Positions 1 through 64,000 of a stretch of 64,000 bases of DNA are shown one piece after another; the first letter of the stretch is position 1; each line of letters begins with the position of its first letter. A model generated the notes under the pieces. The model had not been told where the DNA came from. It saw only the letters and a list, made by a program, of their open reading frames with translations, and searched no databases. A program made the position numbers and the translations under genes. Source of the DNA: Acinetobacter wuhouensis (lineage in GTDB: Bacteria; Pseudomonadota; Gammaproteobacteria; Pseudomonadales; Moraxellaceae); assembly GCF_001696605.3 (NCBI RefSeq), contig NZ_CP031716.1:2046001-2110000 (forward strand), given 5' to 3'.

Positions 1-90
1 CTCTGAACCTTCACCACACCAAGGACAAGGTAAAGCTTTTACATCAGGACGCATATTGTTTTCTTGATCAGAATGCCAACGATTTTCCAT
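1..90 (-). CDS. partial phage protein with a zinc-ribbon motif
   Basis: A reading frame starts with ATG at 88-90 and runs leftward off the window edge; 30 codons are visible. The visible part contains CPWCGEG, a Cys-x2-Cys knuckle as found in short zinc-ribbon phage proteins such as the Lar family. It lies downstream of the Q-like gene and its terminator, so it should be the first gene read when that terminator is bypassed. The product cannot be named from 30 residues. Confidence 0.4.
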   Translation of the reverse strand, partial: MENRWHSDQENNMRPDVKALPCPWCGEGSE

Positions 91-113
91 GTAAGCCCCA
101 TGAGTATTCAGAC

Positions 114-148
114 AAAAAAATACCCACGAGATGGAGTCAGTGGGTATG
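114..148 (-). terminator. Rho-independent terminator after the Q-like gene
   Basis: On the minus strand an 8-bp stem (ATACCCAC / GTGGGTAT, 120-127 and 140-147) with a 12-nt loop is followed by a run of six U. It separates the Q-like antiterminator gene from the next leftward gene, which is where a lambda-like phage places a terminator that Q must overcome. Confidence 0.65.
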
Positions 149-230
149 GAAACTGCAAAACGGTAGTGAATTACTATAACTTCGTCCACTGTAACAGAAA
201 TATGCCATATCGTGGCATGCCAGTCAAACA

Positions 231-671
231 CTATTCGATTCTTAATCTTTTATCATGACCTGAAACATAGAAAGCACCACAGCTCACCATGCTTCTTAAA
301 CAGTTACGCCCCAACTTAAACTCTATTTCCATTCTTCGGTCAGATAGATTACGCATATTTTTTTCAATAAACAGCATAACTGCACGCTTAGCAGATTCAC
401 AAACTCTTGATGTTTTCTTAAAATCCACAATCCACTTGCGCACTTCTTCAGCTTCAAAATCACTTATTTCACAAATGATCTGGTCTTTCCGCAATGCTAC
501 ACCTTTATTATTTTCACATATCATCCAGTAAATTTGATTCACACCAAGACTATCAGGCTCATTGCCGCTTTTCATGCGATTGATTAAAACGTATGCGCCA
601 TACTGTTTAAACCAATCCTCGGCTGTAAACTTGCTCCAATCCATCGTTTCAATTCTCACCGCTGCATTCAT
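231..671 (-). CDS. phage antitermination protein Q-like
   Basis: The protein has 146 aa. Its N-terminal part (about residues 15-50: EDWFKQYGAY then NQIYWMI) resembles the conserved start of Q-like antiterminators of lambdoid phages, which act on RNA polymerase at the late promoter. The rest is a basic helical region with no obvious enzyme motif. Position supports the call: it follows a RuvC-like resolvase at the end of the early operon and is followed by a terminator. The family assignment rests on weak sequence resemblance plus position. A small DNA-binding protein of another kind is possible. Confidence 0.5.
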   Translation of the reverse strand: MNAAVRIETMDWSKFTAEDWFKQYGAYVLINRMKSGNEPDSLGVNQIYWMICENNKGVALRKDQIICEISDFEAEEVRKWIVDFKKTSRVCESAKRAVMLFIEKNMRNLSDRRMEIEFKLGRNCLRSMVSCGAFYVSGHDKRLRIE

Positions 672-680
672 AATTGACCC

Positions 681-758
681 TTATTTCCCAAATACACCCA
701 AAATCATCATCGTGAAAAGAAATGCAACCAACACGATCATTTCGTTTCTATCCATCAT
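681..758 (-). CDS. 25-aa single-membrane-segment micro-ORF
   Basis: The start ATG overlaps the stop of the upstream RuvC-like gene in an ATGA arrangement, which suggests translational coupling. The product is almost entirely one hydrophobic helix (IVLVAFLFTMMILGVFG) after a short polar start. It fills the only gap between the resolvase and Q-like genes. Function unknown. Micro-ORFs of this size in early phage operons are often missed. Confidence 0.45.
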   Translation of the reverse strand: MMDRNEMIVLVAFLFTMMILGVFGK

Positions 759-1186
759 CCCATCCCCCAAATCAACATACCCGCATCACGCTGCTCTTGA
801 TTCGTTCGACCTTGCCAGCCAGTAATGCGATTAAATTCTTCTGAATTCTTTTTGGTTTTGGTTGGTCTTACCAGCACCACTGCCAAACCCAATGATTCAG
901 CCATTTCAGAAAGTAAAATACCTGTCGCATGATTCAAACCAACACGACGTGATATTTGCTCACTAACTTGTCTCGAATGATTCCCGCCTGTTCTAAAGTT
1001 AGCCTTCTTGTTATGCCACCCTGCCTCGATCACCACTTTCTTAATCTGATCTTGGTGACTGCGAAATAACTCAACAGTTTCAGCAAAGGTCAAATTCTTC
1101 AGCTCAAATGACTGTCCTAAGATGGCCACCCCTGATTTTTCTAAGTCTGGATCAATGCCGATGATGAGGGGTTTAGGAATTTGCAT
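755..1186 (-). CDS. RuvC-like Holliday junction resolvase (phage)
   Basis: The protein has 143 aa. The N-terminus GIDPDLEKSG carries the first catalytic Asp of the RNase H-like fold, VVIEAGW near residue 52 carries the acidic second strand motif, and the C-terminus ends in QEQRDAGMLIWG, with the Asp expected from a RuvC-type active site. Such phage enzymes resolve branched DNA before packaging. The gene sits late in the early operon between two micro-ORFs, as Rap/RuvC-type genes often do upstream of Q. The start ATG at 1186 lies just before the stop of the preceding micro-ORF. Confidence 0.75.
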   Translation of the reverse strand: MQIPKPLIIGIDPDLEKSGVAILGQSFELKNLTFAETVELFRSHQDQIKKVVIEAGWHNKKANFRTGGNHSRQVSEQISRRVGLNHATGILLSEMAESLGLAVVLVRPTKTKKNSEEFNRITGWQGRTNQEQRDAGMLIWGMG

Positions 1187-1279
1187 TTAACCCCCAATCA
1201 ATTTGGTTAATGGCTCTTTGAACCACCAAGCTAAAAGCAAGATAATCAAACAGACGTATGAAATGGATTCGCTATTCAT
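1187..1279 (-). CDS. 30-aa membrane micro-ORF
   Basis: The ATG overlaps the end of the upstream gene by 8 bp (ATGAATAG), and the TAA stop lies directly before the RuvC-like start. The product has a hydrophobic core (VCLIILLLAWWF, residues 9-20) and a short basic tail. It uses the gap between two phage genes exactly, which argues for a real coding unit. Function unknown. Confidence 0.45.
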   Translation of the reverse strand: MNSESISYVCLIILLLAWWFKEPLTKLIGG

Positions 1280-1553
1280 GCTCACCTCGCAAAGCTTTCT
1301 GAATCTCATAAGCCATACTTGGCCGCATGGTTGTGTACTCATCATCAATCAATTTTTGAAGCAAAGCTTTTAGATCCTTGTCTTCGCCTTGATAAGTTTT
1401 AATGCTTTGAGCTTGATTTGAATTCCATTCTTCAAGCCGATCAATCTCAGCCTGTCTTGATCTCTGACCCATCGAAAATGCTTCAAGTCTTGTGCAATTT
1501 CTTGAATGTTGATTTTTCTTGCAATATTCATCAAAAGTCATTTGTTTATCCAT
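1272..1553 (-). CDS. hypothetical phage protein
   Basis: The protein has 93 aa from the ATG at 1553, which overlaps the 3' end of the HNH gene by 8 bp. An upstream in-frame start exists but would lie deep inside the HNH gene. The sequence is charged and helical (RQAEIDRLEEW, KDLKALLQKLIDDE) with no catalytic motif. It is part of the tightly overlapping leftward early operon. Function unknown. Confidence 0.6.
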   Translation of the reverse strand: MDKQMTFDEYCKKNQHSRNCTRLEAFSMGQRSRQAEIDRLEEWNSNQAQSIKTYQGEDKDLKALLQKLIDDEYTTMRPSMAYEIQKALRGEHE

Positions 1554-2265
1554 GACGTTCCGCCTCCAAGATTGCTTGAGGAATCCCCATCTTTTCAAAA
1601 TAAAAAACTATTGGCTCTTGTATGAATTTAACCAACCCAAAACGAACTAAATGACGCACTTGGGAGCAATCCCTAATAACCTGAACATCTCGATAGTGAG
1701 CAAGCAAATCACGCCAAGCCTCTAGCGACATTGATCGCTTGTTGTGATTGCATGCTGTGCAAGCTGGTACAAGATTCTCAATAACATCATTTTCAGGTTT
1801 AGATGGCTTACCAGTTTCAATGTCACGTACGACCGCAATCAAATGATCCGCATGCCATTTATCACCAAGCAATTCGCCACAATAAGCACAATGACCGCCA
1901 AATTTTTGCTTTAATTCAGCACGTTGAATTTTGGTTAATTTCATAACTCCATCACCTTCAATTTTCTCATGGCTTAACTCTGCATAAGCTGCAAGTTCTT
2001 CCGCCTCAGATCGTCCGTAATAGTGGTGTTCAATGGCGGTGCGGAGGTCGTTAATTGAAATAAAAACATCAAAACTAAAAACATCAGTTTCAAACCAATT
2101 TTGATCATATGGATTCCACATCTCACAATCTTTATATCTAATGTTTTTGAAATAATTAGGTGTTAAGTTGGTATGACTTGCCTCCTCAGGCGCACCCTCC
2201 ACAATCGCCTTTGCCTTTTCAATGCCACCCACTTGCTCGATTAGGTTGTTTGTAGTTGTGGTCAT
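1546..2265 (-). CDS. HNH nuclease-domain phage protein
   Basis: The protein has 239 aa. The N-terminal ~100 residues resemble no family I recognise. The middle carries an HNH core: CAYCGE, then WHADHLIAV, then NLVPACTACNHNKRSM, i.e. two zinc-binding Cys pairs around the His-Asp-His and Asn-His elements (about residues 124-178). HNH enzymes cut DNA and in phages serve in packaging, homing or nicking. Here it sits in the early operon, not beside terminase, so a recombination or replication role is as likely as packaging. The start overlaps the upstream gene as ATGA. Confidence 0.7.
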   Translation of the reverse strand: MTTTTNNLIEQVGGIEKAKAIVEGAPEEASHTNLTPNYFKNIRYKDCEMWNPYDQNWFETDVFSFDVFISINDLRTAIEHHYYGRSEAEELAAYAELSHEKIEGDGVMKLTKIQRAELKQKFGGHCAYCGELLGDKWHADHLIAVVRDIETGKPSKPENDVIENLVPACTACNHNKRSMSLEAWRDLLAHYRDVQVIRDCSQVRHLVRFGLVKFIQEPIVFYFEKMGIPQAILEAERHG

Positions 2266-2504
2266 GCCGCTACTCCTTGCGTTCTAAGCAACTTTGCTTG
2301 TTTGAAATACAGATAGTCAGATACATTGTTAAAAGCCGTTTCTACACGAAGCAGCGCATCACTACGCACACGCTCAAAACCTAGCGGAACTTCTTGCTCA
2401 AGAGCAATGTTTAATTCATCGTTAATGCCTTTCCAACGCGTTTTAATTCCTGCACCACGATCCACTTTTAAATCACAACCAAAACGGAATTGCTCAAAAC
2501 TCAT
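2262..2504 (-). CDS. hypothetical phage protein
   Basis: An 80-aa protein whose ATG overlaps the preceding gene by 11 bp and whose stop overlaps the HNH gene start by 4 bp. It contains VDRGAGIKTRWKGIN and a helical C-terminus, and no recognised domain. Membership of the overlapping early operon is the main evidence that it is real. Confidence 0.55.
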   Translation of the reverse strand: MSFEQFRFGCDLKVDRGAGIKTRWKGINDELNIALEQEVPLGFERVRSDALLRVETAFNNVSDYLYFKQAKLLRTQGVAA

Positions 2505-2835
2505 TTTTTGGCATTTGGAACTGCGTTGGCACTGTTAAAACTTCATCTTTTTCGACTGAGTAATAATGTGAATCCACACCTAAAAACCACTCTTGCTCAA
2601 GCGGAATCAATAGGTTTTTAAGACAGATAATCAGATCACCGTGATATACGTCATAAACCACGTGCTTAGGCGTAAGCTCTTTATCAGCCAAGTCATTTTC
2701 TTCACGCCATGTATCAATGCTGTCGTTCACTTCATCAATATTGAAAGTCATTTCGAGCACATGAGTTTGATTAGCCTGTGATTGATACAGGTTTCCGATT
2801 TTGTTCGGGTTATATTTCTTATTGCGCTTTTTCAT
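2494..2835 (-). CDS. hypothetical phage protein
   Basis: The protein has 113 aa from ATG 2835, which overlaps the stop of the zinc-finger gene (ATGA). A GTG three codons upstream is possible. The start is very basic (KKRNKKYNPNK), followed by an acidic mid-section. No family recognised. The basic N-terminus suggests nucleic-acid or partner binding, which is only inference. Confidence 0.55.
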   Translation of the reverse strand: MKKRNKKYNPNKIGNLYQSQANQTHVLEMTFNIDEVNDSIDTWREENDLADKELTPKHVVYDVYHGDLIICLKNLLIPLEQEWFLGVDSHYYSVEKDEVLTVPTQFQMPKNEF

Positions 2836-3089
2836 GGTGCACACCCTTTCTCATGGCATGAACGGATTGCGTTTTTAGGACGCTGTAATCGCTGAGGCTT
2901 ATATCGAATGTAGTAGCAGCTCTTGCATGCAGCTTCATAACAAGTGCTCTTAGTGCCATCTCTTTTTGGCTTTCCTGAGTACGTAAACCAAAACTCACTA
3001 TCCAATGGCCAGTATTCATCGCATTGAATACAAAGCTTTTCGCGCCCCAATTCGGTTTCGATAAATTTAGGTTTATTTGGTTTCTTCAC
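2832..3089 (-). CDS. small zinc-binding phage protein
   Basis: The protein has 85 aa. It has CIQCDEYWP near residue 20 and CKSCYYIRY near residue 56, i.e. two Cys-x2-Cys knuckles about 35 residues apart, as in HNH-like or recombination-associated zinc ribbons. The HNH histidines are not evident. It overlaps its neighbours by 4 bp on both sides in the early operon. Its role is not known. A DNA-binding accessory protein is the likeliest reading. Confidence 0.55.
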   Translation of the reverse strand: MKKPNKPKFIETELGREKLCIQCDEYWPLDSEFWFTYSGKPKRDGTKSTCYEAACKSCYYIRYKPQRLQRPKNAIRSCHEKGCAP

Positions 3090-3895
3090 ACCCCACCCCC
3101 TACTTGTTCATCCAAAAAACGCACCGCATTCGGCAATGGTTTTTGCTCAGCCCGCAAAGCCGCTTTGTATTTTTCAAAATCATCAAACGGGTCAGGCCAA
3201 TAATCAGAATCAGATTTCATTTCCAAGTCGTGTTCAGCATGCTCAAACTTGTTTGCTTTCTTAACCTCACCACGAATTGCAATTTGTGCTTGAACAAACG
3301 CCTCTTTTGGTGTCATGCCCTGCTCACGCAATCGGTTAGTCATAGTCAAAATCAACTGCTGTTCTTCGTTTAATCCTACTTTTTGTGCCGTGGTTTTTTC
3401 CTCAGCGATTTGCTTCATTCCGATCTGCTTTGGTGGCTCATAAAACGTCTGGCTTTTCCCTTGAACTTGAGCTTTCAAAAGGTTGGCGTTATAAATCCCT
3501 TTAAATTGATTTTGAGCTTCTTTCATCTGCCCCATGTTGATTAGGTATTCAACTTGGTCAAAAGCGTATTTAGCCAGAGTGGTGATCTTGTTTTTTTTGC
3601 GGTTTTTAGTGTATTCACAGACGCGCGCCCAAGCCTCATCAATTGACCACCAAGAACCAGATACACATAACGCTCTGAATTGCGCGATAGTTGGGCAATA
3701 AGCCTGTGTGCTTAGTTGGGTTAGTCCGAAGTGGAATTGAGCCTCTGACACACCAACCATCGCACCGATGATGATAGTTTCAACTTGATCAGGAGATACG
3801 TTGCCCATCTGGTGAGTAAACAGGTTTCCGTGAATGACGCGCATGGTGTCGATAAGCTGCTGGGCTTGCTGTGGGCCAAAAAAGAAATTAGTCAT
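3086..3895 (-). CDS. phage replication protein P-like (helicase loader candidate)
   Basis: The protein has about 269 aa from ATG 3895, which overlaps the stop of the O-like gene by 8 bp. An earlier TTG start is less likely. The N-terminal half (residues ~10-100) has the pattern QLIDTMRVIHGN ... FHFGLTQLS ... CPTIAQFRALC, similar to lambda P-like helicase loaders. A charged helical region follows. The O then P order, directly after the regulators, matches lambdoid replication modules, where P delivers the host DnaB helicase to origin-bound O. The sequence match alone is modest; gene order carries much of the weight. Confidence 0.55.
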   Translation of the reverse strand: MTNFFFGPQQAQQLIDTMRVIHGNLFTHQMGNVSPDQVETIIIGAMVGVSEAQFHFGLTQLSTQAYCPTIAQFRALCVSGSWWSIDEAWARVCEYTKNRKKNKITTLAKYAFDQVEYLINMGQMKEAQNQFKGIYNANLLKAQVQGKSQTFYEPPKQIGMKQIAEEKTTAQKVGLNEEQQLILTMTNRLREQGMTPKEAFVQAQIAIRGEVKKANKFEHAEHDLEMKSDSDYWPDPFDDFEKYKAALRAEQKPLPNAVRFLDEQVGGGV

Positions 3896-4871
3896 GCTGC
3901 ACCTCAATCACATCAATGATGTTGTTTGGCTGCTGCTGATTTCGTTTTGCGTAGTAATCAGCCCATGCTTGTTCACGTTGTTGCTTTGGTTTGGCTTGAT
4001 TGGTTTGCTTTGGCTCAAATAAGCCTTGGTAGTTTCCAGTGATTGAAGTTTTCAAAGACTCATTGCTGCCATCAAATCCCCATTTCTGGAAATCTTTGTA
4101 AATCGCATTTAGGGCATTTTTAGTCAGCTTGGTTTTAGTGGTCGTTGATCGATTAGAAACAAACTGCTCCCAAAGTGAGAAATCACAGATTGGTGAGAAT
4201 CTTTCTGAGGTCAGTTTAATTACTTCGTCATAAGATAATTTGCGAGCCTTGTCTTTGCGTTCAGCTTCGGCTTTTGCTTTTTGTTGTTTTACAAAGATTG
4301 AATAACCGTAAAAATTGGCTTCCAAAGGTTTTTTAGAGCGAAGCGACTTAATTAATAATTCTATAGAAGTAATTCTATAAATTAATTCTATTGTGTCTTT
4401 AGTTATGGAAGTGCTGGCGCTTTCATATTGGAAGTGCTGGCGCTTCACTTTTGGAAGTGCTTCACTTTTGGAAGTGGTACTTTCATTTTGGAAGTGCTCA
4501 ACCAATGAGACCTCATTGATCTGGTACTCATTACCCTTGCGACTGTTCTCGCTAACCAATGTAATAACACCTAAATCAAGCAGCTCTTTGAGACCTCTTC
4601 TAACTGTGCCTGTACCCATTTTTTTAGAGCCTTCGAGCTTTCCACCCTGCAACTGTGAATAGCTCACATGGTCGGTTATCTTGTCCTTAAAGCCGTTAAT
4701 ACGATCCTCAAGTTCTGCATAGACATTTTTTGCTGCATCACTTAAAAAAGGTCGCACCTCATATCGGTATAACCGACTAGACATGACATAGCCCTTTTCA
4801 AACTTGTCAGCCATTTTTTTACCTTTGTTGAATTGGACAATGTTGTCCTCATGTTTTGGAAGTGCTGTCAT
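3888..4871 (-). CDS. phage replication initiator, O-like
   Basis: The protein has about 327 aa from ATG 4871, which overlaps the antirepressor stop as ATGA and has a good purine-rich ribosome site. Residues ~25-130 look like a winged helix: an LSDAAKNVYAELEDR helix, then GTGTVRRGLKELLDLGVITLV typical of a recognition helix and wing. A variable linker (residues ~140-160) is encoded by the repeat block at 4406-4498. The C-terminal half is basic. Lambda O has the same plan: winged-helix DNA binding, an origin inside its own gene, and P next door. Confidence 0.65.
   Translation of the reverse strand: MTALPKHEDNIVQFNKGKKMADKFEKGYVMSSRLYRYEVRPFLSDAAKNVYAELEDRINGFKDKITDHVSYSQLQGGKLEGSKKMGTGTVRRGLKELLDLGVITLVSENSRKGNEYQINEVSLVEHFQNESTTSKSEALPKVKRQHFQYESASTSITKDTIELIYRITSIELLIKSLRSKKPLEANFYGYSIFVKQQKAKAEAERKDKARKLSYDEVIKLTSERFSPICDFSLWEQFVSNRSTTTKTKLTKNALNAIYKDFQKWGFDGSNESLKTSITGNYQGLFEPKQTNQAKPKQQREQAWADYYAKRNQQQPNNIIDVIEVQHD
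4406..4498. repeat. iteron-like repeats, candidate phage origin
   Basis: Five copies of TTGGAAGTGCT or a one- to two-base variant occur with GGAAGTG starting at 4407, 4430, 4453, 4470 and 4490 (spacings 23, 23, 17, 20). A sixth copy lies near 4856-4865 at the beginning of the gene. The array is inside the O-like gene and is flanked to its left by a very AT-rich stretch (about 4335-4395), as in the lambda origin. It is too short and too irregular for a CRISPR array. Confidence 0.6.
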
Positions 4872-5608
4872 GCCGCCACTCCCTTCTCTAACCACTTCGC
4901 AATGCGAGTAATTAATTTTTGAGTAAGTTTTACCTGGGTAAATACCTTTTCACCTGATTCAGTTAATCGAGGCGCAGAAGTCACAACATGCACGAGCTTC
5001 TGATCTATAGACTTTTGATAAGCTTGAATTTTTGAATATTGATCACGGTAAACAACCTTGTGGTCAATCAAGTATTGAGCAAGTTGGTTTTGACCAATCT
5101 TGAGAACTTTTGCAGATTCACGGATACCTAATACATTGGTGCAATCAGCAATGCGGTCTAAGCCTTTTGCTTTTGGTTCAAGCGACTGAACTTTGTGCTC
5201 AAGCTCGATTACTTTTTCTGTATAACCAAGTAAGGCTTGGCGAAGGAATGCAGGGTCATCAAGATTTAAAGCAGGCTTTTTAAGTGCATCTTCCATTGCA
5301 GTCATGCGGTCAAATACCTGGGCTTGCAACTCGTAGCTGTATGACATTGCCATCAAGCAAGCTTCGCGTTTTGGGAAGCGGTAGCAAGGGCGTTGCTCAC
5401 CATTTCCAGCAAGATAAGACGAGCGAAATTTTTCGCTGGTCTCTATCCCTAAAACCTTTGGTACTTTTGCCATAAAATCAGCATGGCGAAGCTGAACTGG
5501 CTTTTCGTCAAACTTGCGGCTATCGTTGATATAATCAACAAGCTCAAGCGATACCATGGTCACTTGGTCTGTGTTATTATCATTTTGAATTTGTGCTAAC
5601 ATATTCAC
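4868..5608 (-). CDS. phage antirepressor, Rha/KilAC type
   Basis: The protein has 246 aa. The N-terminal part (VSLELVDYINDSR ... LRHADFMAKVPKVLG ... CYRFPKREACLMAMSYS) matches the Rha-type regulatory domain, and the C-terminal part (RIADCTNVLGIRESAKVLKI ... VKLTQKLITRIAKWL) matches the KilA-C/ANT antirepressor domain with its helix-turn-helix. Such proteins interfere with repressors in temperate phages. GTG at 5608 overlaps the previous stop and is better spaced from the GAGGG ribosome site than the ATG two codons later. It is the third gene of the leftward early operon. Confidence 0.75.
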   Translation of the reverse strand: MNMLAQIQNDNNTDQVTMVSLELVDYINDSRKFDEKPVQLRHADFMAKVPKVLGIETSEKFRSSYLAGNGEQRPCYRFPKREACLMAMSYSYELQAQVFDRMTAMEDALKKPALNLDDPAFLRQALLGYTEKVIELEHKVQSLEPKAKGLDRIADCTNVLGIRESAKVLKIGQNQLAQYLIDHKVVYRDQYSKIQAYQKSIDQKLVHVVTSAPRLTESGEKVFTQVKLTQKLITRIAKWLEKGVAA

Positions 5609-5931
5609 TGTTCATTTCCCTCTAGGTTTTGAATATCAAGCTCAGTAGTTACCGCTACTGGGCTTTCTTTATTTGTGGACGATGTATTCACCGTATTTGT
5701 GGTACTACCAAACGCTCTACTGAGATACTCATGTTGTTTCTTGAACTTCAGGAGCTTCTCAATGGCTGCATCCCGAATCCATTCCGAGCGTTTTATGTCG
5801 TCCATTGCTGCCAGTGCATCAATCGCCTGCAATGCTTCATGTGTCATGCGGACTGATGTTGAGTCAGTCTTTTTCCCATGCACATCAAGAAAACCTAAAT
5901 CTAGTGCTTCTTGCATATCGTCTACCCCCAT
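5605..5931 (-). CDS. ribbon-helix-helix-like phage regulator
   Basis: The protein has 108 aa. The central part, STSVRMTHEALQAIDALAAM then KRSEWIRDAAIEKLL, has the strand-helix-helix pattern of ribbon-helix-helix DNA-binding proteins. A Ser/Thr/Asn-rich tail follows. It is second in the leftward operon after the Cro-like gene, a place often held by CII or other accessory regulators. Its target cannot be read from the sequence. Confidence 0.55.
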   Translation of the reverse strand: MGVDDMQEALDLGFLDVHGKKTDSTSVRMTHEALQAIDALAAMDDIKRSEWIRDAAIEKLLKFKKQHEYLSRAFGSTTNTVNTSSTNKESPVAVTTELDIQNLEGNEQ

Positions 5932-5939
5932 TTGCCCAC

Positions 5940-6125
5940 CTATGCGCTTAGCTTTCCAAGTTTGGCTTTTAACTTCCCTTTGGTTGATATTTCAAAAACC
6001 GCCTGTGTGCTTAACGGGATGCCTTTGCGCCAATAATTAATCACAGATCGATCTCGACCAAGGATTCGAGCGAGATCAGCGTCACTTTTGGCTTTATAGA
6101 AAGTTCGCAAGTCATCTACGGTCAT
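5940..6125 (-). CDS. Cro-like repressor
   Basis: The protein has 61 aa. Helix-turn-helix pattern: KSDADLARILGRDRSVINYWRK (residues ~12-34), in which SDADLARILGRDRSVINYW aligns with Cro/YdaS-type HTH segments. It is the first leftward gene, facing the CI-like repressor across a 103-bp operator region, which is the classical Cro position. A Cro-like protein would shut down repressor synthesis once lytic growth starts. Confidence 0.7.
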   Translation of the reverse strand: MTVDDLRTFYKAKSDADLARILGRDRSVINYWRKGIPLSTQAVFEISTKGKLKAKLGKLSA

Positions 6126-6135
6126 GTTTATTTAC

Positions 6136-6210
6136 CTAAACTACGATGTTTAGTTTATTGAACAATAAGTTTAGGAATATGTCAATTTTTTTGTTTAGTA
6201 TTTTAAACAA
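6136..6210. promoter_or_regulatory. divergent control region with operator palindromes and leftward promoter
   Basis: Between the Cro-like and CI-like starts lie CTAAAC-tacgat-GTTTAG (6136-6153) and TTGTTTA-gtattt-TAAACAA (6191-6210), two palindromes sharing the GTTTA/TAAAC half-site. TTATTG-aa-CAATAA (6155-6168) lies between them. On the minus strand TTGACA (6180-6185) is a consensus -35 box; the -10 box 17 bp further (TTCAAT) is poor. Repressor binding at these palindromes would cover both start regions. Confidence 0.6.
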
Positions 6211-6228
6211 ATGTAAGGTTTTACTATT

Positions 6229-6918
6229 ATGCAAACGACATCAGATAGAATTAACCAGCGTATGAGGGACTTGGGTCTGCAACACAAGGATTTGGTTGCT
6301 GCCACTGGAGCGAGCAAAGGGACTGTTACCAACTGGATTAATGGGGTAAATAACCCAACTGGAAAGAGATTGGTTCAACTCGCTCAGGCGTTAAAAACTA
6401 CCTCTAGTTGGTTATTAACTGGAAATTCAACCCCTGAATTTACACAAGTCGAACCTTGGGATAGCAACACGCCTCTTGATGATGACGAGATTGAAATTCC
6501 ATTCTTTAAGGATTTCTCTTTTGCTTGTGGTGGTGGCTCTATTGGCGAGGCTATTGCTAATGAAACACGCAAATTGCGAATGTCTAAAGCAACGCTGCGA
6601 AACTTATCCATCATGAAAGAGAATGCCGTGGCAGCGACTGCAATCGGCGATTCAATGAGTCCAACTATTAAAGATGGCGATACAATCCATGTTGATCTTG
6701 GAAGAAAAAATATAAAAGATGGAAAAATTTTCGCTATTTGTATTGGTGGGCTTTTCTACTGCAAACGACTCTACAACTTGCCTTTGGGTGGGGTTCGTAT
6801 CGTTTCTGACAACTCTGTAGAATTTCCAGAAATACAGTTAAGCGCCCAAGAAATAATTGATCAGCAATTAGAAGTTATCGGCTGGGTTTGGCAAATATCT
6901 AGCTTAGAAAGTTGGTAA
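6229..6918 (+). CDS. CI-like prophage repressor (HTH plus S24 autopeptidase)
   Basis: The protein has 229 aa. Residues ~6-62 are an XRE helix-turn-helix (HKDLVAATGASKGTVTNWIN). The C-terminal half is a LexA/CI S24 domain with the nucleophile in GDSMSPTIKDGD and a downstream KDGKIFAI carrying the likely catalytic Lys. FACGGG near residue 100 offers the Cys-Gly cleavage site. Such repressors hold the lytic genes off and self-cleave when RecA is activated. Its own gene is divergent from the Cro-like gene and is followed by a terminator. Confidence 0.88.
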   Translation: MQTTSDRINQRMRDLGLQHKDLVAATGASKGTVTNWINGVNNPTGKRLVQLAQALKTTSSWLLTGNSTPEFTQVEPWDSNTPLDDDEIEIPFFKDFSFACGGGSIGEAIANETRKLRMSKATLRNLSIMKENAVAATAIGDSMSPTIKDGDTIHVDLGRKNIKDGKIFAICIGGLFYCKRLYNLPLGGVRIVSDNSVEFPEIQLSAQEIIDQQLEVIGWVWQISSLESW

Positions 6919-6935
6919 TCACTCACAAAATACAG

Positions 6936-6958
6936 CCTGACTATATGTCAGGTTTTTT
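6936..6958 (+). terminator. terminator of the CI-like gene
   Basis: CCTGAC-tatat-GTCAGG is followed by six T, 18 bp after the repressor stop codon. It separates repressor transcription from the next plus-strand operon. Confidence 0.75.
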
Positions 6959-7007
6959 ATTGTCTAAAAATTGGTGTTCATAAAAATAATAAAAAAAGTT
7001 CATTTTA

Positions 7008-7049
7008 CTAAACAAAAGCATTGACTCATTTTGTTTAGTTTACTAAACT
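7008..7049 (+). promoter_or_regulatory. early rightward promoter overlapped by an operator
   Basis: TTGACT (7021-7026) and TAAACT (7044-7049) are spaced by 17 bp. The palindrome GTTTAG-ttta-CTAAAC (7033-7048) covers the spacer and -10 box, and another half-site CTAAAC lies at 7008-7013. The same half-site occurs in the CI/Cro intergenic region, so the CI-like protein is the likely repressor of this operon. Confidence 0.65.
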
Positions 7050-7064
7050 AAACCTCGTAAACAC

Positions 7065-7100
7065 AAAAAAGCCCAGCTACTTTCGACAGACACTGGGCTT
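7065..7100 (-). terminator. hairpin in the early leader, terminator-like on minus
   Basis: AAGCCCAG (7069-7076) pairs with CTGGGCTT (7093-7100). On the minus strand the stem is followed by a run of U, the form of an intrinsic terminator. It could block stray leftward transcripts entering the operator region. On the plus strand it would be a 5' leader hairpin 18 bp before the first gene. Confidence 0.45.
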
Positions 7101-7118
7101 CAACACAACGAGGTCATT

Positions 7119-7463
7119 ATGACAACTAAATCCAATTTTCTCAAGTCTGCATTCATTGCAGCATCAATCAGCGCGGGGATAGCAGTAGCTTACGCTTTCC
7201 AGCCTGCCAAAGTGGCTGATGATAATCCTCAAGTGGTTATCACTGCTCAAAAATATGAAGTGCTTAAACGTACTTGCCATGAAACCTGTGTCGCTACTGT
7301 CAAAGCTAATGATTACAGCATTTATGTTGAGTATGCCTTGGACGATGCTTCAGTCGAGTTTCTGGACATTCTGAACGTGGTGCATTCCGATGAGACTGTG
7401 AATGCTTATATCGACCAGTATGAAATTCAAAAGATTAATGCTGCGATTGCTGGAGCTAAATAA
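7119..7463 (+). CDS. hypothetical phage protein with N-terminal hydrophobic segment
   Basis: The protein has 114 aa. Residues ~8-27 (FLKSAFIAASISAGIAVAYAF) look like a membrane anchor or signal sequence with a possible AYA cleavage point. Two cysteines (RTCHETCVAT) lie in the mature part. It is the first gene of the plus early operon behind the operator-controlled promoter. No family recognised. Confidence 0.6.
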   Translation: MTTKSNFLKSAFIAASISAGIAVAYAFQPAKVADDNPQVVITAQKYEVLKRTCHETCVATVKANDYSIYVEYALDDASVEFLDILNVVHSDETVNAYIDQYEIQKINAAIAGAK

Positions 7464-7837
7464 TGAACACTCAAACCAAACCTGAGTTGTTCGCGCCCTG
7501 CTTTCCTTTTGCTATTGATAAGAAATCAATTGAAGTTGAACACGATGTTGTGACGTTTAGTTTCACGTTTGGAATGTATTCAATTGATTGTGAAATCAAA
7601 GGTGAACAGCTCACTGATATGGCTTATTTAGAGCCTCAGTCAAACCCGCAAAACGGCTATGAAGTTGAATATACAAAATTCGAAGTTGATAGCAGAACAC
7701 TTGCTGTTGTAACTCGCTCTGACTTTGAAGAAACAAAAATGAGTGTTGAGTTCATACTGACTGAATCTCAGGTTTATGAGTTGAATGAATGGCTTGAAGC
7801 GGATGCGGTTGAAAAATTTGAAATGGCACAAGGATAA
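7463..7837 (+). CDS. hypothetical phage protein
   Basis: A 124-aa acidic protein whose ATG shares a base with the previous stop (TAATG). It is rich in beta-type sequence (VVTFSFTFGMYSIDCEI) and ends in an acidic helix. No motif recognised. It is translationally coupled in the plus early operon. Confidence 0.55.
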   Translation: MNTQTKPELFAPCFPFAIDKKSIEVEHDVVTFSFTFGMYSIDCEIKGEQLTDMAYLEPQSNPQNGYEVEYTKFEVDSRTLAVVTRSDFEETKMSVEFILTESQVYELNEWLEADAVEKFEMAQG

Positions 7838-7841
7838 GAAT

Positions 7842-8909
7842 ATGAATGCAAAATTTGAATTAGAAATCGCGGATCAAAACATTGTTGTATCTGCATTTCG
7901 CACACCAGGCGGCACTGCTGAATTGTTCGAGCGCATTGCTCAAGAAGCGCGTTCACATGTGCCTGATGTGACCACTAAAAAAGGACGAGATCAGATTGGC
8001 TCGCTCGCTCTAAAAATTAGTAAATCCAAGACATTTATTGAGAAGTGTGGCAAGGAATTGGTTGCTGAGCAAAAGGCTCAAATCAAGCTTATTGATGATG
8101 ACCGCATTGCGACTGTTAAAAAGTTTGATGAACTTCGGAATGAAATCTTGGCGCCTCGCGATGCTTGGGAGCAAGCTGAAAAGGATCGCGTGGCGAAGCA
8201 TAAAGAAGCTGTTCAATTTATTAAAGATCACGCACCTGAAGCTGATGCTACTTCGTTAAAGTTAAAAGGCGATATTGAGTTTTTGGAAAACCTTGAGATT
8301 GGTTCGCAGTATGAGGAATTCGAAGAACAAGCCAAGCTTGCCAAATTTGAAACACTGGAAGCACTGCGCAAAGCATTAGCCGACCGTGAAAAGCTTGAAG
8401 CCGAACAAGCGGAACTTGAACGCTTACGACAAGCTGAAATTGATCGTCAACAGAAAGAGCGTGAAGAAGCTATTGCTCGTGAGGCTACTGAAAAAGCTCA
8501 ACGTGAAGCAGAAGCAAAAGCACGTTTTGAAGCTGAGCGTGTGGAGCGTGAAAAGCTTGAAGCAGAACAGCGCGAATCTCAATTAAAGATTGAAAAAGAA
8601 CAGGCTGAATTACGTGAGCAACAATTGAAGCAACAAGCTATTGAGCGTGAAAAGCAAGCTGAAATTGATCGTCAAAAAGCTGTTGAAGCTGAGCGTTTGC
8701 GTATTGAGCGTGAAGCGGAAGCAAAAGCAGAAGCTGAGCGAAAAGCCGAAGAAGCGCGTAAAGCTAATATTGAACACATGCGCTCAATCAATTGTGAAGC
8801 AGTAAAAGCTCTTTGCTTTGAGATTCCAAGTCTTACAGAAGAAATGGCGAAAGATGTGATTCGTGCGATTGCGAAAAACTCTGTGCCTAACGTGTCTATT
8901 AAATATTAA
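7842..8909 (+). CDS. coiled-coil phage protein
   Basis: The protein has 355 aa from ATG 7842, which has AAGGATAAG upstream. The longer frame starting at 7785 would run through the previous gene. Residues ~1-130 form a compact helical part (TTKKGRDQIGSLALKISKSK). Residues ~180-310 are a long Glu/Arg/Ala/Lys coiled coil with TolA-like composition. A small globular C-terminus follows (ITRAI-type helices: EEMAKDVIRAIAKN). Proteins of this build sit just before recT in many Acinetobacter prophages. The function is not known; an accessory role to recombination is only inferred from position. Confidence 0.6.
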   Translation: MNAKFELEIADQNIVVSAFRTPGGTAELFERIAQEARSHVPDVTTKKGRDQIGSLALKISKSKTFIEKCGKELVAEQKAQIKLIDDDRIATVKKFDELRNEILAPRDAWEQAEKDRVAKHKEAVQFIKDHAPEADATSLKLKGDIEFLENLEIGSQYEEFEEQAKLAKFETLEALRKALADREKLEAEQAELERLRQAEIDRQQKEREEAIAREATEKAQREAEAKARFEAERVEREKLEAEQRESQLKIEKEQAELREQQLKQQAIEREKQAEIDRQKAVEAERLRIEREAEAKAEAERKAEEARKANIEHMRSINCEAVKALCFEIPSLTEEMAKDVIRAIAKNSVPNVSIKY

Positions 8910-8942
8910 AAAATTGGCGGTCTAACCGCCTTGGAGATGAAT

Positions 8943-9752
8943 ATGAATGCTGTAGCTCAAGTGGAAAATCAATTGGGTGTATCGCTTAAAGATTACGATG
9001 TTGATCAAGCTATGTGGTCTGCCCTGACTTCATCAATCTTTCCTGGCGCGAAACCTGAATCAATCGTTATGGCGGTTGAATATGCGAAAGCGCGTAATCT
9101 CGACATCATGAAAAAGCCTTGCCACATCGTCCCAATGAATGTGAAGGATTCTAAAACAGGAAACACCGAATGGCGTGACATTATCATGCCATCCATTGCA
9201 GAACATCGAATTACAGCTTCTCGCTCTAACAGTTATGCAGGAATTGAGGCTCCAGTATTTGGTCCAATGATTGATATTAATTTTGGTGGCGTTTCTCACA
9301 CTGTTCCTGAATTCTGTACCGTAACTGTTTATCGAATGATTCATGGTGAAAAGGTTGCTTTTGCTCACACTGAATATTTTGAAGAAGCATGCGCAACTGT
9401 AAAAGGTGGTGGCTTAAATTCAATGTGGACAAAGCGTAAGCGTGGTCAGTTATCAAAATGTGCTGAAGCAGGCGCTCTCCGTAAAGCATTTCCTGAAGAA
9501 ATTGGTGATGAGTACACCAAAGAGGAAATGGAGGGAAAAATTATCACTGTAGGCAATGATGTTTCTGATGAAAATAAGATTGCAACAGATTCTCGCCCTA
9601 CCCTAAACGACGCACAAATTGAAAAAGCCATTACTAAAATCAAAGCAGGTCAAGGTGATTTAGAGTCACTAAAGGCTCATTACAACATCACTAGTGAACA
9701 AGAGCATTATGTTCGCGCTCAAACCGAGGTGCTTGATCATGATTCAGTTTAG
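8943..9752 (+). CDS. RecT/Bet-family single-strand annealing protein
   Basis: The protein has about 269 aa from ATG 8943, six bases after GGAG. Family features: VMAVEYAKARNLDIMKKPCHIVPM (residues ~40-63), a central beta region, and MWTKRKRGQLSKCAEAGALRKAFPEE (~160-185), the conserved Bet/RecT stretch. These proteins anneal complementary single strands made by a phage exonuclease. The exonuclease candidate follows with a 14-bp overlap, so the two form a recombination module. The C-terminal ~70 residues are variable linker plus a helical tail. Confidence 0.8.
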   Translation: MNAVAQVENQLGVSLKDYDVDQAMWSALTSSIFPGAKPESIVMAVEYAKARNLDIMKKPCHIVPMNVKDSKTGNTEWRDIIMPSIAEHRITASRSNSYAGIEAPVFGPMIDINFGGVSHTVPEFCTVTVYRMIHGEKVAFAHTEYFEEACATVKGGGLNSMWTKRKRGQLSKCAEAGALRKAFPEEIGDEYTKEEMEGKIITVGNDVSDENKIATDSRPTLNDAQIEKAITKIKAGQGDLESLKAHYNITSEQEHYVRAQTEVLDHDSV

Positions 9753-10377
9753 AGCCTCAGGTGTGGGTAAGCTTATGTCTTACCCTGAAAAAGACACTTT
9801 GTCTGAGGGTGCGCTCTCCCATATTTATGAAATGGAAAAGCAAATAATGTTGGGGTGGAAACCTAATCTTAATACGCTTGAAATTGAAAAAGGTCGTGCT
9901 GTAGAAGATCAAACAATTGCTTTATACAACCAAGTTTCAGGCAACTTTTATGTCAAGAATAAGGTTCGTAAAACTTCTGATCTATTCACTGGTGAGTGCG
10001 ATATTTGCGAGGATGAAGAAGATTTAATTTTAGATGTTAAGTCGTCTTACTCAAAAGACACCTTTCCCTTAACTATAAAAGAAGGTCAAAAAAAGCTGTA
10101 TGAATGGCAATTAGACACATACATGCACCTTTGGGATAAGGGGAATTCAGGCTTGGTTTTTGGATTGGTAGACACTCCAAGTCATCTAATTAAAAAACAT
10201 GAACCAGAAGATTGGCACATTGTTGGGCATATCACCCCTGAGCTTCGAATCACAACATTATTCCGTAAGCGAGATGCAAAGCGTGAAAAGCAATTGATAA
10301 ATAAAACTCGTGTTGCTCAAGACATGCTTTGTGAATTGCTTGATAAACGGGGGTTTAAGTGGGAGCAAGCAGCATAA
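9739..10377 (+). CDS. YqaJ-like phage exonuclease (PD-(D/E)xK)
   Basis: The protein has 212 aa from ATG 9739, which overlaps the recT-like gene by 14 bp. GECDICEDEEDLILDVKSS (residues ~90-108) gives the D-x(n)-DxK core of a PD-(D/E)xK nuclease, and YEWQLDTYMHLW supplies the downstream Gln/Tyr motif seen in lambda exonuclease and YqaJ proteins. It would degrade one strand of DNA ends and hand single strands to the annealing protein. The N-terminal FRASGVGKLM is the usual start of this family. Confidence 0.75.
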   Translation: MIQFRASGVGKLMSYPEKDTLSEGALSHIYEMEKQIMLGWKPNLNTLEIEKGRAVEDQTIALYNQVSGNFYVKNKVRKTSDLFTGECDICEDEEDLILDVKSSYSKDTFPLTIKEGQKKLYEWQLDTYMHLWDKGNSGLVFGLVDTPSHLIKKHEPEDWHIVGHITPELRITTLFRKRDAKREKQLINKTRVAQDMLCELLDKRGFKWEQAA

Positions 10378-10437
10378 TCCTATTCCAATAAAAGAATAGG
10401 CTCAAATTTAACGGTAATTATTTATTTTAATAGAATT

Positions 10438-10797
10438 ATGGTGGTTGTGATGGAAATTAATCAATTAAAACCTGCTGAAATTATTCGCGATGAGATGGGA
10501 ACTTGGTCACACCCTACTTACCTTGCTTACTTAGATAAATATCATTCGGATGACGAAGTCATCTCATCAGAAGCATGGGGAGCAATGCTGGATCATTTCA
10601 ATATTGAGACAGTTATCTTTTATTTAGAAAGCTCTGTGTCTTCTGATGATTGGGAAATCATGATGGACAATTGCGATATTACAAAATGGGATCCGATTGC
10701 ACCAAATGGATTTTTCTTAATTGATATTAACTTTAGTGAAGATGATGCATACGCGCTTTTCGCACGTGAAATTCGTAAAAAAAGTGAGGTTGCGTGA
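10438..10797 (+). CDS. hypothetical phage protein
   Basis: A 115- to 119-aa acidic protein; ATG 10438 and ATG 10450 are both possible starts. It is dominated by helices and ends EIRKKSEVA. The stop TGA overlaps the next ATG (TGATG). No domain recognised. Confidence 0.5.
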   Translation: MVVVMEINQLKPAEIIRDEMGTWSHPTYLAYLDKYHSDDEVISSEAWGAMLDHFNIETVIFYLESSVSSDDWEIMMDNCDITKWDPIAPNGFFLIDINFSEDDAYALFAREIRKKSEVA

Positions 10798-11351
10798 TGG
10801 ATATTAAAGGAATGCCAACATTGGCAGAGAAACAATCATTTTGGGCTGAGCAATTACCAAATTTCGAAGCAAAATATTGGTTGACAGACCGTGCTGAAGT
10901 CCTTGTTTTTGATATGGAGCAAGGTAACTATGTTGTAAAAGATGGTCTTGATCCGATTTATAAAGATGATGCAAATGACACTTTTCACCGTGTGAATACT
11001 GGTTGGGCGATGTGGTTAAAAGCTATTAGTTTTTCTAAAGCCCAAGCCATCCCGGAAGGTTTTGTTTTGGTGCCTAAAAACGAACTAACAACAACATATT
11101 ATTGGGATGGCGCTGAGTATGTAGTGAGCTGTGTTTCTGAATATGAAATGGATTTAGAAAAAGGTGAAATTGCAGAATTAGAAAAGTGGGAGCAAACCAA
11201 ATCAACTAAAGCATTTTTTGCAAACATATATTCGGATGAAGATAACTTCGAAATTGTGGAATTTGATTCAATTGAGGCTGCTGAATTAGCTGTTAGAGAA
11301 AACAAAGCAATGATCGAAGCACAGGAGCAAAGTCATGACAATTCAAACTGA
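10797..11351 (+). CDS. hypothetical phage protein
   Basis: A 184-aa acidic protein. The start ATG 10797 overlaps the previous stop. Contains GWAMWLKAISFSKAQ followed by EGFVLVPKNEL, a phrase found in many small phage and plasmid proteins of unknown function. The 3' end overlaps the next gene by 17 bp. Function unknown. Confidence 0.55.
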   Translation: MDIKGMPTLAEKQSFWAEQLPNFEAKYWLTDRAEVLVFDMEQGNYVVKDGLDPIYKDDANDTFHRVNTGWAMWLKAISFSKAQAIPEGFVLVPKNELTTTYYWDGAEYVVSCVSEYEMDLEKGEIAELEKWEQTKSTKAFFANIYSDEDNFEIVEFDSIEAAELAVRENKAMIEAQEQSHDNSN

Positions 11352-11610
11352 GGAAATCGAACTTAAACAAACCTGTGGTGAATCACCTGAACAATACGAT
11401 GCTTTTTATAAGGGCAAACAGGTTGGTTATCTCCGCTTAAGACATGGCGAGTTTAGAGTTGATTATCCTGATTGTGGTGATGAGACAATTTTCTATTCAG
11501 AAGAAATGCAAGGCGATGGAAAATTTAAAGATGATGAGCGTGATGAATTTCTTTTAAAAGCCAAGCAAGCGATTGTGAAAAGATTGAAAGAAGAAAAGGA
11601 GGAAGGTTGA
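11335..11610 (+). CDS. hypothetical phage protein
   Basis: A 91-aa protein with GKQVGYLRLRHGEFRVDYPDCGDETIF and a basic helical C-terminus (AKQAIVKRLKEEKEE). It overlaps its upstream neighbour and its TGA overlaps the next start. No family recognised. Confidence 0.5.
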   Translation: MTIQTEEIELKQTCGESPEQYDAFYKGKQVGYLRLRHGEFRVDYPDCGDETIFYSEEMQGDGKFKDDERDEFLLKAKQAIVKRLKEEKEEG

Positions 11611-11885
11611 TGGGAGTTATCAAAGAGCGTGACGATGATCTACTTCAGGCTATTTTTGATGAGATGCAATATCTTAAGCGAGTGTTACTCACTAAAAATG
11701 AACGTCGAATTGGTCGTGCTGAGTTTGCAAAATTATTAAATATTGAGCCTGAAACGCTGGATGCACGAATTAGAGAAGGTCGCTACACTAAGCCATATAA
11801 AGATGGTAGGAAAAGCTATTGGTTAAACTCCTATGTTCAATCTGTAATACTTGATGTAGACTCAAATTATAAAGCCACCTCATAG
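11610..11885 (+). CDS. small HTH protein, excisionase/AlpA-like
   Basis: A 91-aa protein. RIGRAEFAKLLNIEPETLDARIREGRYTKPYKDGRKSYW in outline is a MerR/Xis-like winged helix: a short HTH followed by a hydrophobic wing ending in SYW. It is the last gene of the plus arm and directly next to the chromosome, the usual place of an excisionase near an attachment site. No integrase accompanies it. An early-operon regulator is the alternative. Confidence 0.5.
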   Translation: MGVIKERDDDLLQAIFDEMQYLKRVLLTKNERRIGRAEFAKLLNIEPETLDARIREGRYTKPYKDGRKSYWLNSYVQSVILDVDSNYKATS

Positions 11886-11892
11886 GTGGCTT
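11872..11892 (+). terminator. terminator at the end of the prophage plus operon
   Basis: AAGCCACC / GGTGGCTT inverted repeat spanning the last stop codon, followed by the T-rich ATTTATTT. It closes the plus arm. Confidence 0.55.
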
Positions 11893-11974
11893 ATTTATTT
11901 AGCAATAATTTTTGCGAGTAACATTGTGAGTAACAAGAATAAAAACAAGATGATTTGATTAATAAAAATACTAC
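11893..11974. other. right prophage boundary region
   Basis: Between the last phage gene and the 3' end of the YbaK-type gene there are about 80 AT-rich bases with a repeated GAGTAAC (around 11917 and 11927). No tRNA and no integrase are present. The junction of phage and chromosome must lie near here, but the attachment core cannot be fixed because the left boundary is outside the window. Confidence 0.35.
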
Positions 11975-12442
11975 TTATTCGTCTATAATATCAGCGAAAT
12001 TAGCACTTAAAACTTTAGCTAAATCACTTGGATTTACACCTATATCTAGCCCTCTTTTTCCGCCACTTACATACACTTTATTTAGCACTTTTGCACTTTC
12101 ACAAATAACTGTTTTTAAACGCTTTTTCTGTCCTACTGGACTAATACCACCGACCAAATAACCTGTTAAACGTTCAGCATCTTTAGGATCTGCCATGTGC
12201 AATTTTTTACATCCAAAAGCACTGGCAACTTTCTTTAAATTGAGCTGATGATTAACGGGTAATACCGCAACAAAATAATTTTTATCGTCAGTGACCATCA
12301 AGGTTTTAAACACTTCTTCAACATCTAAACCCAATTTTTCTGCGGCTTCCAAACCAAAACTTTTTGCATTCACATCATGTTCATATTCATGAATAGAAAA
12401 TTCAATTTTATTAGATTTTAAAACTTTACAAGCAGGTGTCAT
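11975..12442 (-). CDS. ybaK: Cys-tRNA(Pro)/Cys-tRNA(Cys) deacylase, YbaK/EbsC type
   Basis: The protein has 155 aa from ATG 12442. It matches the YbaK family: the conserved Lys in VFKTLMV (residue ~45), [28 protein letters not shown], and [16 protein letters not shown] near the C-terminus. YbaK hydrolyses Cys mischarged onto tRNA(Pro). It is monocistronic, with its 3' end facing the prophage. It is the first clearly chromosomal gene on this side. Confidence 0.9.
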
Positions 12443-12544
12443 GATAGATAGCAAAATGATTAACTCTAGAATGGATAAAATTATAGGACGATTCGCACAA
12501 ATTTAAAAATAACTTTGCTTATTTTTAATCCTGAAAATTAAATC

Positions 12545-12574
12545 TTGTCAAACAAACAATTATTTGCTTAAAAT
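12545..12574 (+). promoter_or_regulatory. putative promoter of the ynb-like lipid operon
   Basis: TTGTCA (12545-12550) and TAAAAT (12569-12574) with an 18-bp spacer lie 30 bp before the first gene of the operon. No other strong promoter is evident in the gap. Confidence 0.4.
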
Positions 12575-12603
12575 CCATTCAAATAGCTAATTTTAATAGA
12601 ACA

Positions 12604-13248
12604 ATGCCATCCATTTACCAGTTAAAACCTGCATTTCAAAACTTATTACGCCCCTTTGTGCAAAAGCTATTTAATGCAGGAGTCACAGCGAATCAAATCA
12701 CCCTTTTGGCGATGTTCATTTCTATTGCAATCGCCATTTTTATTTATGTCTATTTTCTTGATATTGCACCGAATGTATGGCTATTGATCTTTCCTGTATG
12801 GATGCTGGTTCGGATGGCATTTAACGCGATTGATGGCATGCTCGCGCGTGAGTTCAAACAACAATCCAATTTAGGCGCATTTTACAATGAATTGTGTGAT
12901 GTGATTTCCGACACAGCACTCTATATCTGTTTAGCCGTGTTTAGCTTTATCAGTACACCGCTCTTACTCTTGATTGCTTTTTTAGCGATTTTAAGTGAAT
13001 ACACAGGTGTAATGGCACCACTGATTGGTCAAGAACGTCGCTACGATGGACCAATGGGAAAAAGTGACCGCGCATTTTGGTTAAGTTTAATCACTGTAAT
13101 TATCGTGATATTTCCTATATTCAGTACAAATCTGCAACTGCTCGGTTGGATTTGTAACGGCATACTCTGCCTTATCGGATTATTACTTATTTTGACAATT
13201 TATAACCGCATTAAAAACAGTTTGAAATCGACCACTTCGTCAGTTTAA
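12604..13248 (+). CDS. CDP-alcohol phosphatidyltransferase, YnbA-like
   Basis: A 214-aa membrane protein with about five to six hydrophobic segments. The CDP-alcohol signature appears as DGMLAREFKQQSNLG followed by AFYNELCDVISD (residues ~78-104). The family consensus is DG-x2-AR-x8-G-x3-D-x3-D; here the first Asp after the Gly is Asn and a D-x3-D pair follows one turn later. The enzyme joins a CDP-activated lipid to an alcohol. It is first in an operon that also encodes a CDP-diacylglycerol synthase, so its lipid donor is probably made locally. The alcohol acceptor is unknown. Confidence 0.8.
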   Translation: MPSIYQLKPAFQNLLRPFVQKLFNAGVTANQITLLAMFISIAIAIFIYVYFLDIAPNVWLLIFPVWMLVRMAFNAIDGMLAREFKQQSNLGAFYNELCDVISDTALYICLAVFSFISTPLLLLIAFLAILSEYTGVMAPLIGQERRYDGPMGKSDRAFWLSLITVIIVIFPIFSTNLQLLGWICNGILCLIGLLLILTIYNRIKNSLKSTTSSV

Positions 13249-13274
13249 TTCTTAAAAATTTAGGGTATTTAACA

Positions 13275-15023
13275 ATGTATAACAACAGTCACCACACATT
13301 CACCACGCATGATAATACTGAGATTTTTTATCAACATTGGAAAACAGCGTCTGTTTCTGAGTCTAAAAAAGCCATCATTTTATTCCATCGTGGTCATGAA
13401 CATTCTGATCGTATGGCACATTTGGTCAATGAGCTGAATTTACCAGAATTCGACTTTTTTGCATGGGATGCACGTGGTCACGGTAATACTGCTGGCGAAC
13501 GTGGTGATGCGCCGAGTTTTTCAGCATGTGTCAAAGACATTCAATACTTCGTACAACATATTGAACAAAATTATGGCATTGAAGCTCAAAATATTGCTGT
13601 GGTTGCTCAAAGTGTTGGTGCGGTTCTAGCAGCCACTTGGGTGCATGATTATGCTCCTAAAATCCGTGCATTGTGCCTCGCCTCGCCTGCTTTTGACATT
13701 AAACTTTATGTGCCTTTTGCTGAACCAAGTTTAAGAGTTATGGAAAAAATTCGTGGCAATTTCTTCATTCAAAGTTATGTCAAAGCCAAAATGCTGACTC
13801 ATGATGAAGAACGTGCAACAAGCTATGATACAGATCCAAAAATTGCCAAAGCGATTTCTGTGCGTATGTTGCTTGGTTTATATGATGCCTCTAAACGTAT
13901 TGTGGCAGACTCGCAAAATATCTTTGTACCGACTCAAGTGCTGTGTTCTGGTTCAGACTTTGTGGTTTTCCAAAAACCACAACGAGAGTTCTATCAAAAA
14001 CTTCCACATCCTAAAAAAGAGTTTCATGTCTTAGATGGTTTCTTCCATGACACTTTAGGCGAAAAAGATCGCTATATTGCCACTGAAAAAATCCGTCGTT
14101 TTATCCAACAATGTTTTGCTGTGGAATATCAAGCACCCGATGTTTTAAATGCCGATAAAATTGGTGTCAGTTGTGCCATTGCAGAAGATCTCAGTTCACC
14201 ATTACCGAATAAATCAATTAAAAATATCTTTTGGGAAATGACTAAAAAGAATTTGAAAATTGGTAGTCATTTATCTACAGGCTTAAAAATTGGTGAAGAT
14301 ACAGGCTATGACTCAGGCAGTACCTTAGACTTTGTTTATCGCAATCAAACAGAAAGTGGCAATCCGATTGGTAAAATCATTGACCGTCAATATTTGAATG
14401 CGATTGGTTGGCGCGGTATTCGAGTTCGTAAACAGAACATTGAACATCTATTGCAAAAATACGCTGAGATCCTTGTTAAAAAGCGTAAGCCTTTAAGAAT
14501 TATGGATATTGCTTCTGGTCATGGTCGTTATATTTTAGATGCTGTTGCGCAATTACCAAAACACCCTGATTCTATTTTACTAAGAGATTATAGTGAGATC
14601 AATGTGCAAGCGGGTCAGCAAATGATTGCAGATCGTGGTTTAGCTGAGATTGCTGAATTTATCAAAGCAGATGCATTTGATACGCAATCTTTGGCTTCGG
14701 TAAAACCAAAACCATCACTGGCTGTCGTTTCAGGTTTATATGAATTATTTAGTGATAATGATTTGCTTCGTCAATCATTAGAGGGTTTAAGTAAGGCAAT
14801 TTTGAAAGATGGCTATCTGATCTATACCGGTCAAATTTGGCATCCACAACAAGAGTTTATTGCTCGTGCGCTTACCTCACACCGTGAAGGTGATGCTTGG
14901 GTCATGCGTTTACGCTCTCAAGCTGAAATGGATGCTTTGGTTGAGGCCGCAGGCTTTAAAAAAGTTGATCAATGTATCGATGAATTTGGAATATTTACTG
15001 TTTCTGTTGCGCAAAAGCTGTAA
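13275..15023 (+). CDS. alpha/beta hydrolase-methyltransferase fusion, YnbC-like
   Basis: The protein has 582 aa. Residues ~1-285 are a Hydrolase_4 (monoglyceride lipase/lysophospholipase-like) domain: FHRGHEHSD oxyanion region, WDARGHGNTAGERG, nucleophile elbow VVAQSVGA, and a late Asp/His pair (SGSDFVVF ... GFFHDTLGE). Residues ~370-582 are a class I SAM methyltransferase: IMDIASGHGRYILDA is motif I. E. coli YnbC has the same length and domain order. A plausible job is deacylating and methylating a lipid or its head group made by the neighbours. Substrates are not deducible. The methyltransferase lacks marks of a named subfamily. Confidence 0.8.
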   Translation: MYNNSHHTFTTHDNTEIFYQHWKTASVSESKKAIILFHRGHEHSDRMAHLVNELNLPEFDFFAWDARGHGNTAGERGDAPSFSACVKDIQYFVQHIEQNYGIEAQNIAVVAQSVGAVLAATWVHDYAPKIRALCLASPAFDIKLYVPFAEPSLRVMEKIRGNFFIQSYVKAKMLTHDEERATSYDTDPKIAKAISVRMLLGLYDASKRIVADSQNIFVPTQVLCSGSDFVVFQKPQREFYQKLPHPKKEFHVLDGFFHDTLGEKDRYIATEKIRRFIQQCFAVEYQAPDVLNADKIGVSCAIAEDLSSPLPNKSIKNIFWEMTKKNLKIGSHLSTGLKIGEDTGYDSGSTLDFVYRNQTESGNPIGKIIDRQYLNAIGWRGIRVRKQNIEHLLQKYAEILVKKRKPLRIMDIASGHGRYILDAVAQLPKHPDSILLRDYSEINVQAGQQMIADRGLAEIAEFIKADAFDTQSLASVKPKPSLAVVSGLYELFSDNDLLRQSLEGLSKAILKDGYLIYTGQIWHPQQEFIARALTSHREGDAWVMRLRSQAEMDALVEAAGFKKVDQCIDEFGIFTVSVAQKL

Positions 15024-15031
15024 AGTGACAT

Positions 15032-15067
15032 AAAGGTAGAGGTTTAAATGATTAACCATCTACCTTT
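15032..15067 (+). other. hairpin between ynbC-like and ynbD-like genes
   Basis: AAAGGTAGA (15032-15040) pairs with TCTACCTTT (15059-15067), with an inner GGTT/AACC extension. No T-run follows, so it is not a standard terminator. It may stabilise or process the operon mRNA, or partly attenuate it. Confidence 0.45.
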
Positions 15068-15117
15068 CTAAAATGATTCAACTTTTATAAATTAAAATAA
15101 TAAGTCATGGAATATGT

Positions 15118-16485
15118 ATGCAGACACTCGATAAAGAAAAAGGCACTTGGAAATGGGGAATTCTCTGCTTAGTATTCCTCGCGCCATTCTTCTTCCTGAC
15201 TTATGGTTTTGCCAACCATTATGCGTCAGGTTTGAGTCATGTACCCAGTATCGTATTTGACTGGGAAAAGCATATTCCGCTGTGGGCTTGGACGATTGTA
15301 CCTTATTGGTCAATTGACCTATTTTACGGGCTTTCATTATTAATCTGTTGGAATAAATTTGAACTTCGGCAACAAGCTTCACGCCTACTTCTCGCACAAA
15401 TTATTAGTATTACGTGCTTTCTCTTATTTCCTCTAAAATTCAGTTTTGACCGACCAGCTTTGGATGGATTCTTTGGCTTATGGTTCGATGTACTCATGGG
15501 CTTCGATAAACCCTTTAACCAAATGCCTTCTTTACACATTGTTCTTCTAGTCATTCTTTGGGATTTTTATCGCAGACATGTACAAGGTACTTGGAAATAC
15601 CTCGTTGATCTATGGTGTTTTTTAATCGGTATATCCGTACTGACCACATGGCAACACCATTTTATAGATGTTCCGACAGGTATTTTAGTTGGTGCGATCT
15701 GTCTATGGTTATTCCCTGTTTCAGCCAAATCACCATTCAAAAAAGATGGTGTCCAGTTCTTAACATCTAAGCATTTAAAACTGGGAAGTTACTATATGTG
15801 TGGTGTGGTCATTTTCGGGATTTTGGCTTATGAGTTCAAACCTTGGGGACTGTGGTTGATTTATCCTGCTGTAAGTTTATTTATCGTGGCGCATAGTTAT
15901 AGCCTTGTTCGTCCTCATTTTATGCAAAAACAAAGTGATGGCAATATGACCATTGCGGCAAAAATCCTTTTAGCGCCTTATCTTATATTTGCATGGTTGA
16001 ATAGTCGCATCTGGACGAGAAAGCATCCTGAAGATTCATTTATTATCGAAATTGAAAATAAACAGATTTATATCGGGCGTATTCCTAACTTAAACGATAC
16101 TCAACAATATCAAGCCATCTTTGACTGTGTTGCGGAACTGCCTTTAAAACATGATTCAGTAACGCATAAAAGTGAATATCAGCAATATCTCAGCTTGGAT
16201 TTAATTCCATTGCAAGCCAATCAGCTTCAATATGCTGTGGAATATTTCAATGTGCAATTGAACGAATTAAATCACACAGATTCTAAAATTTTAGTCTGTT
16301 GTGCTTTAGGCTATTCACGCAGTAGCGCTTTGCTTGCCGCATGGTTAATACAGCAAAAGCATGTTGAAAATGTCCAAGAAGCCGTTGAGTTGATACAAAA
16401 AGCACGTCCGTGGGTGGTATTAAAAGAGCCACAAATTGAGGAATTACAAATTTACCAACTCAAACTCAAAGGTTTAGCGCCATGA
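15118..16485 (+). CDS. PAP2 phosphatase-dual specificity phosphatase fusion, YnbD-like
   Basis: The protein has 455 aa. The N-terminal ~310 residues are a multi-pass membrane PAP2 domain with NQMPSLHIV (SxxH) and TTWQHHFIDVPTG (H-x3-D). The C-terminal ~150 residues are a cytosolic cysteine phosphatase with the loop VCCALGYSRSS (C-x5-R). E. coli YnbD has the same architecture. Both domains remove phosphate, so the protein could dephosphorylate a phosphatidyl-alcohol phosphate (as PgpP/PTPMT do) and a lipid phosphate. Its stop overlaps the next ATG by 4 bp. Confidence 0.8.
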   Translation: MQTLDKEKGTWKWGILCLVFLAPFFFLTYGFANHYASGLSHVPSIVFDWEKHIPLWAWTIVPYWSIDLFYGLSLLICWNKFELRQQASRLLLAQIISITCFLLFPLKFSFDRPALDGFFGLWFDVLMGFDKPFNQMPSLHIVLLVILWDFYRRHVQGTWKYLVDLWCFLIGISVLTTWQHHFIDVPTGILVGAICLWLFPVSAKSPFKKDGVQFLTSKHLKLGSYYMCGVVIFGILAYEFKPWGLWLIYPAVSLFIVAHSYSLVRPHFMQKQSDGNMTIAAKILLAPYLIFAWLNSRIWTRKHPEDSFIIEIENKQIYIGRIPNLNDTQQYQAIFDCVAELPLKHDSVTHKSEYQQYLSLDLIPLQANQLQYAVEYFNVQLNELNHTDSKILVCCALGYSRSSALLAAWLIQQKHVENVQEAVELIQKARPWVVLKEPQIEELQIYQLKLKGLAP

Positions 16486-16916
16486 AGATGAACTTCTTTG
16501 TGGTGGCTAAATTATTATCGTCTACCACAGCTTTATTATTTTCAGGCTATCTGGCTTTTGCGCTTTCAATAATTGCGATTTTACTTAAAGGTTGGCAATC
16601 CATTGAATTTTGGATATTCATTGTCATTACGTTGTTATTATCTTTTACACACCACTATATTTCCTTCCGTGTGAAATTCGATGCTCAACTCCTTGAAATG
16701 ATGGCACAAGAATCAAAAATCGAAAGCATTGAAAACTTAACCCAACAATTTGACCAAAGCTTAGTATCAATGAAACTCATGCCCGAATCTAAAGCAGGAC
16801 GTGATTGGTCAGTACGCTTCGCAGGTTGCTTTAAACTATTTAAAATACAAATTGCTTTGCTGTTACTGCAATATTTTGTTTTAATCATTTTAATCTATAG
16901 ATTACTTGCACAATAA
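16482..16916 (+). CDS. small membrane protein of the lipid operon
   Basis: The protein has 144 aa with hydrophobic segments at about residues 8-32, 38-56 and 120-142 and a soluble middle part. The ATGA overlap with the ynbD-like gene shows coupling. No family recognised. Its place in the operon points to a role in the same lipid pathway, perhaps as an assembly or scaffold factor. Confidence 0.65.
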   Translation: MKMNFFVVAKLLSSTTALLFSGYLAFALSIIAILLKGWQSIEFWIFIVITLLLSFTHHYISFRVKFDAQLLEMMAQESKIESIENLTQQFDQSLVSMKLMPESKAGRDWSVRFAGCFKLFKIQIALLLLQYFVLIILIYRLLAQ

Positions 16917-16943
16917 ATTGTTCAATATCAATTGGCTTCAATA

Positions 16944-17648
16944 ATGAATCAAATACCAGAACAGACTACACGATCATCAGTAAAAACGAGTGAAAATGTG
17001 AAAACCAATATCGCTTCTAGTTCGATTGCACGTTTTATCGCATTTTTAACACGTCGAGGTGCGCGCTTACTGACTGGTGCACGCAGTTTATGGATTGGTT
17101 GCCAACCTGACATGAAACAACGTATTTATTATGCCAATCACAATAGCCATATCGACTTTATTTTATTGTGGTCTTCATTACCTAAATTAATGCGTCGAAA
17201 AACCAAACCTGTTGCCGCTTCAGACTATTGGCTCAAAGATGGTTTTCGCCAATTCTTAATTAAAGATACTTTTAATGGTGTGACGATTCAGCGCAATCGT
17301 GAAAATAATGCCGATCCATTACAACCGATCAAAGAAGCGCTTGAACAAGGTTATTCGATTATTTTCTTTCCTGAAGGCACACGTAATCTGAATGACGATA
17401 TTGATTTATTGCCTTTTAAAAGTGGCTTATACAACCTACATAAGCAATTTCCAGAGATTGAAATTGTTCCTGTATGGATTTCCAATTTAAGACGTGTCAT
17501 GCCCAAAGGTGCTTTTATTCCTTTACCCTTACTTTCAACGGTTTGTTTTGGTTGCCCTTTAGAACAGCACTTAGAATTAGAAAAGACAGCCTTTATCGAC
17601 TATGCACAAAGTAAGTTATTAGAATTAAAAGAGGTTGAAAATCAATGA
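16944..17648 (+). CDS. 1-acyl-glycerol-3-phosphate acyltransferase-like (PlsC family)
   Basis: The protein has about 234 aa from ATG 16944; an upstream TTG is possible. Motif I is NHNSHIDF (H-x4-D), motif III is FFPEGTRN, with VTIQRNRE between them and IEIVPVWISN after. It transfers an acyl chain to a lysophosphatidic acid-like acceptor at the membrane. E. coli ynb has no acyltransferase, so this operon adds its own source of phosphatidic acid. The stop overlaps the cytidylyltransferase start by 4 bp. Confidence 0.85.
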   Translation: MNQIPEQTTRSSVKTSENVKTNIASSSIARFIAFLTRRGARLLTGARSLWIGCQPDMKQRIYYANHNSHIDFILLWSSLPKLMRRKTKPVAASDYWLKDGFRQFLIKDTFNGVTIQRNRENNADPLQPIKEALEQGYSIIFFPEGTRNLNDDIDLLPFKSGLYNLHKQFPEIEIVPVWISNLRRVMPKGAFIPLPLLSTVCFGCPLEQHLELEKTAFIDYAQSKLLELKEVENQ

Positions 17649-18589
17649 TTTTAGATAATCTCGATAAGACCTATCTTTTATTTGGTATTTTCGCAGGCAT
17701 TTTGATTTTTGCATCCAGTGTCGGTTTTATTCTCAAACAAAAAACTGGAGATCAACCATCATCTGTTATTGATAACCTCAATGCACGTATCAATGCATGG
17801 TGGGTCATGCTCATCGTGATTGGCGCAGCAATTGCACTGGGTAAAACTGCATTTATTGTATTGTTTGGGATTATTTCATTATTTGCTTTACGTGAATTTA
17901 TTAGTCTATTGCCAACACGGCGTGGTGACTATTTCCCTTTATTGATTAGCTTTTACTTTGTTATTCCCTATCAATATTTTTTAATTTATACAGATTGGTA
18001 CGGGCTTTATTCAATTTTTATTCCCTTATATGTATTTTTACTGATTCCAATTGCCAGTTTAAAACAAGAAGATACCAAACATTTTCTAGAAAGAAGCTCA
18101 AAAATCCAATGGGGTTTGATGGTCTGTGTGTTCTGTATTTCACATGTTCCTGCTTTGCTGAATTTGAAATTACCTGCTTTCAAAGGTGAACCGATTTGGT
18201 TGGCAATTTGGCTGATTATGGTCGTACAAGCATCCGATGTTTTGCAATATGTGTGTGGTAAGCTTTTTGGCAAGCATAAAGTTGCACCAGTATTGTCACC
18301 GTCCAAAACTGTTGAAGGACTCCTTGGCGGCATCATTTTAGCGACAGCGCTTGGTGTTGCAATGTCATGGCTCACTCCATTCACCTACTTACAAGCAACT
18401 GTCATTGGATTGATTGTTTGTATTTTTGGATTTTTTGGTGGTTTGGTGATGTCTGCAATCAAGCGTGACCGTGGTGTTAAAGATTGGGGACAACTCATTC
18501 ATGGACATGGCGGTATGTTAGATCGTATTGATTCTATTTGCTTTTCTGCACCGATCTTCTTCCATATCTTGAGATATTGGTGGAGTTAA
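17645..18589 (+). CDS. phosphatidate cytidylyltransferase, CdsA/YnbB-like
   Basis: A 314-aa protein with about eight membrane segments. The CdsA signature is complete at the C-terminus: SPSKTVEGLLGG, then SAIKRDRGVKDWGQLIHGHGGMLDRIDS. It makes CDP-diacylglycerol from CTP and phosphatidic acid. In this operon it links the PlsC-like enzyme to the CDP-alcohol transferase. The housekeeping cdsA is presumably elsewhere, since this gene sits with ynb-type partners and not with the frr/dxr/bamA group. Confidence 0.87.
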   Translation: MILDNLDKTYLLFGIFAGILIFASSVGFILKQKTGDQPSSVIDNLNARINAWWVMLIVIGAAIALGKTAFIVLFGIISLFALREFISLLPTRRGDYFPLLISFYFVIPYQYFLIYTDWYGLYSIFIPLYVFLLIPIASLKQEDTKHFLERSSKIQWGLMVCVFCISHVPALLNLKLPAFKGEPIWLAIWLIMVVQASDVLQYVCGKLFGKHKVAPVLSPSKTVEGLLGGIILATALGVAMSWLTPFTYLQATVIGLIVCIFGFFGGLVMSAIKRDRGVKDWGQLIHGHGGMLDRIDSICFSAPIFFHILRYWWS

Positions 18590-18647
18590 CACAAAGTTTA
18601 AATCGCAAATTTAAAGACAAAACTTAATGGATAAGGGGGTTAAAACA

Positions 18648-19238
18648 ATGTATATGAAAACAACAATTTCACTGTTTGGCATGATGATCGTATTGCAAGG
18701 TTGTAGTCTATTTGAAGGTTCCGGTTGTAATAACAAAAAAACCGTAGATGCTGTCAAAAAACTTTATGCTAAACAAGTAAATACAAAGCCATTTACATCT
18801 ATGGAACAGGTACAAAATCAGTTCGGTCCTGACGGCAAACAAACCAATCTTCAAACACAGTCCATTGTTGGAATTTCACTCGCAGATATCAAGCAGATTA
18901 ATACTTCAAAATCCGCTGGCAATACCAGTTCAGCCTCTGAACCTCAACAGAATGAACAAAGAGATTACCTAATTTCACAGTTTGAAGGTGCGGACTATAT
19001 TTGTGAAGGTGTGATTCAACAACACGTTGATCAAAATGCTTTAACTGAGATTCGTAAAGACTTACCTCAACAAGATTTACTCTCGATCAAAAACAATCAA
19101 CTGGCGATTCCTGTTTACTATGCTGTGTACGAAAAAAGTGGAAATAATCAATTTCAAGTCGTATATGCGCCTCAAAACCCAGCCCAATTGATGTTAGCCA
19201 TCATGCTAAAACAACATCAAGTCAGTTCTAATAAATAG
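18648..19238 (+). CDS. putative lipoprotein
   Basis: The protein has about 196 aa. ATG 18648 follows AAGGGGG at good spacing; an ATG two codons later is also possible. Lipobox VLQGC near residue 18 after a short hydrophobic helix predicts a lipid-anchored envelope protein. The mature part has a Ser/Thr/Gln-rich middle. Only 58 bp separate it from the lipid operon, so it may be co-transcribed. No family recognised. Confidence 0.65.
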   Translation: MYMKTTISLFGMMIVLQGCSLFEGSGCNNKKTVDAVKKLYAKQVNTKPFTSMEQVQNQFGPDGKQTNLQTQSIVGISLADIKQINTSKSAGNTSSASEPQQNEQRDYLISQFEGADYICEGVIQQHVDQNALTEIRKDLPQQDLLSIKNNQLAIPVYYAVYEKSGNNQFQVVYAPQNPAQLMLAIMLKQHQVSSNK

Positions 19239-19388
19239 CAAATTGATGATTTTAAGTTGTCAAACTTGTGCGAATAAAGTTGGGAAATAGATACAATTCA
19301 ACTATAAACCTTGAGTTATCTCGCATTGACAGGTATAGGACGGCAACTTAAGATCGAGTAACTTTGGAATAATCTAATTGGTCGTGTT

Positions 19389-19922
19389 TTGAATTTTCAT
19401 CATTTAAAAGTTGCTTCAATAATTACATTAACACTTGCAATGACAGCATGTTCTTCTTTAGGCGGTGGCTCAGTTCAAAAACGTGCAGCAAAACTTTCTG
19501 GTGGTATTCAAAAAGCCTATTCCGTTTCACCTGACGTGGCAAATCGTGTTTCACCCATCATTGTGCAAAATGCCGATCAATACAATGTCGATCCACTATT
19601 ACTCGCAGCCACCATTCGCCAAGAATCAAGTTATCGTAGTTATGTGACTTCTTCTGCGGGTGCTGTTGGACTCACTCAGGTCATGCCACGTTATTGGCAA
19701 CAATCCTGCCCTGGTGACTTATTCAATGAGTTTGTCAATGTGCAATGTGGCACCATGATTTTAGCAAAATACAATCAGTCAGCGGGCAGTTGGAAAAAAG
19801 CTTTGGCATATTACAATGTTGGGCCAACCAATTATGAAACAAATCGTAAAATGCGCAAACAAGGTAAAAAATACGCAAAACAAGTCAAACAGCATGAGAA
19901 GAATTTAAAATCAGCTTTGTAA
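19389..19922 (+). CDS. SLT-type lytic transglycosylase lipoprotein
   Basis: The protein has 177 aa and starts with TTG. Lipobox LAMTAC near residue 20. The catalytic region TIRQESSYRSYVTSSAGAVG contains the ES motif with the catalytic Glu, then LTQVMPRYW and NVGPTNYE, the family's AYN/NxG element. It cleaves peptidoglycan glycan strands with anhydromuramic ends. At this size it is a minimal, MltE/EmtA-like membrane-bound form. Dispersed repeat copy 1 follows directly. Confidence 0.82.
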   Translation: MNFHHLKVASIITLTLAMTACSSLGGGSVQKRAAKLSGGIQKAYSVSPDVANRVSPIIVQNADQYNVDPLLLAATIRQESSYRSYVTSSAGAVGLTQVMPRYWQQSCPGDLFNEFVNVQCGTMILAKYNQSAGSWKKALAYYNVGPTNYETNRKMRKQGKKYAKQVKQHEKNLKSAL

Positions 19923-19952
19923 ATGTTGCTTATCCTTAACGACTAATTTTAT

Positions 19953-20275
19953 ACAGCAACATCAAAACACTTTTTATTTTTCAATAAAATTGGATACGCG
20001 CTAACGTCATCCGCAACGTGTTTGAGGCAGGACTACATCTGTAAGTTAATGTTTCTGCGATATATCAATCAAAAGATGGTAGTTATCGAGTTTTGCAGTG
20101 AGAAGCGAAGCTTCGCAAGGTGGTTTCCTTGCGCAGTTTCACTGCTCATTTTTCCGAAAAAAAAGTAGGTCGAGCCGAAGGCTTATCCTGAAACTAAAAC
20201 TTTCGATGTAAGACTCCGTCAAGTATGCTCTAAATCAGTTTGAAAGGTGATTTTTTTAAGTTATTAGCATCAATT
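19953..20275 (+). repeat. dispersed intergenic repeat, copy 1
   Basis: About 320 bp without a gene. It aligns with 23801-24096 in the same orientation. Shared blocks include GGATACGCG-N-TAACGTCATCCGCA, GACTACATCT, AATGTTTCTGCGATATAT, GAGCCG-N-AGGCT, and AAGACTCCG then TGCTCTAAA. It lies in the gap between two convergent genes, as the other copy does. No open frame of useful size is conserved between the copies. Confidence 0.75.
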
Positions 20276-20277
20276 AC

Positions 20278-21063
20278 TTAACCATATTGTTTTTGTAAAT
20301 AATTTACAATTGATTCAGACTCAAACAACTGTGCGCCTGTATTTGGGTCAACCAAATAAGGCACTTGAATATCATTTTTAACACGCCCCATCACAGGAAC
20401 AACTTTTTCACGCTTACCACCTGTCAAAGGAATATATTTACCAGGTTTTAAACGCAAAACCGATGGACCTTGATCTTGCCAACGCTCTTTAGCCACATTA
20501 TGAAAAACAAAAGGAATCTCAAGCTCAGTCAATACACCGCGTACAATACGTGTATAGGGGCTTGCTTCAAATCCCCACAACTCAATCAATTGTTCAGGTG
20601 CAGCACGATTAACAATCTTTTTATCAATCCATACGCCACGCGCACCATTGATTAGCGTACCAGCAAAGGCCACCACTGGATATTTTGGATAATGTGCATA
20701 CTTCTTCGGCGTCTTACCATTCTTTCCATAGTGTTTAAATAAATAATGGATAATATCTTGGGATTCATACAGTTTTTCACCTGTATTTTCATCAACCAAG
20801 AATGGAAAACGCATTTTTCCACCCAATTCTTTGACTTGTTTACGATATTTCGTACCGCCTTTTGGACATGGATAAACTTCATAATCCAAATTCAATAAAG
20901 TCATCACCTCACGGACACGGCGACAAAATGGTGAACCTTCAAATTCATATAACTTTAGTGCTTTTTCAGGCTGATTTGGAAATGGCGTACCATTTGCACC
21001 ACGACCACCTGCTGTAATTGCTGAAGCTAAAGCCTGTACGACTTTTATTTGATGATGCACCAT
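20278..21063 (-). CDS. tandem glutathione S-transferase N-domain protein
   Basis: The protein has 261 aa. Two thioredoxin-fold GST N-terminal domains in a row: KLYEFEGSPFCRRVREVM (from ~residue 37) and ELWGFEASPYTRIVRGVL (from ~residue 163). Each ends with the glutathione-binding ESQDIIHYL or ESESIVNYL element. The first has Cys at the active position (SPFC), the second Thr. No C-terminal helical GST domain is present. It probably binds glutathione; the reaction is unknown. Confidence 0.75.
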   Translation of the reverse strand: MVHHQIKVVQALASAITAGGRGANGTPFPNQPEKALKLYEFEGSPFCRRVREVMTLLNLDYEVYPCPKGGTKYRKQVKELGGKMRFPFLVDENTGEKLYESQDIIHYLFKHYGKNGKTPKKYAHYPKYPVVAFAGTLINGARGVWIDKKIVNRAAPEQLIELWGFEASPYTRIVRGVLTELEIPFVFHNVAKERWQDQGPSVLRLKPGKYIPLTGGKREKVVPVMGRVKNDIQVPYLVDPNTGAQLFESESIVNYLQKQYG

Positions 21064-21101
21064 CTTGCGACCCTCAGGGATAACCCTATTTTGAAATCAT
21101 T

Positions 21102-21614
21102 TTATAGATCAACTAATTTTTCTTTTGATACTACAATTCCATTGTTATCGGCATAGACATATTCGCCGGAATTGAAAGTAACACTGCCAAAATACAATGG
21201 AACATCCACCTCGCCTATGCCTTTACGATTACTTTTTTGTGGAATTGAAGCCAATGCATGTACACCTAAATCTAATTCAGCCAATGCATCTACATCACGT
21301 ACACAACCGTAAATGATGACGCCATTCCAGTGATTTTTAACCGCAGATTCAGCAATCATATCGCCCATCAAAGCACAACGCATTGATGCACCGCCATCAA
21401 CAACCAGTACCTTGCCCTGACCATCTGTCGCAAGTAATTCTTTAACACGTGAATTATCTTCAAAGCATTTCACTGTCACGATTTGACCACCAAATGTTTT
21501 GCGCAATCCATAACTTCTAAAGAATTTACCATCTAGAGATGGGATCAAAGTTTGAATTTCTTTTTCAGGATTGTCATCCAATAAATCACAAGTTACGAAT
21601 GCGACTGTAGACAC
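21102..21614 (-). CDS. rraA: RraA family protein
   Basis: The protein has 170 aa and a GTG start with GGAG upstream. It matches RraA through its length: CDLLDDN near the N-terminus, [40 protein letters not shown] (the G-G-...-R-A-L-x-G-D core) and [18 protein letters not shown]. RraA binds RNase E and inhibits it. Related proteins are 4-hydroxy-4-methyl-2-oxoglutarate aldolases; the core Arg and Asp are present, so residual aldolase activity cannot be excluded. Confidence 0.88.
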
Positions 21615-21626
21615 TTTATTTCTCCA

Positions 21627-22307
21627 TTATATGGCATTTTGTATGCGCAAGTTTTGTATGTATAAATTATCATATATTTCAATTTTTTGAGTTTGAGTTT
21701 GTGCAACCTCGACCATAGTATGAGCGACTTGCTCTGCTGTCACTGGCTTATATTTAAAAGAGTTTGGTACTAAATGTGAAAATTTACGATAGAGTTTTTG
21801 TGTTGCATCTTCAAGAAAACGCTCCTCTGTACGATCACCCAATAACAATGAAGGTCGAATAATCGAGAATCTATAAAGGTTTAATTTTTGAATATATTCT
21901 TCTAACTCGCCTTTGACTTGATTATAGAAAATTGGGGAACCTGCTTTTGCACCCATCGCACTGACCAAAAGAAAATGGGCTTCTGTCATTTCAAACAGAT
22001 CAGCAAAATGTGCATTGATTTCAAAATCAATATTGTAAAAAGCTTGTTTAGATCCTGCTTTTTTAATGGTTGAGCCTAAACAACTAAACGCATGACTATA
22101 GCCATTTACATCTTGATCATTGAGTAAAAGGAAGTCATCTAAAACAAATTGCTCCACTTTTGCATATTGTTCAAATTCCGAATTTTGCTTTCTCACCACG
22201 ACGGTTATTTTTTCACAACTGCTTAATGAATTTAATTGTTCAACCAAAGATTTTCCCACTAAACCTGTTGCCCCGATCACAATTGCACTTTTTATCGAAT
22301 TAGTCAT
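21627..22307 (-). CDS. NAD(P)-binding Rossmann protein, HTATIP2-like
   Basis: The protein has 226 aa. The N-terminal IVIGATGLVGKSLVEQL is a dinucleotide-binding GxxGxxG. HAFSCLGSTIKKAGSKQAFYNIDFE and LLVSAMGAKAGSPIFYNQVKGELE follow, the pattern of atypical short-chain dehydrogenases of the oxidoreductase HTATIP2 group, with Y-x3-K in YNQVK. The substrate is unknown. Its gene lies 12 bp upstream of rraA on the same strand, so the two are probably co-transcribed. Confidence 0.75.
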   Translation of the reverse strand: MTNSIKSAIVIGATGLVGKSLVEQLNSLSSCEKITVVVRKQNSEFEQYAKVEQFVLDDFLLLNDQDVNGYSHAFSCLGSTIKKAGSKQAFYNIDFEINAHFADLFEMTEAHFLLVSAMGAKAGSPIFYNQVKGELEEYIQKLNLYRFSIIRPSLLLGDRTEERFLEDATQKLYRKFSHLVPNSFKYKPVTAEQVAHTMVEVAQTQTQKIEIYDNLYIQNLRIQNAI

Positions 22308-22521
22308 TTTTTAAACAATCTCCTAGATTTATCACTAATCTAACGTTTTATTTCAAATTTTTCTGCAACTAAAATGTTGTCAAAGCATGTCAAGACTTGA
22401 CTTTGATGGGCTATTTAATCACAATATGGCACTTGTTTACGGGCTGGTGATAATCCTCTGATGTAGGTTTTCAGATGCGATTTCAGCCCGCCCAGACCAA
22501 TCTATTTCAAGGAGTGCACGA

Positions 22522-22788
22522 GTGGCAAACTCTGCTCAAGCAAAAAAACGTGCTCGTCAAAACGTTAAAGCACGTAAACACAACGCAAGCTTGCGTTCAA
22601 TGGTACGTACATATATCAAACGCACAATCGCTGCAATCGCTACTGGTGAATATGCTGCTGCAACTGAAGCTTATAAAGCTGCGGTTCCAGTAATTGACCG
22701 TATGGCTGATAAAGGTATCATCCATAAAAACAAAGCTGCTCGTCATAAGAGCCGTTTAAATGCACAAGTTAAAGCTTTAGCTAACTAA
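22522..22788 (+). CDS. rpsT: 30S ribosomal protein S20
   Basis: The protein has 88 aa and a GTG start with AAGGAG upstream, which fits S20's usual non-ATG start. The sequence is typical: [29 protein letters not shown], and [16 protein letters not shown]. It binds 16S rRNA early in 30S assembly. Monocistronic with its own terminator. Confidence 0.97.
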
Positions 22789-22802
22789 TTTATGCATTCG
22801 AA

Positions 22803-22826
22803 AAAAGCCCGCAAGGGCTTTTTTTA
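22803..22826 (+). terminator. rpsT terminator
   Basis: AAAAGCCC-gcaa-GGGCTTTT with further T, 15 bp after the rpsT stop. Confidence 0.85.
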
Positions 22827-22942
22827 CGCCTATGGGTTTTACTTCGCACTTCAAAATTTAAAATATCAATTACAAAACTTCAATAGTTTTAAAGTGCTGA
22901 ACTTGTAGCATTATTCAATAATAACGCTTGATTCTAATAACA

Positions 22943-23746
22943 ATGCAAACACTCACAACTATTCCTACGATTTATATATTCATCTTTAGTGCAATTGCCT
23001 TGCTCATTTGGTCAATTTGGCTTGCTAAAAAGTGGGTTAATCGTTTAGATGACCACCAAAGCACAATAAGTGCTACCACATCCAAATCAAGCTATTTCTT
23101 CCCTGCAACACTTATTTTCGTGATCTCGTCTATCGTCTTACCTTTTCTGATCATACTCCCAGTTTCTATTTTTAATTTCATTACCAAGCCTAGCTACCAA
23201 GCAACCATCACCTCCTACACTTCTGAATGGGTCACAGATCGAAATTCCAAAGGTATTGAAACCAGAACGTTGATGTATGATGCCTATGTCAGCTTTCAAG
23301 ATCAGCATGGGCATGTAATAAAAAGCATTCAAACCAATGTCAGTTCTGCACAACAACCTGTTATTGGTGAGCATATTAAAGTGCTCTATGCAGATGGTGA
23401 TCAAATTGTTCAGGAACTTACAATACGTAACTACATCCTGCAATTTGCCGCTTTTTTTATGACGTTCATTATGGTTTCAATACTCTATAGCATCTTTGCT
23501 TATGCGATGAATTTCAACATGAAATCTCTACAGAAATTTTGGTATATATTGATTTTTAGAATCACGATTCCTTTAGCAACCACAGCAATGTTTGCTTGTT
23601 TTATCTATGTCATTTTTGAATATTTCTTCTTAGGAAATCCCAATGCGCATCCTATTTGGGTAGCAATAATTTGTAGTGTATTTGCATTGGCACTTTTACC
23701 CGTCATTATTCATTTTGTTCGCGGAAATAAAAATGAGGATGCCTAA
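22943..23746 (+). CDS. DUF3592 membrane protein
   Basis: The protein has about 267 aa from ATG 22943. Hydrophobic segments at about residues 5-28, 55-85, 170-195, 205-235 and 240-260. A periplasmic or cytosolic beta domain between the second and third segments has TLMYDAYVSFQDQHGHV ... IGEHIKVLYADGD, the DUF3592 pattern. Function of the family is unknown. The dispersed repeat copy 2 follows. Confidence 0.65.
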   Translation: MQTLTTIPTIYIFIFSAIALLIWSIWLAKKWVNRLDDHQSTISATTSKSSYFFPATLIFVISSIVLPFLIILPVSIFNFITKPSYQATITSYTSEWVTDRNSKGIETRTLMYDAYVSFQDQHGHVIKSIQTNVSSAQQPVIGEHIKVLYADGDQIVQELTIRNYILQFAAFFMTFIMVSILYSIFAYAMNFNMKSLQKFWYILIFRITIPLATTAMFACFIYVIFEYFFLGNPNAHPIWVAIICSVFALALLPVIIHFVRGNKNEDA

Positions 23747-23800
23747 ACATCCTCTGGTATATATTTCTTGATGACTTTCTTTATTAATCGCTGATGTTAC

Positions 23801-24096
23801 ACAGTAACACCAAAATCGTAGATTGCTCCTAGAAAAAAGTGGATACGCGATAACGTCATCCGCATTTGTCTGAGACAAGACTACATCTAACCATAAATGT
23901 TTCTGCGATATATTCAAAATTTTGACGGAAGCTGACGAGTTCTGCGGATGACAATGGTTTTGCTTACTTTTCCCGTAAGAAAAGTAAGGCGAGCCGCAGG
24001 CTAATCCCTAAATCAAAACTTTTGATGCAAGACTCCGCCGAATGTGCTCTAAAACTGTTTGTAACGTGCATTGTTTTTTAACTGCCTAACATCAAT
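23801..24096 (+). repeat. dispersed intergenic repeat, copy 2
   Basis: About 296 bp, colinear with 19953-20275 and in the same orientation, with matching conserved blocks separated by diverged sequence. It fills the gap between the convergent DUF3592 and ispF genes. No gene is seen here. Confidence 0.75.
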
Positions 24097-24122
24097 GAAT
24101 CACTTATAGCAATTACACAAAG

Positions 24123-24614
24123 TTATTTTCCAACATGACTGACCAATACTGTTGCAGTAGAAAGAATCCCTTCCTGACGCCCAGTAAAACCTAATTTCTC
24201 AGTAGTAGTTGCTTTAACACTGATTTGTGTCACTTCAACATTCAGTACATCTGCAATACTTTGACGCATTTCTAAATTGTGCTTTGCGAGTTTTGGTCGT
24301 TCACAAGCCACAGTGATATCGGCATTATTTAAACGATAACCACGATCTAAAATCAGTTGATAAACATGCTTTAACAAGTTACGACTGTCTGCACCTTTAA
24401 ATTCAGCATCCGTATCTGGAAAATGCTGTCCAATATCACCCAGTGCCAATGCGCCAAGTAAAGCATCACATAACGCATGAAGCACGACATCGCCATCTGA
24501 GTGCGCTTTTAAACCCTGTGTATGTGGAATTTTTACACCTGCCAAAGTCACAAAGTCACCTTCTTCAAAGGCATGTACATCCATTCCCTGCCCAATACGA
24601 ATTGGTACGATCAT
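24123..24614 (-). CDS. ispF: 2-C-methyl-D-erythritol 2,4-cyclodiphosphate synthase
   Basis: The protein has 163 aa from ATG 24614 with AAAGGAG upstream; the longer frame is rejected. It has [11 protein letters not shown] with the metal-binding Asp and His, [32 protein letters not shown] and [16 protein letters not shown]. It forms the cyclic diphosphate of the non-mevalonate isoprenoid pathway. The gene is not next to ispD here. Confidence 0.95.
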
Positions 24615-24712
24615 TTTCAGCTCCTTTATGCAGTTTTTAAAGTTAAAATCTTTATTCGCCGTTTCTAATTCGCTATAGTACGAATGCAAACATAGTGAAA
24701 GTATAAGCGATC

Positions 24713-25363
24713 ATGCTGTTGAAAACAGAACTTAATCAAATTAAAACGCTTTTGTCTGGTCTCATTTTAGGCTGTCTCAGCACGTCTGCGGTCTATGCAT
24801 TGCCTGTCGATTGTGGACATTCAAATACAACGCTTTTAAAAAAGTTATGTAGCACACAGTTCAGTGACTTACGTTCAGAATTAAATGAAAAATATCTAAC
24901 GGCTTACTTGATTACTGATGCACCGATCCGTTTGATCAATGATACAAATCATTTATGGTTTAACCGCTTACAACAATGTAAAAGCAATGACTGTCTTAAA
25001 CAACAATTTGATATTCGATTTGAAGATTTGAATTTTTATACGTCTATGAATCAAAGTTTAACTCAACATTTCATCAAATATGAACATGGTGAAATCTCTA
25101 AACAACCAATTCATTTACAAATTCATCAACTCACTAAAGATCGTATTAAAGTGGAAGGTATTGCCTACCGTAATCCAAATAATCGCAAAGAGACTCAAAT
25201 CGTTCCTTTACTTGCCTATACCACACCTGAAAAAAAGAACGAGATCTTGGACAATGAGCATGATTGTAAATATCAGCTTAATTTTCAAAAAGCCATTTTA
25301 ACCGTTAAAACTCAACAAAAAGGCTGTGATCGTTTTACGGGGATTTACCGTTTATACGACTAA
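24713..25363 (+). CDS. secreted protein of unknown function
   Basis: The protein has 216 aa. A signal peptide is clear: a basic start, a hydrophobic LLSGLILGCLSTSAVYA and cleavage before LPVDCG. The mature part has several Cys (CGHSN, LCSTQF, QCKSNDCLK, HDCKYQL, KGCDR), probably paired in the periplasm. The early CQxN-like pattern with LCSTQFSDLRSELN loosely recalls lysozyme-inhibitor LprI-type domains. The call stays open. Confidence 0.6.
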   Translation: MLLKTELNQIKTLLSGLILGCLSTSAVYALPVDCGHSNTTLLKKLCSTQFSDLRSELNEKYLTAYLITDAPIRLINDTNHLWFNRLQQCKSNDCLKQQFDIRFEDLNFYTSMNQSLTQHFIKYEHGEISKQPIHLQIHQLTKDRIKVEGIAYRNPNNRKETQIVPLLAYTTPEKKNEILDNEHDCKYQLNFQKAILTVKTQQKGCDRFTGIYRLYD

Positions 25364-25475
25364 GTAGCTCTGATTCATCACGAAAATGAACAATTTTTTT
25401 CATAAAGTGCTTTGAATTATGCAGATCGCTCAAATATATTAGTCTCTATAACAACTAAACAATATAGAGATAAAA

Positions 25476-26075
25476 ATGACAAAGCTTTTAATTCTAGATC
25501 AAGTACCCACTCAGCTTGATCAGACTTCTTTTGGTGGTCTACCTGTTAAAACTATCGGTACACATATAGATTGGCCAATCTGTGAGAATTGCCAAGGGGC
25601 AATGCAATATCTAGGTAAAGTCAAAACAGATTTAGGGCTTGAGTTAATTTTTATGTGTAGCCAAGATCCAGGTATGTGTGATGATTGGGATGCCGATGGT
25701 GGCGGGAACACTGTTCTTATTATTGACAACACAAATGCTTTGGAACACTTTCAACCCGCTGAATCTGAAAATACACTTCGTGAAACAGAATACAGTGCAA
25801 AAATCATTGAAGACCAACACTTAGATTACGCTGAATCACGTCAACAATGGTCTGGTAAGAAGCGAGAAATTTTAGGACAACTTTCAGGGCAAGCAGAATG
25901 GATTCAAAATGATGAAACGCCTAACTGCGATTGTTGCCAACAGCCAATGCGCTTTATTGCCCAACTAGAAGAAGGACCAGACCATCGGACATCAATGAAC
26001 TTTGGCGGTGCAGGTTCAGCCTATCTCTTTGATTGCCCACAAGGCAAAACAGCCAAATTTCTATGGCAATGCTGA
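25476..26075 (+). CDS. DUF1963/YwqG-like protein
   Basis: The protein has 199 aa. FGGLPVKTIGTHIDWPICENCQGAMQYLGKV in outline follows the DUF1963 pattern of GG-P then WP-C-x2-C then L-x-Q/K-V. A second half with CDCCQQPMRFIAQLEEGPDH repeats the motif, so the protein is two related lobes, each with a Cys-x2-Cys. Function unknown. A 20-bp gap to the DUF4304 gene suggests co-transcription. Confidence 0.6.
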   Translation: MTKLLILDQVPTQLDQTSFGGLPVKTIGTHIDWPICENCQGAMQYLGKVKTDLGLELIFMCSQDPGMCDDWDADGGGNTVLIIDNTNALEHFQPAESENTLRETEYSAKIIEDQHLDYAESRQQWSGKKREILGQLSGQAEWIQNDETPNCDCCQQPMRFIAQLEEGPDHRTSMNFGGAGSAYLFDCPQGKTAKFLWQC

Positions 26076-26094
26076 TTTTTTGTGAATAAAGAAC

Positions 26095-26733
26095 ATGGAT
26101 AAAAACTTTGTTTCTGCTCAATTACGCAACCAGTTTTACCCGATTTTAAAAACACAAGGTTTTACTCAAAAAGCAGATGTATTTAGACAGATTGATGGTG
26201 AAATCATTCGTATTGTCGATATTCAACATTCAGTAAAACGGCATTGTTTTCAGGTTAATCTCGGTATTCACCTACGCCCATTAGGTGAATATATCATGGG
26301 TTGTACAAGTAAACCTTTAGTCATTGAAACAATGCGTGAATATGATTGTGCATGGAGAAATTCAATTTTCCCTAATTTGATCAATGATTATGATAGCGAC
26401 TGGATGTATGGTTCAAACGAACAAGAAGCTATCGAAATAGTTCAATTTTTAGTGTCCGAGTGGAATCGTCAAAGTCAAAATTTTTTCAATGCGTTGGCGC
26501 ATTGGCCACAGGATTTTATTCATCAAGCAAACCTTGCCGTTCAAAATCCAATACATCCAATGGATATGGCTAAATTATGTCATGTCGCAGCTGCTACAGG
26601 AAATTTAGACTTAGTCAAAACTTTAGCTGAACTTGCTCTGCCAGCTGTGCCTGAACGAGCAACCTCCTTAAAACAAAAGCTCGAATCCTTTATGATAAAT
26701 CCTCATTTAGCGATTCCTAATATTTCACCTTAG
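26095..26733 (+). CDS. DUF4304 family protein
   Basis: The protein has 212 aa. The start RNQFYPILKTQGFTQKADVFRQI and the following RIVDIQHS ... FQVNLGIHL is the DUF4304 pattern. The C-terminal third is helical. Family members occur in accessory regions and near toxin-immunity genes. The function is not established. Confidence 0.6.
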   Translation: MDKNFVSAQLRNQFYPILKTQGFTQKADVFRQIDGEIIRIVDIQHSVKRHCFQVNLGIHLRPLGEYIMGCTSKPLVIETMREYDCAWRNSIFPNLINDYDSDWMYGSNEQEAIEIVQFLVSEWNRQSQNFFNALAHWPQDFIHQANLAVQNPIHPMDMAKLCHVAAATGNLDLVKTLAELALPAVPERATSLKQKLESFMINPHLAIPNISP

Positions 26734-26929
26734 ACATTTCTGGTAGGTGCATATTTATTCATAAATTTGAAATATTTGTTATATTTTCTAACAACTTTAC
26801 ATACACATTTTAAAAACTACAGCTTTATTTATTTGTCTGTATCACTTATAAATAAACCTATATAAATAGTCTGATGACATATTTGTTGTAAATACCGAAC
26901 ACCAAAAACAGAGGATTAAGGGTGTTAAT

Positions 26930-27970
26930 ATGGATTTGAACACGTATATCACCAATAAGTTTAAAAACTTTAATGAGTTCCTCGAAACTCAATGGCATGA
27001 CTACCCCAATAAATATAAAGAAATCCAAACTTTACTCTTCTTTCAGGCTTTTACATCTAACTCACTTTCCGAAAAATTTGAAATTAATATCTATCAAGCT
27101 TTTAAATATCCCACATTAAGACACTATTTCCAACAAATTGAAAAATATATTAATATCCCCCCCAAACAACTTTTCCCAACTTCATTTCATCGTCCTTATG
27201 AACATATTCTAAATGAATTAAAATATTTAAGTTTTTATCAAGATCATTTTGAGCTACATAAAAAAATAGAAAAAATTCGTGATACCTACAATAAAATCTC
27301 TATTCCTGTTGCAAGCCATGATATTTACCAAGAAATCCTACAGTATTTAAAACTGAGTTTTGAATATATTGCTGACCCGAATTTAAGTATTGAATTAAAG
27401 ACCAAGTTAATTTACCAATGGCAAGACATTCATAACCTAGAAACTGTTACTGCTTATAAATCTTTAGAAAAGATCAAAATCACGTTAAATCATTACCAAA
27501 GCAATGCCAATGCAGATTTTTATAAGCAATTGATTCAACAAGGTGAAAATCAAAGGATTGAGTTTAAAGAACGTACCACGGACTTACTCACCAATCGTAA
27601 ATCTGATCGTTGGGTAAAAGCTTGTTTTGCCTTTATGAATACACGTAATGGCTATGTTTTTATTGGTATTTCGGACGATTTAAAAATTGTCGGGATTCAA
27701 CAAGAGCTGGCAGAACATTTTAATAATTCAATTGATCTGATGAAGCGCAGTCTGATTGATAAATTAGCACATGAAAGCAATAAAATTTCCAATATTTATA
27801 CCACGCTAGAAGAAATATACATTCAAAATAAAGTTATTTTAGTTTTTAAATGCAATAAAGCTGATCGTCCTTTGTACTATAAAGGTGAATTGTTTATGCG
27901 TACCAATGGTCAAACCACACGTGTTCCGCCTGAATTAATTGAAAGTTTTAGAGAAGAGTTTTATTGTTAA
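26930..27970 (+). CDS. AlbA_2 (Schlafen-type) putative DNA-binding protein
   Basis: The protein has 346 aa. The N-terminal ~200 residues are helical and AT-rich in coding, with no known domain. The C-terminal part has GENQRIEFKERTTDLL, AFMNTRNGYVFIGISDDLKIVGIQ and GELFMRTNGQTTRVPP, the AlbA_2 / divergent AAA-4 core with its conserved E-x-K and G-x2-x-IGI-D elements. Such domains bind nucleic acid or nucleotides in regulators and defence proteins. It is preceded by a gene-poor 196 bp. Confidence 0.65.
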   Translation: MDLNTYITNKFKNFNEFLETQWHDYPNKYKEIQTLLFFQAFTSNSLSEKFEINIYQAFKYPTLRHYFQQIEKYINIPPKQLFPTSFHRPYEHILNELKYLSFYQDHFELHKKIEKIRDTYNKISIPVASHDIYQEILQYLKLSFEYIADPNLSIELKTKLIYQWQDIHNLETVTAYKSLEKIKITLNHYQSNANADFYKQLIQQGENQRIEFKERTTDLLTNRKSDRWVKACFAFMNTRNGYVFIGISDDLKIVGIQQELAEHFNNSIDLMKRSLIDKLAHESNKISNIYTTLEEIYIQNKVILVFKCNKADRPLYYKGELFMRTNGQTTRVPPELIESFREEFYC

Positions 27971-27997
27971 TCATTCATAAAAGAAGCAGAAAAGAAT

Positions 27998-28555
27998 ATG
28001 GATTATCCAAATTTTAAATATCATCCAAATGCTTATAAACTCGATATCTTTATTAAAGAAGATGGTATTTGCTCGGTTTGCAAACAGCAACGAAATTTAA
28101 AATATAACTGCTCATTTTATAGCATTGATAAGCCAGATTATATTTGCCCTTGGTGTATTGAAAATGGCGAAGTTGCTAAAAAATTTGAAGGGAGTTTCTT
28201 TGACTTAGCTGATTTAGAAAGCGCTATTTTTCATCAACAAGCGGATGGTGATTTTTATTTTACTCACGAAATGAATCCAGAATTAATCGATACAATACTT
28301 TATAAAACTCCTAGTTATTTTACTTGGCAACAAGCCGTATGGCTTACTCATTGCATGAGTCCTTGTAAATTTATTGCCTATGCAACCAGTGAAAATATTA
28401 AAGATATTTATAATGAACTCATTCCTGATATTCAAGAATCCTGTGTGAATGAAGATTCCATTCAGAATAATATGTATGAAGATGGCTGGTTTAAAGGCTA
28501 TCTTTTCCAATGTGTTCACTGCTCGCAACACCGTCTACATATCGATTGCAGTTAA
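27998..28555 (+). CDS. CbrC family protein
   Basis: The protein has 185 aa. FKYHPNAYKLDIF, then CSVCKQQRNLKYNCSFY, then YICPWCIENGEVAKKFEGSF form the CbrC/UPF0167 pattern, with three Cys-x2-Cys knuckles counting CVHCSQH at the end. E. coli CbrC is linked to colicin E2 tolerance; the molecular role is unknown. The gene follows the AlbA_2 gene by 28 bp, probably one operon. Confidence 0.75.
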   Translation: MDYPNFKYHPNAYKLDIFIKEDGICSVCKQQRNLKYNCSFYSIDKPDYICPWCIENGEVAKKFEGSFFDLADLESAIFHQQADGDFYFTHEMNPELIDTILYKTPSYFTWQQAVWLTHCMSPCKFIAYATSENIKDIYNELIPDIQESCVNEDSIQNNMYEDGWFKGYLFQCVHCSQHRLHIDCS

Positions 28556-28598
28556 CAATCTGAAAATAATTGAATCTATAAAATAAGTAAAAATTTGG

Positions 28599-29201
28599 TT
28601 AGTAGCTTTCTATAAGAGAATTTAGGTGCTTTTGGGTATTTGCCCATTCTTCTTTTAGCAAACTATACATGACTGTATCTCTTACTGTTCCATCTTTGCG
28701 CAAAGCATCTTGGCGGAGGATACCATCACGATGCGCACCTAAACGCTCAATCGCTTTTTGACTTTTTAAATTACGAATATCTGTACGCAAGACAACTGAA
28801 TTGGCTTGCAATGTTTCAAAGGCATAACGAAGCAATAAGAGCTTACAACTGGTATTAATATGCGTTCTTTGTGCCGATTTCGCATACCATGTATAACCAA
28901 TTTCAACACGGCGTACATCCCACACAAAATCACGAAAGCTGGTTGTTCCAACAATACGTCCAGTCGTTTGATCGAGTACAACAAAAGGTACACGTAAGCC
29001 TTGAGATTTAAGTTCTAAGGCTTTGGCAATATACGCATTAATCTGGGAGTAATGTGGTACCGAGGTATAATCAAGCTCCCATAGACTTCCATCTTTACAC
29101 ACATCAACTAAAGCCTGTTCATGTTCGGCCTGTAGTGGTAAAAGCTGTACACCATTGATGTGTAATGGTGAATAAAGCGAGGAAAAAACATCTTGATTCA
29201 T
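28599..29201 (-). CDS. GNAT family N-acetyltransferase
   Basis: The protein has 200 aa. Typical RimJ/RimL-like order: LLPLQAEHEQALVD at the start, VGTTSFRDFVWDVRRVEIGYTW, LLLRYAFETL, and LRTDIRNLKSQKAIERLGAHRDG with the acetyl-CoA loop. It transfers an acetyl group from acetyl-CoA to an amine; the substrate is unknown. Confidence 0.82.
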   Translation of the reverse strand: MNQDVFSSLYSPLHINGVQLLPLQAEHEQALVDVCKDGSLWELDYTSVPHYSQINAYIAKALELKSQGLRVPFVVLDQTTGRIVGTTSFRDFVWDVRRVEIGYTWYAKSAQRTHINTSCKLLLLRYAFETLQANSVVLRTDIRNLKSQKAIERLGAHRDGILRQDALRKDGTVRDTVMYSLLKEEWANTQKHLNSLIESY

Positions 29202-29519
29202 AGCAATTACACCAATGTAGAGGAGGCTCCCCCATTGTCCGCTATGTTTTTTTAAATTTTATGAGCAAAATATTAAGCTTTTAAGACTTTATATCAAATT
29301 ATTTCAAACCAACCATTATAACCTAATACAATTATTTTAAATCTACGATATTAAAACTTAAATAACATCCGAGTTTAAGAGTTTTTAATACGTAAGATGA
29401 TTTTAAAGTGAAAATTTAAATCATATTACAAGCTTATTCAAAACTCTTTCACTCAATGATCCATACTAAATTTAAAAAATGAATTATTGCAATTTCACTA
29501 TTTAACTAGAATAAAAGTA
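29202..29519. other. gene-free AT-rich spacer
   Basis: About 318 bp between the start of the GNAT gene and the end of the SDR gene. It must hold the GNAT promoter (minus strand). I see no RNA gene, repeat or frame that I can support. Confidence 0.5.
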
Positions 29520-30257
29520 TTATGCAAAACCACCATTCACACGAATTACCTGAGAATTAATCCAACTACCATCTTCTCCTATTAGCATACCAACCACATT
29601 GGCAATTTCATTCACCGTTGCGATTCGTTGAAGAGGCGCTAAATTAGCAATTGCATCAATTTGCTCTTGAGTTTTTCCTTTATAGAAAAGTTCCGTACCT
29701 GTTGGTCCTGGTGCAACAGCATTCACAGTAATATTACGTCCACGTAGTTCATTTGCAAGCACATGTACCAATCCTTCCACACCTGCTTTAGATGCAATAT
29801 ATGGACCATAACCTGGAAATGATTTTGCAATTACACTGGTTGATAATGCAATGATTCGCCCACCATCATGTACTGTTTGAGCAGCATGAGATAATACTAA
29901 AAATGCACCACGTAAATTAACCTGAATCACTCGATCAAAATCATTTAGGCTTTCTGGAACTATTTTTACCATAGGCATAACACCTGCACTATGTACGACA
30001 ACATCAAGTTGTCCATTAATTGCCTGCGCTTGTTCAAATAATTGTTGGACTTCAATTTCATTTGCAACATTGGCTTTTATCGCCGTAGCCTTCCCACCTA
30101 ATTTTTGAATATATTGTAAAAAGCTTTCAGCTTCATTTTGATCATTTGCATAATTAACAATGACAAAAAAATCATCCTTCACCAATCGCTCTACAATTGC
30201 TCGTCCTATACCTTTAGTACCACCAGTAACCAAAGCTGTTTTAATTGTGTGATTCAT
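29520..30257 (-). CDS. short-chain dehydrogenase/reductase
   Basis: The protein has 245 aa. The cofactor loop is TGGTKGIGRAIVERL; VHSAGVM corresponds to NNAG; catalytic Ser lies near ALSTSVI and Y-x3-K is YIASK; NAVAPGPTGTELF follows. It is of the 3-oxoacyl-ACP reductase-like classical SDR type. It faces a LysR gene with a 125-bp divergent gap, so the LysR protein probably controls it. Confidence 0.87.
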   Translation of the reverse strand: MNHTIKTALVTGGTKGIGRAIVERLVKDDFFVIVNYANDQNEAESFLQYIQKLGGKATAIKANVANEIEVQQLFEQAQAINGQLDVVVHSAGVMPMVKIVPESLNDFDRVIQVNLRGAFLVLSHAAQTVHDGGRIIALSTSVIAKSFPGYGPYIASKAGVEGLVHVLANELRGRNITVNAVAPGPTGTELFYKGKTQEQIDAIANLAPLQRIATVNEIANVVGMLIGEDGSWINSQVIRVNGGFA

Positions 30258-30382
30258 TTAAACCTCGAATTAAATTAATTTGTGTATCAATTTTGCTTAT
30301 GTACAGTTTAATATTTCCATTGTATGGATAAAGACTATTTTTTTGATAAGATAATTCTATAATCATCAACAATCACATTAAA

Positions 30383-31276
30383 ATGGATAAGTTAGTAACT
30401 TTAAATTTATTTACTCGAATTGTTGAATTAAAAAGTTTCAGTCTTGCCGCTGATCAACTTGCAATTCCACGTGCCACCGCCAGCCATGCGATTAAGCAAT
30501 TAGAGTCAAGTTTAAATACCCGTTTATTGGAACGTACAACTCGCCATGTTCGCACAACTTTAGATGGGCAAGCCTATTATCGACGCTGTAAAAGTATTCT
30601 TTCAGAATTGGAAGATGCAGATTCCGCATTACGAGATATCCACGCAAAACCTAAAGGTATTTTACGCGTGGATTTACACGGTACGCATGCAACAAAAATT
30701 GTATTGCCACGTATCGCAGATTTTCATCAAAATTACCCAGATATTCAATTGATCATGAGTAGTGGAGATCGTTTGGTCGATTTGGTAAAAGAAGGTATTG
30801 ATTGCGTTATTCGAGCAGGTACCTTACAGGATTCATCGTTGATCGCAAGATCATTGATGAAAATGCCTCAAGTGATTTGTGCAAGCCCTGCTTACTTAGC
30901 ACAATATGGTTATCCACAAACACCTAATGACTTGAAACTTCATCATTGTGTTGGTTTTTTTTCATCATCTAGACAACATTCATATCCATTCGAACTTATT
31001 GTTGATGGCAATACCGTACAATATCAACTTCAACACTGGCTCAGTGTGAATGACGCAGAAAACTATGTCATTTCAGCTTTACAAGGTACAGGGCTAATTC
31101 AAGTGCCGCGTTATCATGTAGAAGATGCGATTCAAAATAATCTTTTGGTCGAACTACTAAAAGATTGGCAAAGCCCATATATGAATGTGGCTGCCTTGTA
31201 TCCACAGCATAAGCAGCTTTCACCTAGAGTTCGTGTATTTATTGATTGGCTCGTGACATTGTATCAACAGTTATAA
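30383..31276 (+). CDS. LysR family transcriptional regulator
   Basis: The protein has 297 aa. The N-terminal HTH is SFSLAADQLAIPRATASHAIKQLESSLNTRLLERTTRHV. The remainder is a substrate-binding domain with GILRVDLHGTHA and CVIRAGTLQDSSLIARSL, as in the CrgA-like subgroup. Divergent from the SDR gene, which is the likely target. The inducer is unknown. Confidence 0.88.
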   Translation: MDKLVTLNLFTRIVELKSFSLAADQLAIPRATASHAIKQLESSLNTRLLERTTRHVRTTLDGQAYYRRCKSILSELEDADSALRDIHAKPKGILRVDLHGTHATKIVLPRIADFHQNYPDIQLIMSSGDRLVDLVKEGIDCVIRAGTLQDSSLIARSLMKMPQVICASPAYLAQYGYPQTPNDLKLHHCVGFFSSSRQHSYPFELIVDGNTVQYQLQHWLSVNDAENYVISALQGTGLIQVPRYHVEDAIQNNLLVELLKDWQSPYMNVAALYPQHKQLSPRVRVFIDWLVTLYQQL

Positions 31277-31280
31277 ATTT

Positions 31281-32141
31281 TTAGATTGCCAACCCTAAAC
31301 ATACCACCCCACCTAAGCCCAAAACTAGCCCCAATGCTGTAATCACTTTGAGTTTTTCTTTGAAAATGATTAAGCCTGCAATCACACCAAATAACACGAC
31401 CAGAATATTCATCCCCGCAAAAACAATTGCTGGTGAATCTTTAAGTAAAATATGCGCTTTCACATATAAGGCAATATTTGCAAAATTTAAAAGCCCTAAA
31501 ACAAAGCCTGCAAAGATATTTTTAATATTCCAATCCGCTTTACGAAACAATAAATAAGCGATAGAAAGAATAAAGGAACAGAAAAACATGAGGGTCAAAG
31601 TCACAGGAAATTGCAATCCTAGACTCGTCGTATATTTCAACAAAATATCGACAACAGCATAACCTATCCAAACACTGAGTAAATACATCACACCTTTTCG
31701 ATCTAAAGATGAGTTTGAATCTTGTGAAGAATTAGTTTGAGAAAAAATAATACAAAGTACAGCAATAATTCCTAAGCCGATGCCTAACATTTTCAATTGA
31801 TTAAATTGTTCTTGAAATAAAAAATAAGCCGCCAATAGTGATAAAACCACAGATAAACGCTGTGCAATTTCAGTTTTAACAATCCCTGCTGTATGTAATG
31901 ATTTAGCAAGACATAAAAAGATACTCGGTAACACCATTCCTAATACAATGATCAACCACCACGGTGTTTGAGATACTGAAATATGGGCTAAATCAGGCTT
32001 AAACCATAAGTAACTGAATATACTGGCAATGGCATAATTCCATGCAATCATTTGCAGTGCATCAAAGCCTTTCTGTTTGGCAAATTTCAACAGGATAGAG
32101 ACCAGTACACTACACAGTGCTGCTGAAAAAATCAGTTCCAT
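31281..32141 (-). CDS. EamA/DMT-type membrane transporter
   Basis: A 286-aa protein with about ten hydrophobic helices in two EamA-like halves; both halves end in the usual LGIGLGIIAVLCII and LGLVLGLGGVVCLG segments. The family exports metabolites. The substrate cannot be predicted. The gene ends 5 bp from the convergent LysR gene. Confidence 0.78.
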   Translation of the reverse strand: MELIFSAALCSVLVSILLKFAKQKGFDALQMIAWNYAIASIFSYLWFKPDLAHISVSQTPWWLIIVLGMVLPSIFLCLAKSLHTAGIVKTEIAQRLSVVLSLLAAYFLFQEQFNQLKMLGIGLGIIAVLCIIFSQTNSSQDSNSSLDRKGVMYLLSVWIGYAVVDILLKYTTSLGLQFPVTLTLMFFCSFILSIAYLLFRKADWNIKNIFAGFVLGLLNFANIALYVKAHILLKDSPAIVFAGMNILVVLFGVIAGLIIFKEKLKVITALGLVLGLGGVVCLGLAI

Positions 32142-32185
32142 GACGATCTTCTTATTTCAATTTAGTATTTCAAAAAGTTTAATAA

Positions 32186-32212
32186 AAAGCCCACTAAAAC
32201 TTAGTGGGCTTT
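32186..32212 (-). terminator. terminator after fba
   Basis: AAAGCCCACTAA-aac-TTAGTGGGCTTT, a 12-bp perfect stem with T-rich flanks on both strands, 40 bp downstream of the fba stop. It could also stop plus-strand readthrough. Confidence 0.8.
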
Positions 32213-32251
32213 CTTTTACAAATCATTCAATTTATAAATAATTAAATCAAA

Positions 32252-33289
32252 TTATTTATAACGATCCACCATTTTCTCTAAAGAAATTGGACGAATCTTG
32301 TCGGCATTACCCGCTGTACCAAATGCTGTATAACGATCTACACAGATTTGTTTCATTGCATCTACAGTTTTCGCGAAGAATTTACGTGGGTCAAATTCGC
32401 TTGGTTGTTCAGCCATCATACGGCGCATTGCACCTGTAGACGCTAAACGTAGATCTGTATCGATGTTGATTTTACGTACACCGTGTTTGATTGCTTCAAC
32501 CAATTGCTCAACAGGAACACCATACGTTTCTTTGATGTCACCGCCATATTGGTTAATGATCGCAAGCCATTCTTGTGGAACTGAGCTTGAACCATGCATT
32601 ACAAGGTGTGTATTTGGAAGTGCCGCGTGGATTTCTTTAATGCGGTCAATTGCCAAAATATCACCTGTAGGTGGACGAGTGAATTTGTACGCACCGTGTG
32701 AAGTACCTACAGCAATTGCAAGTGCATCAACATTGGTATCTTTTACAAATTGAGTTGCTTCTTCAACTGAAGTAAGTAGTTGAGAATGATCAAGAACGCC
32801 TTCAGCGCCTACGCCATCTTCCTCACCTGCCATACCTGTTTCAAGGCTACCCAAACAACCGATTTCGCCTTCAACAGACACACCACACGCATGCGCCATT
32901 TGAACCGTACGACGAGTTACGTCTACGTTATATTCATAAGTTGTTGGTGTTTTACCGTCTGCACCTAATGAACCGTCCATCATCACTGATGAAAAGCCCA
33001 ATTGGATAGAACGCTGACATACATCTGGATCTGTACCATGATCTTGGTGCATTACCACTGGAATATGTGGCCATTCTTCAATTGCAGCTAGAATTAAATG
33101 ACGTAAAAAAGGAGCGCCTGCATATTTACGTGCGCCCGCAGAAGCTTGCACAATTACAGGTGAATTTGTTTCGTCAGCGGCTAACATGATTGCGCGCATT
33201 TGTTCTAAGTTGTTTACGTTAAACGCTGGAACGCCGTAGTTATGTTCACCGGCATGATCCAAGAGTTGGCGCAATGAAATAAGAGCCAT
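32252..33289 (-). CDS. fba: class II fructose-1,6-bisphosphate aldolase
   Basis: The protein has 345 aa of the Calvin-cycle-type class IIB group. Zinc ligands: [26 protein letters not shown] and [10 protein letters not shown]. Catalyses the reversible cleavage of fructose-1,6-bisphosphate to dihydroxyacetone phosphate and glyceraldehyde-3-phosphate. Acinetobacter lacks a full glycolysis, so the enzyme mainly serves gluconeogenesis. It lies downstream of pgk with one lipoprotein gene between them. Confidence 0.95.
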
Positions 33290-33364
33290 AATATCCTCCC
33301 AAGTAATGCCCCATATTCTACATGGGGAATTATTTCAAATCAGCAACAATCTTGACTATTTCAT

Positions 33365-33388
33365 AAAAAATCCCTGCTTTAGCAGGGA
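33365..33388 (-). terminator. terminator after the lipoprotein gene
   Basis: TCCCTGCT-tt-AGCAGGGA with U-run on the minus strand, 31 bp after the stop of the 33419-33694 gene. It splits that gene from fba. Confidence 0.78.
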
Positions 33389-33418
33389 CTTTTAACAAAT
33401 ATCAACAAAGCACTTAGA

Positions 33419-33694
33419 TTATTGTGCTTTTGGCGCTTCTTCTTCATGAGGAGTCGCTGCATCTGCTGGTGCATTTGAAAGTTCAGCAGGAACATCCGTA
33501 TTTTTTTCATCAAGTACAGGCTTGTCGATTGCATCGATCGCTGCTTGTTGTTCTGGAGTTATATTTTCAGACGCTGTAGAAGTTGCTTCTGAAGCAGATG
33601 TTTGTTCTGACGCAGGTACTTTTTCTTGTTTAGAACATGCAGTCAGTGCTAAAGGAGCAATCATAAGTGCTACAAGAGCAAATTTAAATTTCAT
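33419..33694 (-). CDS. small putative lipoprotein
   Basis: The protein has 91 aa from ATG 33694 (start chosen by the signal peptide). The signal is MKFKFALVALMIAPLALTAC with a lipobox LTAC. The mature part is low complexity, rich in Ala, Ser, Thr, Glu and Pro, with no fold evident. It has a terminator on each side, so it is a transcription unit of its own between pgk and fba. Function unknown. Confidence 0.72.
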   Translation of the reverse strand: MKFKFALVALMIAPLALTACSKQEKVPASEQTSASEATSTASENITPEQQAAIDAIDKPVLDEKNTDVPAELSNAPADAATPHEEEAPKAQ

Positions 33695-33782
33695 CACATT
33701 TCCCAGTGTTAGTGATTGGATTAAATTTAGTTTATTGCAAAAATATTTCATTTTTATTACTTGAAGATGAATAGCAAAAACA

Positions 33783-33809
33783 AAAGGGCTGACACAGCGT
33801 CAGCCCTTT
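33783..33809 (-). terminator. pgk terminator
   Basis: AAAGGGCTGAC-acagc-GTCAGCCCTTT, 11-bp stem, 36 bp after the pgk stop, with T-rich sequence following on the minus strand. Confidence 0.8.
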
Positions 33810-33844
33810 CATTAAAACGTCATAAATGTGTTTTAAATAAGTGA

Positions 33845-35032
33845 TTATGCACGTTCAAGCAATACAGCAACTGCAGGAAGTGTTTTACCTTCTACAAATT
33901 CAAGGAATGCACCGCCACCTGTAGAGATATAACCGATTTTGTCAGCAACTTCATATTTATCAATCGCAGCTAAAGTATCACCACCACCTGCGATCGAGAA
34001 ACCTGCTGATTCAGCAATTGCCAATGACAATGCTTTAGTGCCTTCGCCGAATTGATCCACTTCAAACACACCTACTGGACCATTCCAAAGGATTGTTTTT
34101 GAAGTTTTTAGAATCTCAGCAAATGCTTTTGCTGTTTCAGGACCCACATCTAAAATCATGTCGTTATCAGCAACATCTGCAACATTTTTCACAATTGCTT
34201 TCGCAGCAGCAAGTGAACCTAAGAAATCATCAAAGTTGATTTCTGAAGCATCAGCAACAACAACGTCAGTTGGAAGTGGAACTGAAACTTTCGCTGCAAT
34301 TGCTTTTGCAGTATCAATCAAATCATGTTCACACAATGATTTACCTACATTGAAACCAGCCGCAGCAAGGAATGTATTGGCAATACCGCCACCCACAATC
34401 AATTGATCGCAAATATCAGAAAGTGAAGTTAAAACATCAAGCTTAGTTGATACTTTTGAACCAGCAACGATTGCAACCATTGGCTTTTCAGGTGTTTGAA
34501 GCGCACGACCTAAAGCATCCAATTCAGCTGCAAGTAAAGGACCTGCTGCTGCAACTTTGGCTAAACGTGCAACACCTTCAGTAGACGCTTCTGCACGGTG
34601 TGCAGTACCGAAAGCATCCATTACAAATACATCGCAAAGTGCTGCATATTTCGCTGCTAATTCAGGGTTATTTTTCTTTTCGCCTGCATTGAAACGACAA
34701 TTTTCAAGCAATACAACTTGACCCGCTGCAACTTCAACGCCATCCAAGTAATCTGTAAATAGTTTTACTTCTTGCCCTAAAGCTTCAGTTAAATAAGCCG
34801 CTACAGGTGCAAGAGATTGTTCAGCTTTTGGTTCACCTTCAACTGGACGACCTAAGTGTGAATACACCATTACCGCAGCACCTTTTTCAAGTGCCAATTT
34901 GATTGTCGGTAAAGCCGCACGTAAACGTGCATCGCTTGTAATCACACCATTTTTAACAGGTACGTTTAAATCTTCACGGATAAGAACACGCTTGCCTGTT
35001 AAATCGAGGTCAGTCATACGCTGAAAATTCAT
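33845..35032 (-). CDS. pgk: phosphoglycerate kinase
   Basis: The protein has 395 aa from ATG 35032; the longer frame is rejected because Pgk starts [11 protein letters not shown] in relatives. Features: [57 protein letters not shown], and the nucleotide loop [12 protein letters not shown] with GGGDTLAAI at the C-terminus. It interconverts 1,3-bisphosphoglycerate and 3-phosphoglycerate with ATP. No gapA is visible upstream in this window. Confidence 0.96.
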
Positions 35033-35174
35033 GTATAGCTCTCTTTTATTAGATATTGAAAATCGCGTAGATTCTAAATGATTACACAAAAAAAGGTTAG
35101 ATACTTTCGTAGAAAAGCTGTAGAAAAGTTCTGTTTTGATTATTATAGGTCAAACTTTTTAATTTTAAATGCTT

Positions 35175-35558
35175 ATGTCTATCCATCCCAATCCTAAAAT
35201 CAATGGTTTAAATGTCTTAGGTGAGCCTTTGGCAAGTTGTTGCTTCTCACCTATTACGGGTTATTTTCGTAACGGATTTTGTCATACAGCACCTTCTGAC
35301 ATCGGACAACATACGGTTTGTGTCGAATTAACTTCTGAATTTTTGAGTTTTTCCCAAAGAATGGGTAATGATTTAATTACACCCTTACCAGAACATGGCT
35401 TTCCAGGCTTACAACCAGGCGACTTTTGGTGTCTATGCGTGACCCGTTGGGTTGAAGCTTATCAGCATGATATGGCGCCACGTGTAAAATTACAGGCGTG
35501 TCATCAAGCAGTTCTGTCTTACGTTCCTTTAGATTTGTTAATGGAATATGCTGTTTAA
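35175..35558 (+). CDS. DUF2237 family protein
   Basis: The protein has 127 aa (ATG 35169 would add two residues). The pattern NVLGEPLASCCFSPITGYFRNGFC ... HTVCVELTSEFLSFS ... NDLITPLPEHGFPGLQPGDFWCLCV and WVEAY matches DUF2237, a small family of unknown function with conserved Cys and Trp. Its TAA overlaps the Maf start (TAATG). Confidence 0.85.
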   Translation: MSIHPNPKINGLNVLGEPLASCCFSPITGYFRNGFCHTAPSDIGQHTVCVELTSEFLSFSQRMGNDLITPLPEHGFPGLQPGDFWCLCVTRWVEAYQHDMAPRVKLQACHQAVLSYVPLDLLMEYAV

Positions 35559-36166
35559 TGACTCATTCTGAAAATAAAAATGCTGAGATCATTTTGGCTT
35601 CATCAAGCCAAACTCGTAAAGATTTAATGAATCGTCTAGGTTTAACTTATCACTGTATTTCACCTGATATTGATGAAACTCCGCATGGTGAAACTCATGC
35701 CGATGATTTGGCAAAGCGTTTGGCTTTTGAGAAAGCGCAAGTCATAGCAAAAGACTATCCCAATGCCATTGTGATTGGTTCAGATCAAGTGGCTTGGCGT
35801 GAACATTCTCCGCAGGATTTTATTGGCAAACCTTTAACTGTAGAAAAAGCAATTCGACAGTTGCAAGCCAATTCAGGTCAGAATGTTTATTTTAGTACCG
35901 CACTCAGTGTGCAACATCTAGCTTCTGGTTTTGAACACACCTTGGTTGAGCATTATCATGTGAAATTTCGAGAATTAACACTGGATGAAATTCAGCGTTA
36001 TATTGAAATGGATCAACCATTACATTGCGCAGGTAGTTTTAAATGTGAAAGTTTGGGAATTTCATTATTTGAACAAATGATTGGTCAGGATCAAACTACA
36101 CTGATGGGTATGCCCATGATTCAGTTGTGTGGGGTTTTAAGAAAATTGGGGATCATGCTCCCTTGA
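35558..36166 (+). CDS. Maf-type nucleotide pyrophosphatase
   Basis: The protein has 202 aa from ATG 35558, coupled to the previous gene. Signature: IILASSSQTRKDLMNRLG (S-S-x2-R), GSDQVAW, GKPLTVEKAI, GSFKCESLGI. It hydrolyses modified nucleoside triphosphates. The sequence around the active site resembles the YceF subgroup (7-methyl-GTP preference) more than YhdE, but I cannot settle that without an alignment. Confidence 0.87.
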   Translation: MTHSENKNAEIILASSSQTRKDLMNRLGLTYHCISPDIDETPHGETHADDLAKRLAFEKAQVIAKDYPNAIVIGSDQVAWREHSPQDFIGKPLTVEKAIRQLQANSGQNVYFSTALSVQHLASGFEHTLVEHYHVKFRELTLDEIQRYIEMDQPLHCAGSFKCESLGISLFEQMIGQDQTTLMGMPMIQLCGVLRKLGIMLP

Positions 36167-36216
36167 ATATTCATAATTTCTTTCTTATAGTAGATAAAAA
36201 TACTTAAATATATTCT

Positions 36217-36729
36217 ATGAAAAAAATACTTTTGGTTTTAAACATATTTATTTTATGTAATTCTATTTTTTTAAACACAAGTTTCGCTAAAAATGATTTT
36301 TTAGTTCAAGAAAAAAATAAGTTAGAAACTAAAAATCTACTGGATGATTGGGTTGATTTCAAATTAAACTACTATCAAACCAATAAAGAAATTGAGCTTA
36401 AAACTCATGATTCTGAAAGCGACATAGTAAATATGAGTGATAATGAATATGCTGAAAATTTAAGAAAAAGTTTAATATTAGCATTCCAAATTAAAAAAGC
36501 ACATTTAGAATCTTTAAAGCCAAAGACTATTGAAATGAAAAATCTTATTCGGCATCTATTACAAGAAGATCAAATTACAACTGAATTAATGTTCGATAGA
36601 AAATATGACAATAAAGTAAATGAAAAAGAACAAAAACAGGAACTATTAGAAAAGATGAATGAGCAGAATAAAAAGATGTCCGATGAAATAGAGCAGAGAG
36701 CTTTAGAGTATTTAAAAGACTTAAGATAA
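36217..36729 (+). CDS. secreted hypothetical protein
   Basis: A 170-aa protein with a signal peptide (basic start, LLVLNIFILCNSIFLN core, cleavage near SFAKN). The mature part is almost all charged helix, probably coiled coil, rich in Lys and Glu. It is followed 31 bp on by the gene that Tn125 disrupts, so the two formed an operon. Very AT-rich, like recent accessory DNA. Function unknown. Confidence 0.6.
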   Translation: MKKILLVLNIFILCNSIFLNTSFAKNDFLVQEKNKLETKNLLDDWVDFKLNYYQTNKEIELKTHDSESDIVNMSDNEYAENLRKSLILAFQIKKAHLESLKPKTIEMKNLIRHLLQEDQITTELMFDRKYDNKVNEKEQKQELLEKMNEQNKKMSDEIEQRALEYLKDLR

Positions 36730-36760
36730 TAAAATATCAAGATAATTGGATAAAAATCAT

Positions 36761-37011
36761 ATGCAACAATATCATTTTAATTCTATAGTTATAATTGTTT
36801 TTTCAATCGTATTCTTTATGTCAATTCCAATTCTTTTAAAGGATAATCACAGAACAAAACTAGATATAAAGAGTTATTCCAAAACTATCTTTAGAGACAT
36901 TCCCCTGCTTTTTGACACCCAATTAGAAAAGAAAAACCATGAATTAACATATATTAAAGTTAAGAAAACTGATATGAGTTTGGAACAATATAAATTAGTC
37001 GAACAACGTTT
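36761..37011 (+). pseudogene. 5' part of a small membrane-protein gene split by Tn125
   Basis: From ATG 36761 (a TTG at 36746 is in frame) the frame encodes a membrane helix near the N-terminus (SIVIIVFSIVFFMSIPILL) and about 80 residues in all before the transposon. Joining base 37008 to 47111 (one TTT kept) continues the frame into 47111-47318, giving an intact protein of about 152 aa. No family recognised. The intact product must have been a membrane-anchored protein. Confidence 0.7.
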
Positions 37012-38098
37012 GGCGAATTCAAACATGAGGTGCGACAGTTTCAAAAGCCATATGATAATCAACAAGCTGAGCAAATTTCTCTAATGGTGTAAGCCAATCT
37101 AACGCCTTTCTAGGACGAGTATTCAGTGACATGGCAACTTGATTTAAATAATGCTGATCTGCCTGATTTAAATCAATCCCTTTAGGTAAATATTGCCTAA
37201 TTAAACCATTCATATTTTCGCATGTGCCTTTTTGCCAGGGTGAATGTGGGTCACAGAAATATACATCTATGCCTAAATCTTCTTCGAGTATTTTATGTTC
37301 TGACATCTCACGTCCACGGTCATAGGTCAACGTTTTACGCAGTTCTGCAGGTAAATATTTCAGAGCTTCAGTTAAAGCCTTGCGCACTGATTCTGCCTTT
37401 GCATCAGGTAATGTTGCCAAGATACAGAGCCGTGTATTTCGTTCAATAAGTGTTGCTATCGAACTTTTATTGTCTTTACCTTTAATTAAATCAGCTTCCC
37501 AATGACCCGGTATTTTTCTTTCTTGAACTTCGGCTGGGCGCTCATGAATAGTTTTAATATCCTGTAATATAGAATCTTTTTTAGGTTCACCGTTAGCTTT
37601 TCGCTTTTTATTTTCATGACGTAGACAGGATAATAAGTCTTTTTTCAACTCACCCTTGGGTAATGCTCGTATCGTTGAATAAATCGTTGTATGGCTTACA
37701 TTCATTGTTTGATCCAAATCAGGAAATGTCTTTAAACGCTTTGCTATTTGCTGAGGAGACCATAAACAACGGATCGCTTCAACAATAAATTTCCAGAGGA
37801 TTGAATCGATTTTGAGTTTTCTGTGACCACGTCTACGTCTAGCAAAAGTGTTATCAGAAGCATATTGAGCTTGATAAACGTCATTGATGCTATTTCTTTT
37901 AAGCTCACGATAGATCGTACTAGGATGTCTTTTAATGAGTTCAGCAAATTTTCTGGCTGAAAAGCCTTCTTTTCTTGACTCAAGCATTAATGCAGTACGA
38001 TCTTCAAAGTTAAGATGATGGTATGACAATTTTATATACTCCATAAACCCTTTAAATTAATTAGGTGGTTTATGTCGCACTTCAAGTTTTACTCTGCC
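37012..38098 (-). mobile_element. ISAba125, left copy
   Basis: A complete 1,087-bp element. The end repeats are imperfect: GGCGAATTCAAACATGAGGT at one end against GGCAGAGTAAAACTTGAAGT at the other, both running on into GCGACA. It differs from the right copy at 37658, 37844, 37847 and 37866. The outer end is flanked by the TTT duplication. Confidence 0.93.
37019..38044 (-). CDS. IS30-family transposase of ISAba125 (left)
   Basis: The protein has 341 aa. N-terminal HTH (SARKFAELIKRHPSTIYRELKR), then the DDE core: HWEADLIKG, LTYDRGREMSEHK and ENMNGLIRQYLPKG. Full-length with no frameshift, so probably active. It carries Gln in YQAQYAS, where the right copy has Arg. Confidence 0.95.
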   Translation of the reverse strand: MEYIKLSYHHLNFEDRTALMLESRKEGFSARKFAELIKRHPSTIYRELKRNSINDVYQAQYASDNTFARRRRGHRKLKIDSILWKFIVEAIRCLWSPQQIAKRLKTFPDLDQTMNVSHTTIYSTIRALPKGELKKDLLSCLRHENKKRKANGEPKKDSILQDIKTIHERPAEVQERKIPGHWEADLIKGKDNKSSIATLIERNTRLCILATLPDAKAESVRKALTEALKYLPAELRKTLTYDRGREMSEHKILEEDLGIDVYFCDPHSPWQKGTCENMNGLIRQYLPKGIDLNQADQHYLNQVAMSLNTRPRKALDWLTPLEKFAQLVDYHMAFETVAPHV

Positions 38099-38336
38099 CT
38101 CCATTGTTTTCAATTTATCGGATTTCTAAAAACATGAGATATATGTTTCAATAAAAGTTTTTAAGAACTTTATACACCAAATACCAATGCTTCACTTATG
38201 ATAAAGTGGATTAAAATTGCAGAAAATGGGTAAATCCATAAAAAATGTCAACATCTTCAAATATACAATTGTATTTCAATTTCCGTTGTTTATAGTTGGA
38301 ACATTTTTTTAAATCTCTACACTCAAGGTTAGATTT
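38099..38336. other. AT-rich Acinetobacter-like DNA inside Tn125
   Basis: Between the left ISAba125 and the acyltransferase fragment lie 238 bp without a gene. Base composition matches Acinetobacter, not the GC-rich interior. It is probably the upstream region of the acyltransferase gene picked up with it. Confidence 0.55.
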
Positions 38337-38587
38337 ATGTCTACTGCTCATAAAAAAGCATCCTTATTGCAAAAAGTCAGTAAAGGACTCACAGTTGGTT
38401 CAGTCATTACAGGAAGCACGTTTTTACATGGTCCCCCTGTTTTGGCACTCGGTTTTACCAAGCTGTTTAAAAAATCAAAAAAAGTAGACGAAACCAATAT
38501 TCAATTGGCCAATAGCTGGATTGGTGTAAACAACCACCTGATTGAAAAGGTGCTGCCAAACCTAAAGTGGGATATGGGTATAGGAAG
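38337..38587 (+). pseudogene. 5' fragment of an acyltransferase gene, truncated by ISCR27
   Basis: About 80 residues starting MSTAHKKASLLQKVSKGL, with the TFLHGPPVLALGFTKLF segment and ending IEKVLPNLKWD. The start resembles Acinetobacter acyltransferases of the 1-acyl-glycerol-3-phosphate type, cut off before the HX4D motif. After about 38,575 the frame runs into GC-rich ISCR27 DNA. It marks an ISCR27 insertion into an Acinetobacter gene before Tn125 formed. Confidence 0.65.
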
Positions 38588-40470
38588 TTCAACCGCCCTT
38601 TTTGGCGAGTCTGGCGGGTAGGAAGCGGCCGCGCAAGCGCCGCTTTGGGCACAGATCGGGCACAGATCGGGGGTTCATGCGTGGGTTTTCGACATCGCGG
38701 GGCCACGCAGCGGCTCAGTGCGTAGCCATTTCTCACCGAATCCCGGCACAGGGCCGAGCGCAGCCCTGCGGGGTCGTGGCCGCATCGGATCGGACTCTGG
38801 CTTGGCTGCCGGCTGTGTGGCCGGCGCCTCATCACGCGGCGGGCGGCGGGGCGCGCGCTGCGGGCCGGTAGTGCGCTTGCTCCAGCGCGCCGTGTTTCTC
38901 GAAGTGGGCGAGGATGGCGCGAATGGCCTTGGGGTCTTCGATGCTGGCGACGATCCGCACCGCGCCGCCGCAGTGGGCGCAGGTGGTGATGTCGATGGAA
39001 AAGACCCGCTTGAGCCGTTGCGCCCAGCTCATCGCACGGCGCTTCTGCTCGGGGCTGCGCGGCTCGTCGTGGGCGCTGACGTCCACTGGCGCCGCATCGC
39101 CCGCAGGCCGCCTGCCGCGCCCCGAGGGCGTCAGCTGCGCGCGCAGGTTTGCATTCGGGGCGAATACGCCGTGGAAGCGGGTGAGATGCGCGCGTGGCGG
39201 CGGGACCAGTGCCGCCAGCTTGGCGATGAAGTCCACCGCATCCCATTCGACATGCGTGGTGCCATTGCGCCACGGCGTCTTGAGCTGGTAACGCACCCTG
39301 CCCTGTGGCGAGATCGATAGCCGCTGCTCGCTGATCGCCGGGCGCGTGATGTAGCGGCACAGCTTTTCGAGCTTGTGGCTTTCGTGTGCTTCCGCGGCCA
39401 CGCCGGCATGCAGCGAGAAGCCGCCGACCTTGCCGGCGTCGCCCTCCAGCGGACCGGCGTCGCCAGGCAGCGTTTGCAGCGTGACGACCTTGCGGCCAGC
39501 GTCGCGACCGGTGGCGATGCGGTAGGTCATCGAACTCATCCGCAGCCCATCCATGCCGTCGTCGCTACCCGCGCTGTCGGACAGGAACACGGATTCGTCT
39601 TCGCCTTCGAGCCAGCCGCGGCGCGACAGGTGCCGGCACACGCGATGCGCGATGGTGTTGGCCAGTTCCGTCAGTTGCGCCGATGTGGGCGCACGGGTGC
39701 GGTGCAGGCGCGGCTTGCGCTGCGGACGCTCGGTGGTGTCCTCGTACACGCCGTCGAGCCACAGCATGTGGAAGTGGATGTTGAGATTCAGCGCGCTGCC
39801 GAAGCGCTGGATCAGGGTCACCACGCCGCATTGCGCCGTATCCCGCGGCACGCCGGCCTGATCGGCAAGCCAACCGGCGATCACACGATGCACGATGCCC
39901 AGCACCGGGCCGATCGCCTCAGGCTTGCTGGCGAACAGGAAGCGCAACGGGTACGGGAAACTCAGCACCCATTGCCGCACCGGCCGCGGGCCGAACACCT
40001 CGTCCACCAGATGCCGCGCCGACTCGGCCATGCGCCGTGCGCCGCAGCTCGGGCACAGCCCGCGCTTCTTGCAGGAATACGCCACCAGCCTCTCGGCACG
40101 ACAGTGCTCGCAGACCACGCGCAGGAAGCCGTGCTCGAGCACGCCGCAGCGCAGGTAGGTCTCGAACTCCTCGCGCACATACTCGGGCAGCGGGCGGTCT
40201 TCGGCCTCAAGACGCGCGATGAAGTCCGGGTAGTGCGCCTGCACTAGCGCGTACAGCAGCGTGCGCTCGGGCAGGTGGCGCGCGTAACGCGCAGCGGCGT
40301 GGGCGGCCGGCAGTGGCGCGCACACCTCGGCCTGCCGCCGGGGTGCGGTCAGGCGCGGCACGCAGCGCTCCGTTGCAGGGACGGCTGCTCAGGGTTGCGC
40401 CCGCGAGCACGCGTTCATATCGGCGTTTTCTGATCTTCGCGTCAGACATTGCCGCGGGGCGGGTAGGAAG
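38588..40470 (-). mobile_element. ISCR27-type IS91-family element
   Basis: The ends are approximate. On the left (transposase 3' side, oriIS side) the junction lies near GTTC at 38587-38590, followed by a CCGCC/GGCGG hairpin. On the right (5' side, terIS side) the element ends before the groEL terminator. IS91-type elements move by rolling circle and can carry along DNA beyond terIS, here groEL to dsbD. GGCGGGTAGGAAG occurs near both ends. Confidence 0.75.
38832..40361 (-). CDS. IS91-family transposase (ISCR27)
   Basis: The protein has 509 aa. The zinc-ribbon start is CEHCRAERLVAYSCKKRGLC and CPSCGARRM (residues ~82-108). The HUH metal motif is LNIHFHML (residue ~195), and the single-strand nicking Tyr region lies near KLCRYITRPAISEQRL (~335). 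A C-terminal DDE-like helical domain with CAHCGG follows. It nicks and transfers a single strand in rolling-circle transposition. Full length, so possibly active. Its base composition is GC-rich as for the neighbouring groEL region. Confidence 0.9.
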   Translation of the reverse strand: MPRLTAPRRQAEVCAPLPAAHAAARYARHLPERTLLYALVQAHYPDFIARLEAEDRPLPEYVREEFETYLRCGVLEHGFLRVVCEHCRAERLVAYSCKKRGLCPSCGARRMAESARHLVDEVFGPRPVRQWVLSFPYPLRFLFASKPEAIGPVLGIVHRVIAGWLADQAGVPRDTAQCGVVTLIQRFGSALNLNIHFHMLWLDGVYEDTTERPQRKPRLHRTRAPTSAQLTELANTIAHRVCRHLSRRGWLEGEDESVFLSDSAGSDDGMDGLRMSSMTYRIATGRDAGRKVVTLQTLPGDAGPLEGDAGKVGGFSLHAGVAAEAHESHKLEKLCRYITRPAISEQRLSISPQGRVRYQLKTPWRNGTTHVEWDAVDFIAKLAALVPPPRAHLTRFHGVFAPNANLRAQLTPSGRGRRPAGDAAPVDVSAHDEPRSPEQKRRAMSWAQRLKRVFSIDITTCAHCGGAVRIVASIEDPKAIRAILAHFEKHGALEQAHYRPAARAPPPAA

Positions 40471-40497
40471 TCTCCCGCCTCGGACGCCAGAACGCAC

Positions 40498-40522
40498 AAA
40501 GCCCGGCACGAGGCCGGGCTTT
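40498..40522 (-). terminator. groEL terminator
   Basis: AAAGCCCGGC-acgag-GCCGGGCTTT, 28 bp after the groEL stop. It came along with the GC-rich groESL segment. Confidence 0.8.
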
Positions 40523-40549
40523 GTGGTCTTGCTTGATGGATCGCGGGGC

Positions 40550-42196
<1,647 letters not shown>

Positions 42197-42245
42197 TTAC
42201 CTCGAAAAATTATTCGGATGAGAAATGTGTGGGAGCGACGCGCGA

Positions 42246-42536
42246 TCAGCCGAGGATCGCGAACAGGTCGTCTTCCTTCACCACCAGCAGCTCGACGCCG
42301 TCCAGCTTCACTTCGGTGCCGCTGTACTTGCCGAACAGCACCTTGTCGCCGACCTTGACCTGCGGCGCGCGGACCTGGCCGTTGTCCAGCACCTTGCCGG
42401 TGCCGACGGCGACGACTTCGCCCTTGATCGGCTTCTCGGTGGCCGAATCCGGGATCACGATCCCGCCGGCGGACAGCTTCTCTTCTTCCATGCGCTTGAT
42501 GACCACGCGGTCGTGCAGCGGCTTGATATTGGACAT
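42246..42536 (-). CDS. groES: co-chaperonin GroES (acquired copy)
   Basis: The protein has 96 aa from ATG 42536; upstream in-frame codons are not needed. [32 protein letters not shown] in outline covers the start and mobile loop, and [23 protein letters not shown] the end. It caps GroEL. Operon with groEL. Confidence 0.95.
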
Positions 42537-42729
42537 GGCAACCTCGGTAAATGGTTGATTGACGTGGAAAAACCCGGCGATTTTAGCAGTCGCGCGAAGC
42601 GAGTGCCAAACCGCGGACAACAGAACCGGGCGAACCCGGCATGCCACCGAGATGGGGCGGGCCCGCCGACTTTCAAGGGCCGCACGCGGATGTCCGCCAG
42701 GCCCGCCGGATCGGGGCAGCCGCTACCCT

Positions 42730-43059
42730 ATGCCGGTGAGCGCCCTGATCTGCTTCTGCACCTGTCCCGACGCCGACAGCGCCGAGCGCATCGCCACCGC
42801 GCTGGTGGCCGAGCGCCTGGCCGCCTGCGTCAACCTCCTGCCCGGCCTGCGTTCGGTCTATCGCTGGCAACGCAAGGTCGAGGCCGCGGCCGAGGTCCTG
42901 CTGCTGGTCAAGACCAGTGCCGAGGCCTACCCCGCCCTGCAGGAACGCCTGCGCCAACTGCATCCCTACGAACTCCCGGAGCTGCTCGCGGTCGAAGCCG
43001 CGTCCGGCCTGCCCGAATACCTGCAATGGCTGGCCGCCGAGAGCCGACCGGTAAACTGA
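42730..43059 (+). CDS. cutA: CutA1 divalent-cation tolerance protein
   Basis: The protein has 109 aa from ATG 42730; the longer frame runs into the groES promoter region. ICFCTCPDADSAERIATALVAERLAACVNLLPGLRSVYRW in outline and HPYELPELLAVEA are the CutA pattern. CutA forms trimers linked to metal tolerance. It is sometimes named dct in Tn125 maps. It is divergent from groES and 5 bp upstream of the dsbD-like frame, an order found in Xanthomonas-like chromosomes. Confidence 0.9.
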   Translation: MPVSALICFCTCPDADSAERIATALVAERLAACVNLLPGLRSVYRWQRKVEAAAEVLLLVKTSAEAYPALQERLRQLHPYELPELLAVEAASGLPEYLQWLAAESRPVN

Positions 43060-43063
43060 GCCA

Positions 43064-44095
43064 ATGACCGCATCCACGATCCGCCTGCGCCGCTGGCTGG
43101 CCGGGCTCGCCCTGCTGCTTGCGCTGCCCGCGACCTCGGCCGTCGCCCAGGACTTCGAACTGCCGCCGGTCGACGAGGTCTTCGTCCTGTCCGCGCAGGC
43201 CACCGCGCCGGACCGCATCGAGGTGCGCTGGCGGATCGCCGACGGCTATTACCTGTACCGGCACCGCACCTCGGTCAAGGCCGATGCCGCCTTCACCGGC
43301 GCGACCATGGCGCTGCCGAAGGGCAAGGCCTACCGCGACGAATTCTTCGGCGACGTCGAAACCTACCGCAAGGAATTGCTCGGCACCCTCACCGGCACGC
43401 CCGCGGCCGGCGCGAGCGCGACCACCCTGACCGTGAAGTACCAGGGCTGCGCCGATGCCGGCGTGTGCTACCCGCCGCAGACCCGCACCCTGAAGGTCGC
43501 GTTGCCGGGCGAAGCGGGCGCTGGCGGCTTCGGCTGTAAGGCGCGCGGGCTGCATGATTATGTCGTCAAGAACGGCTCTGCCGATCATCCCAACGCCGAG
43601 GTGAAATTCGCACTGGGTGATGTGGTCAACACCATGATCGGCTGCACTAATGGTGAAACGATCATGCTGTGCCACGACACCTCGCTGCCGCGCCCCTATT
43701 CTCTCGGCTTTCGGGTGCAAGGCACCGAGGGGCTGTGGATGGACGTCAACAAGTCGATCTATCTGGAGGGCAAGAGCCCACAGCCGCACCGCTGGGAGCC
43801 TGCCGAGGGCTGGTTTGCGAAATACGATCACCCGCTATGGAAACGCTACGCCGATCTGGCGGCAGGGGCCGGGCATGGCGGGATGGACTGGTTCGTGATC
43901 CACGCTTTTGTCGAGGCGCTGAAGGCCAAGGCCCCGATGCCAATCGACATTTACGACGCGCTGGCCTGGAGCGCGATCACGCCTCTGTCGGAACAATCGA
44001 TTGCTGAGGGCAATCGCACGTTAGATTTTCCCGACTTCACCCGAGGGCAGTGGCGCACCCGCAAGCCGATCTTTGCGCTGAACGACGCCTATTGA
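43064..44095 (+). CDS. chimeric ORF: DsbD N-domain fused to GH109-type C-terminus
   Basis: The protein has 343 aa. Residues 1-155 carry a signal peptide (WLAGLALLLALPATSAVAQ) and the DsbD alpha domain, with DGYYLYRHRTSVKAD and YQGCADAGVCYPPQT (the reactive Cys pair). From about residue 156 (base ~43529) the sequence changes to the C-terminal half of a Gfo/Idh/MocA-type GH109 protein ending KPIFALNDAY. Tn125 maps call this region tat. The fusion is in frame but is an accident of DNA joining: no DsbD membrane part and no Rossmann domain remain. Function is unlikely. Confidence 0.8.
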   Translation: MTASTIRLRRWLAGLALLLALPATSAVAQDFELPPVDEVFVLSAQATAPDRIEVRWRIADGYYLYRHRTSVKADAAFTGATMALPKGKAYRDEFFGDVETYRKELLGTLTGTPAAGASATTLTVKYQGCADAGVCYPPQTRTLKVALPGEAGAGGFGCKARGLHDYVVKNGSADHPNAEVKFALGDVVNTMIGCTNGETIMLCHDTSLPRPYSLGFRVQGTEGLWMDVNKSIYLEGKSPQPHRWEPAEGWFAKYDHPLWKRYADLAAGAGHGGMDWFVIHAFVEALKAKAPMPIDIYDALAWSAITPLSEQSIAEGNRTLDFPDFTRGQWRTRKPIFALNDAY

Positions 44096-44105
44096 TCGAC
44101 GCGAT

Positions 44106-44744
44106 TTAGGCCAAGCGCACCGCAAAGGCGAAATTGGTAATCTTGTCGGTATCCTTGACGCCCGGCGCGCTTTCGACGCCGCTGGAGGTATCGACCAGCG
44201 GCGCTCCGGTGCGCGCAATCGCCTCGGCAACATTCGTCGGATTTAGCCCGCCTGCCAGCCCCCACGGCAAGGCACCGCGATATCCGGCCAGCAGCGACCA
44301 GTCGAACGCCAACCCCATGCCGCCGGGCAGCGCGCCTTTGGGGGTCTTGGCGTCGAACAAGATCAAGTCCGCCGCCCCGGCATAGGCTGCGGCGCGTGCG
44401 ACATCGCTGGCGCTGGCGACGGGCAGCGCCTTCCACACCGGCTTGCCAAACCGCGCGCGCAACTGGGCCACGCGTTCGGGCGATTCCGAACCGTGCAGCT
44501 GCAGCGCGTTCAGCTTGGCTGCCACCAGTGCGTCGGCGATGACAGCATCATCCGCATCGACGAACAAACCGACCATGGCGATCTGGCCAGCTGCGCGCGA
44601 TGTCAAAGCGCCCGCGACATTCGACGTAACCGCACGGGGCGACGCTGGATAGAACACCAACCCGGCATAGTCCGCCCGCGCCGCGATGGTCGCATCGAGC
44701 GCCTCGGGTGTGCTGATCCCGCAAATCTTGATTTTCGCGGGCAT
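44106..44744 (-). CDS. trpF: phosphoribosylanthranilate isomerase
   Basis: The protein has 212 aa. KICGISTPEALDATIAARADYAGLVF start, LNALQLHGSESPERVAQLR, and LAGGLNPTNVAEAI then VDTSSGVESAPGVKD, the TrpF phosphate-binding and catalytic segments. It isomerises phosphoribosylanthranilate in tryptophan synthesis. It lies 4 bp downstream of bleMBL, so it is read from the same promoter. Full-length and apparently functional, a passenger from the original source. Confidence 0.92.
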   Translation of the reverse strand: MPAKIKICGISTPEALDATIAARADYAGLVFYPASPRAVTSNVAGALTSRAAGQIAMVGLFVDADDAVIADALVAAKLNALQLHGSESPERVAQLRARFGKPVWKALPVASASDVARAAAYAGAADLILFDAKTPKGALPGGMGLAFDWSLLAGYRGALPWGLAGGLNPTNVAEAIARTGAPLVDTSSGVESAPGVKDTDKITNFAFAVRLA

Positions 44745-44748
44745 GCGG

Positions 44749-45114
44749 TCAGTCGGGGTTCTGGATCAGCCGCACCAGCGTGCAGTCGGGATCGATCAGG
44801 TAGCCGATCCTCAGGCCGCTCGCCTCCAGTTGCGGAGCTTTGAAGCGCGGCCAGCCGGTGCTTTTTTCCTCGGCTCCCGCCGCGTTCACCAATGCCACCA
44901 TGGCATCGAGATCATCCAACCGCAGGCAACAGCCGAACGAGCTCGTAGCTGGGTCGAGGTCAGGATAGGGGAAGAATTCGAGCTGCAAACCGCCGCGCTG
45001 CAGGATCATCCAGCCGCGATCCTTCCAACTCGTCGCAAAGCCCAGCTTCGCATAAAACGCCTCTGTCACATCGAAATCGCGCGATGGCAGATTGGGGGTG
45101 ACGTGGTCAGCCAT
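44749..45114 (-). CDS. ble: bleomycin resistance protein BleMBL
   Basis: The protein has 121 aa of the glyoxalase/bleomycin-binding fold: HVTPNLPSRDFDVTEAFYAKLGF, LQLEFFPYPDLDP, and LRIGYLIDPDCTLVRLIQNP. It binds and sequesters bleomycin-like drugs as a dimer. It starts 3 bp after the blaNDM stop and is co-expressed with it. Confidence 0.95.
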   Translation of the reverse strand: MADHVTPNLPSRDFDVTEAFYAKLGFATSWKDRGWMILQRGGLQLEFFPYPDLDPATSSFGCCLRLDDLDAMVALVNAAGAEEKSTGWPRFKAPQLEASGLRIGYLIDPDCTLVRLIQNPD

Positions 45115-45117
45115 GGC

Positions 45118-45930
45118 TCAGCGCAGCTTGTCGGCCATGCGGGCCGTATGAGTGATTGCGGCGCGGCTATCGGGGGCGGAATGGCTCATCACGATCATGC
45201 TGGCCTTGGGGAACGCCGCACCAAACGCGCGCGCTGACGCGGCGTAGTGCTCAGTGTCGGCATCACCGAGATTGCCGAGCGACTTGGCCTTGCTGTCCTT
45301 GATCAGGCAGCCACCAAAAGCGATGTCGGTGCCGTCGATCCCAACGGTGATATTGTCACTGGTGTGGCCGGGGCCGGGGTAAAATACCTTGAGCGGGCCA
45401 AAGTTGGGCGCGGTTGCTGGTTCGACCCAGCCATTGGCGGCGAAAGTCAGGCTGTGTTGCGCCGCAACCATCCCCTCTTGCGGGGCAAGCTGGTTCGACA
45501 ACGCATTGGCATAAGTCGCAATCCCCGCCGCATGCAGCGCGTCCATACCGCCCATCTTGTCCTGATGCGCGTGAGTCACCACCGCCAGCGCGACCGGCAG
45601 GTTGATCTCCTGCTTGATCCAGTTGAGGATCTGGGCGGTCTGGTCATCGGTCCAGGCGGTATCGACCACCAGCACGCGGCCGCCATCCCTGACGATCAAA
45701 CCGTTGGAAGCGACTGCCCCGAAACCCGGCATGTCGAGATAGGAAGTGTGCTGCCAGACATTCGGTGCGAGCTGGCGGAAAACCAGATCGCCAAACCGTT
45801 GGTCGCCAGTTTCCATTTGCTGGCCAATCGTCGGGCGGATTTCACCGGGCATGCACCCGCTCAGCATCAATGCAGCGGCTAATGCGGTGCTCAGCTTCGC
45901 GACCGGGTGCATAATATTGGGCAATTCCAT
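45118..45930 (-). CDS. blaNDM-1: metallo-beta-lactamase NDM-1
   Basis: The protein has 270 aa from ATG 45930. Lipobox LSGC (Cys26) marks an outer-membrane-anchored lipoprotein. Zinc ligands: HAHQD (His120, His122, Asp124), GHTSDN (His189), GGCLIK (Cys208) and SHSAPD (His250). Variable positions match NDM-1: Pro28, Val88, Asp95, Asp130, Met154. It hydrolyses penicillins, cephalosporins and carbapenems but spares aztreonam. The first codons, MELPNI, match the start of aphA6, as proposed for a chimeric origin. Read from the ISAba125 hybrid promoter. Confidence 0.98.
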
Positions 45931-46023
45931 CAAGTTTTCCTTTTATTCAGCATTAAAAACCCCGCAAATGCGAGGCCTAGTAAATAGATGATCTTAATTT
46001 GGTTCACTGTAGCAAAAATATGG
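45931..46023 (-). promoter_or_regulatory. blaNDM-1 leader with ribosome site
   Basis: On the minus strand the leader between the ISAba125 end and the start codon carries a CCTCGCA-tt-TGCGGGG-like hairpin (about 45958-45975) followed by TTTTT, similar to an intrinsic terminator, and AAGGAAAA before ATG. The hairpin is short and may only weakly reduce readthrough. Confidence 0.4.
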
Positions 46024-46034
46024 GGCGAATTCAA
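46006..46034 (-). promoter_or_regulatory. hybrid promoter of blaNDM-1
   Basis: On the minus strand -35 TTGAAT (46029-46034) lies within the ISAba125 end and -10 TACAGT (46006-46011) in the adjoining sequence, with a 17-bp spacer. This is the known NDM promoter of Tn125. It drives blaNDM-1, bleMBL and probably trpF. Confidence 0.92.
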
Positions 46035-47110
46035 ACATGAGGTGCGACAGTTTCAAAAGCCATATGATAATCAACAAGCTGAGCAAATTTCTCTAATGGT
46101 GTAAGCCAATCTAACGCCTTTCTAGGACGAGTATTCAGTGACATGGCAACTTGATTTAAATAATGCTGATCTGCCTGATTTAAATCAATCCCTTTAGGTA
46201 AATATTGCCTAATTAAACCATTCATATTTTCGCATGTGCCTTTTTGCCAGGGTGAATGTGGGTCACAGAAATATACATCTATGCCTAAATCTTCTTCGAG
46301 TATTTTATGTTCTGACATCTCACGTCCACGGTCATAGGTCAACGTTTTACGCAGTTCTGCAGGTAAATATTTCAGAGCTTCAGTTAAAGCCTTGCGCACT
46401 GATTCTGCCTTTGCATCAGGTAATGTTGCCAAGATACAGAGCCGTGTATTTCGTTCAATAAGTGTTGCTATCGAACTTTTATTGTCTTTACCTTTAATTA
46501 AATCAGCTTCCCAATGACCCGGTATTTTTCTTTCTTGAACTTCGGCTGGGCGCTCATGAATAGTTTTAATATCCTGTAATATAGAATCTTTTTTAGGTTC
46601 ACCGTTAGCTTTTCGCTTTTTATTTTCATGACGTAGACAGGATAATAAGTCTTTTTTCAACTCACCCTTTGGTAATGCTCGTATCGTTGAATAAATCGTT
46701 GTATGGCTTACATTCATTGTTTGATCCAAATCAGGAAATGTCTTTAAACGCTTTGCTATTTGCTGAGGAGACCATAAACAACGGATCGCTTCAACAATAA
46801 ATTTCCAGAGGATTGAATCGATTTTGAGTTTTCTGTGACCACGTCTACGTCTAGCGAAGGTGTTATCAGAAGCATATCGAGCTTGATAAACGTCATTGAT
46901 GCTATTTCTTTTAAGCTCACGATAGATCGTACTAGGATGTCTTTTAATGAGTTCAGCAAATTTTCTGGCTGAAAAGCCTTCTTTTCTTGACTCAAGCATT
47001 AATGCAGTACGATCTTCAAAGTTAAGATGATGGTATGACAATTTTATATACTCCATAAACCCTTTAAATTAATTAGGTGGTTTATGTCGCACTTCAAGTT
47101 TTACTCTGCC
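46024..47110 (-). mobile_element. ISAba125, right copy
   Basis: A complete 1,087-bp IS30-family element with the same ends as the left copy. The outer side is followed by the TTT target duplicate; the inner side supplies the blaNDM-1 -35 box. Confidence 0.95.
46031..47056 (-). CDS. IS30-family transposase of ISAba125 (right)
   Basis: A 341-aa protein identical in layout to the left copy, with the HTH and DDE segments intact. It reads YQARYAS where the left copy reads YQAQYAS. With two intact transposases the unit could still move. Confidence 0.95.
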   Translation of the reverse strand: MEYIKLSYHHLNFEDRTALMLESRKEGFSARKFAELIKRHPSTIYRELKRNSINDVYQARYASDNTFARRRRGHRKLKIDSILWKFIVEAIRCLWSPQQIAKRLKTFPDLDQTMNVSHTTIYSTIRALPKGELKKDLLSCLRHENKKRKANGEPKKDSILQDIKTIHERPAEVQERKIPGHWEADLIKGKDNKSSIATLIERNTRLCILATLPDAKAESVRKALTEALKYLPAELRKTLTYDRGREMSEHKILEEDLGIDVYFCDPHSPWQKGTCENMNGLIRQYLPKGIDLNQADQHYLNQVAMSLNTRPRKALDWLTPLEKFAQLVDYHMAFETVAPHV

Positions 47111-47318
47111 TTTAATACAAAATGGTTGGAAATTAAAAAATAATGATAATGGTATGAATCTATTTTGTTATGACACATATATCAGTTTAAATATCTTATA
47201 TCCAACTCAATTGCGTTATGTATCCCAAAATGGAGATAGCTTTGAAATTAATGACTATCTAACCGAGTGGTATATTGAATATTATTTCTATGGTAGTGAT
47301 ATTCATTATTGTACATAA
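47111..47318 (+). pseudogene. 3' part of the small membrane-protein gene split by Tn125
   Basis: The sequence continues the frame of 36761-37011: after the TTT the codons read IQNGWKLKNNDNGMNLF and so on to TAA at 47316-47318, about 68 residues. It has no start of its own in good context. It ends 7 bp before the cysK terminator stem. Confidence 0.7.
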
Positions 47319-47343
47319 AAAAAAAAGCCTCAAACTGAGGCTT
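47317..47343 (-). terminator. cysK terminator
   Basis: AAGCCTCA-aac-TGAGGCTT (47325-47343) with a long U-run on the minus strand, 20 bp after the cysK stop. Confidence 0.85.
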
Positions 47344-47363
47344 CTTCTAACACCAACTACAAA

Positions 47364-48362
47364 TCAATCCGCTGAAATATCTTCAAATAACACAGAAGAT
47401 AAATAACGCTCACCCGCATCAGGAAGAATCACCACAATGGTTTTTCCTGCATTTTCAGGGCGAGCCGCAAGTTTTGCAGCAGCAGCTAAAGCCGCACCAC
47501 TAGAAATACCCACAAAAACACCCTCTTGAGTTGCACTTTGACGTGCAAAATCAATCGCTTCTTGGTTTTCAATTGCGATTACTTCATCCACCAAACTTAA
47601 ATCTAAGTTTTTAGGAATGAAGTTTGCACCAATCCCCTGAATCTTATGAGGTCCTGGTGTCAAGGTTTCGCCACGTTTAGTTTGACCAATAATTGGAGAA
47701 TCCGCAGGCTCAACAGCAACAGAATAAATTGGCTGTTTTTTTACATTTTCAAAATAACTCGAAATACCTGAAATCGTACCGCCTGTACCAACACCAGCAA
47801 CGAGAATATCAACTTTACCGCCTGTAGCCGCCCAAATTTCAGGACCCGTCGTGGTTTCATGAATCTTAGGATTTGCTGGGTTTTCAAACTGTTGTGGTAA
47901 GTAATACGTTTCAGGCTGTTCAGTCGCTAAACGCACAGCTTCATCAACCGCACCTTTCATTCCTTTTGCAGGTTCAGTCAGAATCAAATTTGCACCCAAA
48001 GCTTTTAATACTTTACGGCGTTCGATACTCATACTTGCAGGCATGGTTAAAGTAATATCATAACCTTTCGCCGCAGCAACAAATGCCAAAGCAATACCCG
48101 TATTTCCGCTTGTAGGCTCAACGATGTGCATGCCTTTTTTCAAAAGACCTTTTGCTTCAGCATCAGCGATCAAAGCAGCACCGATACGATCTTTTACAGA
48201 AAACGCAGGGTTACGGCTTTCCACTTTAGCAAGTACAGTAGCACCACCCGAAATCAGACGATTAATACGTACTAAAGGTGTATTACCAATCGCTTCAGCG
48301 TTGTTGCTATATACAGCAATACCTAAATTTTCAGTTGCTGGGAAATTTGGATCTGTAGACAT
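47364..48362 (-). CDS. cysK: cysteine synthase A
   Basis: The protein has 332 aa. [15 protein letters not shown] has the PLP-binding Lys; [11 protein letters not shown] is the substrate loop; [10 protein letters not shown] the phosphate loop; [15 protein letters not shown] follows. It makes cysteine from O-acetylserine and sulfide. It is monocistronic with a terminator. Its promoter must lie in the 231-bp gap shared with plsB. Confidence 0.94.
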
Positions 48363-48593
48363 GGTCTTTCCTTGAATCTAAATATGTTATATCACTCTAT
48401 CATAATGCTTTTTTATGAAACTTTGATATTCGGTTACTGAATTTAATTATATCTATATCGAAATAGATTATTCATATAAATCATAAGTTTAGTTTTTAAG
48501 CAAATTGTTTGACTGAATTGTCATCAAATCAAAGTGTATATTTGTATATTATTTCAAGCATAATAACGCTATGACGCTAACCTAGAGAATATT

Positions 48594-50798
48594 ATGGCAA
48601 GCAATGCTTATCAAAAATTTTACCGACAATTTACAAAAAAAATCTTAGATAAAATCGTAAGCCCACAAGTTTTAGGTGATACAGAAAAACTGGAAAATAC
48701 TATACATGATCCGAATACACCAAATTCACCGATTTGCTATGTGATTCAAGACGATTCAACATCAAATAAAGTCTTAATTGACAATGAAACAGAAAAAAGA
48801 AATTTAAGCCCTGCTTTTGCACCATTGGTTTTATCTGAGAATTATCAAGAAGATGATTCTTTCATTATTTTAGAACCGAGTAAGAGTAACGCTTCAGCTT
48901 ATTATCCTGACAAAATTATTCGTCTGGTTGAATTTTTATTAAAACATCCTGAACAAGATGTGCTTTTAGTACCCACTACGATTCTTTGGGGACGCGCGCC
49001 TGAAAATGAGGACAGTTGGTATAAAGCTTTGATGGCAGATGCTTGGACGAAACCGACGGGGATTAAACAAGCGCTCAATATCACGCTCTATGGACGTGAT
49101 AACTATATCGAATTCCATCAAGCGATTTCGTTACGTTCACTAATTGATTCAGCTATTGAGCTTACACCGAACTTCTCACCTGCACATTATGTGGTGACTG
49201 AACTCAACAAACAGTTTAATGGCTATAAAGAAGCCATTTTAGGTCCTGATATTTCTGACCGTCGTAACGTCATTAAAAAATTAATGATGTCGGAAGCCGT
49301 CAAAGAAGCCATTCTGAATGAAAGCATTCATAAAAAAATCAGTGTCAATGAGGCTGAAAATTTAGCCCATAAATATTTAGATGAAATTGTTTCGGATTTT
49401 TCATATTCAACTTTGCGCTTTGCTGAGATTGCCCTGACCAAACTTTGGACACAGCTTTATGACGGAATCGAAGTGCATAATTTCGATACAGTCCGTGAAC
49501 TCGCCAAAGATTATGAAATTGTCTACACGCCGTGCCATCGTAGCCACATCGACTATTTATTATTGTCTTATGTGATTTATAACCGTGGTTTGATGATTCC
49601 GCATATTGCTGCGGGTATTAACCTCAATATGCCTGTGGTTGGACAATTGATGCGTGGCGCGGGCGCGTACTTCATTCGTCGTAGTTTCAATGGGAATGCA
49701 CTTTACACTGCTGTCTTTAAAGAATATATCTACAGTATGCTCAGCCGTAATACACCGATGGAATATTTCATCGAGGGTGGCCGCTCACGTACAGGTTTAT
49801 TGCTTGCACCGAAAAAGGGCATGCTCGCTATGACCATTCAGAGTCATTTACGTGGTAATAGTAAGCCAATTGCATTCATTCCAACCTATTTCGGTTATGA
49901 AAAATTGATGGAAGGCAGCTCTTATATCAAAGAATTAGGAGGGCAAAAGAAACAAGCTGAATCATTGTTTGGATTGTTAAAATCTATTCAAAAAATTGAA
50001 AAAGTCTTTGGTGTCGTTCATGTAAATTTAGGTGAGCCAGTGTTCCTTGATGACTTACTCAAAAAACACAATGCACCTGAACATGTTGCTTTACATGAAG
50101 AAATGCCTGCTTCGGTTAAAGCAACGGTGAATGATGTTGCGATCGAAATTTTAGAAAATATCAATAAAGCAGTCGTGATTAATCCAATCAGCTTGATTTC
50201 TCTTGTTTTATTAAATGCACCGACACATGCCTTGGCTGAACGTGAAGTCATCCAACGTTTAGAGCAATTAAGAAACTTGCTCAAACTATATCGTTATGAT
50301 GAACGTATGAAAATGACAGAGCTTTCAAATCAAGAAATCATTCAATATGCAATGAAGCTTAAGCAAGTTGAATTGATTGAACATGATAATGAGCGCTGGG
50401 TAAAAGTCAGTGATACCCAAGTCGGTTTACTAAAGTACTTTAGTAACAACATTTTGCATACTTTTATTCTGCCTGCATTAATTGCCAAAGTATTGAAGAC
50501 ACAGACTGAACAACAAGTTTTTGTCATTGCTAAAGCTGATTTATTGAGCCAAGTGATTGCACTTTATCCTGAAATTCAGAAAGCCTTTTTCTTAAAATGG
50601 GATGAATCTGAAGTTCAAACTGAAATTGAACAGCTTTTACAATATTTCGTGACTGAGAAATTAATTCAAATCAATGATCAAGATCATATTCAAATTTCTG
50701 ACGCTGATCCAAAAGTTCGCTTACTTTCTGCTTTTGCACATTTATATGATGTCAATGTCGTAGTAAAAGACGCTGAGAAAGAAGATAAAGAGAAATAA
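48594..50798 (+). CDS. plsB: glycerol-3-phosphate acyltransferase
   Basis: The protein has 734 aa, somewhat shorter than E. coli PlsB. Acyltransferase motifs: YTPCHRSHIDYLLLSY (H-x4-D), GAYFIRRSF, FIEGGRSRTG, and IAFIPTYFGYEKLMEG. It makes lysophosphatidic acid at the inner membrane, the first step in phospholipid synthesis. It lies divergent from cysK and ends at a bidirectional terminator. Confidence 0.92.
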   Translation: MASNAYQKFYRQFTKKILDKIVSPQVLGDTEKLENTIHDPNTPNSPICYVIQDDSTSNKVLIDNETEKRNLSPAFAPLVLSENYQEDDSFIILEPSKSNASAYYPDKIIRLVEFLLKHPEQDVLLVPTTILWGRAPENEDSWYKALMADAWTKPTGIKQALNITLYGRDNYIEFHQAISLRSLIDSAIELTPNFSPAHYVVTELNKQFNGYKEAILGPDISDRRNVIKKLMMSEAVKEAILNESIHKKISVNEAENLAHKYLDEIVSDFSYSTLRFAEIALTKLWTQLYDGIEVHNFDTVRELAKDYEIVYTPCHRSHIDYLLLSYVIYNRGLMIPHIAAGINLNMPVVGQLMRGAGAYFIRRSFNGNALYTAVFKEYIYSMLSRNTPMEYFIEGGRSRTGLLLAPKKGMLAMTIQSHLRGNSKPIAFIPTYFGYEKLMEGSSYIKELGGQKKQAESLFGLLKSIQKIEKVFGVVHVNLGEPVFLDDLLKKHNAPEHVALHEEMPASVKATVNDVAIEILENINKAVVINPISLISLVLLNAPTHALAEREVIQRLEQLRNLLKLYRYDERMKMTELSNQEIIQYAMKLKQVELIEHDNERWVKVSDTQVGLLKYFSNNILHTFILPALIAKVLKTQTEQQVFVIAKADLLSQVIALYPEIQKAFFLKWDESEVQTEIEQLLQYFVTEKLIQINDQDHIQISDADPKVRLLSAFAHLYDVNVVVKDAEKEDKEK

Positions 50799-50825
50799 GC
50801 TTTTAAAATTGAATTTAGAATAAAC

Positions 50826-50885
50826 AATCCCTTCACTTACTTTTGCATCATGAAAATTATGCATCAAGTTGAAGGGATTTTTTTA
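50826..50885. terminator. bidirectional terminator after plsB
   Basis: AATCCCTTCA (50826-50835) pairs with TGAAGGGATT (50870-50879) around an inner TGCAT/ATGCA hairpin, followed by T-run on the plus strand. It separates plsB from the convergent methyltransferase gene. Confidence 0.75.
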
Positions 50886-51560
50886 GCTCTTTAATCCAAT
50901 AAAACCATAATAATTCAATACCTGTGCAAAGGTTTCTATAGTAGAAAACCCTGCTTGCTGATATAAATGCTTCATTTCATCTACACTGATCAATGCAAAG
51001 TCTTGATCAATACGATTTGCCATAACCTCAGCCTGCTTCTCAGATAAGCCTGTTTTTAAAGCAAGTATTTTCAAGGTTTCTAATTGTTGAGGATTTGAGA
51101 TTTGAGTGAGTTCATAACTTAAACACAATCCAAATTTACTTAGGCTATTTCCAATATCTTTAAAAAAATGTCCTTTTTGTTGTGTCGGTACAAAATGCGA
51201 AACCAAAATTGCCAATGCAACATCAAAAGTTTCATTTAAACTGGATAAAACTGAAGTATCACCCTGTACAAATTGAACCTGATTTGAAAGCCCTGAATCC
51301 GCAATATATTGTTGCGCTTTTTCAATCATATTCGGTGCAGGATCAATCGCTGTAAATGTCCAATCAGGAAATTGTTCAGCTAAATATTTCAACTCATAGC
51401 CTGTACCACAACCAACCACTAAAATATTTGCGTTCGACGGCGCATAGGTTTTCAATAAAGCATGCACTTGCAAATGAATCATTTCATAACTTGGAATCAA
51501 TTTACGGATATGCTCATCATAGCCATCGACTACAACAGGGTTGTTAAAATCCTTTGCCAT
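50883..51560 (-). CDS. class I SAM-dependent methyltransferase
   Basis: The protein has 225 aa. Motif I is ILVVGCGTGYELKYLAEQFP; FTAIDPAPNMIEKAQQY carries the acidic residue that binds the SAM ribose; VQFVQGDTSVL and FDVALAILVSHFVP follow. Substrate unknown. Its start is 46 bp from the TetR gene, on the same strand. Confidence 0.8.
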   Translation of the reverse strand: MAKDFNNPVVVDGYDEHIRKLIPSYEMIHLQVHALLKTYAPSNANILVVGCGTGYELKYLAEQFPDWTFTAIDPAPNMIEKAQQYIADSGLSNQVQFVQGDTSVLSSLNETFDVALAILVSHFVPTQQKGHFFKDIGNSLSKFGLCLSYELTQISNPQQLETLKILALKTGLSEKQAEVMANRIDQDFALISVDEMKHLYQQAGFSTIETFAQVLNYYGFIGLKS

Positions 51561-51605
51561 CTTTCCATCCTTTAAGAATGTTGAATTTAGAGATTTTTAA
51601 TACGG

Positions 51606-52250
51606 CTACTTCGACGATTCAACATCTTGAACTTGCTTCACTTTCACCGCTTGCAAACAAAAATCAGCAATTTGCTTCACAAAATATTCTTTATAGGTTT
51701 TGTCAAAACGGTTGGTTTTAGCAATACTTAAAGGCTCAATCACCACGAACGTCATCGCCCCCACAATACATAGTGCCGTGGTATTTAGATCTTCAAAAAT
51801 GAATTCACCAGAATGGCGACCTTCGGTTAGTATTTTAAGAATACTTTCTTTAATCAATTGCTTACTTTGAAAACGTTCCAATTCAAATTGTGGATCGACA
51901 GGTTCAAATAAAAGTGAATAAGACAAACGTGGGCTGTTCATCGCACGTTTCACAAAGGTCGTCACTGCACGATGTAACTTTTCCACAGCAGTCTGTTCGG
52001 TATGCGCAATATCATTGAGAATATTGACTTCGATATGAATTGCGGCATTTAAAACTTCAATTAAAACCTGATTTTTATTTTCAAAATAGCGATAAACCAA
52101 ACCACTCGACACCCCTGCCCGATCTGCAATCGCTTGAATTTGCGCATCTTTAAATCCTCCTTGTGCAACCAATTCCCGTGCAGACAATAAAATCATCTCA
52201 CGGTTTTGTTGCATCTTTTCTTCCATCACAGAGGATCGTTTATAACTCAT
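51606..52250 (-). CDS. TetR family regulator
   Basis: The protein has 214 aa. HTH: GGFKDAQIQAIADRAGVSSGLVYRYFENKNQVLIEVL in outline, residues ~30-67. The rest is a ligand-binding helical domain. It is divergent from a fadL-like gene and upstream of the methyltransferase, so either may be its target. A fatty-acid type ligand is a guess from that neighbour. Confidence 0.87.
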   Translation of the reverse strand: MSYKRSSVMEEKMQQNREMILLSARELVAQGGFKDAQIQAIADRAGVSSGLVYRYFENKNQVLIEVLNAAIHIEVNILNDIAHTEQTAVEKLHRAVTTFVKRAMNSPRLSYSLLFEPVDPQFELERFQSKQLIKESILKILTEGRHSGEFIFEDLNTTALCIVGAMTFVVIEPLSIAKTNRFDKTYKEYFVKQIADFCLQAVKVKQVQDVESSK

Positions 52251-52652
52251 GACTTTATAAAAATTCCATTTAAAAATAAAAGATTAAAAAATTTAAAGTA
52301 AATTTTACCCTAATTTTTCGATGTGGTAATTCAGACTAAATACTAATGAGTTTCGACTCAATTAGCTATCCTTTGGGCAGTAAACCTTTTTGCAATGAAT
52401 CAGAGTGTATATTGAATAAGCACAATCGTGAGAGAACACTCTCAAATAGATTGATTTTATGCATGATTTGTAAAGAGATTGTCCGAAAATCCCCCCTTAT
52501 ATTGGTCAAATCTCCCCTTTATTCACTTGCTTAAAAATGATTCACTAAGTTGATCAAAGAATCGTATAAAAGCTTTATAAATTAGCCTTTTGGGTTAGAT
52601 TATTTATAAAGTTTCTATACGGTAATAACGATAATATTCAAGGAAGAATAGA
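52251..52652. promoter_or_regulatory. 402-bp divergent control region with operator-like palindrome
   Basis: No supported gene. TGAGT-ttcg-ACTCA (52347-52360) with CTAAT/ATTAG-like flanks is a near-palindrome of the size TetR proteins bind, 97 bp from the regulator start. The plus-strand 3' half must hold the fadL-like promoter. Confidence 0.4.
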
Positions 52653-53894
52653 ATGAAAATAAAACCACTTATTTTAAGTATGTTGCCGATTTTAGCGACG
52701 ACATATAGCCACTCAGCTGCAATGGATCAGTCTGGACAGTCGATTTTAGCCTTTCTTGAAGATAAAAATTACGTTGAAGCCAGTATCGCTGTGGTCGATC
52801 CTGATGTATCGGGTAAAGTTCGAGATCGTCCAGATCTTGTCAATGTAGGAAGTACCGATCTCAGCACTGGAGATATGGCAGAATCTTTTCAATATTATAA
52901 TGTTGCACTCAAACTCCAAATCGCGCCGATGGTGTCTTTTGGTTTGATCTATGACCAACCCTTCGGTGCAGCTGTCAAATACCCTTTACGTGACAATAAT
53001 ACATTTTCAGACAACAAGATCAGTCAAACAGGAACTGAGGCCAATGTCGATACCCAAAATATTAGTATGCTCTTTGGCTTCCAACCTGACCCACATTTCA
53101 ACCTCTATGCAGGCGGTGTTTATCAAACTGTAAAAGGTAATGTGAAACTTCGTGGTAATTCCATGAGTATTTTCAATGGGTATGATGCCGATTTTAAAAA
53201 AGATAATGCAGTTGGTTGGCTTGCTGGTGCAGCATTCCAAATTCCAGAAATTGCACTAAAAGCTGCCGTGACGTATCGCTCTGAAATTAAGCATAAGTTA
53301 CAAGCAACTGAAAGTATTTTTGGCGAGCCTCTAGTCCTCACTGCTGATACAAAAACTGAAATTACCACACCTCAATCGGTCAATTTAGATTTTCAAACTG
53401 GGGTTTATAAAGATACACTGGCATATTTAAATGCACGTTGGGTCAATTGGAAACAGTTTGAGTTAAGACCGACACAGTTTGGGGCTTTGACTGAAATGGC
53501 GACAGGTGAACTCAGCCAAGGGCTTTACTCAGGTGGTTTCAATCTTGATGATTATCATAAAGATCAATACAGCGTCACACTGGGTTTAGGTCATCAATTT
53601 ACAGAAAAATGGGCAGCTTCTGCGGATGTGTCTTGGGACTCTGGTACAGGCAATCCTGCCTCTGTACTCAACCCAACTAAAGGTGGCTGGGGCTTAGGCT
53701 TAGGTGTGCAATATAATCCTGCACCAAACTATTTCATTGCAGGTGGTGTGAAATATATTTGGATTGGTGATGCAACAGCACAAGATGGTACATACTACCT
53801 CCCTGTTCCTGGTATTTCTGAAATCGCCCAACAAGGAGACTATAAGGACAATACAGCGATTGGATATGGTCTAAAAATGGGTTATCGTTTTTAA
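52653..53894 (+). CDS. FadL/OmpP1-family outer membrane transporter
   Basis: A 413-aa protein with signal peptide ending SHSAA and a beta-barrel ending in a terminal aromatic (KMGYRF). It contains FGLIYDQPFGAAVKYPL, then LLAGAAFQIPEIALKAAVTYRSEIKH in outline, as in FadL-type hydrophobic-substrate porins. It would import fatty acids or similar compounds across the outer membrane. The N-terminal hatch is not obvious. A terminator follows. Confidence 0.82.
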   Translation: MKIKPLILSMLPILATTYSHSAAMDQSGQSILAFLEDKNYVEASIAVVDPDVSGKVRDRPDLVNVGSTDLSTGDMAESFQYYNVALKLQIAPMVSFGLIYDQPFGAAVKYPLRDNNTFSDNKISQTGTEANVDTQNISMLFGFQPDPHFNLYAGGVYQTVKGNVKLRGNSMSIFNGYDADFKKDNAVGWLAGAAFQIPEIALKAAVTYRSEIKHKLQATESIFGEPLVLTADTKTEITTPQSVNLDFQTGVYKDTLAYLNARWVNWKQFELRPTQFGALTEMATGELSQGLYSGGFNLDDYHKDQYSVTLGLGHQFTEKWAASADVSWDSGTGNPASVLNPTKGGWGLGLGVQYNPAPNYFIAGGVKYIWIGDATAQDGTYYLPVPGISEIAQQGDYKDNTAIGYGLKMGYRF

Positions 53895-53933
53895 TCCATT
53901 CTATTGGATTTGGTTAAATTAAGGTTTTAGCGT

Positions 53934-53977
53934 AGACTTCTTTCACTTGTAACACTTAACGAAAGAAGTCTTTTTTA
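53934..53977 (+). terminator. terminator after the fadL-like gene
   Basis: AGACTTCTTTC (53934-53944) pairs with GAAAGAAGTCT (53961-53971), followed by six T. Confidence 0.85.
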
Positions 53978-54093
53978 TTTTCAAATATAAATTCATTTTT
54001 CAGTCATTTGTACATGTTATACATCAAATAACGGAAATTAAAAAACAAGTTAGCGTCTAACTTAAAATCTCAAAAATTTAAAGGTATATCAAT

Positions 54094-54342
54094 ATGAAAC
54101 TCTTACGTTTAATTCCAGTTTTGGCATTGGGTACAATTTTAACTGCTTGCGGTGGCTTACCTAAAGAGTGTGAAGAATCGTGGAAACACATGGAAGAACT
54201 CGGCAAGCAAAGTGGCATGCCTGAAGAATCGTTAAAAGAACAAAAGAAAGCGTTTGAAGAAGAAATTAAGAAGTTATCTAAAGATGAAGCAATTCAAGCA
54301 TGTAAAGCGCAATCGTCAATTCTTGGAATGGTTAAACAATAA
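54094..54342 (+). CDS. small lipoprotein
   Basis: An 82-aa protein. Lipobox LTAC near residue 19. The mature part is a charged helix with conserved-looking Cys (PKECEESWKHMEEL ... EAIQACKAQS), similar in layout to small DUF5339-type Acinetobacter proteins. Function unknown. Confidence 0.65.
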   Translation: MKLLRLIPVLALGTILTACGGLPKECEESWKHMEELGKQSGMPEESLKEQKKAFEEEIKKLSKDEAIQACKAQSSILGMVKQ

Positions 54343-54437
54343 TTTCTTATAGTCACCTAAGAGCAGTACGCATGTTAAAAAAATTAGCATAAATATTGCT
54401 CTTTTTAGATTCCTAAAAATAATAATACCTAAGCTCA

Positions 54438-55193
54438 TCAATCACATTGTTTTGATTCATCATAAATAAACATCGGTCCTAATTCATAAATTTGATCATT
54501 GCGTTTGGCTTGCGGAATATATGCACTGGAAATAGAACCATCTAAGTATAAGGCTTGGTTGATTTTTAATTGTGTTTTGAAAATATCAGCAAAATCATAA
54601 AAACTGATTCGTCCACGACTAATCACAAAATATAACTGATTGTTTTTGATTCCAACACCGTTACGGATTTTCAATGATTCTGAATTTTTCACAAAAATCG
54701 GATTGATGCTTCCATTTATCACCAACATCGGACCTGACTGCGTGGCATAGGTGGATTGGAAATCTGTATTTTTAAATTGTTGCGTGGTTTGAATGACTGC
54801 TTTATTTTTATTCCAAGCCACCACGCCATTGGGTTGCATAAAGAAATTACCAAATTGATTTTTTTGAAGATTCAAGGGATAAAGCTGTTTTGACTGTTCG
54901 ACATATAAACCTACGGGTTCAAACGTTGCGTGATACATCCCAGCATTCATTGCAAAACTAAGTCGACAATCTTTATGTTTTTTCAGAATTGCTGAAAAGC
55001 GTTTAAAAGGCTTATTTTGTGCATCATTTAAGGCTAGTTTTAGTTTATGAAATTCATCGATTTTGACAACATCTGCAATAACTTGATTGTTATGCTTAAT
55101 TTCAAAATATTCGGTATTGGCTAGCGTTTGTGATGGCATTCCACTCATACCAAACCACGATAATAGCAACGGTAAAGACACTTTTAGCTTCAT
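54438..55193 (-). CDS. phosphodiester glycosidase-like (NAGPA/DUF2233) secreted protein
   Basis: The protein has 251 aa with a signal peptide ending TLANT. The domain has FAMNAGMYHATFEPVGLYVEQ, FFMQPNGVVAWN, TQSGPMLVINGSINPIF and NQALYLDGSISSAYIP, the NAGPA-type core with its Asn and Asp. Such proteins hydrolyse or bind N-acetylglucosamine phosphodiesters. The exact substrate is unknown. Confidence 0.75.
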   Translation of the reverse strand: MKLKVSLPLLLSWFGMSGMPSQTLANTEYFEIKHNNQVIADVVKIDEFHKLKLALNDAQNKPFKRFSAILKKHKDCRLSFAMNAGMYHATFEPVGLYVEQSKQLYPLNLQKNQFGNFFMQPNGVVAWNKNKAVIQTTQQFKNTDFQSTYATQSGPMLVINGSINPIFVKNSESLKIRNGVGIKNNQLYFVISRGRISFYDFADIFKTQLKINQALYLDGSISSAYIPQAKRNDQIYELGPMFIYDESKQCD

Positions 55194-55391
55194 ATCATGT
55201 ACACAAATTCTATAGAAATCCCCCCTATTCTAAGCTGTATAGCTTCGATAAATGAATATTATTTATCATTTTAGATGCAAATTTTTACTTAATTATCAAT
55301 TTCAAGGCTTCTATATTCACATGACATCGCTATAATGGCTCTGTCCTTTCAATTAAATACATGTGTACACTTTATTTGAACTGAGTGGAAT

Positions 55392-55931
55392 ATGCAGATT
55401 AAATCAGTAACAACAAAGTATGCTCTAGGTTCGCATCTTATCGTAAAACATTTTGGCTATAGCCATCATGGGATTTACGCCGGTAAGGGACGCGTCATTC
55501 ATTATTCTGGTTTTGCACACCTTTTCAAAAAACGCCCGATTGAAATCACCACACTAGAAAAGTTTGCTCATGGTAAAACCATCCATATTCGTCAATATGA
55601 ACAGCCCAAATTTAAAGGTCGCCATGTGGTACGCCGTATGCGTTCACGCATGCATGAAAATAATTACCATTTAATTATTAATAATTGTGAACACCTCTGT
55701 AGTTGGGCAATCACAGGAATTGAAAGTAGTCCTCAAGTGGTCAAAATGATGAACCGTTTAACCACGATTGGTTATATCAGCTCTATTATGACCTATATGA
55801 ATGGTTTATTTTTAACGATTGCAACCACATGTTTTGCTTTAGTTTTATATATAAAAATGAAACTGAGAGCCCAATCTAAACTTAAACTTCCAACTTATTT
55901 ATCGATTAAAGAACAACAATCTAAAAAATAA
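55392..55931 (+). CDS. LRAT-domain (NlpC/P60-permuted) protein
   Basis: A 179-aa protein. YSHHGIYAGKGRVIHYSG gives the His pair, and LIINNCEHLCSWAI the nucleophilic Cys in the NCEH pattern (about residue 100), as in LRAT, HRASLS and bacterial permuted papain-fold enzymes. A C-terminal hydrophobic helix (about 135-160) anchors it. It could be a phospholipase or acyltransferase. The position next to an extracytoplasmic glycosidase-like gene gives no firm clue. Confidence 0.78.
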   Translation: MQIKSVTTKYALGSHLIVKHFGYSHHGIYAGKGRVIHYSGFAHLFKKRPIEITTLEKFAHGKTIHIRQYEQPKFKGRHVVRRMRSRMHENNYHLIINNCEHLCSWAITGIESSPQVVKMMNRLTTIGYISSIMTYMNGLFLTIATTCFALVLYIKMKLRAQSKLKLPTYLSIKEQQSKK

Positions 55932-55942
55932 AACAACTAGGC

Positions 55943-55966
55943 AAAAAAAACCCTACCGAAGCAGGG
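55943..55966 (-). terminator. terminator-like hairpin with UUCG-type loop
   Basis: On the minus strand CCCTGC-ttcg-GTAGGG is followed by eight U. It lies 135 bp downstream of the SRPBCC gene, which it probably ends, and 12 bp after the LRAT gene stop on the opposite strand. Confidence 0.6.
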
Positions 55967-56101
55967 AACGAGAAATATCACGTTTTTTTCAAGGTGAGCA
56001 TAACGCTCAACCTCAATATGAATAGCATTCCGATAAATGTCAATAATTAATTAAATTACAATAATTTAATAAAAATAAATTAACATTTTTTTTACAAAAA
56101 C

Positions 56102-56551
56102 TTAACGGTTAAATGGTGGAAATTTGTCATCTATTAGATTCAATTTTATACCATGTTCCAAATAAGCTTTTAAATTATCAATGACTGTTGTGAATCCACC
56201 TGTAGCATCGACAACAAAAGCGATCAATTCCGCCCCTTGTAATGGAATATCGTAATTTCTGATTTTTAAGTAGGTTTGCTCTGCACTGACCTGTTCAAAA
56301 ATAAAATCTACTGTCGATTTCGGATCTCCCCAAATCACTTGAATCAGTCTATTTTCAATGATATTTAACACTTTAACTTGTGCGGTCACTTCATATTTAG
56401 CCCAACGCCATTCTACAGTTTTGCCCTGTTCTAATTTTCCAGTTGAATGACTAAACCAAAATTGCGTGGTGATTTCAGGATTGATAAAAGCATTAAAAAC
56501 GTCATTGATCGGTTTACGGATCAGCATTTGGGTTTCAATGGTTGGGTTCAT
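56102..56551 (-). CDS. SRPBCC/AHSA1-like domain protein
   Basis: A 149-aa protein from ATG 56551; the longer frame adds ten residues with no better site. IRKPINDVFNAFINPEITTQFWFSHSTGKLEQGKTVEWRW in outline is the Aha1/SRPBCC opening and GAELIAFVVDATGGFTTVIDNLKAYLEHG the closing helix. It binds hydrophobic ligands; role unknown. Confidence 0.8.
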   Translation of the reverse strand: MNPTIETQMLIRKPINDVFNAFINPEITTQFWFSHSTGKLEQGKTVEWRWAKYEVTAQVKVLNIIENRLIQVIWGDPKSTVDFIFEQVSAEQTYLKIRNYDIPLQGAELIAFVVDATGGFTTVIDNLKAYLEHGIKLNLIDDKFPPFNR

Positions 56552-56649
56552 TGTGTTGCTCCAAATTGAATGTATAAACAATGTGATACCACATCATTTA
56601 TAGATGCGGTATTTTTATTTTGTTAATCATTTTTTGATCAGTTTGTTTA

Positions 56650-57699
56650 CTATGCTATAAAATTGGATTTAACAAGTGCATGGTATCGTTCTGAAAATTG
56701 TCCATTCCAATAAGGATAATAGGGATAAGGCGGATAAATCGCACTTACAGTATCCAATCGTTGGATTTGATCTTCATTCAATTTAAATTGATTCGCTTCA
56801 AGATTTGCAGACAATTGTTGCGAATTTCTAGCGCCGATCAAGACAGTTGAAACTGTTGGTCGTTGCAATATCCAATTAAGTGAAATTTGTGGAATAGAAT
56901 AACCCGTTGCAAGTGAAATATCCTGAAGCACATCTAAAACCTGATACAGATATTCTTCATTGACTGGTGGTGCGAATTGCGCTGTTTCATGTAAACGACT
57001 ATGTTCAGGTAATGGATGATTTCGATCAAATTTACCCGTCAGTCTACCCCAACCTAGTGGACTCCAGACCACAGCGCCAATTTTTTGATCGTGGTTTAAA
57101 GGCAGCAGTTCCCATTCATAATCACGTCCAATCAGTGAATAATAAATCTGATGTGCGCTGAATTTTTCATAACCATAACGATCCGCAATTGCTTGGGCTT
57201 TCATTAGCTGCCATCCTGCAAAATTGGATGCACCGATATAACGAACTTTACCACTTTTAACCAGTTCATCTAGAGATGACATCAGTTGTTCTAGTGAGGT
57301 AAAACTGTCAAATTGATGAAGTTGTAACACATCTATATAGTCGGTATTTAGACGCTTTAGAGACTGCTCTACAGCGTGGATCAGATAATGACGTGAATAA
57401 CCTACATTATTGATTTGTTCATTGCTTCGTATGCCAACTTTAGTAGAAATAATGACCTGTTGACGTTGATTGGTTAATGCTTTTCCAAGCATCCGTTCAG
57501 ATTCACCATCTGAATAGACATCAGCTGTATCAAAATAGTTAATACCTGCGTTTAAACATTGCTGAATCATTTGATTGGCTTCAGTCTGATCTGCCTGCCC
57601 CCATGCTGAAAATAATGGTCCCTTACCTCCCAATGTTCCTGCACCAAAACCAAGTTCTGAAACTTGTAATCCTGAACTGCCTAGAAAGTTATATTTCAT
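56650..57699 (-). CDS. aldo/keto reductase
   Basis: A 349-aa protein. Catalytic tetrad: Asp in NYFDTADVYSDG with Tyr, Lys in VIISTKVG, His in VLQLHQFD. The NADP site is SLNWILQRPTVSTVLIGAR. It is of the AKR11/YajO-like class with a long loop. A LysR gene is divergently placed 163 bp away and may control it. Substrate unknown. Confidence 0.88.
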   Translation of the reverse strand: MKYNFLGSSGLQVSELGFGAGTLGGKGPLFSAWGQADQTEANQMIQQCLNAGINYFDTADVYSDGESERMLGKALTNQRQQVIISTKVGIRSNEQINNVGYSRHYLIHAVEQSLKRLNTDYIDVLQLHQFDSFTSLEQLMSSLDELVKSGKVRYIGASNFAGWQLMKAQAIADRYGYEKFSAHQIYYSLIGRDYEWELLPLNHDQKIGAVVWSPLGWGRLTGKFDRNHPLPEHSRLHETAQFAPPVNEEYLYQVLDVLQDISLATGYSIPQISLNWILQRPTVSTVLIGARNSQQLSANLEANQFKLNEDQIQRLDTVSAIYPPYPYYPYWNGQFSERYHALVKSNFIA

Positions 57700-57862
57700 G
57701 TGAATCTACCATCAGTGATTGATTCATCACAGAATAATCATCGTAAATATTCAAATAAATACGAATAATCAACAATCATTTTTCTGATTTTCTTGATAAT
57801 TGTTTTTGTGTTTTGTGTTTTTGGAAAATCGTTTAAAAATGTTGAGATAAGGCGCACTGATT

Positions 57863-58762
57863 ATGAATACTGATGATTTTCACTTTTTTGTCCGTGCTGC
57901 AGAACTCGGTTCAATTAGTCAGGCTGCCAAAGAAGCCGATATTTCAGTTTCAGTAGCGAGTCAACGAATTCAAAGACTTGAACAGCATTTAATGCTTAGG
58001 CTATTTTACAGAACTACTCGGCGTTTAACGCTGACGGATGAAGGAAAAATTTTACTCAAACAAGGTTATCCACTCATTCAAGAATTTCAAACACTCAAAG
58101 ATAATTTATTGGAACAAAATCAGGAATTAACAGGAACGCTCAAGTTGACAGCTTCAGCAACATTCGGAGCAAAAATACTTACATCTGTGATTGCTCAATT
58201 TCTCTTACACCACCCAAAACTCAATATAATTTTAGACTTAAATGATCAAAATGTAGATCTGATCGAACATGGCTTTGATGTCGCCATTCGTATTGGGAAA
58301 TTACAGGATTCAAGTCTGATCGCCAAACCACTGATGGATAATCCACGCCTACTTTGCGCAGCACCTGAATATTTAGCACATCATAGTATGCCTAAAACAC
58401 CTAGTGACTTATTACAGCATCAATGTATTGTGCAAAACCATCAACAAGGTTTAAGCCATACATGGCAATTGTTTGATAATGAAAATAATGCCTATTCGGT
58501 CAAGGTATCAGGACAATTTATTTCCAACTCAGGTGATGGCATTCGCCAAGCTTCTTTGGCAGGCGTTGGTATTTCCAATCATTCGCTTTGGCATGTACAG
58601 GAAGATTTAGCATCTGGAAAATTAGTCCAAGTACTGTCCGACTATACTGTTGAGCCTACACAAGTTTATGCCATCATCCCTGATCGGAAGCTTGTTCCAC
58701 AAAAAGTAAGCGTTTTTATTGAGTATTTACAAAATTATTTTCAAAAAACACAATCAAGATAA
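57863..58762 (+). CDS. LysR family transcriptional regulator
   Basis: A 299-aa protein. HTH SISQAAKEADISVSVASQRIQRLEQHLMLRLFYRTTRRL in outline, then GTLKLTASATFGAKIL and DVAIRIGKLQDSSLIAKPLM, again CrgA-like. Divergent from the aldo/keto reductase gene, its likely target. Confidence 0.88.
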   Translation: MNTDDFHFFVRAAELGSISQAAKEADISVSVASQRIQRLEQHLMLRLFYRTTRRLTLTDEGKILLKQGYPLIQEFQTLKDNLLEQNQELTGTLKLTASATFGAKILTSVIAQFLLHHPKLNIILDLNDQNVDLIEHGFDVAIRIGKLQDSSLIAKPLMDNPRLLCAAPEYLAHHSMPKTPSDLLQHQCIVQNHQQGLSHTWQLFDNENNAYSVKVSGQFISNSGDGIRQASLAGVGISNHSLWHVQEDLASGKLVQVLSDYTVEPTQVYAIIPDRKLVPQKVSVFIEYLQNYFQKTQSR

Positions 58763-58806
58763 CAACATATTATTTTTATTTTCAAAATCTTAAAATAAAA
58801 AATGCA

Positions 58807-59124
58807 TTATTCTAAATGACAAACATAGTCTACAACTTCACTTGACTGCATACTAAAGCGACTATTTTCAGGAACTTTAAAATACTCACCCGCAGAAAAA
58901 GATTTAAATTCCCCATCCCCAATTTTGATCAGACATTTTCCTGAAATAATTTCTATTCTCTCAGGGACATGCGTTTCAAAAGTTAAAGGCTTTTCTGTAG
59001 GAAGCAACACACCTAAAGTTTTCTTCGAACCATCTTGGCATTCAATCAGATAACTGATAGATCGACCATCAAAATGAATATTCGGCTTTTTATGAACAGT
59101 GACAAAATCAAATTGTATCGCCAT
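58807..59124 (-). CDS. ppnP: pyrimidine/purine nucleoside phosphorylase
   Basis: The protein has 105 aa, a small cupin of the PpnP (YaiE, DUF1255) family: ANIYFDG-like PNIHFDGRSISYLI, LGVLLPTEKPLTFETHVPERIEIISGKC in outline, and FKVPENSRFSMQSSEVVDYVC. It splits nucleosides with phosphate. Monocistronic. Confidence 0.88.
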   Translation of the reverse strand: MAIQFDFVTVHKKPNIHFDGRSISYLIECQDGSKKTLGVLLPTEKPLTFETHVPERIEIISGKCLIKIGDGEFKSFSAGEYFKVPENSRFSMQSSEVVDYVCHLE

Positions 59125-59196
59125 GACACAAACCTGTTTAATTTTTATACATATACAATGTATATCTTTTCATGACTTCATTTCAATATTTTTATC

Positions 59197-59225
59197 AAAA
59201 AATAAACCCAGCCGAAGCTGGGTTT
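59197..59225 (-). terminator. glnS terminator
   Basis: AAACCCAGC-cgaa-GCTGGGTTT (59204-59225), with A-run on the left giving a U-run on the minus strand. Confidence 0.85.
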
Positions 59226-59241
59226 AATACTTCAATTAAAA

Positions 59242-60963
59242 TTACTTATTCGGTTTAAAACTGTCTTTCAAATCTAAGATACGGTTAAACACAGGTTTAT
59301 CGCTTGTATGATCGTGCTGATCTGCAACAAAATATCCTTCACGTTCAAACTGGAAGCGATCTTCAGGATTTGCTTGCGCCAATGCAGGTTCAATCACCGC
59401 TTGCAAAACTTGTAACGAATCTGGATTTAAACATTTCAAGAAATCGTCATCGGCATCAGGTGCAGCCTCTGTGAATAAACGATCATAAACACGTACTTCC
59501 GCAGGAATACCTTTAGTCGCAGATACCCAATGCACAACACCTTTCACCTTCCGTCCTTCAGGGTTTTTACCTAAAGTTTCAGGATCAATCGAACATTTTA
59601 GCTCGATCACTTCGCCATTTGCATCTTTAATCACTTCATCGCACTTGATGACATAAGCATGACGTAAACGCACTTCACCCTCAGGAATCAAACGTTTAAA
59701 GCCTTTTGGTGGTACTTCTTCAAAGTCTTTACGGTCGATGTAAATTTCTGATGTTAAAGGAATGATACGATCGCCCATATCCACGTTTGGATGACGTGCA
59801 TGGCTCAAATCCATATCTTCAGGCAGATTCGTTAAAGTCACTTTGAGTGGATTTAATACAACCATACCACGCGCTGCGGTATTTTCCAAAGATTGGCGAA
59901 TACAGAACTCAAGCATTGCCACATCAACAATACCATCCGTTTTAGACACACCAACACGTTTACAGAAATCACGTAAACCTTCAGGTGTGAAACCACGACG
60001 ACGCATACCCACCACTGTAGGCATACGCGGATCGTCCCAACCACTTACATGATTGCCTTCAACCAATTTACGCAATTTACGTTTAGAGGTAATGGTGTAA
60101 TCAATGTTTAAACGGCTAGATTCGTACTGATGTGGTACAGATGGCGATTTAACTTTTTCAACCACCCAATCATAGAACGGGCGGTGATCTTGGAATTCCA
60201 ATGTACATAATGAATGGGTAATACCTTCAATCGCATCAGATAATGGATGCGCATAGTCGTACATCGGGTACATTTTCCATTTATCACCTGTTTGGTGATG
60301 TTCAGAATGGAGTACACGGTACAAAATCGGATCACGCATGTGAACATTTGGTGACGCCATATCAATTTTGGCACGTAATACCGCTTTGCCTTCGCCAAAC
60401 GCACCATTGTTCATTTGTTCAAAACGTGCAAGGTTTTCTTCGACCGAAGTATCACGGTATGGAGAGTTTTTACCTAAATCGACAAAATTACCACGATTTA
60501 AACGGATTTCTTCAGGGCTTTGCAAATCAACATAAGCATCACCTTGTTTGATCAATTGAATCGCCCAAGCGTGTAACTGATCAAAATAGCTCGATGCATA
60601 ACGAGGCTCACCATTCCATTCAAAACCAAGCCATTTCACATCATTGGCAATACCATCGACATATTCTTGTTCTTCAGCATCTGGATTGGTATCGTCAAAA
60701 CGTAGGTTACATAAACCTTGGTATTCTTCTGCGATGCCAAAGTTCAAACAAATCGCTTTGACGTGACCAATATGTAAATAACCGTTTGGTTCAGGTGGGA
60801 ATCGTGTCACGACTTGTTGAGTGCGACCTGCTGCCAAATCATCAGTAATCACTTGGCGTACAAAGTCCAAACCTGCCTGTTGTTCTTGCTGCGCATTATC
60901 GACAGATGCAGTATTGGTTGTCGGGGTTTTCGGCAGTTCTGAAACAACATCATTTGGCTTCAT
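59242..60963 (-). CDS. glnS: glutaminyl-tRNA synthetase
   Basis: The protein has 573 aa. Class I motifs: [15 protein letters not shown] (HIGH) and [10 protein letters not shown] (KMSKS equivalent, here TSKR). [17 protein letters not shown] and [14 protein letters not shown] belong to the catalytic domain, and [14 protein letters not shown] starts the anticodon-binding barrels. It charges tRNA(Gln). The Thr in place of Met in the MSK loop occurs in related gamma-proteobacterial enzymes and is not a defect. Confidence 0.96.
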
Positions 60964-61129
60964 AGTTGATAAATCACTTCTAAAAGTTAAAATAGGATCA
61001 ATAAAAACGAATTTTCGAAAATATTAACAAAGAAAATCACGTTTTTGCTTGCTATGTAGTTTACAGTTTGCTTATGCTTCTCTCAACCAAAAACCCATGA
61101 CATTTTTGTCATGATTAGGAGATTATAGA

Positions 61130-61639
61130 ATGAGTTTTCCTCAAGTCGAATTAAACACCAACAAAGGACGCATTGTTCTTGAACTTAACTCTGAAAAAGC
61201 ACCTAAAACTGTTGCTAACTTTTTAGAATACGTTCGTGATGGTTTTTATGATGGCGTAATCTTCCACCGTGTGATTGACGGTTTCATGATTCAAGGCGGT
61301 GGCATGGATGAAAATTTCAAAGAAAAAGCTACGCGTGACTCTATTGAAAACGAAGCTGACAACGGTTTAAGTAATGATGAAGGTACGATTGCAATGGCGC
61401 GTACTCAAGCTCCTCACTCTGCTTCTGCTCAATTCTTCATTAACGTGAAAAACAACTCTTTCCTTAACCACACTGGTAAAACAGCACAAGGTTGGGGCTA
61501 TGCAGTATTTGGTAAAGTAACTGAAGGCTTAGACGTTGTTGAAGCGATCAAAGGTGTTCGTACTGGTAACCGTGGTTATCACGCTGACGTTCCTTTAGAA
61601 AATGTTGTCATTGAATCTGCAAAAATTATTGCTGAGTAA
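61130..61639 (+). CDS. ppiB: peptidyl-prolyl cis-trans isomerase B
   Basis: The protein has 169 aa. Cyclophilin motifs: [34 protein letters not shown] and [13 protein letters not shown], with Arg, Phe and Gln of the active site present. No signal peptide, so cytosolic. It often precedes lpxH in gamma-proteobacteria, as here. Confidence 0.95.
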
Positions 61640-61645
61640 TTTTTA

Positions 61646-61758
61646 AATCCTCCCCAACCCTCCTTTAATAAAGGAGGGAGTAAAAGCCCAAATATAAATG
61701 GGTGGAAAGTCCCTCTTTAATAAAGGTGGGTGAGGAGCATTGCTCCGCAAGGGGGATT
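61646..61758. repeat. palindromic intergenic element, MITE/REP-like
   Basis: About 113 bp between ppiB and lpxH, starting AATCCTCCCC and ending AAGGGGGATT, i.e. inverted ends. Inside is a perfect CCCTCCTTT-aat-AAAGGAGGG palindrome (61658-61678), a second diverged CCTCTTTAATAAAGGTGGG, and a GGAGC-att-GCTCC hairpin. Probably a mobile palindromic unit in the transcript; no gene. Confidence 0.6.
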
Positions 61759-61780
61759 CTAAAATAGGTAAAATAAAATA

Positions 61781-62512
61781 GTGACCCATCTGTTTATCGC
61801 TGATTTACATTTGTCACCAGATCACCCTCGACTCGTTCGGGGGTTTTTAGCTTTATTGGAACAATATCAAAATAATAATGCCACACAACCAACCCAACTC
61901 TATATTTTAGGCGATTGGTTTAACGCTTGGATTGGCGATGACTACACTGCCCCATGGTTAGATGAAATTGTCACTGCTTTAAAACAGTTCACATCATCAG
62001 GTAATCAAGTTTTCTTTTTAGTAGGTAATCGCGACTTTGCTCTAGGTCAGAAATTTCTCAATCAATTCAATGGCAAACTCCTACCCGAGATTTATACCCT
62101 AAATATTGGAAATAAAAAATTTAGAATCGAACATGGCGATGCCCTGTGTACCGATGATGTTTCTTATCAACGTTTCCGTAAAATTATTCGTAATCCGATT
62201 ATTTTAGGCTTATTAAAAAGTACACCTTTAAGTTTTAGACAAAAACTTGCCAATGGTTTTCGTAAAAAAAGTCGTGAATCCAATCAAACTAAAAGCTATG
62301 CCATTATGGATGTAAATGCACAAGCTGTTGAAACTGCCTTAGTTGAGGTTGATGTATTGATTCATGGACATACCCACCGCCCTGAAATCCATGATGTAAA
62401 TGGAAAACCACGTATTGTTTTAGGCGATTGGCGTGAAAAAACATCTGAAGCAATGATTCTAGAAGTGAATGATGATGGACAATGGAATTTTTTTAATTGG
62501 AAGATAAAATAG
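61781..62512 (+). CDS. lpxH: UDP-2,3-diacylglucosamine diphosphatase
   Basis: The protein has 243 aa with a GTG start. Metallophosphoesterase motifs: FIADLHLSPDHPRL (DxH), YILGDWFNAWIGDD (GD-x-x), VGNRDFALG (GNRD), EHGDALCTDD, and IHGHTHRPEI (GHTH). It removes UMP in lipid A synthesis at the inner membrane face. Confidence 0.94.
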   Translation: MTHLFIADLHLSPDHPRLVRGFLALLEQYQNNNATQPTQLYILGDWFNAWIGDDYTAPWLDEIVTALKQFTSSGNQVFFLVGNRDFALGQKFLNQFNGKLLPEIYTLNIGNKKFRIEHGDALCTDDVSYQRFRKIIRNPIILGLLKSTPLSFRQKLANGFRKKSRESNQTKSYAIMDVNAQAVETALVEVDVLIHGHTHRPEIHDVNGKPRIVLGDWREKTSEAMILEVNDDGQWNFFNWKIK

Positions 62513-62538
62513 AGAATATCTAACAAAGGATATTCATC

Positions 62539-63084
62539 ATGAATGATAAAGAAATAAGTAAATATTTGAGTTTTATCCTCAGACATCAGCCTGAATCAAT
62601 TCAATTAAAATTGGATCAGCAAGGTTGGGCGAATATTGAAGAACTTATAAACAACGCTGAACCTGTCAATAATTTCAGAATCGATAGAACTACGCTAAAT
62701 TCAATTGTTGAAAATAGTGATAAAAAACGTTTTCAAATCAACAGTGATGGTTTAAAAATCCGTGCTGTACAAGGTCACTCCACATCTACTGTGGATCGAA
62801 CGTTTACCGAAAAGATGCCACCAGAAATACTTTTTCATGGTACTGCCGAACGGTTTATTGACTCGATCAAACAACATGGATTAGTTCCCAAGGAACGTCA
62901 GTATGTACATTTATCAGAAAATATCGAAACAGCTATAGCAGTTGGTCAGCGTTATGGTAAACCACGTATTCTGAGTATCAATGCCTTAGAAATGTATCAT
63001 CGTGGGATTAAATTTTATCAGGCTGAAAATGGTGTATGGCTTGTCGAGCGAGTTGATCCACAATTTATTGCGTTTGAACCGTGA
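62539..63084 (+). CDS. kptA: RNA 2'-phosphotransferase
   Basis: The protein has 181 aa of the Tpt1/KptA family: ISKYLSFILRHQPESIQL, QGWANIEELI, EILFHGTAERFIDSIKQHGLVPKERQYVHLS in outline, and GVWLVERVDPQFI. Removes a 2'-phosphate from RNA using NAD. Its RNA substrate in bacteria is unclear, since bacteria do not make tRNA splice junctions with 2'-phosphates. 26 bp behind lpxH, possibly co-transcribed. Confidence 0.92.
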   Translation: MNDKEISKYLSFILRHQPESIQLKLDQQGWANIEELINNAEPVNNFRIDRTTLNSIVENSDKKRFQINSDGLKIRAVQGHSTSTVDRTFTEKMPPEILFHGTAERFIDSIKQHGLVPKERQYVHLSENIETAIAVGQRYGKPRILSINALEMYHRGIKFYQAENGVWLVERVDPQFIAFEP

Positions 63085-63171
63085 AAATTCACGCTTATTT
63101 ACGTTTCAAAAGATTCAAATTATCTGAAATGTGTCTATAATATCGAAAATTTACGATATATGAGACAGCTC

Positions 63172-63825
63172 ATGGATTTATTAAACGTATCAAAAACACG
63201 TTATACCACCAAAGCTTATGATGCAACTAAGAAAATTCCGCAAGAAAAATTCGAAAAGTTACTAGAAATCCTACGTTTAACGCCATCTTCGATCAACATC
63301 CAACCGTGGCACTTTTTCATTGCAGATAATGATGCGGCCAAACAACGTATTGCCACAGCACTGGTTGGAAAATATGCTTATAACGCACCTAAAGTTTTAG
63401 ACTCATCACATACCATTCTCTTTTGTACCAAATCTGATATTACTGAACAACATTTAGCAAATCTATTGAGTCAAGATGATTTAAGCGGTCGTTTTAAAGA
63501 TGAAAAAGCCAAACAAGGTCAAAAAGATAGCCGTTCAGGTTATGTAGATTATTACCGTACTGAAAAAGGTGATATTCAACGTTGGGCAGAAAACCAAACT
63601 TTCATTGCACTTGGGCAAGCTCTCCTTGCAGCAGGAATCGAAGGGATTGATGCAACACCGATCGGTGGTTTTGATGAAACGATTATCACCGAGGAATTAG
63701 GTTTAGACGAAAAAGGTTTGATTCCATCTGTACTCATGACACTAGGTTATCGTAGTGATGCAGATTTCAATGCTTCATTGCCTAAGTCACGTTTAAACAA
63801 AGAAGAAATATTTACCAAACTTTAA
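63172..63825 (+). CDS. NfsB-like NAD(P)H nitroreductase
   Basis: The protein has about 217 aa; ATG 63172 gives the usual MDLLNVSKTRYTTKAYD start, although ATG 63160 is in frame. Contains RLTPSSINIQPWHFFI, the FMN-binding pattern, ALGQALLAAGIEGIDATPIGGFD, and a C-terminal TLGYRSD. Flavin enzyme that reduces nitro compounds and quinones. A terminator follows. Confidence 0.87.
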   Translation: MDLLNVSKTRYTTKAYDATKKIPQEKFEKLLEILRLTPSSINIQPWHFFIADNDAAKQRIATALVGKYAYNAPKVLDSSHTILFCTKSDITEQHLANLLSQDDLSGRFKDEKAKQGQKDSRSGYVDYYRTEKGDIQRWAENQTFIALGQALLAAGIEGIDATPIGGFDETIITEELGLDEKGLIPSVLMTLGYRSDADFNASLPKSRLNKEEIFTKL

Positions 63826-63853
63826 GTTTTTGAATCGTCAAAATTTAAATAAG

Positions 63854-63877
63854 AGAAGTCATACGTGACTTCTTTTT
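63854..63877 (+). terminator. nitroreductase terminator
   Basis: AGAAGTCA-tacg-TGACTTCT, then TTTT, 29 bp after the nitroreductase stop. Confidence 0.8.
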
Positions 63878-63976
63878 ATTTCACTCATAAATATCTAACT
63901 CAACAAATATCATACCCACTCAACATTTATCCTAAGAGATAATAATGATCAAAGTTAAAATAAAAATACATGCTCT

Positions 63977-64000
63977 ATGAAAAAGACGATTTTACTCACT
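63977..64000 (+). CDS. possible start of the next gene (partial)
   Basis: ATG 63977 is followed by MKKTILLT, the opening of a basic, hydrophobic sequence such as a signal peptide, and runs off the window. Only eight codons are visible, so the call rests on position and composition. Confidence 0.3.

Follow-up and report, generated by a model that had tools for sequence, protein, structure and literature searches.

Which phospholipid would be made by a compact group of mostly lipid-related genes in a bacterium that is already equipped for phospholipid synthesis, and what would it do for its host? The question is raised by six open reading frames of the ORF list, all on the plus strand and spanning positions 12604-18589 of the window, i.e. 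the whole 64,000-nucleotide stretch of Acinetobacter wuhouensis DNA analyzed here. The genes, designated A to F in their order, are spaced by 26, 94, -4, 15 and -4 bp. Since separate CdsA, PgsA and PssA enzymes are encoded elsewhere in the genome, the cluster represents an extra route.

Gene A (12604-13248) encodes a CDP-alcohol phosphotransferase-like protein of the YnbA/Arc1A type, with asparagine at signature positions D1 and D3, that matches PF01066 (CDP-OH_P_transf) at 41.6 bits against a cut-off of 22. The product of B (13275-15023), which is of the YnbC type, fuses a monoacylglycerol-lipase-like hydrolase (residues 29-265; PF12146, Hydrolase_4, 224.3 bits) to a class I methyltransferase (residues 273-581; PF12147, Methyltransf_20, 484.5 bits). 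C (15118-16485), of the YnbD type, combines a PAP2-like membrane part (motifs at residues 105-188) with a dual-specificity cysteine phosphatase (about residues 304-452; DSPc, 49 bits, cut-off 33.5). D (16482-16916) encodes a small helical membrane protein that matches no known family and has zero Pfam matches. E (16932-17648) specifies a PlsC-like acyltransferase (PF01553, 67.9 bits) with a listed TTG start and a possible later one, and F (17645-18589) a CdsA-like cytidylyltransferase of the YnbB/Arc1F type (PF01148, CTP_transf_1, 237.9 bits) that is 37% identical over 142 residues to the housekeeping CdsA of the same genome. An earlier note had described six genes with these domains as an operon-like lipid gene set with YnbC and YnbD fusions, and the ORF list and Pfam bear this out; on the two fusion architectures, profiles recovered both halves of B and the DSPc half of C but placed PAP2_3 at 24.3 bits, under its cut-off of 27.

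The gap 5' of A (12455-12603, plus strand) is shared with a divergent ybaK-like tRNA-editing gene (PF04073; 11975-12454, minus strand), which also lies 5' of the cluster in 18 of 41 loci of named strains. A prophage-like block (1546-11885), its ORFs named by eye from translations, ends beside the ybaK-like gene and includes one HNH-like ORF, several that look like replication genes, a repressor-like one at 6229 and two resembling recombination genes at 8931 and 9694. Directly 3' of F, the ORF at 18627-19238 looks lipoprotein-like by eye, has neither a Pfam nor an NCBIfam match, and shows 28-43% identity to its relatives in the four named-strain loci where these were found. A scan for promoter-like and terminator-like sites was uninformative, because the counts (26 and 1, respectively) are no higher than those expected by shuffling (26.2 and 5.4).

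Gene PA2541 of Pseudomonas aeruginosa PAO1 is annotated as a CDP-alcohol phosphatidyltransferase. The genes PA2541-PA2536 were named arc1A-F in 2022 as an antagonism-resistance cluster, and the available passages of that study describe five of the six as predicted for phospholipid metabolism and four as similar to enzymes of phosphatidylglycerol (PG) synthesis (PMC8926400). The window cluster very probably corresponds to arc1A-F, judging by gene number, gene order and annotation rather than by sequence: both have six genes, five of them lipid-related, and the last arc1 gene, PA2536, is a probable phosphatidate cytidylyltransferase in the available text of PMC8190622, like F at the end of the order. 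The same passages of PMC8926400 report that arc1 is controlled by Gac/Rsm, is required when B. thailandensis attacks with its type VI system and has no role in survival of heat, peroxide, salt or detergent; the deletion phenotype was partly complemented, and the two strongest genes act in one pathway. P. aeruginosa that has lost PA2541 (arc1A) survives type VI attack less well. In the accessible sections of a 2025 paper (PMC12663445), arc1A mutants are more sensitive to A. baylyi armed with the lipase Tle1 alone and also to V. cholerae, the latter effect being smaller without active TseL. The combined mutant showed no increased sensitivity to Tae1 or Tse2; in those sections arc1A is auxiliary to arc3A and auxiliary against V. 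cholerae. The DUF2339 family, used to define Arc3A (PMC8926400, available passages), is also represented by a protein encoded in the window genome. In view of these two studies, the earlier proposal of an undescribed system is not supported. The accompanying claim of no known product still stands to this extent: no lipid product of the cluster was found in open-licence PMC papers, among the matches listed, although a phenotype has been published.

We compared 69 loci, comprising 41 of named strains, 26 further Pseudomonadota, E. coli and the window; all were fetched through B, which is hence present by construction. The order A-B-C-D-E-F on a single strand occurs in 55 of them, with packing that is not always tight and with a split frame in one gene at L080, L087 and L103. 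Minority orders are A-B-C-D (four loci, one at a contig end), A-B-C-D with divergent E and F (two), A-F-E-B (two), B-C-D with divergent A (two), and A-F-B-C (E. coli), A-F-C-B, A-B and A-B-E-F (one each). Frames of B, C or A are split or interrupted in L019, L080, L087, L102 and L103, through sequencing error or decay. The full order was also found in eight of ten extra loci from the family of genome G114.

Because the six-gene order prevails to this extent, it is the usual form, and ynbABCD of E. coli K-12 is a reduced one; the expanded ynb-like operon of the earlier note is not supported. The E. coli locus has relatives of A, F, B and C in the order A-F-B-C, with the same fusions and the same Asn/Asn motif in YnbA, but neither D nor E was found in the fetched locus. 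The four counterparts, correctly anticipated in the note, share 39.5% (A/YnbA), 51% (B/YnbC), 36% (C/YnbD) and 39% (F/YnbB) identity; the methyltransferase taken to be an addition is already part of YnbC. For ynbA, the matches listed from the open-licence PMC literature came to a single row in the table of a screen. A CDP-alcohol transferase is also part of a Pantoea cluster in the literature, which looked unrelated.

Conservation of the cluster is patchy. Of 398 Pseudomonadota genomes, 27 contain PF12147; within the genus Acinetobacter it occurs in 27 of 99 genomes and within the family of G114 in 21 of 99, with two weak matches among these 21. Of Moraxellaceae outside the genus, the 398 genomes include three, none with a PF12147 match. 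Among named strains, B is most similar to its counterparts in A. guillouiae (92%) and in A. baumannii ACIN00150, A. piscicola and A. rongchengensis (91% each). A. baylyi DSM 14961 holds the full cluster (L092, 7337-13201), and A. baylyi ADP1 is the lipase attacker in the accessible sections of PMC12663445. One genome with a full cluster encodes, in addition, a more distantly related Methyltransf_20 protein (360.8 bits) at L195 (G537 C1:956000-974000), where no other cluster genes adjoin it. Among plasmid records, 56 match B, 29 of them over most of its length, some of these 29 being E. coli records of chromosome size. In the set on a 19-kb Burkholderia plasmid, E and F are divergent; the stretch fetched from an E. 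coli plasmid of the conjugative type shows F-E-B. A plasmid search for the P. aeruginosa copy returned 21 records, none from Pseudomonas by organism tally, and the search of named genomes likewise gave no Pseudomonas. Nor was an oxidoreductase like PA2535 recognized by eye 3' of F in the inspected loci.

Enzyme A has an unusual active site. CDP-alcohol phosphotransferases have eight absolutely conserved residues, D1xxD2G1xxAR...G2xxxD3xxxD4 (PMC4634129, available text); in known members, metal is bound by D1, D2 and D3, and D4 presumably acts as the base (PMC6506517, available text). In all 69 A proteins D1 and D3 are replaced by Asn, while D2, G1, A, G2 and D4 are kept and the Arg of 'AR' is retained in 65 and replaced by Lys in four, giving the motif N..DG..A[R/K]...G...N...D throughout. 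As A departs from the eight-residue signature at D1 and D3, while still matching the PF01066 profile, we term it CDP-alcohol phosphotransferase-like. The genome's own PgsA and PssA keep Asp at both positions. Given the part that D1 and D3 play in binding the catalytic metals of known members, A might not carry out the standard reaction.

The nearest profiles of A, in both NCBIfam and PDB, are archaetidylinositol- and phosphatidylinositol-phosphate (PIP) synthases, and 20 of 20 aligned relatives match NF040950 and NF045883. Arg202 of A, invariant in these 20 proteins, aligns by profile with the phosphate-binding Arg195 of the M. tuberculosis PIP synthase; the equally invariant Arg156 falls one position off the second phosphate-binding residue, Arg155, in a poorly aligned stretch. 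In PIP synthase the residue directly after D4 is Arg94, which is crucial there (PMC6506517, available text), whereas the 20 aligned A proteins have Val, Ile, Met or Cys and never Arg at this position. A phosphorylated acceptor is favored by the use of inositol phosphate in the nearest relatives of A, by the alignment of Arg202 with Arg195 and by the phosphatase later in the operon; one other than inositol phosphate would fit A best, if weakly.

When the profile of A was run over the same 398 genomes as PF12147, it gave 37 strong matches (at least 169 bits), including ten genomes without B. A adjoins E and F in eight of these ten, the exceptions being L166, with a broken A and a partial F, and L172, with A alone. 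At D1 the A protein of L172 carries Ala, with Asn kept at D3, whereas the remaining nine are Asn/Asn. In the tree of A, the protein of L164 is closest to those of the full clusters L108-L110, and for this reason B-C-D was probably lost at L164. A second class comprises 11 weaker matches (60-73 bits; L174-L184), all 11 of them Asn/Asn but with the Arg of 'AR' replaced, and adjoins CdsA-like and PlsC-like genes (F and E) in 10 of 11 loci. This class forms one clade (support 1.0), from which the tree does not separate the first class as a clade of its own (support 0.37). A scan of 20 triad neighbors from 14 of 21 loci for a clue to the alcohol X revealed no shared partner. The occurrence of Asn/Asn, the A-E-F set without B and the second Asn/Asn class are new observations of this analysis. 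We regard it as possible, though doubtful, that the Asn/Asn proteins are a separate branch within the CDP-alcohol phosphotransferase fold in which the metal center is altered, each with its own CdsA-like and PlsC-like enzyme. On this view the phospholipid made by A-E-F would have a head group not yet described and would be turned into a lipase-resistant form by B, C and D, and the second class would suggest a chemistry older and wider than the arc1 cluster.

Across relatives, B, C, E and F keep their catalytic residues, the exception being the third-motif arginine of the PAP2-like part of C. E has NH.S..D and FPEGTR in 60 of 60 sequences, and the F signature is mostly invariant in 62. A profile search places the hydrolase half of B nearest to monoacylglycerol lipases among solved structures (best E 1.1e-21); with two split frames left out, Ser113, Asp228 and His258 are kept in 67 of 67 proteins and the SAM-motif residues nearly so. 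D67, D91, R107 and R112 of D are, besides the start, invariant in 19 sequences, and its confident AlphaFold2 model (pLDDT 93.1) is helical, with no PDB fold match at E 0.001 or better.

The phosphatase half of C has the C-x5-R loop and the dual-specificity phosphatase (DSP) fold. Cys395 and Arg401 are found in 63 of 65 sequences, the other two having a gap, and in the AlphaFold2 model (mean pLDDT 88.7) residues about 299-455 match DSP structures. The search was run with the whole-protein model, and the DSP half filled the match lists, leaving the PAP2-like half without a fold assignment. PAP2 phosphatases carry the motifs PSGH and SR.....H...D. In the PAP2-like part of C, His140, His180 and Asp184 are present in 65 of 65 proteins, yet the first motif reads PSLH in 64 and PSMH in one, and the third-motif Arg is replaced by Val, Ile or Thr in all 65. 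Since this Arg is absent and YnbD failed as a PGP or C55-PP phosphatase in complementation of the respective mutants (PMC7413402, available text), the PAP2-like half may possibly be a transferase. If the usual PAP2 topology holds, its motifs and the cysteine phosphatase may lie on opposite membrane faces, a placement weakly supported by positively charged residues in the loops that follow helices six and eight.

We consider the cluster to be the Acinetobacter version of Arc1, an accessory phospholipid route that would help the cell withstand competitors and lipase attack above all, with a probability of roughly 45%. The product would be a special phosphatidyl-X from a dedicated route. E would acylate lysophosphatidic acid to phosphatidic acid, F would convert the latter to CDP-diacylglycerol, and A would join this to a phosphorylated small alcohol (X-P), yielding phosphatidyl-X-P. 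The cysteine-phosphatase half of C would strip the extra phosphate in the cytoplasm, and the PAP2-like half, at the periplasmic face, would act on a lipid phosphate or move the head group. B may trim an acyl chain and methylate the lipid or a precursor, methylation of the lipid being a conjecture, and D may serve as a small membrane partner. The housekeeping PG route (PlsC, CdsA, PgsA and PGP phosphatase) uses these reaction types in the same sequence but lacks a counterpart of B or D, and PgsA differs from A in its metal-site aspartates; PTPMT1 is also counted among the closest known systems. Plain PG is not supported as the product, given that YnbD does not replace PGP phosphatase.

In a rival scheme, lysolipids released by lipases would be removed by the B hydrolase or re-acylated by E, and F and A would channel the salvaged material back into common phospholipids, PG for example, with no new lipid. 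The lipase sensitivity of arc1A mutants, the resemblance of B to monoacylglycerol lipase and the four genes like PG-synthesis enzymes all agree with such clean-up. We nevertheless find it rather unlikely, as its PG end point meets the same YnbD result, the altered active site of A is unlike that of the genome's PgsA, A-E-F is found without B, and a methyltransferase would be superfluous for repair. It is improbable that F makes a sugar-diphosphate-diacylglycerol for a membrane glycolipid built by the cluster, as proposed for YnbB in MPIase synthesis: YnbB overproduction raised MPIase, whereas loss of ynbB alone did not change it significantly (PMC6362211), and Pfam finds no glycosyltransferase family among the six proteins. 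Phosphatidylinositol, made if A were a PIP synthase and the cysteine phosphatase removed the phosphate, is the least probable product and was set aside despite the profile kinship of A, as window A scores far under the cut-offs (78.8 against 180 bits for NF040950, 51 against 170 for NF045883), lacks the Arg after D4, and belongs to a genome with no match to inositol-phosphate synthase (PF01658), the last two points making inositol an unlikely head group.

Confidence in the accessory Arc1-type route is not higher because only one of the two phosphate-binding Arg residues aligns exactly and, in the available passages of the 2022 study, Arc1 is not specific to a single effector. There, no single-effector B. 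thailandensis mutant relieved the Arc1 defect, so that these passages do not support lipase specificity. Further results count against this reading: Arc1 loss also modestly raised B. thailandensis survival (PMC8926400, same passages), a cdsA defect was not complemented by YnbB (PMC6362211, data not shown there), and the failure of YnbD in phosphatase mutants, the auxiliary role of arc1A against V. cholerae, the Asn residues at D1 and D3 and the absence of a clue to X among triad neighbors point the same way.

Regulation may differ as well. The available text of PMC4066749 reports a single RsmA site at PA2541. In the window, whose genome encodes CsrA, no A-N-GGA site of the RsmA/CsrA type lies in the last 40 bases 5' of A. 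At most 25 bases from the A start, the motif occurs at 10 of 11 loci of family f21 (presumably Pseudomonadaceae), at 6 of 21 other loci and at none of 36 Acinetobacter loci (window included), counts that leave out L087 and in which the start is one codon early or uncertain in some rows. The difference between Acinetobacter and f21 is suggestive only, since the motif is similar to a ribosome-binding site and base composition varies among the genomes; the lack of the motif just 5' of A in Acinetobacter loci, as opposed to arc1 and f21, is likewise counted against the Arc1-type reading.

The arc1 cluster protects against rivals, and the Asn/Asn site together with the bare A-E-F triad narrows the question of its product to three enzymes. 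Should the head group prove new, bacterial membranes would gain a further lipid, and one form of resistance to phospholipase toxins would be explained.
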